Part shown: one piece after another, positions 1-64,000 of the stretch
Numbering within the stretch: position 1 is the first letter of the stretch
Layout of the letters: each line of letters starts with the position of its first letter
Assembly: GCA_009761415.1 (NCBI GenBank)
Contig: QUOL01000010.1
Span: 1,178,001-1,242,000 of the forward strand
From: Sarcomyxa edulis
Taxonomy: Eukaryota; Basidiomycota; Agaricomycetes; Agaricales; Mycenaceae
DNA length: 64,000 nucleotides
Direction: 5' to 3'
Notes under the pieces: generated by a model
What the model was told of the DNA's origin: nothing
The model's input: only the letters and a program-made list of their open reading frames with translations
Databases searched by the model: none
Translations under genes and position numbers: made by a program

Positions 1-3000
1 ACGCAAGGACTGGTGTTACCTCTGTTCGTGAGGATGTCAACTTCTGTTAGCATCCGTCGTTACTGTTGAGCTCAGGAGGGCGGAATGTCCCAGTCTCATC
101 GTCCCAGACTATATCGGCAGCGGAGCTGTTTGGGCAGCCGAAGACAGCGAAGGTCCGCACCGACGCCTCTGCCAAACAAACCGTACCGTCGCGTCGGTCT
201 TGGCGTTGTACATAAATCGACTTCGATGGTCATCAAAAATTCTCAAGACACCGGGGTTTATTGTCGATCTTGGTCGTTTACCAGAAAGTCGACCACGACA
301 CAGTGTGTTGTGTTCATCGTTCAGCTTCTGGTGTTTTCTTCTGGGTTTCTTGAGGTCAACTAAACAACCAAGTCCATGTGATTTATGTTTGTTCGCATCG
401 CGCTGCGTCTCCTCACGGTCAAAATTGTCCATTTCGTTGGGGATCATCACACTACGTCTCAAGGTCAAAAAGAACCGCGTATACAATGTCACATAAATTC
501 ATTCCTAATCCACTTGTCTTGTCAATATCAAAATAGCCACACTTGGGCCTCGAATTGCACCAAAAGAGAAATGCCAGATAGGAAATGCCTCGACTACATG
601 CATACGATGGTCTCGAGTCCGAGGAGCTAGGTGCACGCACAAATACCTCGGTATGACGATAATCCGTCTTCTGACGCATCCTCTTCATTGAGATAGAGGT
701 GCTCCATATCTGATCGATGAAGTACCTAGGCTCCTGCCGTACGAGCGCTGTGAACAATCATATTATCAGCTACCAGGTCATGATTCAGGCCGGGGTGAAG
801 GATCCCCGAACTTTGAAGGGTGGCCTAACATAATACCTGTCTAGTCTGAAGCCAGTACTACGGTGAAACCTTCGACATCCGGACCAGGGTGATGATTCGT
901 GATAAGAGGTGCGATATAAGGGAGTCGTTTTCTCACTGTGGCTAGCGGGTGAGGCGGTGATCCGAGGAGCAATGTCAAGATGGACTAATCCGCACGGAGA
1001 AGATCGGTAACTTTGTAGACCGTGGAAGACTAGTTGGATGTATAAGATGACTGTAAGGTTTGTGAAGAGATTGAGACAAGGGCTCCATACTTGCCGACGT
1101 CGTGATAAAAAAAAGCAGAAGCTCAACATCATCGATGTCAGGTGGTGTTTTCGATGGGATACGTATTCGCCGGACAGCGTCAAACCGAGATGTTTCAAGG
1201 GTAGGAAGGTTTGGGGCGTAAGGCCCCCACGTCCGCATTCAAGAATGTCGAGGATCACATCCAAGGGGAAAAGAGCGTTCAGGAATCGATGATAGAAGGC
1301 TGTGGCGCCTGACAGGATCCTGAGAGGCTCGTCGATGTGAAGAAGATGGTTATCCGGCAGTATATATCTTGAGAAGGGAATAAGGTGCTATCTAGGATCA
1401 CTTAACCATCAGGTAGGTGTGGGTACGTGACATGAGCGAGAAACATTACCTTGGAGGCGGAGTCTGAGTTGCAAAAATGCAACCGGAGGATTTTGCATCA
1501 AGCCCCGCGGCAAGGTCTTCCCGTTGTTCGACCTAATTTTGACAATCTGCCAGCATGATATCAGCGACGAACTCGTTCTCGGTGGAACAGCCCTCCTGTC
1601 ATCTCACCGATATATGTATTCGCCTCCGAGTCGCTCCTCTTCTCGTCGTGCATGCAGCTGCTCCAGGTCCAAGATCCCGGGCCAATCTGCCAGCGACAGA
1701 GAACTCATCTGGGCGGGCTGCCGTGTATGAGTAGGCTCGTTACCACAGTGAGTCTGCCTCGCCAGTATGTTGGTTATAGTTCGCAAACTATTGGTGGCAA
1801 TGTGGCATGCTCAATTCGAAATAGATCATCGGCGAAATGCTGAGCCTTGGGAGACGCACTCTCTCTGTCAAGTCGTTATACCAAGGGACCACAGTATTTG
1901 CGCGACCCACCTCGAATTCGTATAGCTCCGCCGGTGATAATACTTACTTCAGTGCCCTTATTAATGAAGAAATGATATCAACGTACTTGCATGGTGCGGA
2001 TCAAAGGTAGGGGCGATATCAGTATCATTTTTGCGATGAACCTGACCCAACAAGAAGGTCATCGATGCTTTCTGTTGGACTGCACTCTGGATAGTAGCAG
2101 GCTATCCACTCTTGCTCGGTTACGTCTCCACGTTGTTCGATCCCGCTCCACAGGACCGATGTCACATCCTGGACGCTCGAAAGCATATTAGGCGCTCGAC
2201 TCAGAGAAGAGCAGGAGATACAGCACGAGCCTGCTGACCAGGATAATGCTATAAGGGTCCGACATCTTCCCTTGAAGCTGTTGTAGATGGGCCGTTACCC
2301 CAACGAACCGGCAGGCGAGACGCAACAAAGCCTATGCAACTGACTCCATCAAGAGATGATCCATACAGTCTTTTTTGGTCCTTTAACAGTTGGAAATGGC
2401 TTAGCTATGAGCTTGAAAGGTCGCTGAAAGGCAGTGTGGCCCAAGGATGCTTCCCGGGGCGCTATTCAGCGTCAGAGGAAAACGTGCGATCATCAAACGA
2501 CCCATTTGTATCCTCAAAATCATGCATTGATGCCAGTGAGTATCAGCTCCAGTCCCCGTCTTCAGTTTTTTTCATCTCACCTAATATAACCCTTTTCTGC
2601 ACACGAAAGTTTGTAGACCATCCGCAATGACAATGCTTCCATACTGTTCACCATGCGCATGCGAACATGAATAGGTCCTTCGTTCACAGTGAGCATAATA
2701 GAATTGGTCGTACCTTTCAGGCGAGTTACCCTTGGAATCACCACGTTGTGCCAGTGCATACACCTTCCAAACATTGAGACCTGTCGAAACCCGCTACATT
2801 ATCCCTTCGACGTGCGAACGATGGAGGACTCACCAGATAGATCACCTCTGACTCTGACGACAAGCAGCCACCTAAAGCACCAGGAGAAATCGACTATGTC
2901 CCAAGTCTTGCGGCTGAGGGAAGTTTTCATCGGTCCCGGAGTCAGGCTCGAGATGTTCCCTCGATGCCCAAGGTCAACCACAATCTCCAGGCTCAGCACA

Positions 3001-4400
3001 CCAATCGCAACTACACTGTTCGATTCACATTCATTAGCTTGCGACGAATTGCCACTGAAGGGTGTCTTGAATCGTTTGTTAACGCCACGCTACGCGTTGC
3101 AACGCTAGTACTTACTACTCACGCATTCTTCAATCGGGATAGAAGTCGTCTCAAAATAGCGCATGCAAGCATTCCAAATCAGCTCAAATACATCTACAAC
3201 CACGCTCTCACTGCTCCATGGGCAATCGTGGAACACTCCATCTTCGGAGGGCCCTACAGCGCCTTTCAAATTGGAACTTGACGATTACCAATGGAACTAT
3301 CTAATAGTAAATCACTGGAACTGACTGCAGCCACATCATGTCGCTTGAGTAGTTGACAGTTCGCGTGGTACTATAAAGCGGCCATTGGTACGCAATTTGC
3401 GGATTTTATTATTACCAGCCTTGTAAGTAAACTCTACTATCAAGGTTTGAGCAGCTCGTTGAGCGCTGATGCAAGTTCCACAGGATCTTTCTCTCCTGAA
3501 GTTTACTTATCGGCTATAGCCTTATTCACGTCTTCGCGTTTATATTCGGAAGGATCACGCAAGTTTAACGCATCCATCCAGCCTCCGTGCGACATGTTCA
3601 TTGCAATGACAGTTTAGGTTCGATATAATTATCTGTAATCCATGGAGACTCAGGTGGCCTGAAGGTTAAGAGGTCCGCAGAGGCCTCTTTGCGACTGGGC
3701 AACTCCAGAGTTCGGTCCGTAGTAGGTTGCATAACTGTCAACCCGCGCTAAACTGGCCGAGAACGACAGCACGGTGTAAGCTTGAAGCAAGCATATGAGG
3801 GCCATGAGTCGGCGAGCAACCGATCACTTTACATGCGAAAGTAAGCCGCCAGAACGTCCGCTATACACGACTATTGAATAAATGATGTAACTGACAGTGA
3901 TATCGCCAGTTATCGGATGACGGCAACGGTGGGATCAATGTCCGAAATTTTCCTTAGAAGAGTGGTGTCTAACAGGAACTATCCGTGAACGAAGTGAGAA
4001 GCGGGTATGTGATAGAAAGCTTTATGATACTGACTGATTTAAGTTGTGAGAATCGGCATGGAGGAAGTATACGTTTAAAATAATACAGACGTCACTGTGA
4101 AGCATACAGTATGGATCCAGGTAAACGGCAACCACTCACAAGCAGTGATAGGCCGGAAGGATGAGGCTAAGTTTCCCCGTAAGAGATGTTTCGACATGCC
4201 GGAGGAGGCATGTATTCGGCGAGCTGCGAATACACGTAACTGAAGAGACCAGTAAAAGCATTTGGGAAGAAGTACCTATTATGCGTCAATTACAGCAGCT
4301 GCATGCCACTCACTATTAGTGTGCATCTCGCAAGTATGCCTCATGTTTACGCTTGAGGGTTGTGTTCAACATGAGCTGAAGAAAGGTGAATGTGGGTCGA
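1..4400. other. gene-poor region, no supportable gene
   Basis: No open frame here shows a recognisable domain, consistent codon pattern or plausible exon chain. The longest frames (up to about 160 codons) overlap on both strands and look like chance. One stretch near 3653-3722 resembles a tRNA-derived sequence and is listed separately. The region may be decayed intergenic or transposon DNA. Confidence 0.5.
3653..3722 (+). repeat. possible tRNA-derived (SINE-like) relic
   Basis: A box-A-like stretch (about 3654-3665) followed by a GGTTAAG D-loop-like run lies about 55 bp before an AGTTCGGTCC box-B-like stretch (about 3709-3719). Box A has one mismatch and box B lacks a base, and no cloverleaf closes. 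It could be a tRNA pseudogene, a SINE head, or chance. Confidence 0.2.
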
Positions 4401-4970
4401 GCGACAAAGACGGGTGATTGGTATTGAGGATGTTATGAATAGGTCCCTGGGTAGATTGAATCAGTAGCGACCCTCGTTGGATAAAGTTTTGTGAGAAGAG
4501 GACATGAATAGTAAGTTCGCGGGGTTGGAAGGGTGAGCGCGGAGATCGGGGATTGGAAGATTTTTTGATTTTTTTGATACATAATAGGAATAATAGACGG
4601 TAGCAGTCTGGGCAGATCTTGGCTGAGATTCAGAAGCAGTGGGATAGATTTAAGATAGACGAGGAACCCAAGGAAGTGTTCCCAAACCAATCTCGTCACA
4701 TAAAAGCCAGGCCTCCTTTCACTCTCCTCTTTCTTCATCCCCGCCACCAACTCAGCTCTCAGTCGCACTCAGCGTCAACTCGGAACTCAGCTCAAAGCTA
4801 TCTCAACACCGCGAACATAGTTAGTATCATTTATATATCATGCACCAACCACTTTGCTCATCGTGTTCGACGTTCATCAGACACTCTCTTTCTCTCTTGG
4901 TAATTTTCTTTTTTTCTGTCCGTCTCAAATCATGCTAACACTCGTGTCATCTAGTTACCGTCTATTTCTA

Positions 4971-5895
4971 ATGGCTTCGACTTCTAACGGCGTTAACGAG
5001 GGCTCTTCCATGGATGCCACTATGTCCAACAATTCCGTTCAGCCCTCTATGACCATGCATTCCGTTAGCTACCCACCTATGCCGATGCATACCGTCTACG
5101 CCGTAAACGGTCTAGCTCCGCAGCAACCACTCCGCTCGAAGCGCCGTCAGGTCAAGAACGCGTGCACGAATTGTCAGAAGGCCTGCAAGAAGTGCGACGA
5201 CGCCAGGCCCTGCTTGCGCTGCGTCAAGTACGCCGTTCAAGAGGAGTGCGTCGACTCTCAGAGGAAGGAAAGAAAGAAGGGTGTGAAACGGGGCCCGTAT
5301 AAGAAGCGCGATGGGAGGGGTAAGTGTTCTATCCTCAATCATATTTCGATCCGAATGCTAACTATCTTTCGATATAGATCGCACAGGAAGCAGCGCCGAA
5401 GAACCGGACCTTCCTGAACAGCAACAACAGCCACCGGGGCCGGTGGTTGTTACTGCGATCCCTCCCATGCCCAACTCCCCTCCCCCAATGGCCCCGATGT
5501 ACTACCCTCCTCCCGGATTCTATCCCCAGTACGCTCCACCCCCGGCCCCTCCCAAGCCTGGTGAACCACCGGCTGGTTACTACGCTGCCCCGTTCTATAT
5601 ACCGGTCCCTGCCCACGGACCCCCTCCCCCTGGTCAAGAAGGTGACGTACCAGCGTACCCCCAGCATTATTACCAACCCGCATTCCTCCCATATCCTCAA
5701 CCCTACCCTCCGCCTTACATGATGCACCCCCGCCCCGACGGTCAGATGTCGATGCCTAGCCCATACGCCTACGGGCCCCCAATGTATCCTGCAAAGCCGC
5801 CTTCGGCTGGCCCTTCGACTGACATGAACCATCCCAGTGGCAGTGGCAGCAGGGATGGTGAGGATCGCGATGGAGGTGCGGACAAATCCGCTTAA
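4971..5895 (+). CDS. Zn2Cys6 fungal transcription factor with proline-rich C-terminus
   Basis: Exons 4971-5319 and 5378-5895 encode 288 aa; the 58-bp intron has a GTAAGT donor and an ATAG acceptor. The binuclear zinc cluster spans residues 65-93, with the six ligands at C65, C68, C75, C81, C84 and C93. It is followed by a basic stretch rich in Lys and Arg. The CDDxRPCxRC core resembles fungal regulators of the gluconeogenesis (ERT1/AcuK) style, but no ortholog is claimed. The rest is Pro/Tyr/Met-rich low complexity, typical of an activation region. A probable 5'-UTR intron (about 4900-4954, GTAATT to CTAG) lies just before the ATG. A nuclear DNA-binding regulator is inferred; its targets are unknown. 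Confidence 0.9.
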
Positions 5896-8800
5896 TTTTT
5901 CTGTTTACATATTTTGTTTCCTTCATTCGCACATACGTATACACACCCGGACGGACCATCGTATATCACAGTGTGCTTCTTATGGGTTCTATTTTCTTCT
6001 ATCTACCTCTGTACCTTTTACTGCTGTCGGTACTTGTCTTGCTTTGATGTTATCTGGTTTGTTACCTATCTAGTTTGATGTTCCTTGTACTTTGCTTACT
6101 ACTGGATGAAAAAAATTGAGTCACAACGACTTCTAATGATTGTACATCCTGAGCTGTTGAGTACGAGGGTAATATTTGAAGTAGACAAGAAGCACTTGTG
6201 TAAAAAATTGCTTCATCGAGCATATTCGAATACAGTGGCTAGTGAACGGAGAGTCGCATGATCTGTCGTTATGGCACGGTGAAACTGCGAGTAAGACACC
6301 GCTCTAACGTTCGCAGACGTTTCAAGAATCTTGAGATTTCGAGAAATCAAGATGGAAAAGTTTTTCGGGGAGGAAATAGGACTTGGACCTCGATTTGGTG
6401 ATCGTAGTCGTAGATGCCGAGCGTCGAAGGATCAGGAACCTAAAAAAGTATCCGCTCGTTCGGCTATGCTCGCTGGCTTCAACATCTGAATTTCACAGCT
6501 CCGATTCGAACAACGCGGCGGTGGTGTCGCTTCTATCGAGGGGATTGGAGAAGGCCCGTTTGGCGTCGATGCTGCACAAGCATTCTGTGAGTCGCTGGGG
6601 ATAGGAATAGGCGATAGGGAGTTGGTTGAGGTCGCAAGGCAGCATCAGCATCCGTTAGACGCCCGGAAGAGGAGGAAGCGCCAAACGATATGTCGAGGGT
6701 AAGTAGCTTGCATGCACACCATCCACTTCCAAAGAACGTCGGCGTCAAGGATGAACCGTAGGACAACGTTATCCTTCCGCAATCCCCCCGTTATGGTGCC
6801 TATCTTTGCAGATGGACACGTTTAGATCGCCACAATCGAAAATACCCCAGAAGGATGTAACGAGGATATAGCATGAACCTTTCCGGACTATAGGCCATGC
6901 ATGGGCACCTTGACGGTCGACTTTGATGCACGAGTCATCAAGGAACTTGGTCCTGGAACGTCCATGTCATTTAACGGACCCTCTAGGACAGATAGAAACG
7001 TCGCTGTGAACGCTACGCCGAAAGGACAAGGATTATCTTCGAGAATTTCGATTCTCGCGACGGCAGGGCTGCTCCTTGTTACAGCAGGTACGTGAACCCA
7101 CAAGAAGCCACCGTTCATCACATCATTCAGGTCGATGGACCATGGACTCCGGGAAGACCAGGTGAAAAACGGGGTCAACGCTCCTGACTGGCATCTTCCC
7201 ATCATCATCATTGGTATAACCTTTCCCCCGAGAAGCTAGAGTTTCAAGGAACAGCCCATTCCATTCCTCGTTATCTTCAGCCTTTGGATGGGAAGGATCC
7301 AAGTCAAGGACGAGACACGCCCCTGTGCCTCTCACCTGATCGCCGTAATGAAGGGGGCATCCGCATCACTATCGGACTGTTCTGTGATGCTAGTCTACAG
7401 ACTTGGAGGGCGCGTGGCACCCCACTGGGCTGGGGGATTGAATGTCGGTCCTGGTTAGACGTCAGACAGAGTGTCAGTATCGTTCAACCGCATTGACACG
7501 TCGGAGAGACAGGTGATTGGGAATCCTGGAGGACGGCAGAGAATCTAGGCGAGGCCTAAGTGCAAGAACCAGTATTCCCTACTCACCAGGGATCACCTTG
7601 TCCTCGCCCGAACATACTCTTGGCTGTCGCAGTCGTCACCGCACCTATGCCGTAGATTTTATGGTCGATGTAGGAGCATACGTCCTAGCCCGCCGAGGAG
7701 ACTATTACTTTCTCCACTGATGCCCCTATAGATTACACTGAGAGTTGAGCATGTTCGTTGTGTATAAGCTCAATCCCCTACCCAGGTTTATTAACCACTA
7801 TTCCTCAGGTGCCTTCAATCTCTCCCATGTGGCGTGTCGACCCCCTCCATCGGATTTGCGGAAAGAGGTGAACGAGACAAGGGGATCAGTAGAACAAGGG
7901 GAAGAATCTGACATGATTGGACCTGCTTCGAATCTAGACGACCTAGAAGTCAGAACGACCACTGAGCACATGGACGATGTGCTGCTATCCCAACTGTGGA
8001 AGCTGAAGAATTCCAGCGTTGGTCTCAGCGTTGGCCCGCGGAAGAGAATCATTTGTGCCTCGAGCGAGTCGATGTGGCAAGGAGCCTTGGGACTTCGGGT
8101 TCCAGTGGTCCTTCAAAGCCGTCACCAGCGTTCCATCAACTTCGTGTAGCGACATAACTGGAAAGCCCGCATTCCTTAACCACCCAGACGTTCTAGGAGT
8201 TGGACGATGATATCGATATCGACATTGTGCAGGGCGTTATCCTGTCGCGACCCTTTGACCAGATTTCGTTATTCACTGTCTAGAATCGAGCCCTCGTTGA
8301 GTCGACAGGCCAATACTCGGTGTAAATGCAAGGTGAGAAATGATATGCATCAGGATTGTCGAGCAGATTCTTCGGGCATGTATTGACGTATGACGATGTC
8401 GGAGGTTGCGCGAAACGAAAAGGTTGGATGATTCGATGCTGGGAGGAGGTTGAAACTGACTGACGAACGAAAAACAAGCGTTTTGAAAGTGATTGCATGT
8501 TTTGCCTTTTGCGGTCCCGCCGCCCGACGCAATTTCAAAATTCGCACTTGCTCACGGCTACAGGATTTGGCGCGTCTTCATTCGGTCGTGCATATTTTGC
8601 TTCCGCTCAGACCTACCCCGACGGTGGTGGCATAGAATTATTCGTACGTTGTTGGGCTCAATCTTAGGATGAGTGCCGTCTATAACTGTGTCTCAGTCGG
8701 TATAGGTGGACGACTTTGAAATGCACCGCTGGATCTGTTCAGTGTTTCCGGTTAGATATCGAGAAAGTGCTTCCGCGGCTTGCGGTAAGGGGTAAGATTC

Positions 8801-11800
8801 ATATTTTCTGTCGGTTGGATTTTTCCTCTATAAACGTACGGAAACGAGGATCATACTACCCTCCTCTATATTAGCTCACTAGTGCATTATCGCAGTCATC
8901 CAACTTCCAACCACACCATTTGGCAATGGAGGCCGTATACTTCGTCGCAATGACTTCACCGAGTGACAACTACTCGCATCAGCTGAAACTTACTGAAACC
9001 AGTTTTGAAGAACGGAAACGCACTATCATATGTGCTCGTTAGTAGCAGAAGTATTGTAGACCAAGAACAATGACCTACATGACACGAGCAAATCAAGGAT
9101 TCTTCATTGGACCATCTGACTTGGTACAAGACCTTCCCATAAGTTTCAGCAGTGCGACATCTTGATGTAGATCTGTTTTCGAGGCATTTTCCTGTCGTTT
9201 GGTATATTTGTTTCCAACGCCCCAGAAAAACAAACAGGGCGATTGCCGTGTTATAACGGAGACGAAAGTTATTGGATTTGCAGTGATCGTTGGGCCCGGG
9301 AGGAAAGAGATTGTATCTCAACGAGATCTGGTTGGAGGTTCGATCTATTGGGTGAATCTTTGAGATCTAGGCGGGATGTTCGCTGACTTGAACTTGACGC
9401 ACCCGGAATTCGGTCTGGAAAGGGATATCCTCTCCGAAAAGACTGGGACAGGTGGCCTGGTTTCGAGAATCAGCGATGCACCTTCAAATTCACCGTCCAG
9501 CAGCTGTCCTCCTCGGATTCGCCCTCCAGGTATCCCATCGAAAGACCTCGAGCTGTCGTTGATGACGTTCGCGGCGGCTCGCCCTATCGTAATCAGAGGA
9601 AGGATGTTCAGTCTCAAGCTGGCTTTCTCGAGGAACTTGTCGCGGACTTCGAGACGATGCTACTCTTCGGTCACTGCTAAGCGTCATAGCTAGGCTGGTA
9701 CTTGACTAGTATGATCTCCACGTAGATACAAAAAAACCCCACTATTGCTTCGTGGCCCTCTTGAACGAAGACCAAGCGCGACACCGTCTCTTGTCAAGAT
9801 ACGTTTATGGAGGAACATTTGAGTTGCACTGGCAGTATAGGCTCTCTGGTTCGGATACTATATCATCGATCGACCAGGGCTTGCATGTGCAGGAGTCAGA
9901 CGGGTGGCTGAGATCGGATAGGGTGACGGATGCGTTGAATGACATGACATCGCTGGCAAGTCCTTCCACCTGACGAAACGAACGTTTTTCATGACCACGA
10001 CGTGTTTACATCTTAAAGGCGGCGCCAGGGTCATCCTGGGCACTCCTCAGAAGGTGGGACGCCAATGGATGATGTGTCTTGCGACAGTTTCAGGTGTTTT
10101 ATCGAATGAACTAGGACCACCTCGCTAGATATTATAAACTCGGGTACGCGAGCTCGACGTCGGTGAAGTGATCTGGGTATCATCCTGACAATCCGATCGA
10201 AATCCTTCCCAACACGCCAGGACGTTCGCCCTTTTGAGGGAACTGATACTAGAGAAGGACTCGACACGTAATGGACGCACAGTGAACGGGAATTGTAGGA
10301 CCACGGCCGATATATTGTGTGCTTGCTTGGTCTGTGATTAATCCTCCTGGGTACGATGGTGTCTATCCTATGCAATAGCCGCAGCTAATTTGGACTGATC
10401 TACAGAGATTCTCCATGGCCCCACCTCCCTATATGCACGATGAAGGTTACCAGAATGCAGCGTAGGTCATGCAGGCGTGTACCCTGGTAGGGTATCAGGT
10501 TCCGAGCCAATACTTGATCCTGCCTGGTGTCTGCTAGTGCGACCTTTGCACACGGATGACAAAAGTCGCGCGCGTATATCGAGGCGAGCTCGGAATGAGG
10601 TGGCTTTTCACTCACGCCTACAGCTCGTTGGTACATGTCAGCGGCGCTGCGATGATGAGTCTGGGAAGTCGGAAGCCGAAGACGTACATATGTGTGCGAT
10701 GTTGAAACATGGTAATGTTCCAACCCCTTGGGTGCGTTTCGACTGTAGTTCTATCCCCCGGGCCTCCAGAACAATGGTGTCAATCGTCTGGGCAGAAGAT
10801 TCATTGTGGATCTGCGAAGATATCTCCCTTCATGCCATACAACGCCCGGGGTGTGGCGTAGTGTACCGACAGCCGCAGTCGTCACTGGCAGAAAGCCGTG
10901 ACCTTCGAGTACCTTGGCCGACCCAAAGCTCCTTGAAGATACTTGCTTCCTTGTTGCGTCCACTGCCGCTCTCTTTAGCCTGAAGATTATCTCATCCTGA
11001 TCGTAATTTCGAAAACCATCGATATGGTCATTCTGAACGTGGCTGCTTCACCCCCGGAGGTCTGGTACCGTGTCCCCACTAGATACAGCCGCCCTATGGG
11101 CTAGCCTGTGTCCTTCCCTCGCCAATCCGTCCGTTTGTATCGAAATAATTTCCATCGCATGAGGACATAGGCCGAGTCGCGATCCAACACAAGCTTGAAG
11201 CATGAGCTCCGAGTCGATACAGCGAATGCCACCCTGATTTTACATCGATGATGTCGTGGACGACGATGGTGAGCGTGAGATGACCGTGTGCAGTGGCCCG
11301 AAAATTTTGATGATGGTGAAGTTGAGCGATGATTTGGTCGACGCGAGTTGGACGGTTTGAAATTCCCGCCTTCGTCTCGGAGTCGACGTTCCTGCCAACG
11401 CCGAGGGCTTTCTTCATCTTTCGACCCACTACACCGATCCTACAATCATTTACGCAGCTTTCTAGGCCTAGGCGACCAAATCGCAATTACAGAGATGTCT
11501 TCTTGCGACTGACGGCGACACTATTTATATTCTATTCGATACACGATATGTATGCTGCTCTAGCTAGTTCGTCGACTTTGGGCAGTCTACGAGTACACGC
11601 AGGCTGATGAGCCACTGGTGTGTAAAAGTGGCACCTCAGGAGTTATCTGGTGAGCATACATTCTAGTTTTCTCATCTCTCAACTGGTCGAGATCTCGAGA
11701 GAAGAGAGCTCGAGTTCGCCAACTCGGTCATCAGTAAGCCTGGAACATTTTCAAAAATTGGTATTTTGGATCATAGTGGGAAGGAAGGAGGAAGGAAGGC

Positions 11801-12001
11801 AAAAAGTTCGAGTCGACGGTACGATCCATATTCTTCGACGTTGTAGTTATGTCCTTCCCGGTAGTTCTTCGCCAAATTTACTGGCCCCAGCTGGGCCCAA
11901 GTCCTCTTCCCACCGCGTTCCTTTGTTAGCATTGCTGCAAAAAACCTTCAACGCGAAGTGACGCGCACTTCGACGCAGAAACCGCTCCCTTATGATGAAG
12001 G
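5896..12001. other. gene-poor 6-kb region
   Basis: I find no gene I can support in this stretch. Frames such as 7745-8149 and 9376-9693 have no recognisable domain, and both strands are equally open. A TATA-like sequence near 8828 precedes a short ATG frame at 8926, which stops after about 38 codons. The region may hold decayed genes or regulatory DNA. Confidence 0.45.
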
Positions 12002-14677
12002 TCAAGATGAATTCGTGGACATCGAGTTAGTGTCCGTAACGCCCCATACAATGACACCCGCGTCGATTTCAATCATCCTAGCTGCAACATCGGACATGGG
12101 AGGGCGTTTTGTGGCATCTGAATACCAACATTCCTGCATAAGTTGCCAGAGTTCATCGGATAGCTGGACCTCGTCTGGTTTCGTCGGCATCTTCTTCAAC
12201 ACGACGACGTCGTGTATAACGGAGGCATCGCGTTTTCTATAGCTGAATGGATGTTTTCCTGTCAAGAGCTCCAAGATAGCCATAGCGAAGGAGTATGTAT
12301 CTGATGGCATAGTGGGCGATGTAACAGCGCCTTGGATGAGTTCGGGAGCTAGCCACCGAGCACTTCCACACGATGTGAGGGTCGCCGAAGCTGCCATTTC
12401 GGTCACTAGTGGCGCTTCGTGTTAGCTTGCGTTTGGATGCAAGAACAAAATACGGCACCTTCCTCGATGACTTTCGACATTCCAAAGTCACATATGCAAG
12501 CCTTGCCCTGCGGATATTTGTCAGTAAGACCACTGATATCTTGTCAAAAAGAACAAGCGCACCGATGACGAGACAAGGATGTTGGTCTAGCAGACATCCG
12601 AGTATGAGTGACGCTTATAAGAGGCTCAGTCCCAGACTCACACATTTCACTTGTTAGGCTATATCAGGAACACGTCAAAGATTCTATTCGACGAAGTAAC
12701 GTACCGTTGCCATGCACCACACCGCAACTATGCAGATATTCGAGTCCCTTTGCTGCTCCAGTCAACTAAAAGAAGCACGATCACAGTACCGCTCAGTAGA
12801 GCGACCTAGATCACAGAGTATACTGTATCTCACAAGACTGATCTTGTTAGCTTCAGGGTATTGTTTGACATATCTGATGACCGAAACCTCAATTCGGAAG
12901 TGTCATGAAGCAGGAATCAACGCACTGTAGTACGTTTCCATTGTCTTGCCAAGGCGAAACCTGCGAGACATAATATGAGCTATAATTGATTTATTGAAGA
13001 AGAGTCGGATTACCATATGGATGTTAAGGCCCAGGTCAGTGACAACTCCGTAGAACGCAAGGATGTGTTCATGAGAAAGTTTTGCCCAAATGTCCATTTC
13101 TTTCTCAAAATGCTAGAGATGACTTGCATAAGCCATTTTGCAGAAAGGAGATGACATGTATCCACCTTTGTTGCTCTAGGATCGTTGGTTTTGATGTTGC
13201 GAAGGGCCTTTAGGGCAACCTGGATAGACGAAGGCGACATGTTGAGTCAGAAACGAGCTAGATCTAGGAGGTACTTACTTTTTCTTCCTGCAGCCATTTC
13301 CCTTGCCAGATATCGCTGAATGTCCCACCTGCGATAGGTAACTCTCCCTATACAACGTCAAGTCATTCGGGGAACATCAATAGCACAGCAGCCTCTCACC
13401 TCTTTAGTAATTTCGCCGTCGAGAATTCTTATAGAAGGGGGTATCCCAGTATCTCTGTGGAGGCTGATCAAGCTCCGCTGCAATTCGAGGTATCGCTGAC
13501 TATCCTGGGGACCAGGAGTGAGGTCTCGAGGACTGGGCAGAGAGTCTCGAGGACTAGGCAGAGGTGATGTATATCTAATGGTCGAATAGAGCAGTTCGTT
13601 TCGATGCGATCGCAAACGACGTAGTTCCTGTAATGTATCGTCAGGACATACTATGAAAGAGAACGCAGTGCCGGACAACCCTACCTTCTGACCTTCATAC
13701 ATAAAGGTCTCTGCAACATGTTCACCGGCATTCTGCATTTCAACAACATTTCGGAGCTCGTTTGTGCTTGTCAGGATATTGTGAAGGAGATCGCGTAATT
13801 CCGCTGAGTTGCTTCGATGCTCTGCATGACCATTGAGAATGGTGCTATGGGTAATGATTTGTGCATTGATCTGTAAAAGAGGGGTATATGAGAAGTCTCC
13901 CGAGGCATCGGTGAGAATGCACCTCACATTGAATCGATCTACTATGGTGCTTAGATCTGCAGTGCATCGATCCAGTCCTTCTTCGATCTGCGCGTACTTC
14001 ACTATACTTTCCTATTAGTATGCTACGCAATTTGTGGCAAAGACACGCACCGAAACATGCAACGCGACTGTAGCCGGAAAAAGTCCTGACACGTTTGACA
14101 ATCCTTTCGAGACCACTGCACGCATATTACTGCTTAACGTGTATATGCCTTGATAGATATTACTAGAACATACGGTGTGACTTCATCCACAGCCTGCTGT
14201 AGATCCGATCCTTCAAGGCGGTGTGCATGCTCACTGAATGCCGCCAAAAGCTGGGAACATTTGTTTGCTAGTATATGAGATTTCCTCTAAATCAGGGGGT
14301 ACGTGAATGCCGATCAAGTTATACTGCTGAAGATCAAGATGTGCGCACCTTTTGCACTTTGACCTGATGGCAACACTCGACGATATCTTGGAGGACAATG
14401 ACGATCGTACCCACGTACGGGACACCCGAGAGAGAGCCAGCGATTTCTAGGGCACCTAGTGAAGACCTGATAAGATGATGCATGCCAGTCATCCGTGATA
14501 ATGGCTTCAACGGCACTGTATATATAAAGTGGGAATGCTGTAGAGGTCCTTCCGTTCCAATACTCCAGACAATGCTGTATAAATTGCACTGTTATCGATT
14601 AGGATACTTGACACCATATGGATAAGGCGGCGCTTAACCGGGCGCTTGAGCTTGAGCATCTTCAAGGTCATCTTCAT
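12002..14677 (-). CDS. MLKL-like four-helix domain plus TKL-type kinase, predicted pseudokinase
   Basis: Seventeen exons give one 595-aa frame: 14639-14677, 14349-14588, 14174-14286, 14051-14115, 13928-14001, 13685-13870, 13400-13627, 13279-13347, 13166-13219, 13014-13112, 12926-12960, 12834-12873, 12705-12765, 12642-12649, 12563-12586, 12459-12507, 12002-12405. Residues about 55-180 match the helical adaptor domain related to the MLKL N-terminus (LSGVPYVG then paired helices). A helical linker follows. The kinase domain starts near 316: glycine loop GGTFSDIWQG, VALK Lys342, alpha-C Glu361, DFG 452-454, APE 481-483. The catalytic loop reads HGN (432-434) where active kinases have HRD or HGD, while K436 and N439 are kept, so loss of the catalytic base is predicted. 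A membrane or cell-death signalling role is inferred by analogy. The first two exons and the start are the least certain part. Confidence 0.85.
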
Positions 14678-15011
14678 CTTTGCACGACGACGAGCGTCTC
14701 AGGGAACATCTAAGCCGGCTAACTTTTCCGTTCAGCACAAGTACTTGTCTATTTTATCAGACAGATAGAAGCGCGTCTTGGTGGAGATTTGTTATATATG
14801 CTTCGGAGCTGTGAAACATATGTGTAACTCCCAGAGTCACCCATGGACGGTACTGCATTCATAGTATCAGTTCATTGCCATAAGCTGCTGAGGATGGCAC
14901 TTGAATCCTAGACGTTTCCAAAGGCAGACTCCAAGACCGTAGGGACAGACACTGAGATAGCGAGCTAGACATTTTCGAGACACTTCGTTGAGGACAAGTC
15001 GCGCGGCTCTC

Positions 15012-16627
15012 ATGGCTGGACGGCGATCACGAAAACGACGGGCCTCACAAGTTTTCAACGAAACCGAACCCAACGACCAGGAAGTTCCTCAACAGCCCGA
15101 GCCCGAGCTCAAGGAAAGTATAGAAGATGGTCCGGATAGACTTGAGAAGGAGCAGCAGATATGGGATACTATCAGGGAAGAACACTTTGAAGGTAAATTC
15201 GACTTGTTCCCCCCGACTTGGTCTGACTGTTGCTCTTGTTCTAGTGGTCGAGCAGATGCCACTGACATTACACAGACAGTTCGCTTTGTTGCGGGAACTT
15301 GACGAGCAAGCTCATGGTACCCCGCATTTTGAACGTATAGCTATTTGATCTGACTGTCTTTAGCTTACACCACAGACCTTTTACCCACTTTGCAGAGATA
15401 CATTCAGCAACGGCAGTCTATGGCATCTCAGCCTCGAACCACCGAAGAAGATAACAATAGATCCATCGGTGATGCCATGGTCGTTGACTCGGAACCTCAC
15501 GAACAGGACGCTGTTCCTAAACAAGAACGCGCGTCAACACCTCCTCGTACCACCGCTGCTTTAGTTATACCCAATGGCACCCCTAGCTCATCGCGTGCTC
15601 GAGAATCTGCGTCTCCTAGCAAAGCAGGTCTCATAACCCCTCTGAGGAAGGTTCAGACCGCCTCTATATCCACTCCCCGAACCCCCACCCCAATGGGTAT
15701 ACCTCCAGAACGCGTGAAGCCTCCAGAAACTACACGAGAAATGCTGTCGCATATCGCATGGCTCACAGAAGAACTCCAACGAGCATCTCGCGAAAAGGTC
15801 AATCTCGCGAAAGCTGCAACTGACTCTGTAGGTCTTTAGTGTGACTTTCTCCGTAAAGTCATCAAACTCATGTTTCACACATCGAGTAGGTCGACCGACA
15901 TATCCGCCTTCTCGACCAAGCGATCAAAGAGCAGGAAGCAGTCATTTCTGTGGGTGTACAGTCGGGCACACATCCAGCCGCTATTCTTCTGCCTGATCTC
16001 GTTGTTCCGAGATGGGGACGTCCGTCACGCCACACACATAGTCCGATACCTGGTGATGAAGCTGGTGAAGTATCTGATCAGGGCAACAATGGTGACGATG
16101 AGAATGGTGCGACATTAGGTATTGTTGCTTCAGGCGCTCCACCTGAGGGAGCTCGTACTCGTCCGAGACGGAGGGCGAGATGGCACAAGAAGCCAGTGAA
16201 GAAAAAGCCAGAGCAGGAGCCCTTGGAGGAAAAGACTCCCAGACGAGGTGTCAGATCATCGTTGAAGATAACGGTTCCTGCCATAACGTCGAGCATACCA
16301 TCTGCTGATATGCCTATCGATCCAAACGAGCCTCGATATTGTTTCTGCAATCAAGTGTCGTATGGCGATGTGAGCCAGCGTTACATTGTCACTTGTCGTC
16401 TTGTTCCGTTCACTGACAGGCGTTTTGTTAGATGGTCGCTTGTGACAATCCTGATTGTGAACGAGAATGGGTGAGTATATTTGATATCTGCGTCAAACAT
16501 CATTTTAATCATTTGCCGTCCTTAGTTCCATCTTGGTTGCGTTGATATGACAGAAGCCCCCAAAGCAAAAAAGAAATGGTACTGTAGGGAGTGTGCAGCC
16601 ACGACTACGAGCCGGAGACGGAAGTAG
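15012..16627 (+). CDS. ING-family PHD-finger chromatin protein
   Basis: Exons 15012-15192, 15245-15316, 15364-15827, 15890-16369, 16432-16470 and 16526-16627 encode 445 aa. The N-terminal part (about 40-100) has the ING-type helical region ending in a stretch that reads DLLPTLQRYI. The C-terminus carries a PHD finger that begins YCFC and ends WYCREC, with the ING signature GDMVACDNPDC and WFHLGC. ING proteins read H3K4 methylation and sit in histone acetyltransferase (NuA4) or deacetylase (Rpd3) complexes. Which of the yeast proteins Yng1, Yng2 or Pho23 it matches cannot be told here. The PHD is split over three exons, with introns in GD|MV and EW|FH. The middle is basic and low complexity. 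Confidence 0.92.
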
Positions 16628-16730
16628 ATGGTCATTACAGGAAATTCTACATGGTAATACATATGTAATCTCATAGCTTGTAAATGTAATAGTGTACAGA
16701 GAGCATAATTCAAGTGAGAGAGTTGGGAAG

Positions 16731-18476
16731 TTAATCAGACGAGACCGTCATGTTCAATTTGTTGGCAAGGATTTCCATGTAAACATCTAGTCATCCGTAA
16801 GCATGATGTATGGCCGGAAGGTCGAAAAGTAGAGTTCACCTGTCTCGTGTCGCAGATTCCAGTATTCGGCTAGGAGCTCATTCAACTCAGCCTCGCTTTT
16901 CTTGAGGTGCTCCGCCATCTAGGAAAGAGCATTAATGTCAAGTCAAAGATAAGTCCAGAATATATATTGACCTTTGTTTCGATCTCGAAAGCCTCAGATC
17001 TCAACTCCTCCATTTGCTTATCGTTGTCCCGTCGTTCTAATGCCATCTCGTCGTATTCACGCTGTAATCGGTCGATAGTCTTTTGACTAGTGAGCTTCTT
17101 GTCCTCAGCGTGCCGTTGTGCACGCTCGAGCTTCTCAGTAGCATTAGAAAGTTGATTTGCAACGCGCTGTGGTTGTACTTGAGTAGATGCATGCAAAGCA
17201 AAATGCGTCGACGTGCCTTTTGTCTTTGTGACAGTTCGTTCCTCTCAATCTGCTTGCCGTCGAGGCTATCTTTGAGTTCTGCCAATTCCTTCTGGGAAAC
17301 TTCGAGGAGGTGCACTTCTTTCTCCGTAGTCTGGAGCTGCTCCACACAGTTGCGGACGTCCTATGGCGGGATATGAGGTCTGTATCTTTCGCAGCAAGGT
17401 CACGACATACTTTTTCGATATTCAACAACGCGGATATCTTTGCCTGGAGATCTCGAGCCTTGGCTTCGTTCATGGCTACAGTCTTCTTGTCCTCTGCGAG
17501 GGTCGTTGTGAGGGTGGCTATGGTTCGTTTGACACGCTCTGGTGATTGGACAATACGAGAGCGTGTTCGGGAGATGGTATCCTGTATACTTTTGATCTCG
17601 TCTGTTATAGCTCCCTGGAATAATCAATACTACAGCCACTATCGATAGATATGGTACATACCTTGCGTTTATTAAGTGCACTCTTCTCTGCCTTCAGCTG
17701 TTCAACTTCTTGTACTGCGGCTGTCTGAGATTCCTTCGTCGCAAATAAGCGAGCTCGTATGTTGCTGTTCTCTTTTCGCAGTTGTTCACATCTGGGTTCG
17801 TCTTCTGCAATCTTGGCTCTAGAAGGGGATATTTGAGTAAGGTCAATGCATTCTTGATTTCGTGACAGGACTCACTCCATCAGTTCTATCGTGTGTTGGA
17901 GATCGGCGAGCTCTCGTGAGATCTGCTCTCGTTGTACGTTCATGGTATCTGCACGCTCCCGAAGCTCTTTCACAAAGGGGGTACACCATTCCTCAGTGAA
18001 CTTGACTAGGTTGATAAAAGCGGCGAGCAATGTCAAGGTTCGGTTTTTGTCCGGATGAGATATGTCTTTTCCACTAAAGTCCTCGACTCTGGCGGCCTGA
18101 GCAAAACGATTCCTGTGCCTTGAATCTCAACTACAAGTAACCATAGTAGCAGCAACGATACGCACAGATGAAAGACTAGCATACTTTGTTTGAGCGCAGG
18201 CGCGTACAGATCCTTGAAAAGCGTGAATACACGCGATTTGTAGCGTTGAACGGGACATACCTGGTCATATTCTACTAAGGAAAGGGAGTTTTGCACCGGA
18301 ACACGAAAACTGTCGGGTGTAAGACCTGTAAGTTGTTCGAGAAATATGCAGTAAATGCCTTCCACGAAGTCGGGGGTTGGCATCATAAGCTGTTGCTCGC
18401 TGACGGAGATTCCCCAGGCAGACAAGGCGAGAATAATCTCGGAGGGTTTCATGACTGGGAACATGCCTTTCCCCAT
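16731..18476 (-). CDS. NUF2: kinetochore protein Nuf2
   Basis: Exons 18261-18476, 18166-18212, 17876-18112, 17662-17818, 17411-17614, 17217-17360, 16972-17166, 16840-16918 and 16731-16786 encode 444 aa. The N-terminus has the Nuf2 calponin-homology signature (FPVMKPSEIILALSAWGISV, then PTPDFVEGIY) and the segment RVEDFSGKDISHPDKNR. The remainder is continuous coiled coil. Nuf2 pairs with Ndc80 in the outer-kinetochore complex that binds microtubules. Intron 6 (17167-17216) starts with GC: without it the frame stops, and with it the coiled coil continues, so a GC-AG intron is required. The start ATG at 18476 begins MGKGMFPVM. The gene is divergent from the RecQ gene, 130 bp apart. Confidence 0.93.
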
Positions 18477-18606
18477 GATGGGCGTCTTGAGGAAAGAAGG
18501 AGAGTTTTTGAAGATTACCAAGTTATGCTTTTGGACGCGATCAGCTGAGTGAACGTGTCTGTTTATTTCAATTTCACCCGAGTTACGACCTCTCCTTCAA
18601 ACCACC
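18477..18606. promoter_or_regulatory. shared divergent promoter NUF2 / RecQ
   Basis: Only 130 bp separate the two start codons, so both promoters and 5' UTRs must overlap here. No specific binding site is recognised. The pairing of a mitotic gene with a recombination helicase suggests shared cell-cycle control, which is an inference. Confidence 0.5.
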
Positions 18607-21600
18607 ATGTCAACCCTCAAAACGAATCTGGGAGAGGTCCTACGCAAGAAAATCAACAATCTCGTCCTTCCTTCGCTATCTGCTTCAACCTCTTCCGCAT
18701 CAAAGGTCTCTCTCACTTCGTCCAGCTTCCGTTTGAATCTACTCACTTCATATATGTACAGGCAAAGTTCAAACCAGCGGTAGCATCGTCCTCCACCCCA
18801 AACTCAAAGGGTACGCATACCTTTTCAACGTACTCTTGTAGTGACTGAGGCTCGTGTATAGTCACCAGGTCGTCTCCGTCCACCGGTCTTCCGTCCTTTT
18901 CTACTCCAGGTTTCGGCAGAAACAAACCCATTCCCTCCAAACGTGATATAATAGTCATTTCCAGTGGCTCTTCATCTTCGAGTTTAGGACATATTCCCGT
19001 CAAACGGACGTCGTCTGATCCATCTTTCACCTCTGAACCTTCGCCGCCTAAACGCTACAAGAGAGAGTCACTAGCAGATAAGGAGAATATCTTCCAGAAC
19101 GATGCCAAACTCAGGAACAAGGGTAAAGGAAAAGCCAAGGCTGTCTCTCGACCTCCCGACTCAGACGACGATGAACCCTGGCAGAAGATGGAATTGCCCG
19201 TTGATCTCAACCCGTTCGCGAAACTCAATAGGGATTACCCCGCACCGAACCCTCCTCCTGCTCTGCCGTCGACGGAACACTCTAAGCTCCTTTCTGTATG
19301 TTCTACTCCATTGCTCTTTCTTCTTTCATTGACATTGCTGTAGAAACCCACTACGGTTCTCGAAGATTACTTGTGCTCGATGCAGGAATGTCAAGAGCTA
19401 CTTTCCAACAATACTGTCGAGCAAACTAGGCGGCTCGACAAGAATGTGGATGAGGATGGTCATCGCATTCTCCAGTAAATTTCATATTCTAGCAACCTCG
19501 TCGTCGCCCTAGCTGATAACCATTATGTAGGGATGCTATCAATGCCCGACTGGCTGACATTAAAGAGATCCTTCAAGCGCGCAAATACAAGGCTGCAAAT
19601 ACCCAACCGGAGTCTGTCCGTAATCCTTTCAGCCGGCCGACTGCTTTGTCTCCTTGTAAGCCTCCTGCGGCTGCTTCGATCTCTGCTACCTCCTGCTCGG
19701 AGTCTAGGATCTTTGCGGAATCGTCAATGGTAGAAGAGAGTTCAGGAACCGGTGGACGCAGCAGTACCTCGGTTCAAACTCGGGCTTCTGGGGACCTCGT
19801 ACACCAAGTAAACGCCCCAGTCAGTGAAGACAATGAAGATGACGAATACCCCGTCGCAGATAGCGAGATGGACATGTGGGATCAGATTGACGAAGTTCCT
19901 CTCGAGGAATTCGAAGATACAACTCTCGTTGGATCGTCCAGTTCAGTCGCATCTCGTTCCGTCCCCGCTGCACCCGCGCTTACGGCCGAGGAATCCACAA
20001 GCGCATCTCTTGAATTGAAGAAGACTCCTTATTATCCGGAGATCAAGCGTAACCTCACAGACGTTTTCTCGTTAGAGGAATTCAGAAAGCACCAATTGGA
20101 GGCCATTACTGCCACTATGGCCGGACATGATGTGTTTGTTCTCATGCCTACTGGAGGGGGAAAGAGCCTATGCTTCCAGCTCCCTGCAGTCTGCAAGACC
20201 GGCAAGACGAAAGGCGTAACGATAGTAGTCTCACCTCTGATCGCTCTCATGACTGATCAAGTTATCGCACTGAAGAACAAAGGAGTTGACGCCGTATCGT
20301 GGAATTCAGAGGCCAGCAGAGATGATATATCGAGCCGTATGGCTGCTGCTCGCAAACCGAGTATGATGTACGTTACGCCAGAGGGTCTTAAGGAGAGTGG
20401 CCACCTCAAAAGCGTTCTATCGAAGCTTTATCGAAACAACGAATTGGCCAGATTTGTGATCGATGAGGCTCATTGTATCTCAACGTGGGGACGCGATTTC
20501 CGAGAAGCTGTAAGTGTTCGTTGTTTTAACAGGGTCCGTGATGATTGATTTGCATTACATAGTACACTGAACTCCACAGTCTCCGCGAAGACTTTCCGGA
20601 GGTTCCTATCATTGCTCTGACCGCCACCGCTAACGAAAAGACAATAACAGATATCAAACTTCGTCTCAACCTTCGAGATTGTAAAACCTTTATCCAATCA
20701 TTCAACCGTCCTAATCTCACTTATGTCATGCGCGACAAACCTGCGAAATACGAAGAGCTTGTTCGGGAGATTGCTACCTTTATACAGGAAAATCATACAT
20801 CTGCAACGGGAGTCATATACTGTCTTTCCCGACGTGATTGTGAGAATATGGCCGCGAAGCTGAGAGATTCGTACGGCTTGAAGGCGCAGCATTATCATGC
20901 TGGGATGGAGGTGAAGGAGAAAGAAGAAGCTCAAGCGAATTGGCAACGTGGGGTCTGCCATATCATTGTTGCCACGGTCAGTGGCACGGCAGTGCTATCC
21001 ATATATCATGCATTTATTGATCGTGATTCCTGATAGATCGCTTTTGGGATGGGTATCGACAAGGCTGATGGTATGTTCTTTCTGTGCCACTCAACCCTAG
21101 CTGACTGTGCGTATAGTGCGGTTCGTCATTCATTCTTCCTTGCCCAAGTCTCTAGACGGGTGAGTGCATGCTTGCGTATCTCGTTCATTGGTACCATTTT
21201 TTGACCTTGTGTATTTAGGTACTACCAAGAAACTGGACGTGCAGGCAGAGACGGAAAGCCGGCAGATTGTGTCATGTGTAAGTTGCGTGGCTCGAGTGCA
21301 AACGCATCATGCTAACCTTAGACAGTCTATGCTCCCAAGGACTGGTTCCAACTCAGCAAGATGATTTGGTCTCCGAAAGATAAAGATAAACCCACCACAG
21401 AAGAAGAAAAACAACGTCAAGCTGAAGGTCTCAGTGCCGTGGTTCAATATTATAAGAATAACGTGGAGTGCCGACGCGTGCAACTCCTGCGGTATTTCGA
21501 CGAGGTATTCGATTCAAAGGATTGTCACGGTCGGTGCGACAATTGCAACAACGATGGACCTCTCGTCAAACAAGAGCTCACATCTTGTGCTAAATCGGCC

Positions 21601-22824
21601 ATCATGTTGGTACAAGTGATGAAGGAGCGTGGCGAGCAGATAACGAGGAATATGTGTATTGAGATCTTACGCGGAGCGTCCACCAGACCAATTCGCGATC
21701 GTGCGCACGACAAGTGCCCTCAGTACGGTGAAGCCAAACACCTTTCTCGCGAGACGGTCGAGCGGCTTGTCGATCAACTCCTTTTCCATGATGCACTGAG
21801 GATTATTGCGGTCCAGAAGAATCAATTCCAATACCCGGTCGACTATGTAGAGGTATGTGAACTTTATCAGTTGTTGAAAGCATGACTATTGACCAGCTTT
21901 TCTAAGCTGGGTTTAGCGGCAAATCTGTATCTGACCGGAAAGAAGACAGTCACCATCGAATATCGCAAGGATCCTGGCAAAGGCGGCGCGAGACAACCGA
22001 GAAAGCAACCTATATCGACCGCTTCGAAGCAGCCTGTGTCAAGGGCAAGGACGGCGGAACCAGAAGAGTTTGACGAGCCGATTGAACTATATCAAGAGGA
22101 TTCTCCGGTGCTTTTGGAGGAGGAAGACGATGACATCGTCGAAGTCTCGAGTCCGAAACCGTCCTATCGCCCGACACCAAGAACCATTAGGCCAGAACCC
22201 TCCATCGAGATAATCGAGGATAGCATGCGGGACACACCCGTCACACTTTACCAAGAACTTTGCTCTTTGCGGACACATGTAAGTGACCTGCTTTTTGTTA
22301 GTTGCCTTCCTGACGCTGGAGATCATTGCTAGCTAACGAAAGACATGACCGATGCGCAAGATGCACTAAACGATGTTGTGCTTCAGATGTTGAGTCTGAC
22401 TCCTCCAACAGGTTAGCCATCTTTTCAAATCACGACCAAGTCGTCTGATGCGATTTCTCATAGATTACCATGAATTCAAGAATGTGGTGAAGACTGTCAT
22501 GGAGGACTATGTCAAGGATCCCATCGCTCTAGGGCGTTACGTTGATGACATGTACAAAACCTACGGTCAGTCTATGTTAGAGGTCTGCATCCGGCACAAT
22601 TATTCTATCAATCCGCCACCCAAACCGTAAGTGTCTACAATCACAGACAACAACGCACTCACAGTCGTCTACTTTATAGGTCCACACCAGCCAGAGTGAA
22701 GAAATCGAGTACATCTTTCGATGTGACGGAGCTGCGCGAACGTTTCGACTATCAAAATACGTCGTCGATATCTACGAGCAAAGCATCTGGGTCTGGTGCA
22801 CGAAACTTCAAATTTAAACGGTAG
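18607..22824 (+). CDS. RecQ-family DNA helicase (Sgs1/BLM-like)
   Basis: Fourteen exons (18607-18705, 18762-18810, 18862-19295, 19344-19474, 19531-20509, 20563-20976, 21037-21070, 21117-21159, 21219-21277, 21326-21852, 21907-22278, 22333-22411, 22464-22626, 22680-22824) give 1175 aa. The acidic, Ser-rich N-terminus (about 430 aa) is typical of the eukaryotic long RecQs. The helicase core has motif I MPTGGGKS (about 443), DEAH (about 549), TATA in motif III, FGMGIDK, and motif VI QETGRAGRDG. The RQC zinc site follows (CRRVQLLRYF then CHGRCDNC) with a winged-helix region ending near YPVDYVE. An HRDC domain is not clearly recognisable in the tail. It would unwind recombination intermediates in the nucleus. 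Assignment to Sgs1/BLM is by length and architecture. Confidence 0.94.
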
Positions 22825-23020
22825 CAAAGGTTTGATCTGGATGTTGATTAGTTGGTATTACCCTTGGATAAATTTACGATATACCTCTTGCACTTGTACT
22901 TAGAACCGCTAATTCATAATTTTGTACGCGACTCAGACTTTACGCTTAACCGCGTTGCTCCTATTTCTGTCTCGAGATCTTGCACGTTCGCCACTTATCG
23001 CCCAACAATCTACATATAGC

Positions 23021-25657
<2,637 letters not shown>

Positions 25658-25822
25658 AGAAAGCATTATAAAGACAGTACAAAACATGGACAGTTAGAGT
25701 ATAGTAATGGTATAAAGAGGGTAAAATTGTATGTACTTTCACGGTAGGGAGTGAGCTAAGTATATAAACACTTGTCTTGTAAATCTGCGAGGCGCTCGTT
25801 GTAGATGTACATCTCTCTAGAT

Positions 25823-27471
25823 TTATATGTGATCTAATGCAAACTGCTCATCTGCAAAAATGACATCCGTTCTGATGACCATCTCTAGTGTGGCGTCGGA
25901 ATGGGATTTCTTCCCGCTGTTCAGCCAGATCCATTTCACACCGACATGATATGCTACGGCAGGCCCCCAACGTTGATTGAGTAGGTCAGTAGGATCCGAC
26001 CAGCCAGGCCATTCGAAGTAACGTGGTGTGCCGTGCAGACAGTTGCTATTAATTTATTCAGGAAAGCGCAAACAACAAGGCGTAGAGATACGCACAAATG
26101 TAGAAGCTTGGGCAAGACCACATCGCCCCATTGTGGCGTGTCTTTGACATTCGACTGGGCCTCCATCTCCTGTTTCTCAGTAATATCGTCTCTCCCCAGT
26201 CCCGTTCCATACATGTTCAGCAGACAACTCGTGACCTCAAAGTCATAACTCAATGGCTCGAATATGTCCGGTCGTCCATCTACGATTGCCCACCAATATC
26301 CTTGATCCCCAAGTTTCACGTCAACATAATGTCCATCATCGCCAGGAGGGCCGTACTTCTGACGGAATGTAGGAGGCGCTAGGGCATCTGGATATTTCCC
26401 GCTTGTATCGGCGCGGTAGATGCTAGAGTCCATAAGACGGAGTACTCGGAGCTTCTCAAGATCGAGAAGCATAATGCAGGAGCAAATTCGGGAGGCCTGG
26501 TGCCACGGTGGGGAGTTTTGGTCTGGGTGGGAGGGCATCACTATCGCCGTGTTGGGCTTCAGTCTTGAAAAGACAAGCCATAATAGCGTTGGGTCTGCGA
26601 CGAACATGGCGTCTGTGTCTACGAATATAGCTTTGGGGACTGTCGGAGGGAGAATCTCGTGTACGAAGAGTTTCATTAGTCCGGCTGCATAAGACTTAAT
26701 GAGTGATCTCAGACGGTAGTATGCATCTGCTGTAAGACTCACGAATACCGGCGGAGTGGTCAGTCACTACTCCTCCTTCGCGCTCGACACGATCCCGCAT
26801 TTGTTCCCATGTCAGTCGATAGAAATATACGCGAACATTGTGTGATGGGTGCGTCACTAGAGATAGGCGTTTCTGAAGGTATTCTTGGGCTGGTTCATCG
26901 CAGATGATGTGAAACTCTGTAGGACTAGTATTGTATAGTATAATAGACTACAAGAGTGTGGATCAGAGACACATACAGGATAGTAAGAGAGTGAGCGACT
27001 CACTTTCATTAAGACGGCACCTTCACTCGCGGAGTCCTCCGAAAACATGATTAAAACAAAGACGACTGGCTCTGCATTAGATGATCCATCTTTATAGATG
27101 GTTACTGTCTCTGTGATAGTAGGTGCGTGTGCAGTGAAGGTTTCTGTGACGGTGGCTGCTGCAGTCGTAATCGTGTAGGTTCGAGTGATTGTCAAAGGCG
27201 ACGCGTCGGCAACATCTACGGCCTCGACGGTTTTTCGATCGTGAAAATTGTCGAGTGAATAGCCTGTTCCTCTGGCAAGGAGGAGGAGACCAAGGAAAGC
27301 TGTTATGACCGCGAGAACGAGAAATTTTCGCCTGCGAGGGGAATACCACCAGCTCAAATATCGTTGGTCGTGTTGGTGTGACGAGTACATTAGTGGGGAA
27401 GCTGAAGTGTCCTCGAATGCCGACGACGACCGCGACGACGACGGCAACGAGAAAGATGTACGACCGGTCAT
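25823..27471 (-). CDS. GT8-like type II membrane glycosyltransferase
   Basis: Exons 27004-27471, 26749-26947, 26096-26684 and 25823-26045 encode 492 aa. A cytosolic Ser-rich tail is followed by one membrane anchor (about residues 50-66) and a Thr-rich stem, the usual Golgi type II layout. The catalytic part has a DxD metal site in FVDTDAM (245-247), PSHPDQNSPPW, a GDQGYWW motif, and a C-terminal FNCLHGTPRYF with an HG motif, all as in family GT8/LARGE-type transferases. Donor and acceptor are unknown. The start codon lies only about 245 bp from the left end of the large mobile element, so the native promoter is probably displaced. Confidence 0.88.
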
Positions 27472-27716
27472 TATAGCAGATCTATTTTCAAATGACAATC
27501 TTCAAGTTGAAATCTAGAGTCGAAGTGACGCTGATCGATGCAACAAATGAGCGCTCTCGTTCTTCAAAGAAAAAGAGAGAGAAAAAAACCTTGTCTGCCC
27601 TGGAGAATGCAGGGATTAAGGGTTAGTAGGTAGATAGACGATGTTGTTAACCAGTGCATCAGTAACAGTTTGAGTCTGTTTGAGCCTGAACCTGAGATCG
27701 GATAAGTGGGTGTGAC

Positions 27717-29243
27717 CATGTGGTTACAGGTGAACACGGCTTTGCGCCAAACACGCACACAACAAACAGAGGTTCCTGTGTGCAGCCCGCTGCAACGCCA
27801 ACTATCGACGTTCTGGCCTTACCTCCTTCACAGAATATCAATACCTTTCACTTTGTATAGTCGTAAATCCTTCCATTATAAGCATGCTCCATGATGTGGG
27901 CAATCTCAAGCCGACATCATATGTCTACAGTTGCCTAGTACCATGGTGGGAATTTGCGAGATTCCGGGCGGTGGTGAGTACCTATTGGTATGTTTTAAGG
28001 GCTGAAATTCTCGTGTATCGTAGCGCACTTGGTACCATTTGTTTTACCTACAGTCTCGTACATCCACTGGACAGCGGATGTCCGATTTTGAAGGGGTATT
28101 GTCGTCCTGCTGGCTCTAGCATACCGTCAAGTTGATTACAGGCGGTTCTGCACGTCTATCACGGCCTCTGTGGGTATCTGTGGTACGCCGCCGTATCCTG
28201 GCGGTGTGCACGCATCGTGGTCATCTACCCAGCGCCTCTTTCTGTATGGATCTAATTTGCAATGGTGTACGTAGCCCACTGGCCCCATACTGGTTGTATA
28301 GACCCGTCGAACGTAGCCTGGACAGTTCACCAGCATCATCGGCCACACCATATACGTTCCTGCAAGAATTTTCGCAAATCCTGTACTTCCCGGCGGTTGT
28401 CTCAGCGCATCCAGGAAATCTCCAGGTAAATATTGCTGTCTCCATGGTATGTACAGCGCGCTCACTCCCTGACGGTCCTATAGAATCCATGGATAGGGCG
28501 CGCGCGGTCCCCTGCACCTACAGCGTATTCCCCGCGGCTTTTCCTGTAAGAGCGTATTACCCGATGGTCTACGTATCCCACCGACACTGTGCTAGGTATA
28601 TAGAGCCGCCGAATGTGGTGGGGGCGGTTCTATGCCACTGCCCGCCATATTTTTCCATGAACTCGACAGTTCTAGCGGTCGCCTCAGCGTACCCAGGGAA
28701 TTTTCAGGTAAATATTCGTATCTCCATGGTATGTACAGCACGCTCACTCCCTGACAGTCTTACAAAATCCCCGAATAGGGCGTGTACGGTCCCCTGCACC
28801 TATGGCGTAATTCCCGCGTCCTTTCCTCTCAGAGCGTATTATCCAACGGTCTACGTATCCCACGGACATCGTACTAGGTATATAGAACCCTAGAAAGTAG
28901 CGGGGGAGGTTCGATGCCACTGCCCGTCATATTCCATGGCTGCCGGCGCTCGCCCCCATATATTTCCATGAACTCGACAGTTCCAGCGGTCGTCTCAGCG
29001 TACCCAGGGAATTTTCAGGTAAATATTCGTATCTCCATGGTATGTACAGCACGCTCACTCCCTGACAGTCTTACAAGATCCCCGAATAGAGCGCGCGCGG
29101 TCCCCTGCACCTACAGCGTATTCCCCGCGCCTTTTCCTGTAAGAGCGTATTACCCGATGGTCTACGTATCCCACGGACATCGTACTAGGTATATAGAACC
29201 CTAGAAGGTAGCGGGGGCGGTTCGATGCCACTGCCCGTCATAT
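27717..29243 (+). repeat. left terminal inverted repeat (1.53 kb)
   Basis: This pairs with 45252-46778 in reverse complement. Only two mismatches are noticed, both near 28371-28380 by comparing the encoded frames, and there are no indels. The outer edge is CATGTGG at 27717. The 253-codon frame at 28132-28893 is a translation of repeats and is not called a gene. Confidence 0.9.
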
Positions 29244-29790
29244 TCCATGGCTGCCGGCGCTCGCCCCCATATATTTCCATGAACTCGACAGTTCCAGCGG
29301 TCGCCTCAGCGTACCCAGGGAATTTTCAGGTAAATATTCGTGTCTCCATGGTATGTACAGCACGCTCACTCCCTGACAGTCTTACAAGATCCCCGAATAG
29401 GGCGCGCGCGGTCCCCTGCACCTACGGCGTATTCCCCGCGCCTTTTCCTGTAAGAGCGTATTACCCGATGGTCTACGTATCCCACGGACATCGTACTAGG
29501 TATATAGAACCCTAGAAGGTGGCGGGGGCGGTTCAATGCCACTGCCCGTCATGCTCCACGGCTGCCGGAGCTCGCCCCCATATTTTTTCATGAACTCGAC
29601 GGTTCCAGCGGTCGTCTCAGCGTACCCAGGGAATCTACAGGTAAGTATTCGTGTCTCCATGGTATGTACAGCACGCTCACTCCCTGACGGTCTTACAAAC
29701 TTCATGAATAGGGCGTGTACGGTCTGCCCTACCCAGCGCATATATATGCACAGGTTCACGTGTCTGCCCGCAGTATTTTCTGTAAGCTGA
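28600..29790 (+). repeat. left subterminal array of about 311-bp units
   Basis: Units recur at 311-bp spacing (frame starts at 28914, 29225 and 29536), with a diverged copy before them. Each contains the sequence around TCTCCATGGTATGTACAGC and ends near GGTATATAGAACCCTAG. The array starts inside the terminal repeat and continues past it, where the two ends of the element no longer match base for base. Such arrays may be transposase binding sites (inference). Confidence 0.85.
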
Positions 29791-29902
29791 GCTGGTCCAA
29801 CATAGCCTATACAGTCTCAATGATCTCGCAACACTTCCATGTATATCTGCTATATTCCATATATTCTAGACAAATATAACTTGTACTGCAAAATCCTCAT
29901 CA

Positions 29903-32900
29903 TCATTTCGGCATGTTGGTGATTCTCGCGATTTGAGAGCGATTCCAAATACATAAGAAGACTTTGCTGTACACTATAGCCCGCTCCTGCGACATGTAAC
30001 TCACCGACTTTCTGATACGTGTAAGACCACTGTTACCGCATTCTGCCGCGCTCGAATTGATATGGCCTAGTCGAGGATCTATGGTGGAATAGGATGTCAA
30101 AAAAGCCGCAGGTGCACACTTTGTGTGACCTTTCGAATGAAATGCGTCGATTACAAACAGAGTGTCGGCAAAGAATTCCGCCTCGCGGATCATACAATAT
30201 GGACCCAGTGCGCACGCAAAATCATAAATGACTCGTTTTGGAGCTTTTGGCCACCGTGTGATCATCGCTGAGAAAACATCGTTCCTACCTTCTCCTCGGG
30301 GAATGCAGTGAAATCCATAGCAGATGCTGTGGGTACACCATGCGCACATTATCCCTCCCGTTAAACGTCGCTCCCCGTATTGAGAGTAGTACTTAGAGCA
30401 TTTTGCGCCCCGGCTTCCAACTATCTCGGTTCGTTGATCATGGGTTAGATGGGGATATTTCGGGCGGTGGCGAATCTGAGGCATGCTGTAACAGCACCCC
30501 GTCTAGAAACCACTTGTCAGAGACCCATCATGACGATCTTATATAAATCTTACAGTTTTCCAGCTGCTGGTAGGATCCAAATTGCTTGTGATGTCGATAA
30601 CACCTGGATCGGCGCCCACTGAACGCACGCGAAGCCGTACCGAAACATTGTAGGCACAGGTATATACCCATCTACAAAGCGCCAGTATGTTTTGGGAATA
30701 TTGTCCCACAGGCATGTCGATTAAGACTTGATATAGCATCGGGATGGACACTAGTCGCGAAAGAGTAGTGGATGTCTGGCTTTCTAAGAATGCCTTGAGA
30801 TCGAGGAGGGCTGGACCATTTATTGCCTGTAAAACCGATTCTTCCGCACTTATCTATCATACGAATGAGTACCCAGCGTGCTTTGTGAAACGATCTGGAT
30901 GTACACACACCTGCATGAAAAGAGCACGATAAACTCCAGAGCAAGGCATCGATTGCTTAGACATGAACACGTCGACTCCAAAATTCTCGTCAAAGATCTG
31001 CGCAAGGGCAGTATTCACAAGCAGAAGCTTTTCTTTGGCCTCACCCACAATCTTGATATGCGCCAGCGCAGCAACAGCATCGGCTTTCCGCTTTGCTGCT
31101 GCCTTTGCCGTCAGAGCTTTGATATCGACCACCACGCCGACGTCGTCCTCTTCCTCTTCGTCGTCCTCGTCAATGGCGGGTAAAAGTGGTCGAAGGGATT
31201 TTCCCGTAATTGCCTTGCGCACCATCCTGCGAAGTTTCAAGTCAGGAATGAATTGCTGTCGAGCGTCGTAGTATGCCTTCGTGCGGATGGGAGAGTCGAT
31301 GCTCAGTGTAGTGGGGGGTTTCAATGAAGATAGTAGGTGTTTTCGGCTGAACGCCAACGTTACCCCGTCCCAGATAACGTCCTCCGGACTTGGACCACAT
31401 GTAGGACATATCATGTCCCCTTCTAGACGTATGAGTTCTACGAAGGTGAACCACACCGCCCGAAACATCTCCTCGCTTACAAACGGCTTGGCGGAATCAT
31501 AGTTTGCGTATCGACGAGATATTTCCGTCACATACGCAGTGAATGGAGTCTCGGAAGTCGTGTAAGCACTCATGTACTCCTCCAGTAGGTCGTGTGTGAA
31601 CAGAATTCGATTATTGAAATTGAACAATCCGTGTTCTCGTGCGTCGGGTCCAATGTAGCGTCGACGACCTGGATCACAGCTAGGGCACAACTGCAGTTCG
31701 ATGAGCCTGTCCAAGGTCCCAGTCAACGTGTATATCAAGCATGGACGCTCTATGGTTGGATAATTGCAATTATACATTGCTCTAGTGACGGCTTGAGGGC
31801 AGGGACAGGAGGAGCTGGTATGCAGTGGAATGAGCGTAGGAGGTGCGCAAAGAGGGTGTGTTCGTGTGTATAGTTGGGGATCCGTTGGGAGAGTAGCCCA
31901 TCGAGGTGGAAGAATCGGGAGATGTGAGACGCTTGTGTTCTCAGTTCTCCCACCTTTGCGAACTCCTCGAATCATATCTGGGTTTCGCCGTAAGCATGGC
32001 GAATACAAACTCGTGTGGATATACCCTACCTGTGTCCTCAGGTCCTACATCAGCGGCAACAAACGAGTCCTTCGCATTGGGATCTTTCTGCAGCAATTGT
32101 TGAAGCTTGTTGCGGGCCTTCTGAATATGTAGGCAGCGACTGTCGTTGCGGTCCTTCGAGCAGCGCCAGACACCACCTCCTGTATTGTCACCTTGGTGAG
32201 ACACGAATGCGCGACTATACATCTGTGGATTCCCGGGGGTTGGTACAGAAAAGTTGTTCACGAAAGTGTCTTCGTCAAGTTTTGAATGCGAGAACAAGAT
32301 GGTGTCGCGCTCTGTTTACCATGTAAGAGTCGGAGGGCGCTTTCATATGAATTGTAGACACACTCGCCTGTTTCAAAGGCCTCGTTCTCAGGGAATCGCT
32401 CGGCTTTGAATTCTTCAAGGAATTGTCGATGCACGCAGGACAATGAGCGACGGCCCTGAGGACAACAGCAGGATGTGCAGAGTTGAGTCCCTATTAGAAC
32501 TGCCTGGAGGTGATGAAAGTGGTGCTGTCGACGTACTTTATACTTTAGTTATCTGTTCGCGGTATAGTGGTCGAAACTCACTGTCAGTCGGGCACCATCC
32601 CAGCCTTGTACTACGAACAGTGTTGGTAAAATCTGATAGAAATCAGCGCAATCGGCCAGAACTAGATCCATGTAATCTTCGAAGCTATCCAGGTTGATGT
32701 CCGCTTCATTGGAGTCCAAGTCAACATCGCCTTCCATTATCGGATCGAGTTCGACTTGTGCGAAGTCTTCTTCTACCAGGTCTTTCTCTTGAATATCCAA
32801 GTCCTCGTTATCGTCCTTCGTTCCAGTTCCATGACTAGGAGTACCAGGTCCTTTAGCAGAACTCAAAGCACCTACACGTCTTCTTTTGACTTTACGAGCC

Positions 32901-33046
32901 ACCAGTGGCCGCATGCGTTTGTGGGGACTTTCTGTCGGAGGAGCATATTGTGAGGGAGAGGACGGCAGTGATGCAATTTCAATGTTATCTGGTGATTCAG
33001 GAGGTGTAGAGATATCAATAGTTTCCGGTGGAGGCGACACTGACAT
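29903..33046 (-). CDS. KDZ-superfamily transposase with CxC-type cysteine clusters
   Basis: Exons 32582-33046, 32320-32503, 32030-32269, 30911-31977, 30554-30826 and 29903-30502 encode 942 aa. The N-terminus is acidic with a basic patch. A Cys cluster at 164-178 (LCTSCCC) and a SWIM-like site at 253-264 (CX8CXH) match the CxC5/CxC6 clusters found with KDZ transposases. A further CPTCG (487-491) precedes the conserved DG of IWDGVTLAF (D500). The C-terminal catalytic region has the KDZ pattern YDFAC (D837), FVIDAFHSKGHTKC (D862) and a following acidic E897 in AAECGNSG. It would cut and join the element ends. All exons are open, so it looks functional. Intron 4 (84 nt) has the least certain acceptor. 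Confidence 0.9.
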
Positions 33047-33211
33047 ACTTCTGTGATCCAACAGTTTCCAGACACGCGTGCAGCTGCATTGAGTCTTGAC
33101 GCGTCGTGGGCAGTATCTCCAAACCGCCCGATCATGTGTGGCGTCCTATAAAACCCTCTTTTTTTGGTGGATTTCCGTCACAGCCCGCGGTTTTTTTCTC
33201 CCTAGAAGACC
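33047..33211. promoter_or_regulatory. shared divergent promoter, transposase / cargo gene
   Basis: Just 165 bp lie between the transposase ATG (minus strand) and the next cargo ATG (plus strand). Both must be transcribed from this interval, which implies coupled expression (inference). No specific element is identified. Confidence 0.45.
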
Positions 33212-34427
33212 ATGCCCAAAACTCCGAAGGCTCAGCGCGCTGAAGGTCGATCGTCTCCACGATGCAAAAAATGCGACGGTAGGCCGTTACAGTCTGAATG
33301 CGAGCATACATCAAAGGGAAGACTCTATCTCGAAGCTCTTGCTGTGCGTCCATATTTTCTCGTTCACCGTTTAATTTTACTTAACTCCGTCTTACATCAT
33401 TGCCAGTCGCTCGTCAATGCTCAGGCTCAGCCAGATCCACTTATGATCCCTCAACCAGCCAACAACGAGGCTCAACCAGCTAACAACGAGGCTCAACCAG
33501 CCAACAATGAGGCTCAATCAGCCAGCAACGAGGCTCAGCCAGCCAACAACGAGGTCCAGGGCAATCAATCCTATACGCTCCAACCTGTAGATGCCACCGT
33601 CAGTTTTTCCCCCTATCTTTTGTACCCTTCCCCCCTAATACCCTTATCTCAAGGCTATCGACCCAGCTCTCATGGCATTGTACACTAGCACTACGGGAGC
33701 CACGGAGGATGTCTTACAACCCGTACCCCAAACACCGACACGACAGACGACTATGATTTTGCTCGAGACCCCCTCTGTGGCACCTGCAACCCCCCGCCGT
33801 ACCAGAGTATCAGCGGAGAACATGTTGTATGGTCAGGTCGAGGGAGCGAAGCGGGGAAACATCCCCTACGGTATGGTTCCTCCAGTACTTCCTGTTGTAA
33901 TGACACTAACGCCACGCCTAGACATTGTACGATCTAGGCCACTGCCCCCCGTCATAACTGATTCACGCCTTGCGGGTGCACGCTTCCATCGCCTTATCAG
34001 CGATCTCATCGTTCGAGTCAGTCCTATTCCTCGATTTCTATGACACAATTCTAACTTAGATCCAATATAGTCTGAGCGTATCTCAGCCGCAACAAACTGC
34101 TGGCTTTATATCGGAGCACAACACATGAACGCCACCTCTGGCCTAGTCAGCTACGCCTCGCCACGTTTGCGACGTGATGCCAAACCCGAACTCGCATCCA
34201 TCCAAAATCAGTTCAATAAACTCGTTGCTGCACTTCTGACCTCTCGCCGCAGAGATGCTGTTGGCCTCGCCTTGGACTTAGGAGTCGCGAACAAGGAGAA
34301 GGAGTTGGCGCAGCGAGAGGCAAAGGACGCACGCTCAGTGGCCTCATCACGTGAGGAGACTATTCGCGCTCAAGCAAAAATGATCGCCGACTTGGAGGCA
34401 ATCGTTCAAGGCACTCAGCTTAAATGA
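33212..34427 (+). CDS. element cargo protein with NNEAQPA repeats, function unknown
   Basis: Exons 33212-33343, 33407-33598, 33654-33870, 33922-34016 and 34071-34427 encode 330 aa. I do not recognise the family. The N-terminus has a small CKKCDG then SEC cysteine group (residues 18-30). Residues about 57-95 are five tandem copies of a 7-residue unit close to ANNEAQP. The C-terminal third is helical and charged. The gene is divergent from the transposase and lies inside the element, so a role in transposition is a guess. Its last codons and 3' UTR start the 198-bp tandem triplication that follows. Confidence 0.75.
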
Positions 34428-34979
34428 ACACGCACTCTTTTAGAAATTCATTTGTTCGTAGTATACGATCCTGAAATTCCAACCAAACCGTATAGATCTC
34501 AAAAAAATTTACGTGATCGTCCATCGAGTCCATCAGCCACATATATCTCCCTTGAATCGACGCATATACAAACTTGCAACCTCGCCGACTTGGAGGCAAT
34601 CGTTCAAGGCACTCAGCTTAAATGAACACGCACTCTTTTAGAAATTCATTTGTTCGTAGTATACGATCCTGAAATTCCAACCAAACCGTATAGATCTCAA
34701 AAAAATTTACGTGATCGTCCATCGAGTCCATCAGCCACATATATCTCCCTTGAATCGACGCATATACAAACTTGCAACCTCGCCGACTTGAAGGCAATCG
34801 TTCAAGGCACTCAGCTTAAATGAACACGCACTCTTTTAGAAATTCATTTGTTCGTAGTATACGATCCTAAAATTCCAACCAAACCGTATAGATCTCAAAA
34901 AAATTTACGTGATCGTCCATCGAGTCCATCAGCCACATATATCTCCCTTGAATCGACGCATATACAAACTTGCAACCCA
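34386..34979 (+). repeat. tandem triplication, 198-bp unit
   Basis: Unit starts at 34386, 34584 and 34782, nearly identical. The first copy contains the last codons and stop of the upstream cargo gene, and the unit includes its 3' UTR. The third copy ends about 11 bp before the dioxygenase stop codon. Duplicated 3' ends may supply extra polyadenylation sites between the convergent genes. Confidence 0.92.
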
Positions 34980-34989
34980 ACTGTACAAT

Positions 34990-36937
34990 CTAGTGCCTGC
35001 TAAAAAAAAATTTATGATCGTCCACCAGGTCCTCAAACTTGGAAAACAAATCAATCGCAGATCTCCACCTTGAATCGCCCTCCCCATCTATGGCGGCCTT
35101 TGCTTCGGCACCTTCTTTCTCCACCAAATCCGCGGCCGTGCGAAACCCGTAAGATACCCACCGGAACAAACCTCCCGCGCAATACTGTGCAAATGAGTAG
35201 CGGTATTCGCCCTCTTGAATAGTTGTATTTCCATGGCGCAGAGTCCCCGATGGAATTAGAATCGTTGCTCCTGGAGGAAACTCGATGACCAACTTCAAAT
35301 CGAACAGGATGAGGTGGCCTCCTCGCTTAGAGTCATAGGACCCTAGAGCTGTTAATGCACAAAGCCCCCCAGGTACGTTGCCGGCATCGGTATGGCCAAG
35401 AGATACGGTATTCGGCCCCATGTTGAATGTCGCGGCGGGAAAGATACTGTTCGTAAAATTGCGCACGAGTTCCGGGTGATGGGTATACAACTTATGCAAC
35501 TGTTCCTGATACGATCTGTACATCTTGGGCGCGCAGGATCCAAATGCGCCTGATTGTTTAAAACCTCAGAGGGCATCTGACAAACGAAGTGACTATGCGC
35601 TTACTATCTTGAAACCCAGCAATTCGACCGATATCCTCGTTCTTCAGCAATGCGTTCACTGTGCGAACCGTTGATGGTTTGTCTTGAGCTAGATTTCCGG
35701 GCCTCTGATGGGGCAGTGAGACTCGCCTGAACGCCAACGAATACGATAGCGTACCATTTGACCGCCGCCGTAAGATACTCCGCACGCAAGTGCCACAAAC
35801 CTTCCCCGCCGATGCTTACGTGGCTGTATGCGCTCGTCGTCACGTTTTGCACTGATGATGCTGGCAGCTCCCCGTACGACATCCTGCCAAGGCTTAGATT
35901 TTGAGCTTGGATTGTCTCTAGGTTGTCCAGCAAGAGACGCGATCACACGGTTGTCCTTGTCCAGAATCACTTCTGGGGATCTGGGACATACGCGTTAGTC
36001 AGTTAGACCAAGACGTGAACAACAGCATACCGGCCATCCCACTCATGCAGCTTAAATCCCTTCCCAAGAATCTCTGTGAGACTAAACGCCTTCTTGCGTA
36101 CGACCTGCTGCCTGCAACTAGTGAAGGCCCCATGAGTTACTGGTAGCTTATGCGTATCAAACCCCGTCTTGATCACAGGAGCTGCACTCAGAATGGTAGC
36201 CGTCGCTGGATGCATGCGGCGTTCTGGCGGAGGTCCTGTTAGCGTCTGTGACGCAGACGCGCGCGCTCGTTTTTTTGCGTGCTGGCGCTGGTGTGCCTTC
36301 TTTCGCCTACGTTGTTGCTCAACTGATCGATTCAAGGAGGACATTGACATGGATTGTGGAGGAGGCGATGCAGCCTGAGGATGCACGGAGACAACGGGTT
36401 TCAGAGATAACGGTGGTGAAGGGTCAGAGAATGGCGGCGCAGGGATTGATGCTTCATCCAGAATAGACATGTCTGAAAGGCAGTCGGAAAGCGATGAGAT
36501 TGACGATTTTTGCGAGTGGGATGTGGACGGTAGTGTATCTCCGTAGTCAAGCCTAACGCCCTCTGTGTCTCCAAGCCCCTCCTCCTCGCGTGCAAGACCA
36601 TTTAGAACATTTCGCGCAATCAATTTATCGATGCACTGGCCAGTTGGAACAGGATTAGGGAGTGGGAATGTAAAGGGTGAGAATTCTGTTCCCTGACGGG
36701 TCTTGGCCGCAACGTTTTAGTTACATGTAAAAAGAAGGTAATGTGATGTGTACCTTTCTTATGGACGCGTTGTAAAGAGCCTAGGACAAGCAGAAATGCA
36801 TCAGCAGAGGGTAATACATGATCGCAAATGACCGCACGCGCTCCGCCACAGTACCCGTGGGTTAGGTTCAGCGTACAGATTACGAGAGGCCAGAGCAAGG
36901 TGTATGTGAGGAGATGGCTTACCTTGGGCGTAGACAT
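34990..36937 (-). CDS. TET/JBP-family 2-oxoglutarate/Fe(II) dioxygenase
   Basis: Exons 36923-36937, 36754-36780, 36031-36692, 35755-35980, 35605-35704 and 34990-35549 encode 529 aa. After a low-complexity, basic N-terminus comes the fungal TET/JBP domain: VILDKDNRVIASLAGQP, RRGRFVALACGVSYGGG, then IGRIAGFQ. The iron ligands are H396 and D398 (GHTDAGN) and distal H449 (LRHGN); R460 in YRYSFAQY fits the 2-oxoglutarate-binding Arg. Family members oxidise 5-methylcytosine or thymine in DNA, here presumably in the nucleus. All key residues are present, so activity is expected. The long first intron (142 nt) may hide a further small exon. Substrate base is unknown. Confidence 0.9.
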
Positions 36938-37251
36938 GTTGGTTCAGTGCAGAAGACAGCATGACCTTGGGAACGAAAAAAAAGCGGGATGAGTTTGAAT
37001 TCAAAATGACATGTAACGGTCACGTGGAGACGCGCGTATATGGCAGACGTGACTGTTCCGTTAGCACATGGGGTAAAAATCGGCATGAGCGTGAATCGAA
37101 CACAGAACGACAGGAATATAATAAGACAAGCAAAACATTAGAGGACTCAAGACGATCCACTACACAATACCGGTGCGGGGATAACCGACAAGGCCTGCAC
37201 TCTGATCGGCCCTTGAACATCATATCGATATCTAAACAGGCTTGCGGATAA

Positions 37252-37301
37252 GTTCGCGATAAGTTCGCGATAAGTTCGCGATAGGTTTCAGATAGTTTCA
37301 G
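37252..37301 (+). repeat. short direct repeats (GATAAGTTCGC and TTTCAGATA)
   Basis: An 11-bp unit GATAAGTTCGC occurs about three times, followed by two copies of a TTTCAGATA-like unit. They directly precede the nested inverted-repeat element and might be a protein-binding cluster or slippage product. Confidence 0.7.
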
Positions 37302-37311
37302 ATATATTTGA

Positions 37312-38391
37312 CTCGAGCTCACCGTCGTGCACGACGAGCTCGTTGTTCTTCTCAAATTGACCACTTTCTCTTTGGTTTCTTTTGTAAATACTATTCGCAT
37401 ACATAGATAAAACACATATATATAGTCCATTTGCCTTCATCGTAGCTAGGGAGGCTTTGGATGCACCAACTCCGCCGTGACCTTGAATAAATTCCCCCAG
37501 ATCAAAGGGTCCGGCCCACGACTACGAGAAGCGGCTGATAAATAAGAGTCAGATATATAGAGTAGAGAGGGGCGGTTTCAAACGCATCCTAGTTCTGGGC
37601 CGTGTTCAAAGGGACGATTTACGAGCTAGATACATGAAAGAAGCTCACGGCGAGATCGACGAGCGGCGAGCTGATGGGATAACGTGTGTAAATGATGGTG
37701 TATAATGGTATGAGGTGATGTACAAGGTGTGAATGTCCTGCGTTCACGGGTGTAGAATATAATCAGGATTTTCAGTGGGGGAATTAGGCGGTATGCTCAC
37801 CAGAGCTTTACAGACTTGTTGTAGCTGTCTAGAGGGTCTGAAACATTCGGGGGTGGTCCCTGTAAGCGTTCTGGATAGCTTCTCAAAGCTACAGAGGGCC
37901 GAACAAGGGAGAAAAGCGAATTGTATTGCAGACGGGAGATCGCGAGCTGGAGGAGATACCGGCCAGTATAATGTATGCAGAACGTGTTGGCGAGGCCCTA
38001 TGGCCGTCCCCCAAACGATTTAAATGGTCCCTGGACTATTGAGGGTGATGAAAAAACCGGCATGAGATGTATCTAGCTCGTAAATCGTCCCTTTGAACAC
38101 GGCCCAGAACTAGGATGCGTTTTGAAACCGCCCCTCTCTACTCTATATATCTGACTCTTATTTATCAGCCGCTTCTCGTAGTCGTGGGCCGGACCCTTTG
38201 ATCTGGGGGAATTTATTCAAGGTCACGGCGGAGTTGGTGCGTCCAAAGCCTCCCTAGCTACGATGAAGGCAAATGGACTATATATATGTGTTTTATCTAT
38301 GTATGCGAATAGTATTTACAAAAGAAACCAAAGAGAAAGTGGTCAATTTGAGAAGAACAACGAGCTCGTCGTGCACGACGGTGAGCTCGAG
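37312..38391. mobile_element. nested 1.08-kb element with 325-bp inverted repeats
   Basis: Arms 37312-37635 and 38067-38391 are reverse complements with only a few differences (one indel near the GGATGC motif). They enclose about 431 bp without a convincing gene; an 82-codon frame there has no recognisable domain. Both outer ends read CTCGAGCTCACCGTCGTGCA. No target duplication is obvious. It is best read as a non-autonomous (MITE-like) insertion or long hairpin between the dioxygenase promoter and the next cargo gene. Confidence 0.8.
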
Positions 38392-38507
38392 GTGCTGTAC
38401 GACGTCTTACGCGTTGTTCACGCGTGTGACTGAATAACGCTGATTGTGACATCACGGACATGCGAATCGCGACTTCTGCACTGTTTTTCGTGTATCTACT
38501 AGAATTC

Positions 38508-39313
38508 ATGGCTGCAAATGCGTTGGAGAAAACCATCAGCCACAAAAAAGCATGTCGCAAGTACTATGAAGCGTACGGGCTTTCTCTGCCTCACAGGAAC
38601 TTTGCTGACTATTCTATCTCACCCACAGGAACAAAACGGCGCTTCAGGAGAAGGCTCGAAAACGCAGTGCTATCCGGTAGGCTGTTCCTGGGGACATGTG
38701 CTTTTCAAAATGTATGTATGACGGGGTCACTACCTTTCTGCTATAGACGTGCGGCCATGAAGGTATCCAGCGCTGCATCTGACCGAAGCTTACCTGATTC
38801 GGACCCAGAATTGGACGACGATACTGACGACGATGACAACCCCATTCCTGAAACGCCATGCCCAATACCACTCAGACTTTCCAAGAAGTCGAGTCGAAAG
38901 TTGACGTATGCAACGCATGGAGCTCCGTCGAAAGCAAAGCCCATCCGATCTACATACATTCCTACTGTACAGCATAATCCACATGTCGCATCAACATCCT
39001 CAAAATGTCCTGCTTCCAAGGCTTCCTTGCCAGAAAAGCCTCTGCAGAGAAATTTATTTGGCCCTAAATCAGCGAAACCTCACCCTGCGTTTACTTACGA
39101 CGAGTCCGAAGATGAACGCGACTCATCTGGTTTGCACCCTTCGCAACGGTGCGTATCTTGTCTCCATCCCACCACTTGATTACCAAGGCTTTTTATTTTC
39201 GTTGTCGTAGACCAGGGCACCATCATCCCTTAACGTCGTTCAGAAACTCAGAAGCCTACGTTTCTAGCCATCGTATGGTAAAGAAGGATCGCGTGCGTAG
39301 GGGCAAGGAATAA
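38508..39313 (+). CDS. element cargo protein, function unknown
   Basis: Exons 38508-38572, 38629-38676, 38747-39148 and 39211-39313 encode 205 aa; the frame closes across three introns of 56-70 nt. The N-terminus is a charged helix (CRKYYEANKTALQEKARKRS), a type of sequence common in mushroom proteins linked to mobile elements. An acidic Asp run (DDDTDDDD) and a Ser/Pro/Lys-rich tail follow. I do not recognise the family. An in-frame upstream ATG at 38460 would add 16 residues with a hydrophobic look; 38508 is preferred but uncertain. Confidence 0.65.
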
Positions 39314-39514
39314 TTCTCAGCATCATTTCACCCCCAGACGATTGCATATCATCTCTTTTTAGTACCTAAGTTGTAACCTACCTGAGCCATTTGAACAGAC
39401 TGACCACGAGGCCTCCCGAGAGAAGGTCTTGCAATCCAACTGGAGGATAGAATACTAAGGTCCCAAGAAAAAAATATGTAGACTGTCCAAGTTAAGATGA
39501 AAAAGATTCACCGA

Positions 39515-39672
39515 AATGAGTATTGAACCTGTCCCCCTCAGACAAAGGGCTTCAGTGCATTGTGTGTGCTGAAACAATAACCAAGTCGGGAATTGAACCA
39601 TCACCCTCATGCAAAGGGATCAGGCTTGCGAGACATTAGTGGACATTAACCAGTCCACCATCTGACGCTTAT
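39515..39672 (-). ncRNA. Pol III-type tandem tRNA-like unit (possible SINE or tRNA pseudogene)
   Basis: Two diverged copies lie head to tail on the minus strand. The first (about 39592-39672) has a box A-like TGGTGGACTGGTTAA, a GGAC/GTCC D-stem, a CCCT/AGGG variable-arm-like hairpin, and a box B GGTTCAATTCCC. The second (about 39530-39592) repeats TTGGTTA, CCCTTTG..GAGGG and GGTTCAATAC. A run of five T follows about 20 nt later, a Pol III stop. The acceptor stem does not close and the anticodon stem is poor, so it is not a working tRNA. The long variable arm suggests a Ser or Leu type ancestor. Confidence 0.4.
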
Positions 39673-39915
39673 TGAGTTTCGTAATGCCAGTAGATATTAT
39701 ACACGATGAGTTCCCTATATCCCACCACGAATTGCAGCTTGCGCGAAGTCCTCACATAGTCTTACTTCTCTTTCGACGAATCATAATAGGCAGTAGACGT
39801 GGTATTCAGGTACTCTACTAGCTAACTTCACTTCTTTCCTTTCGTGCTACTGTGCGCTCTGGATGACAGGTAAGTGTTGTGTCTCAGCTCGATGATTCAA
39901 TCCAACGTACCGAGT

Positions 39916-40449
39916 TCACTGACTGCCATCTTCTGAGTCGCTGGATAAGTCAGGCTCGCCCACGCCCTGCCTCCTGTATCGACGGGGTATCCTGATAGGA
40001 GGGTCGCAAATTCCCTCGGTGTCCACATCGGCATGGAGCTTTCGTATGAGCGAAGCGACACCATGACAGTCGCTATCCTGCGTCCCAGTTGGCCTCAGGA
40101 CGAAGAATTCTCCGGGTGATACGAAGATCGTCTCGTAAATGTCGGCCAGGACCCAATCCCCTTCAGTGACACTATACATCTCGTAGTCATAGAAGGAGAG
40201 ATAAGCTAAGTGCGCCAAGTGCTCGTGAATATGAAGCTCGAGGCCACCACCGCGAATCGGAGCTTTCCATTCCAGTGGATATCTGGGGACCTGAGATAAT
40301 TGTGAGTGACTGAATGTATAGATGAAGTCCATGCTTACATCGGATGGTATGTATATAAATAAAGGGACAGATGGCGCTGTCAGGCATCTAGCACGCAGGC
40401 ATCGAGGATCCCCGCATCCATACACCGATATTACTTGGAGTTCAGCCAT
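39916..40449 (-). CDS. element cargo protein, function unknown (161 aa)
   Basis: Exons 40339-40449 and 39916-40290 with a 48-nt GTAAGC..CTCAG intron. Because the intron length is a multiple of three, an unspliced 177-aa form is also open. The N-terminus has a Cys group (YGCGDPRCLRARC); the middle is a compact alpha/beta-like stretch (GGGLELHIHEHLAHLAYLSF then VTEGDWVLADIYE). The tail is basic then acidic. No family is recognised. A further in-frame ATG at 40608 would add 53 residues with a hydrophobic segment. It is divergent from the coiled-coil cargo gene. Confidence 0.6.
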   Translation of the reverse strand: MAELQVISVYGCGDPRCLRARCLTAPSVPLFIYIPSDVSMDFIYTFSHSQLSQVPRYPLEWKAPIRGGGLELHIHEHLAHLAYLSFYDYEMYSVTEGDWVLADIYETIFVSPGEFFVLRPTGTQDSDCHGVASLIRKLHADVDTEGICDPPIRIPRRYRRQGVGEPDLSSDSEDGSQ

Positions 40450-40916
40450 TTTTTCGTTCGAACAGGCGAGCAACGAAGTGAGGAGGATAAGAAGAGTTTT
40501 CACGGCTGGTGCTGGTTCAATCTTTGGGGGGACAATGTCGGTCAACGCCGTATGGTGAGCATTCACCAGGCTAGGGTGTTTTTCCTTATTGAAATGGTGG
40601 TGCCTCATCTCAGACTACCTAATCTGCGATTAGGGACTAGGCTATACCACGGAACAGTACACGATGGGCGCTGTCATGCCGCAAAAACAATTACCGATGA
40701 GCGGCGGTGCGGTGCGAGAAAATCAAACACAGTTGTCAGCAGTTCTCCTACTCCAGCAATCCTCTCGTCAACGGTTTCTCCAGATCTCCGACTCCAGCAG
40801 TCCCCTCGTCAACGGTCTCCCCAGTATACCACAAGTCCACTTCATTCATTCTCGACGGTCTGCCCTCTCCGAATTTCGCACTCTAACTCCAATCGCGTCA
40901 GGAAATCACCGAAAAA

Positions 40917-43149
40917 ATGGATACTGAACAGTACAGAGGTGAGACGACATAGTCTACTATAGGACGCGTAAGCTGACAGTCTTGCCTCCAGCTCAACGAA
41001 TTCTACTTCGTGCAGAGGTCGAAACCGCACGCAGTGCCCACAAAAACATCGCCGCGCAATGGGCCGGCGATAAACTGGCCGTCAAATCAGTTCAGGACCT
41101 CGCGGAGAAAAAAAAGAAGGGGGGATCGAAAGGTACGATTATGTGCTGTGAAAGATGCTTGACCTGGCTCTGACTTTCGTATATACTTGTAGCTGCCCTC
41201 GACGAAGCGACTTCTGTGGAAGCATCGACTCGAACGTTGTGCGCCAATGCCGCGAAGGCCCTGAAAACCGCGGAAATGGCCCTCTTCATGATCGAGAAAG
41301 AGATTGATGCTGCGACTCAGGCTGGGGAGTACATTCCCAACGAGCAAGAGGCTGCTGCTACTGTCAAACTTCAGAGGCTCCACGCGCACAGAGTCCAGCA
41401 GAACAATGCGAAGAAAGACCAAGAGAGGCTGGACAAGGCGCAGGCAGAGAAAGTTGCGGCAGAGAAGACAGCGATGGAGAAGGAGAAGTTGACGATGGAG
41501 GAGGAAAGGAAGAAGGCCGCTGCAGAGAAGTCGAGAGTGGAGGAGGCGGAGAAGTTGCAATTGGAGGAGGAGACGCGAGACAAGGTCGCTGCAGAACGGT
41601 CTCGATTGGAGGAGGAGGCAAGGAAGAAGGCTGCTGCGGCAGAAGAGGCAGAACGGTCACGATTGGAGGAGGAGGAGGCGAGGAAGATGTCTGGGGCAGA
41701 TGAGGCGGAGAGGTTGAGGTTGGAGGAGGAGACGAGGAAGAACTCTACCGCAGACGAGGCGGAGAGACTGAGGTTGGAGGAGGAGACGAGGAAGAACTCT
41801 ACCGCAGACGAGGCGGAGAGACTGAGGTTGGAGGAGGAGACGAGGAAGAAGTCTGCCGCAGACGAGGGGGAGAGGATGAGGTTGGAGGAAGAGACGAGGA
41901 AGAAGTCTGCCGCAGACGAAGTGGAGAGGCTGAGGTTGGAGGAAGAGGCGAGAGAGCAGGTGGCGAAAGACGAGGCAGAGAGGTTGCGCACGGAGGGAAA
42001 TGATGCACCAGGAGGCCTCGTGACCGGCATTGAGAAGGTTGCGAGGCTTATGCAGGAACTCGAGCAGCGTGAACGAGACCTTGCAGAACACGAGCTTGCG
42101 TTGCAGGCTAGATCTACGAAGGCCACAGGATCACGCAGCGCACGTAGCGCCAGTAAAAAGGCACTTCACAAGGCGGAGGAAAGAGAGCAGATGAAAAAGG
42201 AGAAGGCAGAGGAGAGAGAACGCCTACTTCTCGCGGTCGAGGCTAATCGAGAGAAAAAGCGTAAACGGCCGCAACAGGGTACCAGCGGCGACGCAACTGA
42301 CGTCGTGGATGGTGAACACGAGCCTGAAGGACAGCGTCAGCCGAAGAAGGCGAAGGATTGTACGTACCATACACTCATTTCTGTTGAGATCGCTTTTGGC
42401 TCACGACAGTCTCTGTAGTGCCTATCAAGGAATTGTATCTGGCAATGTCCGAAGAGGAACAGAAGGCGTTGAGAGGTGAGTCTCTACCGTTCAAGTTCCG
42501 ATAACATAGTCGCTGACTTGTTGCAGCGGAAGGGCGAAGGCATCTACTGAAGTTCGTCAAAGATCCTGATGAATATTCTGTGCCGTTCAAGTTTCGTCGC
42601 CTCATTCGAGAGGTCCAGGATTTCCTTCCCGAGGCTTCGCGATTATGTCGGGAACTAGCACTACACTGCCTCGAAACAAGGGCGGGAAACTTCATCTGTC
42701 CTTACCATTCGGAAAAGGACAAGACGGGCGCAATCTTCGATGGCGCACCAGATTGCAAGTACGAAGTCACAGGCGTTCCGCACCAGCGTAATGTGAAGGG
42801 GCCGGAAGATGAAGAAGTTCCTGAACGTCACGACGGGTATCTCCATTGCGGCTGCCCCGAGGACGATGTGCTGATGGATTTCCAGTGGTGGAAGGGTAGT
42901 GCAGTAAGGTCGCCTGTGACCAACAAGCTGGAGGGCCTCAGGGATCAGCGTTTGGATCCTCGAATGCGCATGTTCATGTACGAAAACTGGTGCGGCAGCA
43001 CCTGCCAAACTGTACATGACATGTTCCGGGGAGTGCACCCCAAAGAAACTCACAAAATAGATGCTTACAGGGCGAGGATCAAGGCTATCCAAGCGGAGCT
43101 TGACATCGCTGTGGAGGAGGAGAAGGCTCGGAGGAAGAAAAAGAATTAG
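40917..43149 (+). CDS. element cargo coiled-coil protein with C-terminal Cys/His region
   Basis: Exons 40917-40938, 40992-41132, 41193-42359, 42410-42475 and 42527-43149 encode 672 aa. Residues about 115-330 are a highly charged coiled coil made of repeats near 18 residues long (core DEAERLRLEEETRK). A Lys-rich basic stretch with likely nuclear-localisation sites follows (EKKRKRPQ). The last 200 residues form a distinct domain with Cys/His pairs (FICPYHSEKD, LHCGCPEDD, NWCGSTCQTVHDMF) that may bind metal. I do not recognise this domain. The architecture suggests a DNA- or scaffold-binding partner of the transposon, which is only inference. Confidence 0.78.
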
Positions 43150-43379
43150 TCTCGTTACTTGTAATTTTTCACTGAGGTGCTAATTGAAGTTATTTGTCGG
43201 CCTTTTCATGATTGAGTTGAACACGGAGTAGTAACTCAGTAAAGGTATCTTCGCTGCTCAAAACACGATCAGGATGAACAAGTAATTGCATTGAATACTA
43301 CTTTATCTAAGGAGGACGGCGAGGATACCGGGGACCTGTGCAGACTACAGGAACAGGGATCGGGAAAGGGGTGGGGTTC

Positions 43380-43689
43380 GTGAATGCGTGTAAATCCATC
43401 GGCAGGCCGTACGCGCCATGGCGATAGGTGGGTGGGTCCCGGGAGCCGCGCGGAGGAGCTATGTGAATGTCGCGCGGATACGGCAGACCCTGGAGAGACA
43501 TGGCCTAAGCTTGAAATCGTAGCTCACAGTCTCACCGAATGCGTGTAAGTCCGTCGGCAGGCCGTACGCGCCAGGGCTGTGGGTGGGCGGGTCCCGGGAA
43601 CCGCGCGGAGGAGCTATGTGAATGTCGCGCGGACATGGCAGACCCTGGAGAGACATGGCCTGGCGTGAACTCGTAGTTCACAACTGTAG
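43380..43689 (-). repeat. 155-bp tandem duplication
   Basis: Two copies with 155-bp spacing share the sequences GGCAGGCCGTACGCGCCA and GACCCTGGAGAGACATGGCCT. They lie at the inner edge of the right-hand repeat zone. The frames over them (64 and 65 codons) are duplicates of each other and are not called genes. Confidence 0.75.
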
Positions 43690-45251
43690 AATAATGGGTA
43701 AGTATGTCGATGGTGTACATATATCCATGGAACACGACAGAGCTAACATACCAATGCAAATGTTAAGGAAGGGCTGACTGACTGTGGAGGACAGTGATGT
43801 CAAGTCGGAGCATTATGGGAGACAGTTGGACTTTGGTCGACGCAAGGCGCGTGGGGTACTGGGCTGTTCATTCAGTACTTCTGGCATTGTTTGGGGACGA
43901 TGTCGGCGGTATATGGGGTGTCTCAGAGTTCGGTCCACGCGCAGTGCTTTTTATTTTGACGATAAATAGGTGGATGGACGTCGGAGACCATGACCGATGG
44001 TCGGTAGGTGCAGCAGACCGTACGCGGCTATACTGAATCTCTAAGAACGCGCAATAGTTCGCATGGACGGTGCATTCTCTTACCGGCGGCTCTACGCAAC
44101 TACGGGTGGATAGCGTCTTGCGTATACGTGACGATGAACTACTACTTCAGAATAGAGTGAGGGCGGGCCACATTTGTGAATTCTTGACGACTGTCAGAAT
44201 GTCAGCGTTCCATGTAGAACAAGGAGATGCGAGCATGGGACAGCGCTATAATCGGTGTGATCCTCTAGAGTTTCTGAGAGGAACTTGAGGGGGGCTGCGT
44301 GTGCGGGGTCTGTATAGCTGAAAGGCCCACAGACCTGGCAGTAAGATAGCTTATGGTTGGCTGGTAGGTTCGAAAAGCGGTCGACGGGTTCACATGACTA
44401 ATAAGGTGTTAGTGGGCTCCATATAGCATGGCGAAATGATAGCTTACAGGGATTAACGCGGGGTAGGCGCATCGAGCTGTGGCATATACGCGGTGGGTGG
44501 GGCAGACCGTACGAGGCCTGTTCATGGATTTCCGGAGACTGTCGGGGCTGGGAGCGCTGAGTATACCGTGCAGAGACAAATCTATACCTGTATATTTCTT
44601 AGGCGCGCTAGCAGTGGCCACTAGGAACTGTGAGATTCATGAAAAATGCACGGTGCAGGTATGGGCAACCATGTGGCGTGGCTGGCAGTGCCGGCCAAAC
44701 AGGTTCGGCGGCTCTATATACCTAGCACAGTGTCGGTGGGATACGTAGACCATTGGATAATACGCTCTGAGAGGAAAGGACGCGGGAATTACGCCATAGG
44801 TGCAGGGGACCGTACACGTCCTATTCGGGGATTTTGTAAGACTGTCAGGGAGTGAGCGTGCTGTACATACCATGGAGACACGAATATTTACCTGGAGATT
44901 CCCTGGGTACGCTGAAACGGCCGCTGAAACTGTCGAGTTCATGGAAAAATAAGGGGGCGAGCGCCAGCATCCGTGGAGTATGGCGGGCCGTGGCAAGGAA
45001 CCGTCCCCGCTACCTTCTAGGGTTCTATATACCTAGTACAATGTCGGTGGGATACGTAGGCCATTGGGAAATACAAGAAACGACGCGGAAGATGCGCCAT
45101 AGGTGCGGGGGACCGTACACGCCCCATTCGGGGATTTTGTAAGACTGTCAGGGAGTGAGCGTGCTGTACATACCATGGAGACACGAATATTTACCTGAAA
45201 ATTCCCTGGGTACGCTGAGGCGACCGCTGGAACTGTCGAGTTCATGGAAAA
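43690..45251 (-). repeat. right subterminal repeat zone
   Basis: From about 44470 to 45251, diverged copies of the same roughly 311-bp unit as at the left end occur in inverted orientation, each with TACATACCATGGAGA and CAGGGAGTGAGCG motifs. Copy order and content differ from the left side. 43690-44470 holds no supportable gene and may be older, further decayed units. Confidence 0.75.
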
Positions 45252-46778
45252 ATATGGCGGGCAGTGGCATCGAACCGCCCCCGCTACCTTCTAGGGTTCT
45301 ATATACCTAGTACGATGTCCGTGGGATACGTAGACCATCGGGTAATACGCTCTTACAGGAAAAGGCGCGGGGAATACGCTGTAGGTGCAGGGGACCGCGC
45401 GCGCTCTATTCGGGGATCTTGTAAGACTGTCAGGGAGTGAGCGTGCTGTACATACCATGGAGATACGAATATTTACCTGAAAATTCCCTGGGTACGCTGA
45501 GACGACCGCTGGAACTGTCGAGTTCATGGAAATATATGGGGGCGAGCGCCGGCAGCCATGGAATATGACGGGCAGTGGCATCGAACCTCCCCCGCTACTT
45601 TCTAGGGTTCTATATACCTAGTACGATGTCCGTGGGATACGTAGACCGTTGGATAATACGCTCTGAGAGGAAAGGACGCGGGAATTACGCCATAGGTGCA
45701 GGGGACCGTACACGCCCTATTCGGGGATTTTGTAAGACTGTCAGGGAGTGAGCGTGCTGTACATACCATGGAGATACGAATATTTACCTGAAAATTCCCT
45801 GGGTACGCTGAGGCGACCGCTAGAACTGTCGAGTTCATGGAAAAATATGGCGGGCAGTGGCATAGAACCGCCCCCACCACATTCGGCGGCTCTATATACC
45901 TAGCACAGTGTCGGTGGGATACGTAGACCATCGGGTAATACGCTCTTACAGGAAAAGCCGCGGGGAATACGCTGTAGGTGCAGGGGACCGCGCGCGCCCT
46001 ATCCATGGATTCTATAGGACCGTCAGGGAGTGAGCGCGCTGTACATACCATGGAGACAGCAATATTTACCTGGAGATTTCCTGGATGCGCTGAGACAACC
46101 GCCGGGAAGTACAGGATTTGCAAAAATTCTCGCAGGAACGTATATGGTGTGGCCGATGATGCTGGTGAACTGTCCAGGCTACGTTCGACGGGTCTATACA
46201 ACCAGTATGGGGCCAGTGGGCTACGTACACCATTGCAAATTAGATCCATACAGAAAGAGGCGCTGGGTAGATGACCACGATGCGTGCACACCGCCAGGAT
46301 ACGGCGGCGTACCACAGATACCCACAGAGGCCGTGATAGACGTGCAGAACCGCCTGTAATCAACTTGACGGTATGCTAGAGCCAGCAGGACGACAATACC
46401 CCTTCAAAATCGGACATCCGCTGTCCAGTGGATGTACGAGACTGTAGGTAAAACAAATGGTACCAAGTGCGCTACGATACACGAGAATTTCAGCCCTTAA
46501 AACATACCAATAGGTACTCACCACCGCCCGGAATCTCGCAAATTCCCACCATGGTACTAGGCAACTGTAGACATATGATGTCGGCTTGAGATTGCCCACA
46601 TCATGGAGCATGCTTATAATGGAAGGATTTACGACTATACAAAGTGAAAGGTATTGATATTCTGTGAAGGAGGTAAGGCCAGAACGTCGATAGTTGGCGT
46701 TGCAGCGGGCTGCACACAGGAACCTCTGTTTGTTGTGTGCGTGTTTGGCGCAAAGCCGTGTTCACCTGTAACCACATG
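45252..46778 (-). repeat. right terminal inverted repeat (1.53 kb)
   Basis: Reverse complement of 27717-29243, outer edge at 46778. It ends 133 bp past the DDX41 stop codon. A 253-codon frame at 45602-46363 mirrors the left copy with two residue changes and is treated as repeat DNA. Confidence 0.9.
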
Positions 46779-46910
46779 ACATTAACCACCTAAGCCCCTG
46801 AGATGAGTGGAGTAAACTTGTGATGATCGAAGTTCGAGAACTCAAAAGCGCCGAAAATACAAAATGGATTGAAAAAAAATCGATATACAGATAACAGTAG
46901 ATATACAGTC

Positions 46911-49234
<2,324 letters not shown>

Positions 49235-49411
49235 GAGGGTGTAAAGGCCTAGTCCTTATTGCGCCGAGGTGCCGCGTCTAATTCATGAATTCCCGTTTCT
49301 GACAGTAACAATTCCCGTTTTTTTGGTAGAATTCCCGTTCATCGATGGATGGCCAGGTCAACTAGAAATCCTATATAATCCGAGTATTCTCCTCTTTATT
49401 CTTCACCCACA
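49235..49411. promoter_or_regulatory. shared divergent promoter DDX41 / GALT
   Basis: 177 bp separate the two start codons. Three partial repeats of an ATTCCCGTTT-like motif occur near 49287-49343. They could be binding sites, but nothing firm is recognised. Confidence 0.4.
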
Positions 49412-50807
49412 ATGTCGCAATTTGACCCAACTTCCCACCCACACCGCAGATGTTCGTTTTCCCTCTGTTAATGGATGTCCTGTACTCATTTTAGCGTCTA
49501 GATAATCCCCTTACTCACGAGCATGTACTCGTATCTCCCCATCGGACTAAACGTCCCTGGAAAGGTCAAACGGAACCACCTCAGCCATCGAACCTCTTGG
49601 CTTATGACCCAGCATGCTACCTCTGTCCTGGTAACACTCGCGCAGGGGGTCAGATCAACGAGCACTATGAACACACCTTTGTGTTTGAGAACGATTTCGC
49701 TGCAGTACTACCTCCCCCCATGCCCACAGCCCCTATTCCTACACATCCTTTATTGACCACCGAACCGATCGAGGGTGGATGCGATGTTATCATCTTCCAT
49801 CCCAGGCACGATCTCACTCTTGCCAGACTTAACAAGATTGATATCGAGAAGATCATTGAAGCTTGGATAGGCGTATACCTCAAGAGAGGCTCCGAAGAGG
49901 GCATCAGATACGTTCAGATCTTCGAGGTAGCTATCGTCTCAAGTCTTGCTATTACCATGATTGACCGGACTTGTAGAACAAAGGCGCTATGATGGGTTGC
50001 TCGAACCCTCATCCTCACGGGCAGGTGTGGTCTCTCTCTGCCGTGCCGAGTCTCCCTGCGACAGAACTTGGTTCTTTGCGAGAGTATTCCTTGTCTGGTA
50101 CTGTCGCCAAGTCCGATGCCCCTAAAGGGCCGAAAGGTACGTCATTATATTAGTTTCCTTAATCACGCGCCGTCTCTCATTTCGCTCAAGGACGTCCGTG
50201 TCTCCTTTGCGAGTACGCGCATGTAGAAGTAAACACACCACTCTCTGAGGGACGCGTCGTTATCAAGAACGAACATTGGGTAGCCCTCGTTCCCTGGTGG
50301 GCTATCTGGCCGTTTGAGATCTTACGTGAATACCTCCCTTTCTCATTCCTATCCTCAATCGATCTCATCTCATCATTCGTCCAGTTCTACCCTACAAACG
50401 CCATATCCCATCGATCAAAGACTTGACCTCTGAGGAGAAATCCGCATTCGCTGATATGCTGTCAAGGGTAACGAAGAGATATGATAATCTGTTCGAGTGC
50501 TCTTTCGCCTACTCTATGGGTATGCATCAGAGGCCCGTTCCTGTCGCCGGGTCCTCTGATGATGACGAGGACAATTTGGCCCATTTGCATCTGCATTTCG
50601 CGCCCCCGTTGTTGAGGAGTGCGAGCGTCAGGAAGTTCCTCGTTGGGTGCGTGCATCTTTCGACCTGTCGACTGTAACTTTTTTGATTCTTTGGTATATA
50701 GGTTTGAACTTATGGCCGAACCTCAGCGAGACCTGACCCCCGAGCAAGCTGCGGCAAGGCTTAGAGACTGTTCTGAGGATCATTATCTCGACCGTGCGCA
50801 GAATTAG
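49412..50807 (+). CDS. GAL7: galactose-1-phosphate uridylyltransferase
   Basis: Exons 49412-49451, 49502-49926, 49977-50136, 50191-50325, 50385-50646 and 50702-50807 encode 375 aa. The N-terminus has HPHRRYNPL and the zinc-binding CYLCPGN. The active-site HPHGQ is at 167-171 with nucleophile His169, followed by RPCLLCEYA and, near the C-terminus, HLHLHFAPPLLR. This is the complete Leloir-pathway enzyme that exchanges UMP between UDP-glucose and galactose-1-phosphate in the cytosol. No GAL1 or GAL10 homolog is adjacent, so the locus is not a galactose cluster within this window. Confidence 0.95.
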
Positions 50808-51069
50808 AAAGAACGTGTATGAATCATGAAGTCAAATATCGCTATCGCTATCGCTATTACTATCCGTATGTATGACTCGGTAACTATGCAAAGAGCTATA
50901 GAGGAGGTGATGGATGTATTATAATTATCCTCCAGTCTCCTTTGGCTTCCGCAAATAGACTTGGTTGCATGGAGAAACAGCTTCTGCTCGCTCGATGGGA
51001 TCCAGATTCTAGATATTTGGGATTCTGAGGTATTGGTATACTTGTACAATGCAGATGCAAATGATGGGT

Positions 51070-52063
51070 TTAGGCCGCTGCAGTAGCAGCAGGGGTGACA
51101 GTACGGTACTCCCCCGCAAATACTTTCTTGACCGCCTCACTGGCGTTCTTGTGAACCTCTTCAACCGAAGCGCTGCTGTCGACCTAGACATGCACCAATT
51201 AGACAGGTACAGGAAATCTAGTCAAGACTTACCTCTGCCACTTTGCCTAGCTTCGAATAGTATTCAATGACCGGCATGGTCTGCTCCTTGTAAGTATCTC
51301 GAGAGACATTAGCATTGCCATCCTGTGATGGAGGAGCTGGTGGACTTACTGAACCGTTTCTTGATGCTCTCGACGTTGTCGTCTTCACGGCCACTGGTCT
51401 TGGCTCTCTCGAGAAGGCGAGCCAACATCACTTCCTCGGTGGTCGAAAAATACAACACGATCGACGAAAGACAGACCTGGAAACGCCTAAGTAAGACCGT
51501 ATTGATTGGATCGTTAAAACATACCTCTTCATCGAACTTGACAGCTTGATCCATCTTGCGAGGGAAGCCATCAACCAGGAAGCGGCCGTGGCCGTTAGCC
51601 CAACCCTCTCCGGTTCTTCCCTCCTTCAGCGCAGCAGCCATTGCGTTCTCCAAGAGCTTGACAGTGACCTCCATTGGCACGATTGTACCCTCCTTGATAC
51701 AAGTTTGAATGAGTTGTCCATAAATGGAACCCGAACGCTGTTGTTCAGCGCGGAGGAGATCGCCAGCTGGACGTAGTTGAGTACCAACAGATGACGCGCG
51801 TCTTTCTGGCAAACATACCGGACAAGTGGCAGAATCCAAAGTCCTCGACAAGTCGACCGCATTGTGTGCCCTTTCCTGAGTGCGTTGTCGTGAGTCCGAG
51901 TGCGTCAATCGTGCGAATAGTGCTTACCTGCACCGGGACCACCTAAAACAAATATGACTACGACCTTGGTACTATCGAAAACAGGCTTCGAGGTGTCATG
52001 GCTGTGATGATGATGGTGGGGAATATGGAGAGCATCTGCGATCTTGTCGATGATAGCTGGCAT
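51070..52063 (-). CDS. URA6: UMP-CMP kinase (adenylate kinase family)
   Basis: Exons 51928-52063, 51819-51875, 51525-51766, 51350-51476, 51233-51297 and 51070-51183 encode 246 aa. The P-loop GGPGAGKGT is at residues 41-49. AGDLLRAEQQ, FLVDGFPRKMDQ and REDDNVESIKKRF (LID region) follow, as in eukaryotic UMP/CMP kinases. An N-terminal extension of about 35 residues includes five consecutive His. It phosphorylates UMP and CMP for nucleotide synthesis. A small open frame ends 6 bp upstream of the start on the same strand. Confidence 0.93.
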
Positions 52064-52068
52064 ATCTG

Positions 52069-52248
52069 TCAGTTCTTCGAATTGGTTGTTGGACGCGGTG
52101 TTGGGGTGAGTGGATGGTCGAGTTGACGTGGTTGAAGAGAAGCTGGATTTGTAGTTTCACGATGTTTTACCAAAACGAAAAAAGAGGCAAAAGAAGCTAC
52201 AGAAAGAGCAACGAAAAACCAAGGATTTGGAGGTTTTGGTGTTGACAT
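52069..52248 (-). CDS. small single-pass membrane protein or upstream ORF
   Basis: A 59-aa frame with one hydrophobic segment (WFFVALSVASFASFFVLV) after a short Pro-rich start, then a polar Pro/Thr tail. It ends 6 bp before the UMP-CMP kinase ATG on the same strand, and its start is 34 bp from the divergent WD40 gene. It could be an upstream ORF in the kinase transcript, or an independent small mitochondrial or ER protein. No family is recognised. Confidence 0.4.
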   Translation of the reverse strand: MSTPKPPNPWFFVALSVASFASFFVLVKHRETTNPASLQPRQLDHPLTPTPRPTTNSKN

Positions 52249-52281
52249 GAAACTGTAATTCGAAGATACGCGACTTCGATC

Positions 52282-53754
52282 ATGGACATTCAGTACAACC
52301 TCCCCCAGGAAATTCACGTCCTCTTACCTTGCCACAACGACGACGCAAGAGACCTCATCGCCGCAGGAGACGACCATTCCGTACACGTTATCCAAGTCGT
52401 ACGTTTGACGCGCCGTCTCTTCATCTGTATCCTCCAATTTAGTATACTTTCGTCAGACAGGATCTGGTTGCACTCCACTTGCTTCGTTCCATGTCGGCTC
52501 AAAGATAACAGCGTTGGCATGGTCCACCCGGACGGTCTCTCCTTCATCAACTACTGAGTGGACTATCGAGTGCGTTCCATGTTGTCGAGGAATTTCGTCT
52601 GCTGAAATTTTCGTCCAGGCTCACGGCAGCATGTGCCGACTTTGGGCTGCACCTCCTGACAAAGTCTTCAAGGGACGCCGAACACGTATTTGCGTTCGGT
52701 GGAGGACTGAGTGGCCACCACGGAAAAGTAGGCAATCATTTGGGTTCAGTGAGACACGGTTATTCACACAATGCAGGTAACTGACATGACCTTTTGCGGA
52801 GGTCGTGGGGAAGACAGCGCAAGATATGTTGCAACAGTGTCCGGTAAAGTGCTTGTCGTGATTGATGTCCTGGTATCCCATCTCATTCTCAATGGCCAGA
52901 CGATAAAATGCTCATGGTTTGGGACCTTCATCCTACCATAGATATTTCCTCCAATGCCACTTCACCAGGCCACTCTCCGGAAATGTTCTCACCACTGGTC
53001 TCAGAACGTCCACAACCAACAGCATATGTTATCCCCTTTCCACATCCACTAACCACGGTCAACTCGCATCCGTCCTCCAGTAAGGAGTTTCTAGTCTCGG
53101 ATTGTCGCGGCTCGATATTTTTAATCGACTGGCGCTCCGATCCCGCTGACAGGGACCAAGATAGCTGGCATCATTCAAGCATCGTTGAATTCATTGAACC
53201 ATTCGCTTTAGCTGGAGCCTCCAAAGGCCACGAGACCCAATGGTCAGGCTCTGTGGCATGGCATCGGGACTCGCCCAACGTGTTGGTATTTTCCCTTTGT
53301 TCCTGAATATAAAAATGTCTCTAATGCGGTGATTCAGAATTGGGGCTACATACGGTCCAAGATTCTCCATATGGGATATATCGCTCCTTCAAGGTGGAAA
53401 GCCAGGAACAACGGGCCCTACTTTTCCAGAAGGTGGACATCGCTTTCGGTGATGACAACTCTTACCTGTTCAATGCATTGATAATCTGATAGATTCTTGA
53501 TATATATATATATATATAGATGGTGCCAAACATTTCCTGAATACTTTGCCATATCGACCTCATCTCCCGGGAAAGGCGCTACTATTCACGTCCATAACAC
53601 AACCTATGTCCACGCCCAGCCGACTATCTTTACTCTTCACCCACGTCCTCGTTTTGTGCGAGACTTTGATTTTATGGCTCTGCAGGGTATACCGAGAATC
53701 GCGGCTGCAGTTGGAAGAGAACTGTATATATTTTCCATCGGAGAGGACGCATGA
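52282..53754 (+). CDS. WD40 beta-propeller protein, Nup37-like
   Basis: Exons 52282-52398, 52457-52569, 52619-52727, 52777-52843, 52900-53281, 53338-53448 and 53520-53754 encode 377 aa. WD-type strands are visible: VGSKITALAWS, GHHGKVNDMTFC followed by ATVSDDKMLMVWDL, FLVSDCRGSIFLIDW, and GATYGPRFSIWDI. The order and sequence resemble nucleoporin Nup37 of the Y complex, but this is judged by eye. The last intron ends after a (TA)n run. The donor of intron 5 (GTTGGT at 53282) was picked because only it keeps the frame. Confidence 0.85.
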
Positions 53755-53893
53755 TAGCATACATTCCTATTTACAACTATAAATAACAACTTTTCGAAAG
53801 ACGACTATCGTAAAAACCAAGACGAAAAAACCAATTTTACAAGTAGAAACAAGACTAGATTACGAGTAACTTCGACAAACCTAACGCCCATAC

Positions 53894-56800
53894 CTAACGC
53901 CCATAACTCTGTGGACCAGAGGGATGCATGTGATGATACGGCATTTGGTTCTGATGGTGATGGACCTGTTGGCGGTGCTGAGGCCCCTCACCGTAATGCG
54001 ACATCTTCGGCGTGTCATCAGGCGGACTACCCCCAGACGAACTCTGTTCCATATTCTCGCCGAACCCCAATTCCAAAAACATATTGCGCCAGTAGTGCGC
54101 GTCGAGTTCCGAGGCGTGATTGGGGACGGCTGGGACAAAGTAATTCGATCCGCCGCTAACGCTGCTTCGCGCGGGTATATCGGGACTATATTCGGACTCG
54201 TTTGTTGATGATGAGTGGCGAGGGGAAGTAGGGAAGTGGAAGGAAGTTTCCTGGTGTTGGACCGGTGGTGGTGGGTATATTTGATTCGACGAGGATTGAA
54301 TAGAGCCGTGAGAGCTCGAGGGACCTATTATATTATACGTCAGACAAAGGTACATTGGAACCCATCCATTTTGTGCCTCACCTTGAAGACGAGGATCTAT
54401 TGGTAGATTGTCGTACCGATCCTTGTCGTTCCTCCGTGCCTTGAAGATATCATTAGTGACGAGACTGCGGAGGAACCGCGCGTGGTAGGCTGCCGACGTG
54501 GAGGCCGGAGAGAGCATCGAGGCATCTTGGTAGACATCCGCGGTTTTGGAGATGATCGAATGGATATCATGCTGTGTACCCTCGTTCAGTTGTGCGAGAG
54601 TGCTGGAACTGCGAAGGAGCTGTTTGAGAGTGTCAGTAAGGAACCCCGGGATAGCAATAGTACAAACTCGTACTCGTAGCAGAAAGACGGCGCAGTAGGC
54701 CGACATGACGGTGATCGAGTCTTGGCCATAGCGCTGTATGCAAGATAGGATTAGGCTGCAGACAAAGTGTCAGGACAATAGCACTCACAAGCATACTCAT
54801 GGATGCAAAGTCCTTTGAGAGTATTTGCAGGGCCTCCATAGCACTACTACAGCAGGCAGATAATGCTTGCAGGCTAGGGCTCGAACGACTCGACTATGCA
54901 CAAATTAGTTAGTATGCAAAAAGTGGTCATTCCTGAAGGAAACATACCGGTGCCAACGAAGCCTGTATCCCAAAGCTGTTCAAGAACAGCCTGATATACA
55001 GCCTGAAAAAGTTGAGAAATGAGAAATGGAAAGAGTCGCCGTTTGCTGGAAATATATGTATTAGTATGATATAGCTAGCGCCCCGTGACATGAAGGACCT
55101 TGCCTCTTTGCATCTCTCCCTGCCACTTGTCCATCCACTGGGATAGTTTAGCGTTGCAGTTGCGCAGGACGACTTCATAGTTGAAGTCGTTGTGGCTGGA
55201 GCTCGGAGAGCCCCGAGATGTCAAGAAGACTTCGGCCGTCTCACTCTGAGTAAAACCCGGGGGGTTAGTATCGAAGCGACGCTCAAGACTAGGAAGGCAA
55301 CGTACGGCGATGCGGCGAAGCTGTACTTGAGCAGCGACGATAACGTCTTCGGGACGGATGGAAGAGCCGCCTTCCTCGTGCCAGGTATCAGAGTGTCTGA
55401 CGAAATCGTCTTCTTGCAACATGTAATTCCGACCGGTCTGGGTACTGAGGCTGCGATCGTGGGTGAAGAGAACGAGATAGGTGCGCTCTCCGTTGCGACG
55501 TTGGAGCATTTGGTACTCGGTCTCGTGGGATGGCGGTCTGGATAGGTAGCGGTTGAGATTCAGTTCGACTGCCATGCGGCATGCCTGGACACTATCGTTA
55601 GTATAGCTAGCGAACAAAGGGGGGTAACTGTTACTTGCATATCCAATGTATGTCCAAGTACGCTGAGGTGCAGGGTGAGTATATGACGACTGATAAGCAA
55701 TGGGCACCCACGTTATCGTCAGGGTCTTTCCAGTAAGTGAGACAGGCAAAAGCTTGGACGACCTCGACCCTCTTCCAGCCTTCCGCAAAAGCCTGCACCG
55801 CAAACTCATGTGCCAGCTTCTGGCACCGTTTGAATAATTCCGGTTTGAAAAACTTGCAGCCAGCCATGATGAGGGTGGTGAAGAGGAAAGGGCATTTGGA
55901 GCGAACGTAAGCGACAGAATGGAGCGCGGGATCAAAGAGGTTTATGAAGGGGTTGAGACGGAGAAAGATGAGGTCAAAGAGGACCTTGGCCTGTTCTTCG
56001 TCGATGATGCCGGCAGCAATGGGATCGCAGAGGTTGTTGTTGTTGTTGGAAGCGACGGTGCGAGCGGGCTGGGGAGGGAACGAGGCACTGCGGGTGGTGG
56101 AAGAGCTTGCGGGTGTTTCCTCGGGGTTGAGTATGGTCCTGAAGAAAGAGTTGCGCTGCCTTTCGATGAGTTTGGCGGGGAAGATGGCACCGTCTTGACG
56201 GTCTGCGTCTTCGTCGTCTTCGTCCATGTCCATGGAGCGGGATCCGTGACTGGAAGCGTATCCTTCGGCACGAGAATAAGGTAGGTTGAGAGGAGGAAGC
56301 TCATTAGAGGGGAAATGAACCCCAGGAGAGCCATACTGCTGCATACCGCTATATTTTGGGCCCTGAGGACCTCCACTGCGGGGGTCTGAGGGGGGGTATG
56401 GGGCGGCCATGGTTGACTCTGAGGTCTGTGATTTGAGCTTTGCGGTGTTGAGGCCTTTCTCGAGGCGACGGAGCATCTTGGATGCCTCTGACAACCTGCG
56501 AGGATGGCATTAGGGTGAGCTGTAGGTGATATAGGGCACCTACTTTGAGCCGGGTTTACGCCCTCTGCGATGCTTCTCAAAGACGCATCTACATGGGTGG
56601 TGTGAGTGACAGAGTGACTGATGTGAGCGGGTACTAACTCGACATTGGCGCGTTTACAGCGCTGACACTGTTTTTGGCCATCTTCTGCACCGACGCATTT
56701 CATCTGGGGAGATGGTAAGTGCCAGGTGGGGGAGAGAGTGAGTGGTGATGCGCACCTTTGCTGCGCGGCATACAGTGCATGCGCGGGCACCTCTTACGAC

Positions 56801-56904
56801 GGGAGGTTTTGTGCTGTGTGTGGATAAGGAAAGCTGATACGGGTAGTGGGATAATTCACGGCGTACATTGAATTTGAATCAGTAGGATCTGGTTGCGGGT
56901 CCAT
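53894..56904 (-). CDS. Zn2Cys6 transcription factor with middle homology region
   Basis: Thirteen exons encode 788 aa: 56867-56904, 56756-56813, 56639-56703, 56544-56588, 55712-56495, 55639-55662, 55306-55584, 55104-55245, 54948-55045, 54789-54893, 54674-54733, 54382-54619, 53894-54324. The zinc cluster uses C25, C28, C35, C45, C48 and C55, then a short basic linker (HRRGRKPGSK) and a likely coiled coil. The central region (FDLIFLRLNPFINLFDP, later TWTYIGYACRMAVELNLNRY) is the fungal transcription factor middle homology region. The His/Gln-rich tail is low complexity. Two introns (55585-55638 and 55046-55103) need GC donors (GCAAGT and GCAAGG). A nuclear regulator; targets unknown. Confidence 0.9.
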
Positions 56905-58075
56905 TTTGAATGGCGGTGATCAAGACGAGTCGGAGGGATGTTTGACTGCCGGGCTGTACCGGGATTGAAGAAAGAGAGTACTTGCAAGTGGAGCTGGAGC
57001 TGGGTCAGTCGTCGTCGTCGGAGGGTGATGATGGTAGCTAGAGAGAGATAGAAAGGTGGGACTGCAGCTGTTGTGGTTGAGAGGAAGATAGAGTGGACCT
57101 CAAATCGGGGACCATCAAACATTTATTTCGGCTTCTTATTTTCCCCGGTAAACTACAAATTTCACCGCACACAAGCTCAGCGCTCATTGTAGCCAGCCGT
57201 GGACGCAGCAGTACCTAGCTGGGCAGTAGCAGCAGTACCTAGCACTGCAGTACCTGTGGTATACCACTCGTGCTGCTCCCACTGTCTGTATCGGTACTGG
57301 CTTTAGGTTTGGCAGTGGCGCTGGTAATACGTCGCTAGGCTTTCTCCGGATCCCAAGTGCGCCTTTTCTGACTTGACCTCCTTCTCCTCCGCCTTGTCCG
57401 ACGGTGTCGGTGACACTAAAGTGAGTCTGAAATAAATTCACCGGTCTGACGGAGACTAGATACGGCAATTTCCGGTGGGGTCAATTGGCGACTAGTCCAG
57501 TTACCGCTAGTTGCCGGTGCCTGCGTACTCTCCGGTGTCCAGACACACCACCAGACCAGTTACAACAAGCCTGAACAAGTCCATCCAAGTCGATGTCTCC
57601 ACAAGGATCTAACCGTGACCGACTTGCAACTGAGGTACTGATGGACTGACTGCCGGTGTTCTCCTTCCTTTCCCATTCACCGGAATGAATTCAGTCACAA
57701 AGATATCCTTCCACTGGCGGCAGCCTGAACATTGGAACGGCTATTCACGCGGTCCGATGATTCTCTCCGTGTCTCTGTCAGCAATCAATCTACATCAATA
57801 CTATCCAAAATCTATCACCGGAATTCAGTTTAACCGCCTTCTATCTCATTTAGCTGTACTTGGGCTGTACATCGCGTCTACATTGTACTCGGTTTATCAA
57901 TCGCAATGAAACAATTAGAGTGGTCGATTTCAGCCATGGACCTAGTCCGTAGACTCAAGCCATGGACCTAGTCCGCGGTCTGTGGTGCGGTACCGTGAAG
58001 TGTGACATGTAACAGTAACATAGCCACCGTCACCTTCTTTCCAACTTCCACTTGCGCTGCTGCTCACCTGGCACC
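56905..58075. other. 1.2-kb divergent intergenic region
   Basis: This lies between the start codons of the Zn2Cys6 regulator and CDC5. It contains imperfect repeats of the trinucleotide type (GTAGCAGCAGTACCTAGC near 57217-57245) and a doubled CATGGACCTAGTCCG at 57935 and 57962. No gene is supported. Confidence 0.5.
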
Positions 58076-61035
<2,960 letters not shown>

Positions 61036-61314
61036 ATGAGTTTTGTACCAGCTTTGATGTGATATATATATATTGTATTTTTTTCCCCTTGTTTTCTAGC
61101 AACGCGTTTCTGCCTATTTCTCCGTCGCCGTGGACTCCGATGCCCTCATGGAGCGTTCGCCTTGCTTGCATTGCTTCCCGCTGAACACGAGGCCTCTAGG
61201 TGTTCGACAGTCCATCAAGGCTAAAAATGTGCTACTACTCCCACATTTCTCAGGAAAACAGTGCTTTTTCCTGCTGTTATCGATTCAGTGTAACGAACGG
61301 TGGCTCGGAACATC

Positions 61315-62316
61315 ATGCCCATCCTGGATAGTCAAAACCGCGGATTGACGCCATCTGTCTCTGTCGAGGCTCGTCCAGTCGTAACAACTACACTTTTTCC
61401 GAGTGGAACACCAACTCCGATAACTGTGGTACATTCCAACAGGAAACCCGTCCCCGTTGGGGCTATTGCCGGTGGGGTAGTTGCAGGAGCGGTGCTCGCC
61501 ATAGCCGTCGTTGTGGCTTGGGCCTGGTGGGGCAAAAGCATTAAACGAAAACAAGCAAAACAACTTCGAGAGGCGGTGAGTACAATTTTGCATCCGTCGT
61601 ACGTAGATGCCTCTCTGACTTTGATTTCTTTGCAGGCTACAAAATCCAATACTCTTCGGAATGCCGCCACCCCGGCACGTCCTCGTACATATACCTACAG
61701 ACCTATGTTCTCTCGCGAGTCATCAGAGAAAAAGGTCAAATTCGTACCCAGCCCCAAACCCATATTAAAAGATACAAAAGTCCAACCGCCCCCGCCCCCG
61801 TCTGTTCCGCCCCCACTTCGTGCTAAAACATTGCCACCGTCCCCTAATGGCGGTAAAAGCACTCCAGCGGTGCTACACAAACCCTCGAATCCTAAACCAC
61901 TGCGCTCCGTAAAAGTTTCTCAGAACTTGAGGGTACATACAGAAGCTAATGCGAGACGCCCAGAGGGTGTGCCAATGAAGTCTTCACCATTGGCAAGATT
62001 TCTACCCCACAAAGCTTCTTCGCTGAGCTCTGGTTCAGTGTACTCTACGCAGAGTGGTGAGGAGCATCAACCACGCGCGAACTTACTTGCTGCTGCCTTG
62101 GGACATCTGGGCAACACTCGTAATCCGGACTCGGCGTACTCATCTGTAGACGGACGCGGTTCTGGATCTGGCTGGTCAATCTTCCCCAGATCCAGTAACG
62201 GGGCTACCATCAATCAACCTAGTCGACTATCCCAAGCTAGCTCAGGCTCCATGTACTCCCAGCCACCTGATCCGTCTGGCATACCTATCGGTTTTGCGTA
62301 TGGGGGACCAGAGTAA
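61315..62316 (+). CDS. single-pass membrane protein, Ser/Pro-rich
   Basis: Exons 61315-61575 and 61636-62316 encode 313 aa. The 60-bp intron is a multiple of three, so an intron-retained 333-aa form is also open. A short Thr-rich N-terminal part is followed by a Gly/Ala-rich membrane segment (about residues 49-71, GAIAGGVVAGAVLAIAVVVAWAWW) and a basic stop-transfer (KSIKRKQ). The tail is Pro/Ser-rich. This layout resembles Mid2-like or related fungal cell-surface sensors, but no signal peptide is evident. The function is unknown. Confidence 0.75.
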   Translation: MPILDSQNRGLTPSVSVEARPVVTTTLFPSGTPTPITVVHSNRKPVPVGAIAGGVVAGAVLAIAVVVAWAWWGKSIKRKQAKQLREAVSTILHPSYVDASLTLISLQATKSNTLRNAATPARPRTYTYRPMFSRESSEKKVKFVPSPKPILKDTKVQPPPPPSVPPPLRAKTLPPSPNGGKSTPAVLHKPSNPKPLRSVKVSQNLRVHTEANARRPEGVPMKSSPLARFLPHKASSLSSGSVYSTQSGEEHQPRANLLAAALGHLGNTRNPDSAYSSVDGRGSGSGWSIFPRSSNGATINQPSRLSQASSGSMYSQPPDPSGIPIGFAYGGPE

Positions 62317-62434
62317 AAGGAAGTCGTGTGACAGTACTTATTGGTTTCAGGGTGTAGCAGCATTGGACGTATCACCACAGGACTTTTGTGTTATTTCCTA
62401 AATTACAGAAATCCTTAGGTACAGTATGCACGGG

Positions 62435-63142
62435 CTACCGTAGTGATTTGAAGTATTCCTACAGATTCAAATGAGAAATGTGTCAACCCGGGCAAAATTA
62501 TACCGTGCATACCTGTTCTACTTCTGCAACAGATGCTTTGAAGTTCTGCACTTGACGCCAGCAATCGAGAGGCGTGGTTGGGTTGGCTCTAACAAAGTTA
62601 TGTATCAGTAGGAAGACTTCTGTCGAATGGACAGTACACGCACTGATAGCAGGAGATGACAGCCTCCCCATCTGCCTTCACAGCAGGGAACGCGCTGAGA
62701 TCTCGCCTAGCCTGGTACCTATCGACTTTACTTCGAATCTCTTCCAAGTCCCCAACCAAAGCCGCACTACTCTTTACGTCTCCTAGAGCATCTCCTTCGG
62801 TTTCCGAGGCAGTTCCAGCCATAGACCTCTCCCGATCCAAGTTCTCCTTCTCTAGGGCCTTTTCGATTTCCTGGCGAACATTCTCTTCCTCTCTTCTCAA
62901 GTGCTCTAGTTCTGATTGAATCCGAGATCGTATATGAGCATCTAAGGTAGATTGTCGCTCTGGTGTAGTTTCCGGGGAAGCTAGACGGTCCGCGAGGTGG
63001 TTCACCACATCCTGCGAAAACTGACGGCGGGAGTGGTCAGAGTTTTTCTGGTTTAGGGAATAGCCAGTGGGTATACCTGAATGGGTGTTTCATTGCGAAA
63101 GACCTGTTCGTCTGTCTCCGATTTTGATTGCGAAGCTCCCAT
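62435..63142 (-). CDS. MIC19: MICOS complex subunit Mic19
   Basis: Exons 63077-63142, 62644-63020, 62513-62588 and 62435-62458 encode 180 aa. The start MGASQSKS fits N-myristoylation. A helical, charged middle (LEHLRREEENVRQEIEKALE) is followed by a CHCH-like end with C146 and C157 in a CX10C arrangement and the motif LDCWRQVQNFK, typical of fungal Mic19. It would act at crista junctions of the inner mitochondrial membrane. The last exon is just 24 nt including the stop. Confidence 0.88.
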
Positions 63143-63301
63143 GGATCCAAGTTGGATGGGGTCCGGTGGACGTCAGACTTTCACGATCTTGCGGCATGCT
63201 TCGGAATCTCCGATCACAGTTGGCCACAAGTTTGATCAAGTCGAGTACTTTACATGTATACTACATTATTGACTACACAATGACGGCGTCTCGTAGCCCA
63301 C

Positions 63302-63962
63302 CTATGCACCAGCTGCACGCTTGTCGTGGTATTTATGACCATAGTCAAGCAACCTGCATTTCAGCGTAAGCGTACAGACTTGAGTAGAGAGTAAAGCACC
63401 GTACCAATCAGGATCTATCTCAGTGAGTATCCGAATTCTGATCACAATTATTAGCATCGAGGCCAGTGATTGGGTGGGAGAACACTCACTGTGTCTTTTT
63501 TGTTTCTTCCATTTCATGAAAGATGACCCATCCTGACTTTGGTTTCCTCGTAAAAAGGACAGATGTCGGATGTACATGTAAAGTCTATGAGTCATTGTCA
63601 AGCTATGGACGAGCGGGTTGTTAGATAAAACGCACTTGGTTGCCTCTCACAGACCGGTACGTCCCATCAGCGACCCAGCGGGCGCCATTTCTCCAGTAAC
63701 CACTTACAAGGCAGCGCCGCAATCGTTTCGCGTCACCTTCGCAGCTCTCCAGAGGGAGATGAAACCGTTGCATGTATTTCTTGAGCTGAGAACGGATAGA
63801 GACGGCTCTTGACATGGCACGAAATGACAATGCATGCGACTTGCACCACCCAGATGACCGGCCGTATCTTGTGAAGGCATTGTAAGCTGAAGGGGTGATC
63901 AGCAGCCTCCTTATGTGGAGAGATGTTCGACACGACTCACCATTCAGCAGAGTAAGATGATC
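63302..63962 (-). CDS. DHX35-like DEAH-box RNA helicase, C-terminal part (cut by window edge)
   Basis: Visible exons 63941-63962, 63636-63886, 63490-63584, 63405-63437 and 63302-63353; the rest lies beyond base 64000. The visible C-terminus reads DHLTLLN, NAFTRYGRSSGWC, then RSQLKKYMQRF, the helicase-associated and OB-fold regions of DEAH helicases. VHPTSVLF, KSGWVIFHEMEETKKTQ and LTEIDPDW follow, close to DHX35. The helicase core cannot be seen. Members act in RNA remodelling or splicing. Confidence 0.85.
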
Positions 63963-64000
63963 CTAAAAGATGTCCGTCAGTACATCGAATGGAAAGGAAC

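Follow-up and report, generated by a model that had tools for sequence, protein, structure and literature searches.

Iyer et al., in the founding paper of 2014, reportedly found a KDZ transposase and a TET/JBP gene in one DNA transposon of mushrooms. TET-carrying Kyakuja elements likewise combine the two genes in one bounded mushroom transposon, and both such KDZ elements and the hypothesis that TET lets them escape silencing are already in print (Kojima 2025, PMC12730594), which bears out the association in basidiomycetes stated in the initial annotation of the present locus. The element described here lies in a stretch of 64,000 nucleotides of the Sarcomyxa edulis genome (the window) and shares with Kyakuja this gene pair and its proposed purpose, but Kyakuja has 7-bp target duplications, CA..TG ends and no terminal inverted repeats (TIRs) (PMC12730594), whereas the window element has 8-bp duplications, CGGATA/GGCTTA ends, TIRs of 1.5 kb and a transposase of the CxC4 type. 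As in the window element, 8-bp duplications are found in the KDZ elements Zisupton, which also has TIRs, and Dileera (PMC12730594), and in Cryptococcus KDZ1, a KDZ element with TIRs that was shown to move; according to the available part of its description, KDZ1 differs in its length (about 11 kb), its 241-bp TIRs and its CxC1 type, and that part mentions no TET (PMC12810828). The solved fold closest to the window TET exon is that of CcTet from Coprinopsis cinerea (PMC11040006), with 16-19% identity in the structural matches. No account of TET in CxC4-KDZ elements was found among listings of the open-licence literature, a scope that takes in neither the founding paper nor the supplement of Kojima 2025.

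Boundaries, transposase and companion genes

The features of the element are as follows; loci elsewhere in the genome are given by label and position.

27691-27698: left target-site duplication copy, CCTGAGAT
27699-27716, + strand: left terminus CGGATAAGTGGGTGTGAC, beyond the nearly perfect TIR; the C3 and C8 elements have its motif CGGATARGT as well
27717-29244, + strand: left long TIR, 1,528 bp, mismatched with the right arm at 3 positions
28360-29724, + strand: subterminal tandem units, spacing 282/311 bp
29903-33046, - strand: CxC4-KDZ transposase of 935 aa, or of 958 aa if the first intron uses its alternative acceptor; 6 exons
33212-34427, + strand: gene 2, 330-aa protein, 5 exons; relatives at C34:2135k, C3:1057k and C8:381k
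34384-34977: three 198-bp tandem copies where gene 2 and TET meet at their 3' ends
34990-36937, - strand: TET/JBP dioxygenase with HTD...H and Arg; the four final exons are firm and those at the 5' end uncertain
37312-38391: hairpin, arms of about 325 bp, 99% complementary, 431-bp spacer
38508-39179, + strand: gene 4, 181-aa protein, motif KACRKYYEAN...EKARKRSA; relative at C34:2136600
39916-40614, - strand: gene 5, a single 232-aa open frame
40917-43149, + strand: gene 6, coiled coil with 54-bp repeats and a C-terminal domain, about 650 aa
45251-46778, - strand: right long TIR; right subterminal units start at 44695
46779-46796, - strand: right terminus GGCTTAGGTGGTTAATGT (reverse strand); motif GGSYTARGT also in C3, C8 and one end at C34:2429874
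46797-46804: right target-site duplication copy, CCTGAGAT

The element spans positions 27699-46796 (19,098 bp) and is slightly longer than the stretch bounded by its inverted arms. Arm-to-arm comparison confirms the near-identical 1.53-kb inverted ends of the initial annotation, whose outer bounds, 27717 and 46778, hold for the arms and fail as exact ends of the element: a repeat of only 2 bp lies beyond them, and the true termini are found 18 bp outward on both sides, the left one starting at 27699 with CGGATAAGTGG and the right one at 46796 with GGCTTAGGTGG (reverse strand). Directly flanking these termini are exact 8-bp direct repeats, and among 49 offset pairs tested in the window around the motif-defined ends, one alone gives an exact 8-mer. 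The same terminal motifs with exact 8-bp duplications bound the related elements C3:1026866-1060311 (CCATAAGA) and C8:373691-387647 (GAGAGCAG); as the loose motif search returns many one-mismatch pairs by chance, only the three exact pairs, all at matching termini, were retained. The view of the locus as a single bounded unit with all parts intact is thereby strengthened. The proposed search for other copies with the element's TIR gave no second copy in the 35.6-Mb assembly, where counts are lower bounds, so that "other copies" must here be understood as related families. In the stretches examined at C34:2132k and C34:2432k no complete end pair was found, the single terminus being that at C34:2429874.

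The transposase frame is open across GT-AG introns and retains D484, D830, D855 and E890, the candidate catalytic D, D, D and E. It scores 152.8 bits against the CxC4 profile and 20.2 bits against the KDZ profile PF18758, below the cut-off of 26.6, and a genome search with PF18758 missed it; among 84 relatives, 83 are annotated as CxC4, one of these also as KDZ. A KDZ transposase domain, albeit with this profile score below the cut-off, is accompanied by the associated CxC zinc cluster, and TIRs are combined with a target-site duplication, both as in members of the KDZ superfamily. In having an 8-bp duplication together with TIRs, the element matches Zisupton as defined in PMC12730594. Judged from its sequence, it is a complete member of the KDZ superfamily, a cut-and-paste DNA transposon that is probably autonomous, from a CxC4 lineage characterised by target duplications of 8 bp.

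Genes 2 and 4 are open through GT-AG introns, as is gene 6 from 41174 on, its first exons being inferred by eye. Three of the four extra genes are found, in this genome, at CxC4-KDZ loci only, and relatives of gene 6 are present at all four other CxC4 loci. The set of cargo genes may be undescribed, as suggested in the initial annotation. Matches to gene 5 at C34:2139k, C3:1056k and C8:385k each contain internal stops. For gene 6, the domain and protein-database search gave none of 723 candidates at 0.001, and a single-sequence structure model (mean pLDDT 43.6) was too poor for use. The interval matching the hairpin is about 1 kb shorter in the TET-less relative at C34:2136k.

Active site and possible role of the TET protein

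The TET gene encodes 529 aa in the model used, with its first exons uncertain, and is open through GT-AG introns. The double-stranded beta-helix with HxD..H and the 2-oxoglutarate Arg that characterise TET/JBP proteins are present, and the fold of the last exon resembles those of CcTet and NgTET1. CcTet was reached by this fold search only, and not by PDB sequence searches with TET (phmmer at 0.001, profile at 0.01, and profile at 10, which returned 12 other sequences). The Tet_JBP profile gives 19.5 bits with the last exon, under the cut-off of 34.9, and no match at 0.01 with the spliced protein; among aligned TET members it matches 10 of 30. With positions paired by spacing from HxD, the window TET has Asn at D+3 and Cys at D+9, whereas CcTet, in the available part of its report, has Gly331 and Asp337 (PMC11040006). 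Since this Asn occupies the position of the Asn of human TET2 and the Gly/Asp pair of CcTet is absent, the sequence suggests that the substrate is 5mC and not 6mA. Of the types defined by Kojima, AG (Gly/Ser and Asp at CcTet 331 and 337) was dropped on account of the Asn and Cys, and the HxE that replaces HxD in the PE type occurs in none of 124 rows; a further type, PU, comprises a clade of transposon TETs from rust fungi.

In the mechanism that we propose, the CxC4-KDZ transposase would recognise the asymmetric terminal motifs and subterminal repeat arrays and mobilise the unit, the long TIRs staying alike through conversion or recent transposition. TET would have come, separately from the C3 TET, from canonical Kyakuja-like KDZ elements through an exchange whose direction we infer. 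In the weakest part of the proposal, TET would most likely oxidise 5-methylcytosine on DNA near the element and may thereby keep the transposase promoter or the ends usable; the host has cytosine methyltransferase genes. We lean slightly towards this full account, namely an autonomous CxC4-KDZ transposon with a TET gained by exchange that oxidises nearby 5mC to the element's benefit. CpG observed/expected ratios show no link with TET among the four elements compared, since carriers (0.99 for the window element, 0.79 for C3) and TET-less relatives (0.98 for C34, 0.85 for C8) overlap; depleted CpG was accordingly rejected as an indicator of methylation.

The idea of anti-silencing, put forward in the initial annotation too, draws no support from these CpG ratios and is weakened by Laccaria, where, in the available part of the report, genes with high oxidised 5mC (5hmC) are repressed or silenced and just 4 of 46 TET genes have detectable expression (PMC8889193). 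Both observations would fit a TET that acts as self-restraint or is a near-neutral passenger, a stable oxidised mark quieting the element or being read by host proteins, and so would the three of five CxC4 loci in which TET was not found. This reading is possible, if rather unlikely, given the purifying constraint on TET exons where it is measurable (dN/dS of 0.06 for C2-C1 and 0.04 for C1-C27, dS being saturated in most other pairs) and the apparent twofold gain of TET by CxC4 elements.

Probable exchange of TET between KDZ lineages

TET is found at two of the five CxC4-KDZ loci, those of the window and C3; looked for at the remaining three (two on C34, one on C8), it was found at none, and it follows that the lineage does not need it. 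In a tree of 39 selected rows, a subset of the TET loci of this genome, a grouping of the window and C3 TETs is disfavoured (AU p = 0.011), and each is nearest to TETs beside canonical KDZ elements. With the window TET the C3 TET shares 54% identity, against 63-69% with six other loci, of which five adjoin canonical KDZ. Taken together, these sequence relationships point to two probable exchanges of TET between KDZ lineages. The more specific proposal is evenly balanced in our judgement: two CxC4-KDZ elements would have gained TET independently, from two TET clades beside canonical Kyakuja-like KDZ elements, and in both it would have ended up in convergent orientation on the downstream side of one and the same companion gene, with a 5mC-specific, TET2-like site unlike that of CcTet.

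That TET follows gene 2 in convergent orientation in both carriers would also be explained by a single gain in an ancestral CxC4 element followed by losses at C8 and the two C34 loci, the tree being misled by rate differences. The placement of the C3 TET is indeed unsure (90/72, next to a pair of rows that share a long branch), but the AU result and the identities given above speak against a single gain, which we regard as unlikely. It is more doubtful still that TET is a leftover of a Kyakuja-like element inserted in the CxC4 element rather than one of its working parts. About 3.5 kb that include TET and the adjacent hairpin are absent between genes 2 and 4 of the TET-less C34 relative, and the nearest TETs adjoin canonical KDZ, as such a remnant would predict; against it, DNA similarity to the TET stretches on C1, C27, C2 (two copies) and C40 is limited to the coding part, no further KDZ match occurs inside the element (in the search that also missed its own transposase), no CxC2 appears in ten frames scanned, and the TET frame is intact despite saturated synonymous sites relative to its kin. 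That two unrelated repeats were joined in assembly is hardly credible. Assemblers can be misled by long inverted arms that are almost identical, but the exact 8-bp duplication at motif-defined ends recurs with the same ends at two further loci on other contigs.

Among the TET-carrying KDZ elements of this genome, that at C2:359162-375343 has a CxC2 cluster and a 7-bp duplication, CTCAAAG, chosen among chance 7- and 8-mers because the left end of the element is common to C1. Its description as Kyakuja-like is tentative, since 89-bp inverted repeats (76%) near its ends and a second end starting with GAG do not fit the absence of TIRs and the CA..TG ends. CxC2 was checked at C2 alone; the DNA of C27 and C1 is alike across the CxC2 stretch, and the C40 match ends before it.

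A fully bounded TET-carrying KDZ element and TET-less relatives of the same lineage in one genome constitute a natural comparison for the question of what transposon-borne TETs do, and of whether an element that gains TET comes to differ from its like in how it is methylated, expressed or spread. From the active site, which differs from that of CcTet, another range of substrates is predicted. Repeated exchange would suggest selection for TET on the element and, if the independent gains are real, DNA-oxidising genes would be modules traded repeatedly between transposons, gained and lost by a transposon lineage.

Boundaries and gene content of the element

The assembly comprises 35.6 Mb in 40 contigs, with the window at C2:1178001-1242000. 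Inspection of the element confirms the matching inverted arms that the initial annotation saw as enclosing a single unit, but places the true termini 18 bp further out. Indeed, at the outer edges of the arms (27717-46778) the direct repeat is of 2 bp only, and CCTGAGAT is present in both flanks, exactly 18 bp outside each arm. The left and right 18-bp end segments differ from each other, yet their starts (CGGATARGT and GGSYTARGT, respectively) are also found at the ends of elements C3 and C8, two CxC4-KDZ relatives from the same genome. Based on these recurrent terminal motifs and the CCTGAGAT flanking repeats, the element extends over 27699-46796 and is a bona fide insertion.

27717-29244 and 45251-46778: inverted arms of the window element, 1,528 bp, 3 mismatches
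C3:1026866-1060311: element C3, 33,446 bp, duplication CCATAAGA, same left and right terminal motifs
C8:373691-387647: element C8, 13,957 bp, duplication GAGAGCAG, same left and right terminal motifs

The arms are far more alike in the window than in C3 (409 bp, 92%) or C8 (52 bp, 81%), which suggests either a younger insertion or stronger arm conversion. Relative to the terminal motifs, the gene blocks inside elements C3 and C8 are inverted with respect to the window, an arrangement to be expected if long TIRs had recombined. Element C3 also contains a pair of 508-bp direct repeats (99.8% identity, starts 11.7 kb apart) that look like a nested LTR element. A DEAD-box helicase gene (47161-48569) adjoins the right end of the window element; the left neighbouring frame (25957-26763) has no Pfam match.

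The transposase (935 aa from six exons) matches the CxC4 profile with 152.8 bits and the KDZ profile with 20.2 bits, below the cut-off of 26.6. Those of the best protein relatives that carry a name are from Agaricomycetes. Alignment of 84 database relatives yields four candidate catalytic residues, conserved in the rows with a letter there: D484 (83/83), D830 (46/47), D855 (45/45) and E890 (45/45), the last three facing gaps in 37 to 39 of the 84. The genome search revealed five CxC4 loci. Their C-terminal exons combine a low dN (0.024-0.17, ten pairs) with synonymous sites saturated in nine pairs and near saturation in the tenth, which points to old lineages under purifying selection.

Among the four companion genes, genes 2 (330 aa) and 4 (181 aa) are open frames across standard introns, gene 5 is a single 232-aa frame, and gene 6 encodes a long coiled coil followed by a C-terminal domain, its first exons being inferred by eye; no Pfam family matched genes 2, 4, 5 or two pieces of gene 6. 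Own-genome protein searches, using one exon or frame per gene, gave at least four matches each for genes 2 and 5 (window, C34:2.13 Mb, C3 and C8) and at least six for gene 6, covering all five CxC4 loci; none of the matches listed for these three genes lies away from such loci. The sixth gene 6 match (C34:2169k) contains the latter half of the copy on C34. As 26.5 kb part it from the first half, the window element's closest relative (C34:2142419-2169575) appears to be interrupted inside gene 6. Gene 4, compared against fetched stretches only, matched C34.

Origin of the TET gene

We collapsed by hand 67 TET exon matches to 27 TET loci, and 93 KDZ matches likewise. A canonical KDZ match lies within 6 kb of 18 loci: in 13 cases the strand is shared and TET is upstream, in the remaining 5 the strands are opposite. 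Nine loci lack such a partner within 6 kb. Two of these, the window and C3 TETs, are part of CxC4 elements; the remaining seven include fragments. The genome search with the window TET gave no match on contigs C8 and C34, which carry the three further CxC4 loci. Identity of the window TET is 61-68% with seven loci adjoining canonical KDZ, and that of the C3 TET 63-69% with six other loci, of which five adjoin KDZ; between the two TETs it is 53-54%.

In the careful tree (39 rows: six from the own genome and 33 hand-picked from 118 database domains) the window TET groups with those of C40, C2, C27 and C1 (99/99), as sister of these four together (97/94). Forcing the window and C3 TETs together was rejected in this tree (p-AU 0.011), and a quick tree of all 124 rows places the C3 TET outside the window group (SH-aLRT 99). 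The C3 TET's own placement in the careful tree is unsure (90/72); since the sequences of its nearest kin are absent there, the C3 half of the case for two exchanges rests on pairwise identities. As the window TET is sister to the four and not nested among them, the direction of transfer, from canonical KDZ to CxC4 elements, is argued from parsimony: TETs abound next to canonical KDZ, and three of the five CxC4 loci gave none.

Between genes 2 and 4, the window element exceeds its TET-less C34 relative by a stretch of about 2.4 kb with TET and another of about 1 kb with a hairpin. A tandem array of three 198-bp copies lies across the junction of gene 2 and TET. Similarity to the fetched C1, C27, C2 and C40 stretches is confined to the TET coding part, which argues that the exchange was not recent. 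In element C3, TET and gene 2 are convergent as in the window; in C3, gene 5 lies between them. The near-perfect hairpin (37312-38391, arms of about 325 bp, just upstream of TET) could be a source of double-stranded RNA; it has no match in the fetched C2, C27, C40 and C1 stretches.

TET type and related KDZ elements

The last TET exon gave a structure model of high confidence; the solved structure it matches best is CcTet of Coprinopsis cinerea, followed by NgTET1. In an alignment of 124 rows, six from the own genome and the others 118 of the 120 listed database proteins, the H, D and distal H are kept in 123, 121 and 124, respectively, with Asn at D+3 in 122 and Cys at D+9 in 123. Paired by spacing from HxD and not by a printed structural alignment, these two positions correspond to Gly331 and Asp337 in CcTet, both different, and to Asn1387 and Thr1393 in human TET2, alike at the first only; Asn1387 is reported to bond 5mC and block 6mA (PMC11040006). 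With Asn, Cys and HxD, the window TET fits neither the AG type (Gly/Ser and Asp) nor the PE type (HxE) of Kojima (PMC12730594).

The TET-KDZ association, taken as known in the initial annotation, is indeed published: TET inside KDZ elements, entire elements with their duplications and a proposed anti-silencing role have all been described (PMC12730594). Elsewhere, Cryptococcus KDZ elements of about 11 kb have 241-bp TIRs and 8-bp duplications (PMC12810828), and Pleurotus has KDZ with CxC2 (PMC7641404). The literature searched yielded no TET carried by a CxC4-KDZ element that has 1.5-kb TIRs and companion genes specific to its lineage, nor evidence for two separate TET exchanges. Kojima states that no transfer of AG-type TETs from one superfamily to another is seen (PMC12730594); this is not directly contradicted, because the window TET lacks the AG hallmark.

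Of the canonical KDZ elements with TET, the one examined closely, C2:359162-375343, has a CxC2 zinc cluster. Its 7-bp duplication (CTCAAAG), adjoining a terminus common to C1, fits the published KDZ group Kyakuja, whereas its 89-bp inverted repeats (76%) and other end do not, so we tentatively name it Kyakuja-like only. A TET-bearing KDZ element lies in an inverted duplication (C2:360459-370458 and C2:396000-405999) with 100% identity along the fetched part, at least 10 kb, which may be natural or an assembly effect. The KDZ/TET pairs at C4:573587 and C39:1616960 have the same match scores, which suggests recently copied elements. Six more Tet_JBP matches below cut-off (C14:272054, C12:112496, C30:22259, C9:559007, C4:310971 and C37:1832563), none of them recovered by the search with the window TET, may represent another TET type.

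Possible role in methylation

Three host contigs carry matches that exceed the cut-off of the C5-methyltransferase family, so a substrate for TET is plausible. The CpG observed/expected ratio is 0.99 in the window element (flanks 0.98 and 0.93), 0.79 in C3 (TET), and 0.85 and 0.98 in the TET-less C8 and C34, values that neither support nor exclude self-editing by the TET element. Kojima proposes that TET lets the transposon escape silencing (PMC12730594); in Laccaria, the reported data suggest repression through oxidised 5mC (PMC8889193). We consider escape from silencing somewhat more likely than repression, since repeated gain of TET and its retention under constraint would be unexpected if it harmed its carrier.
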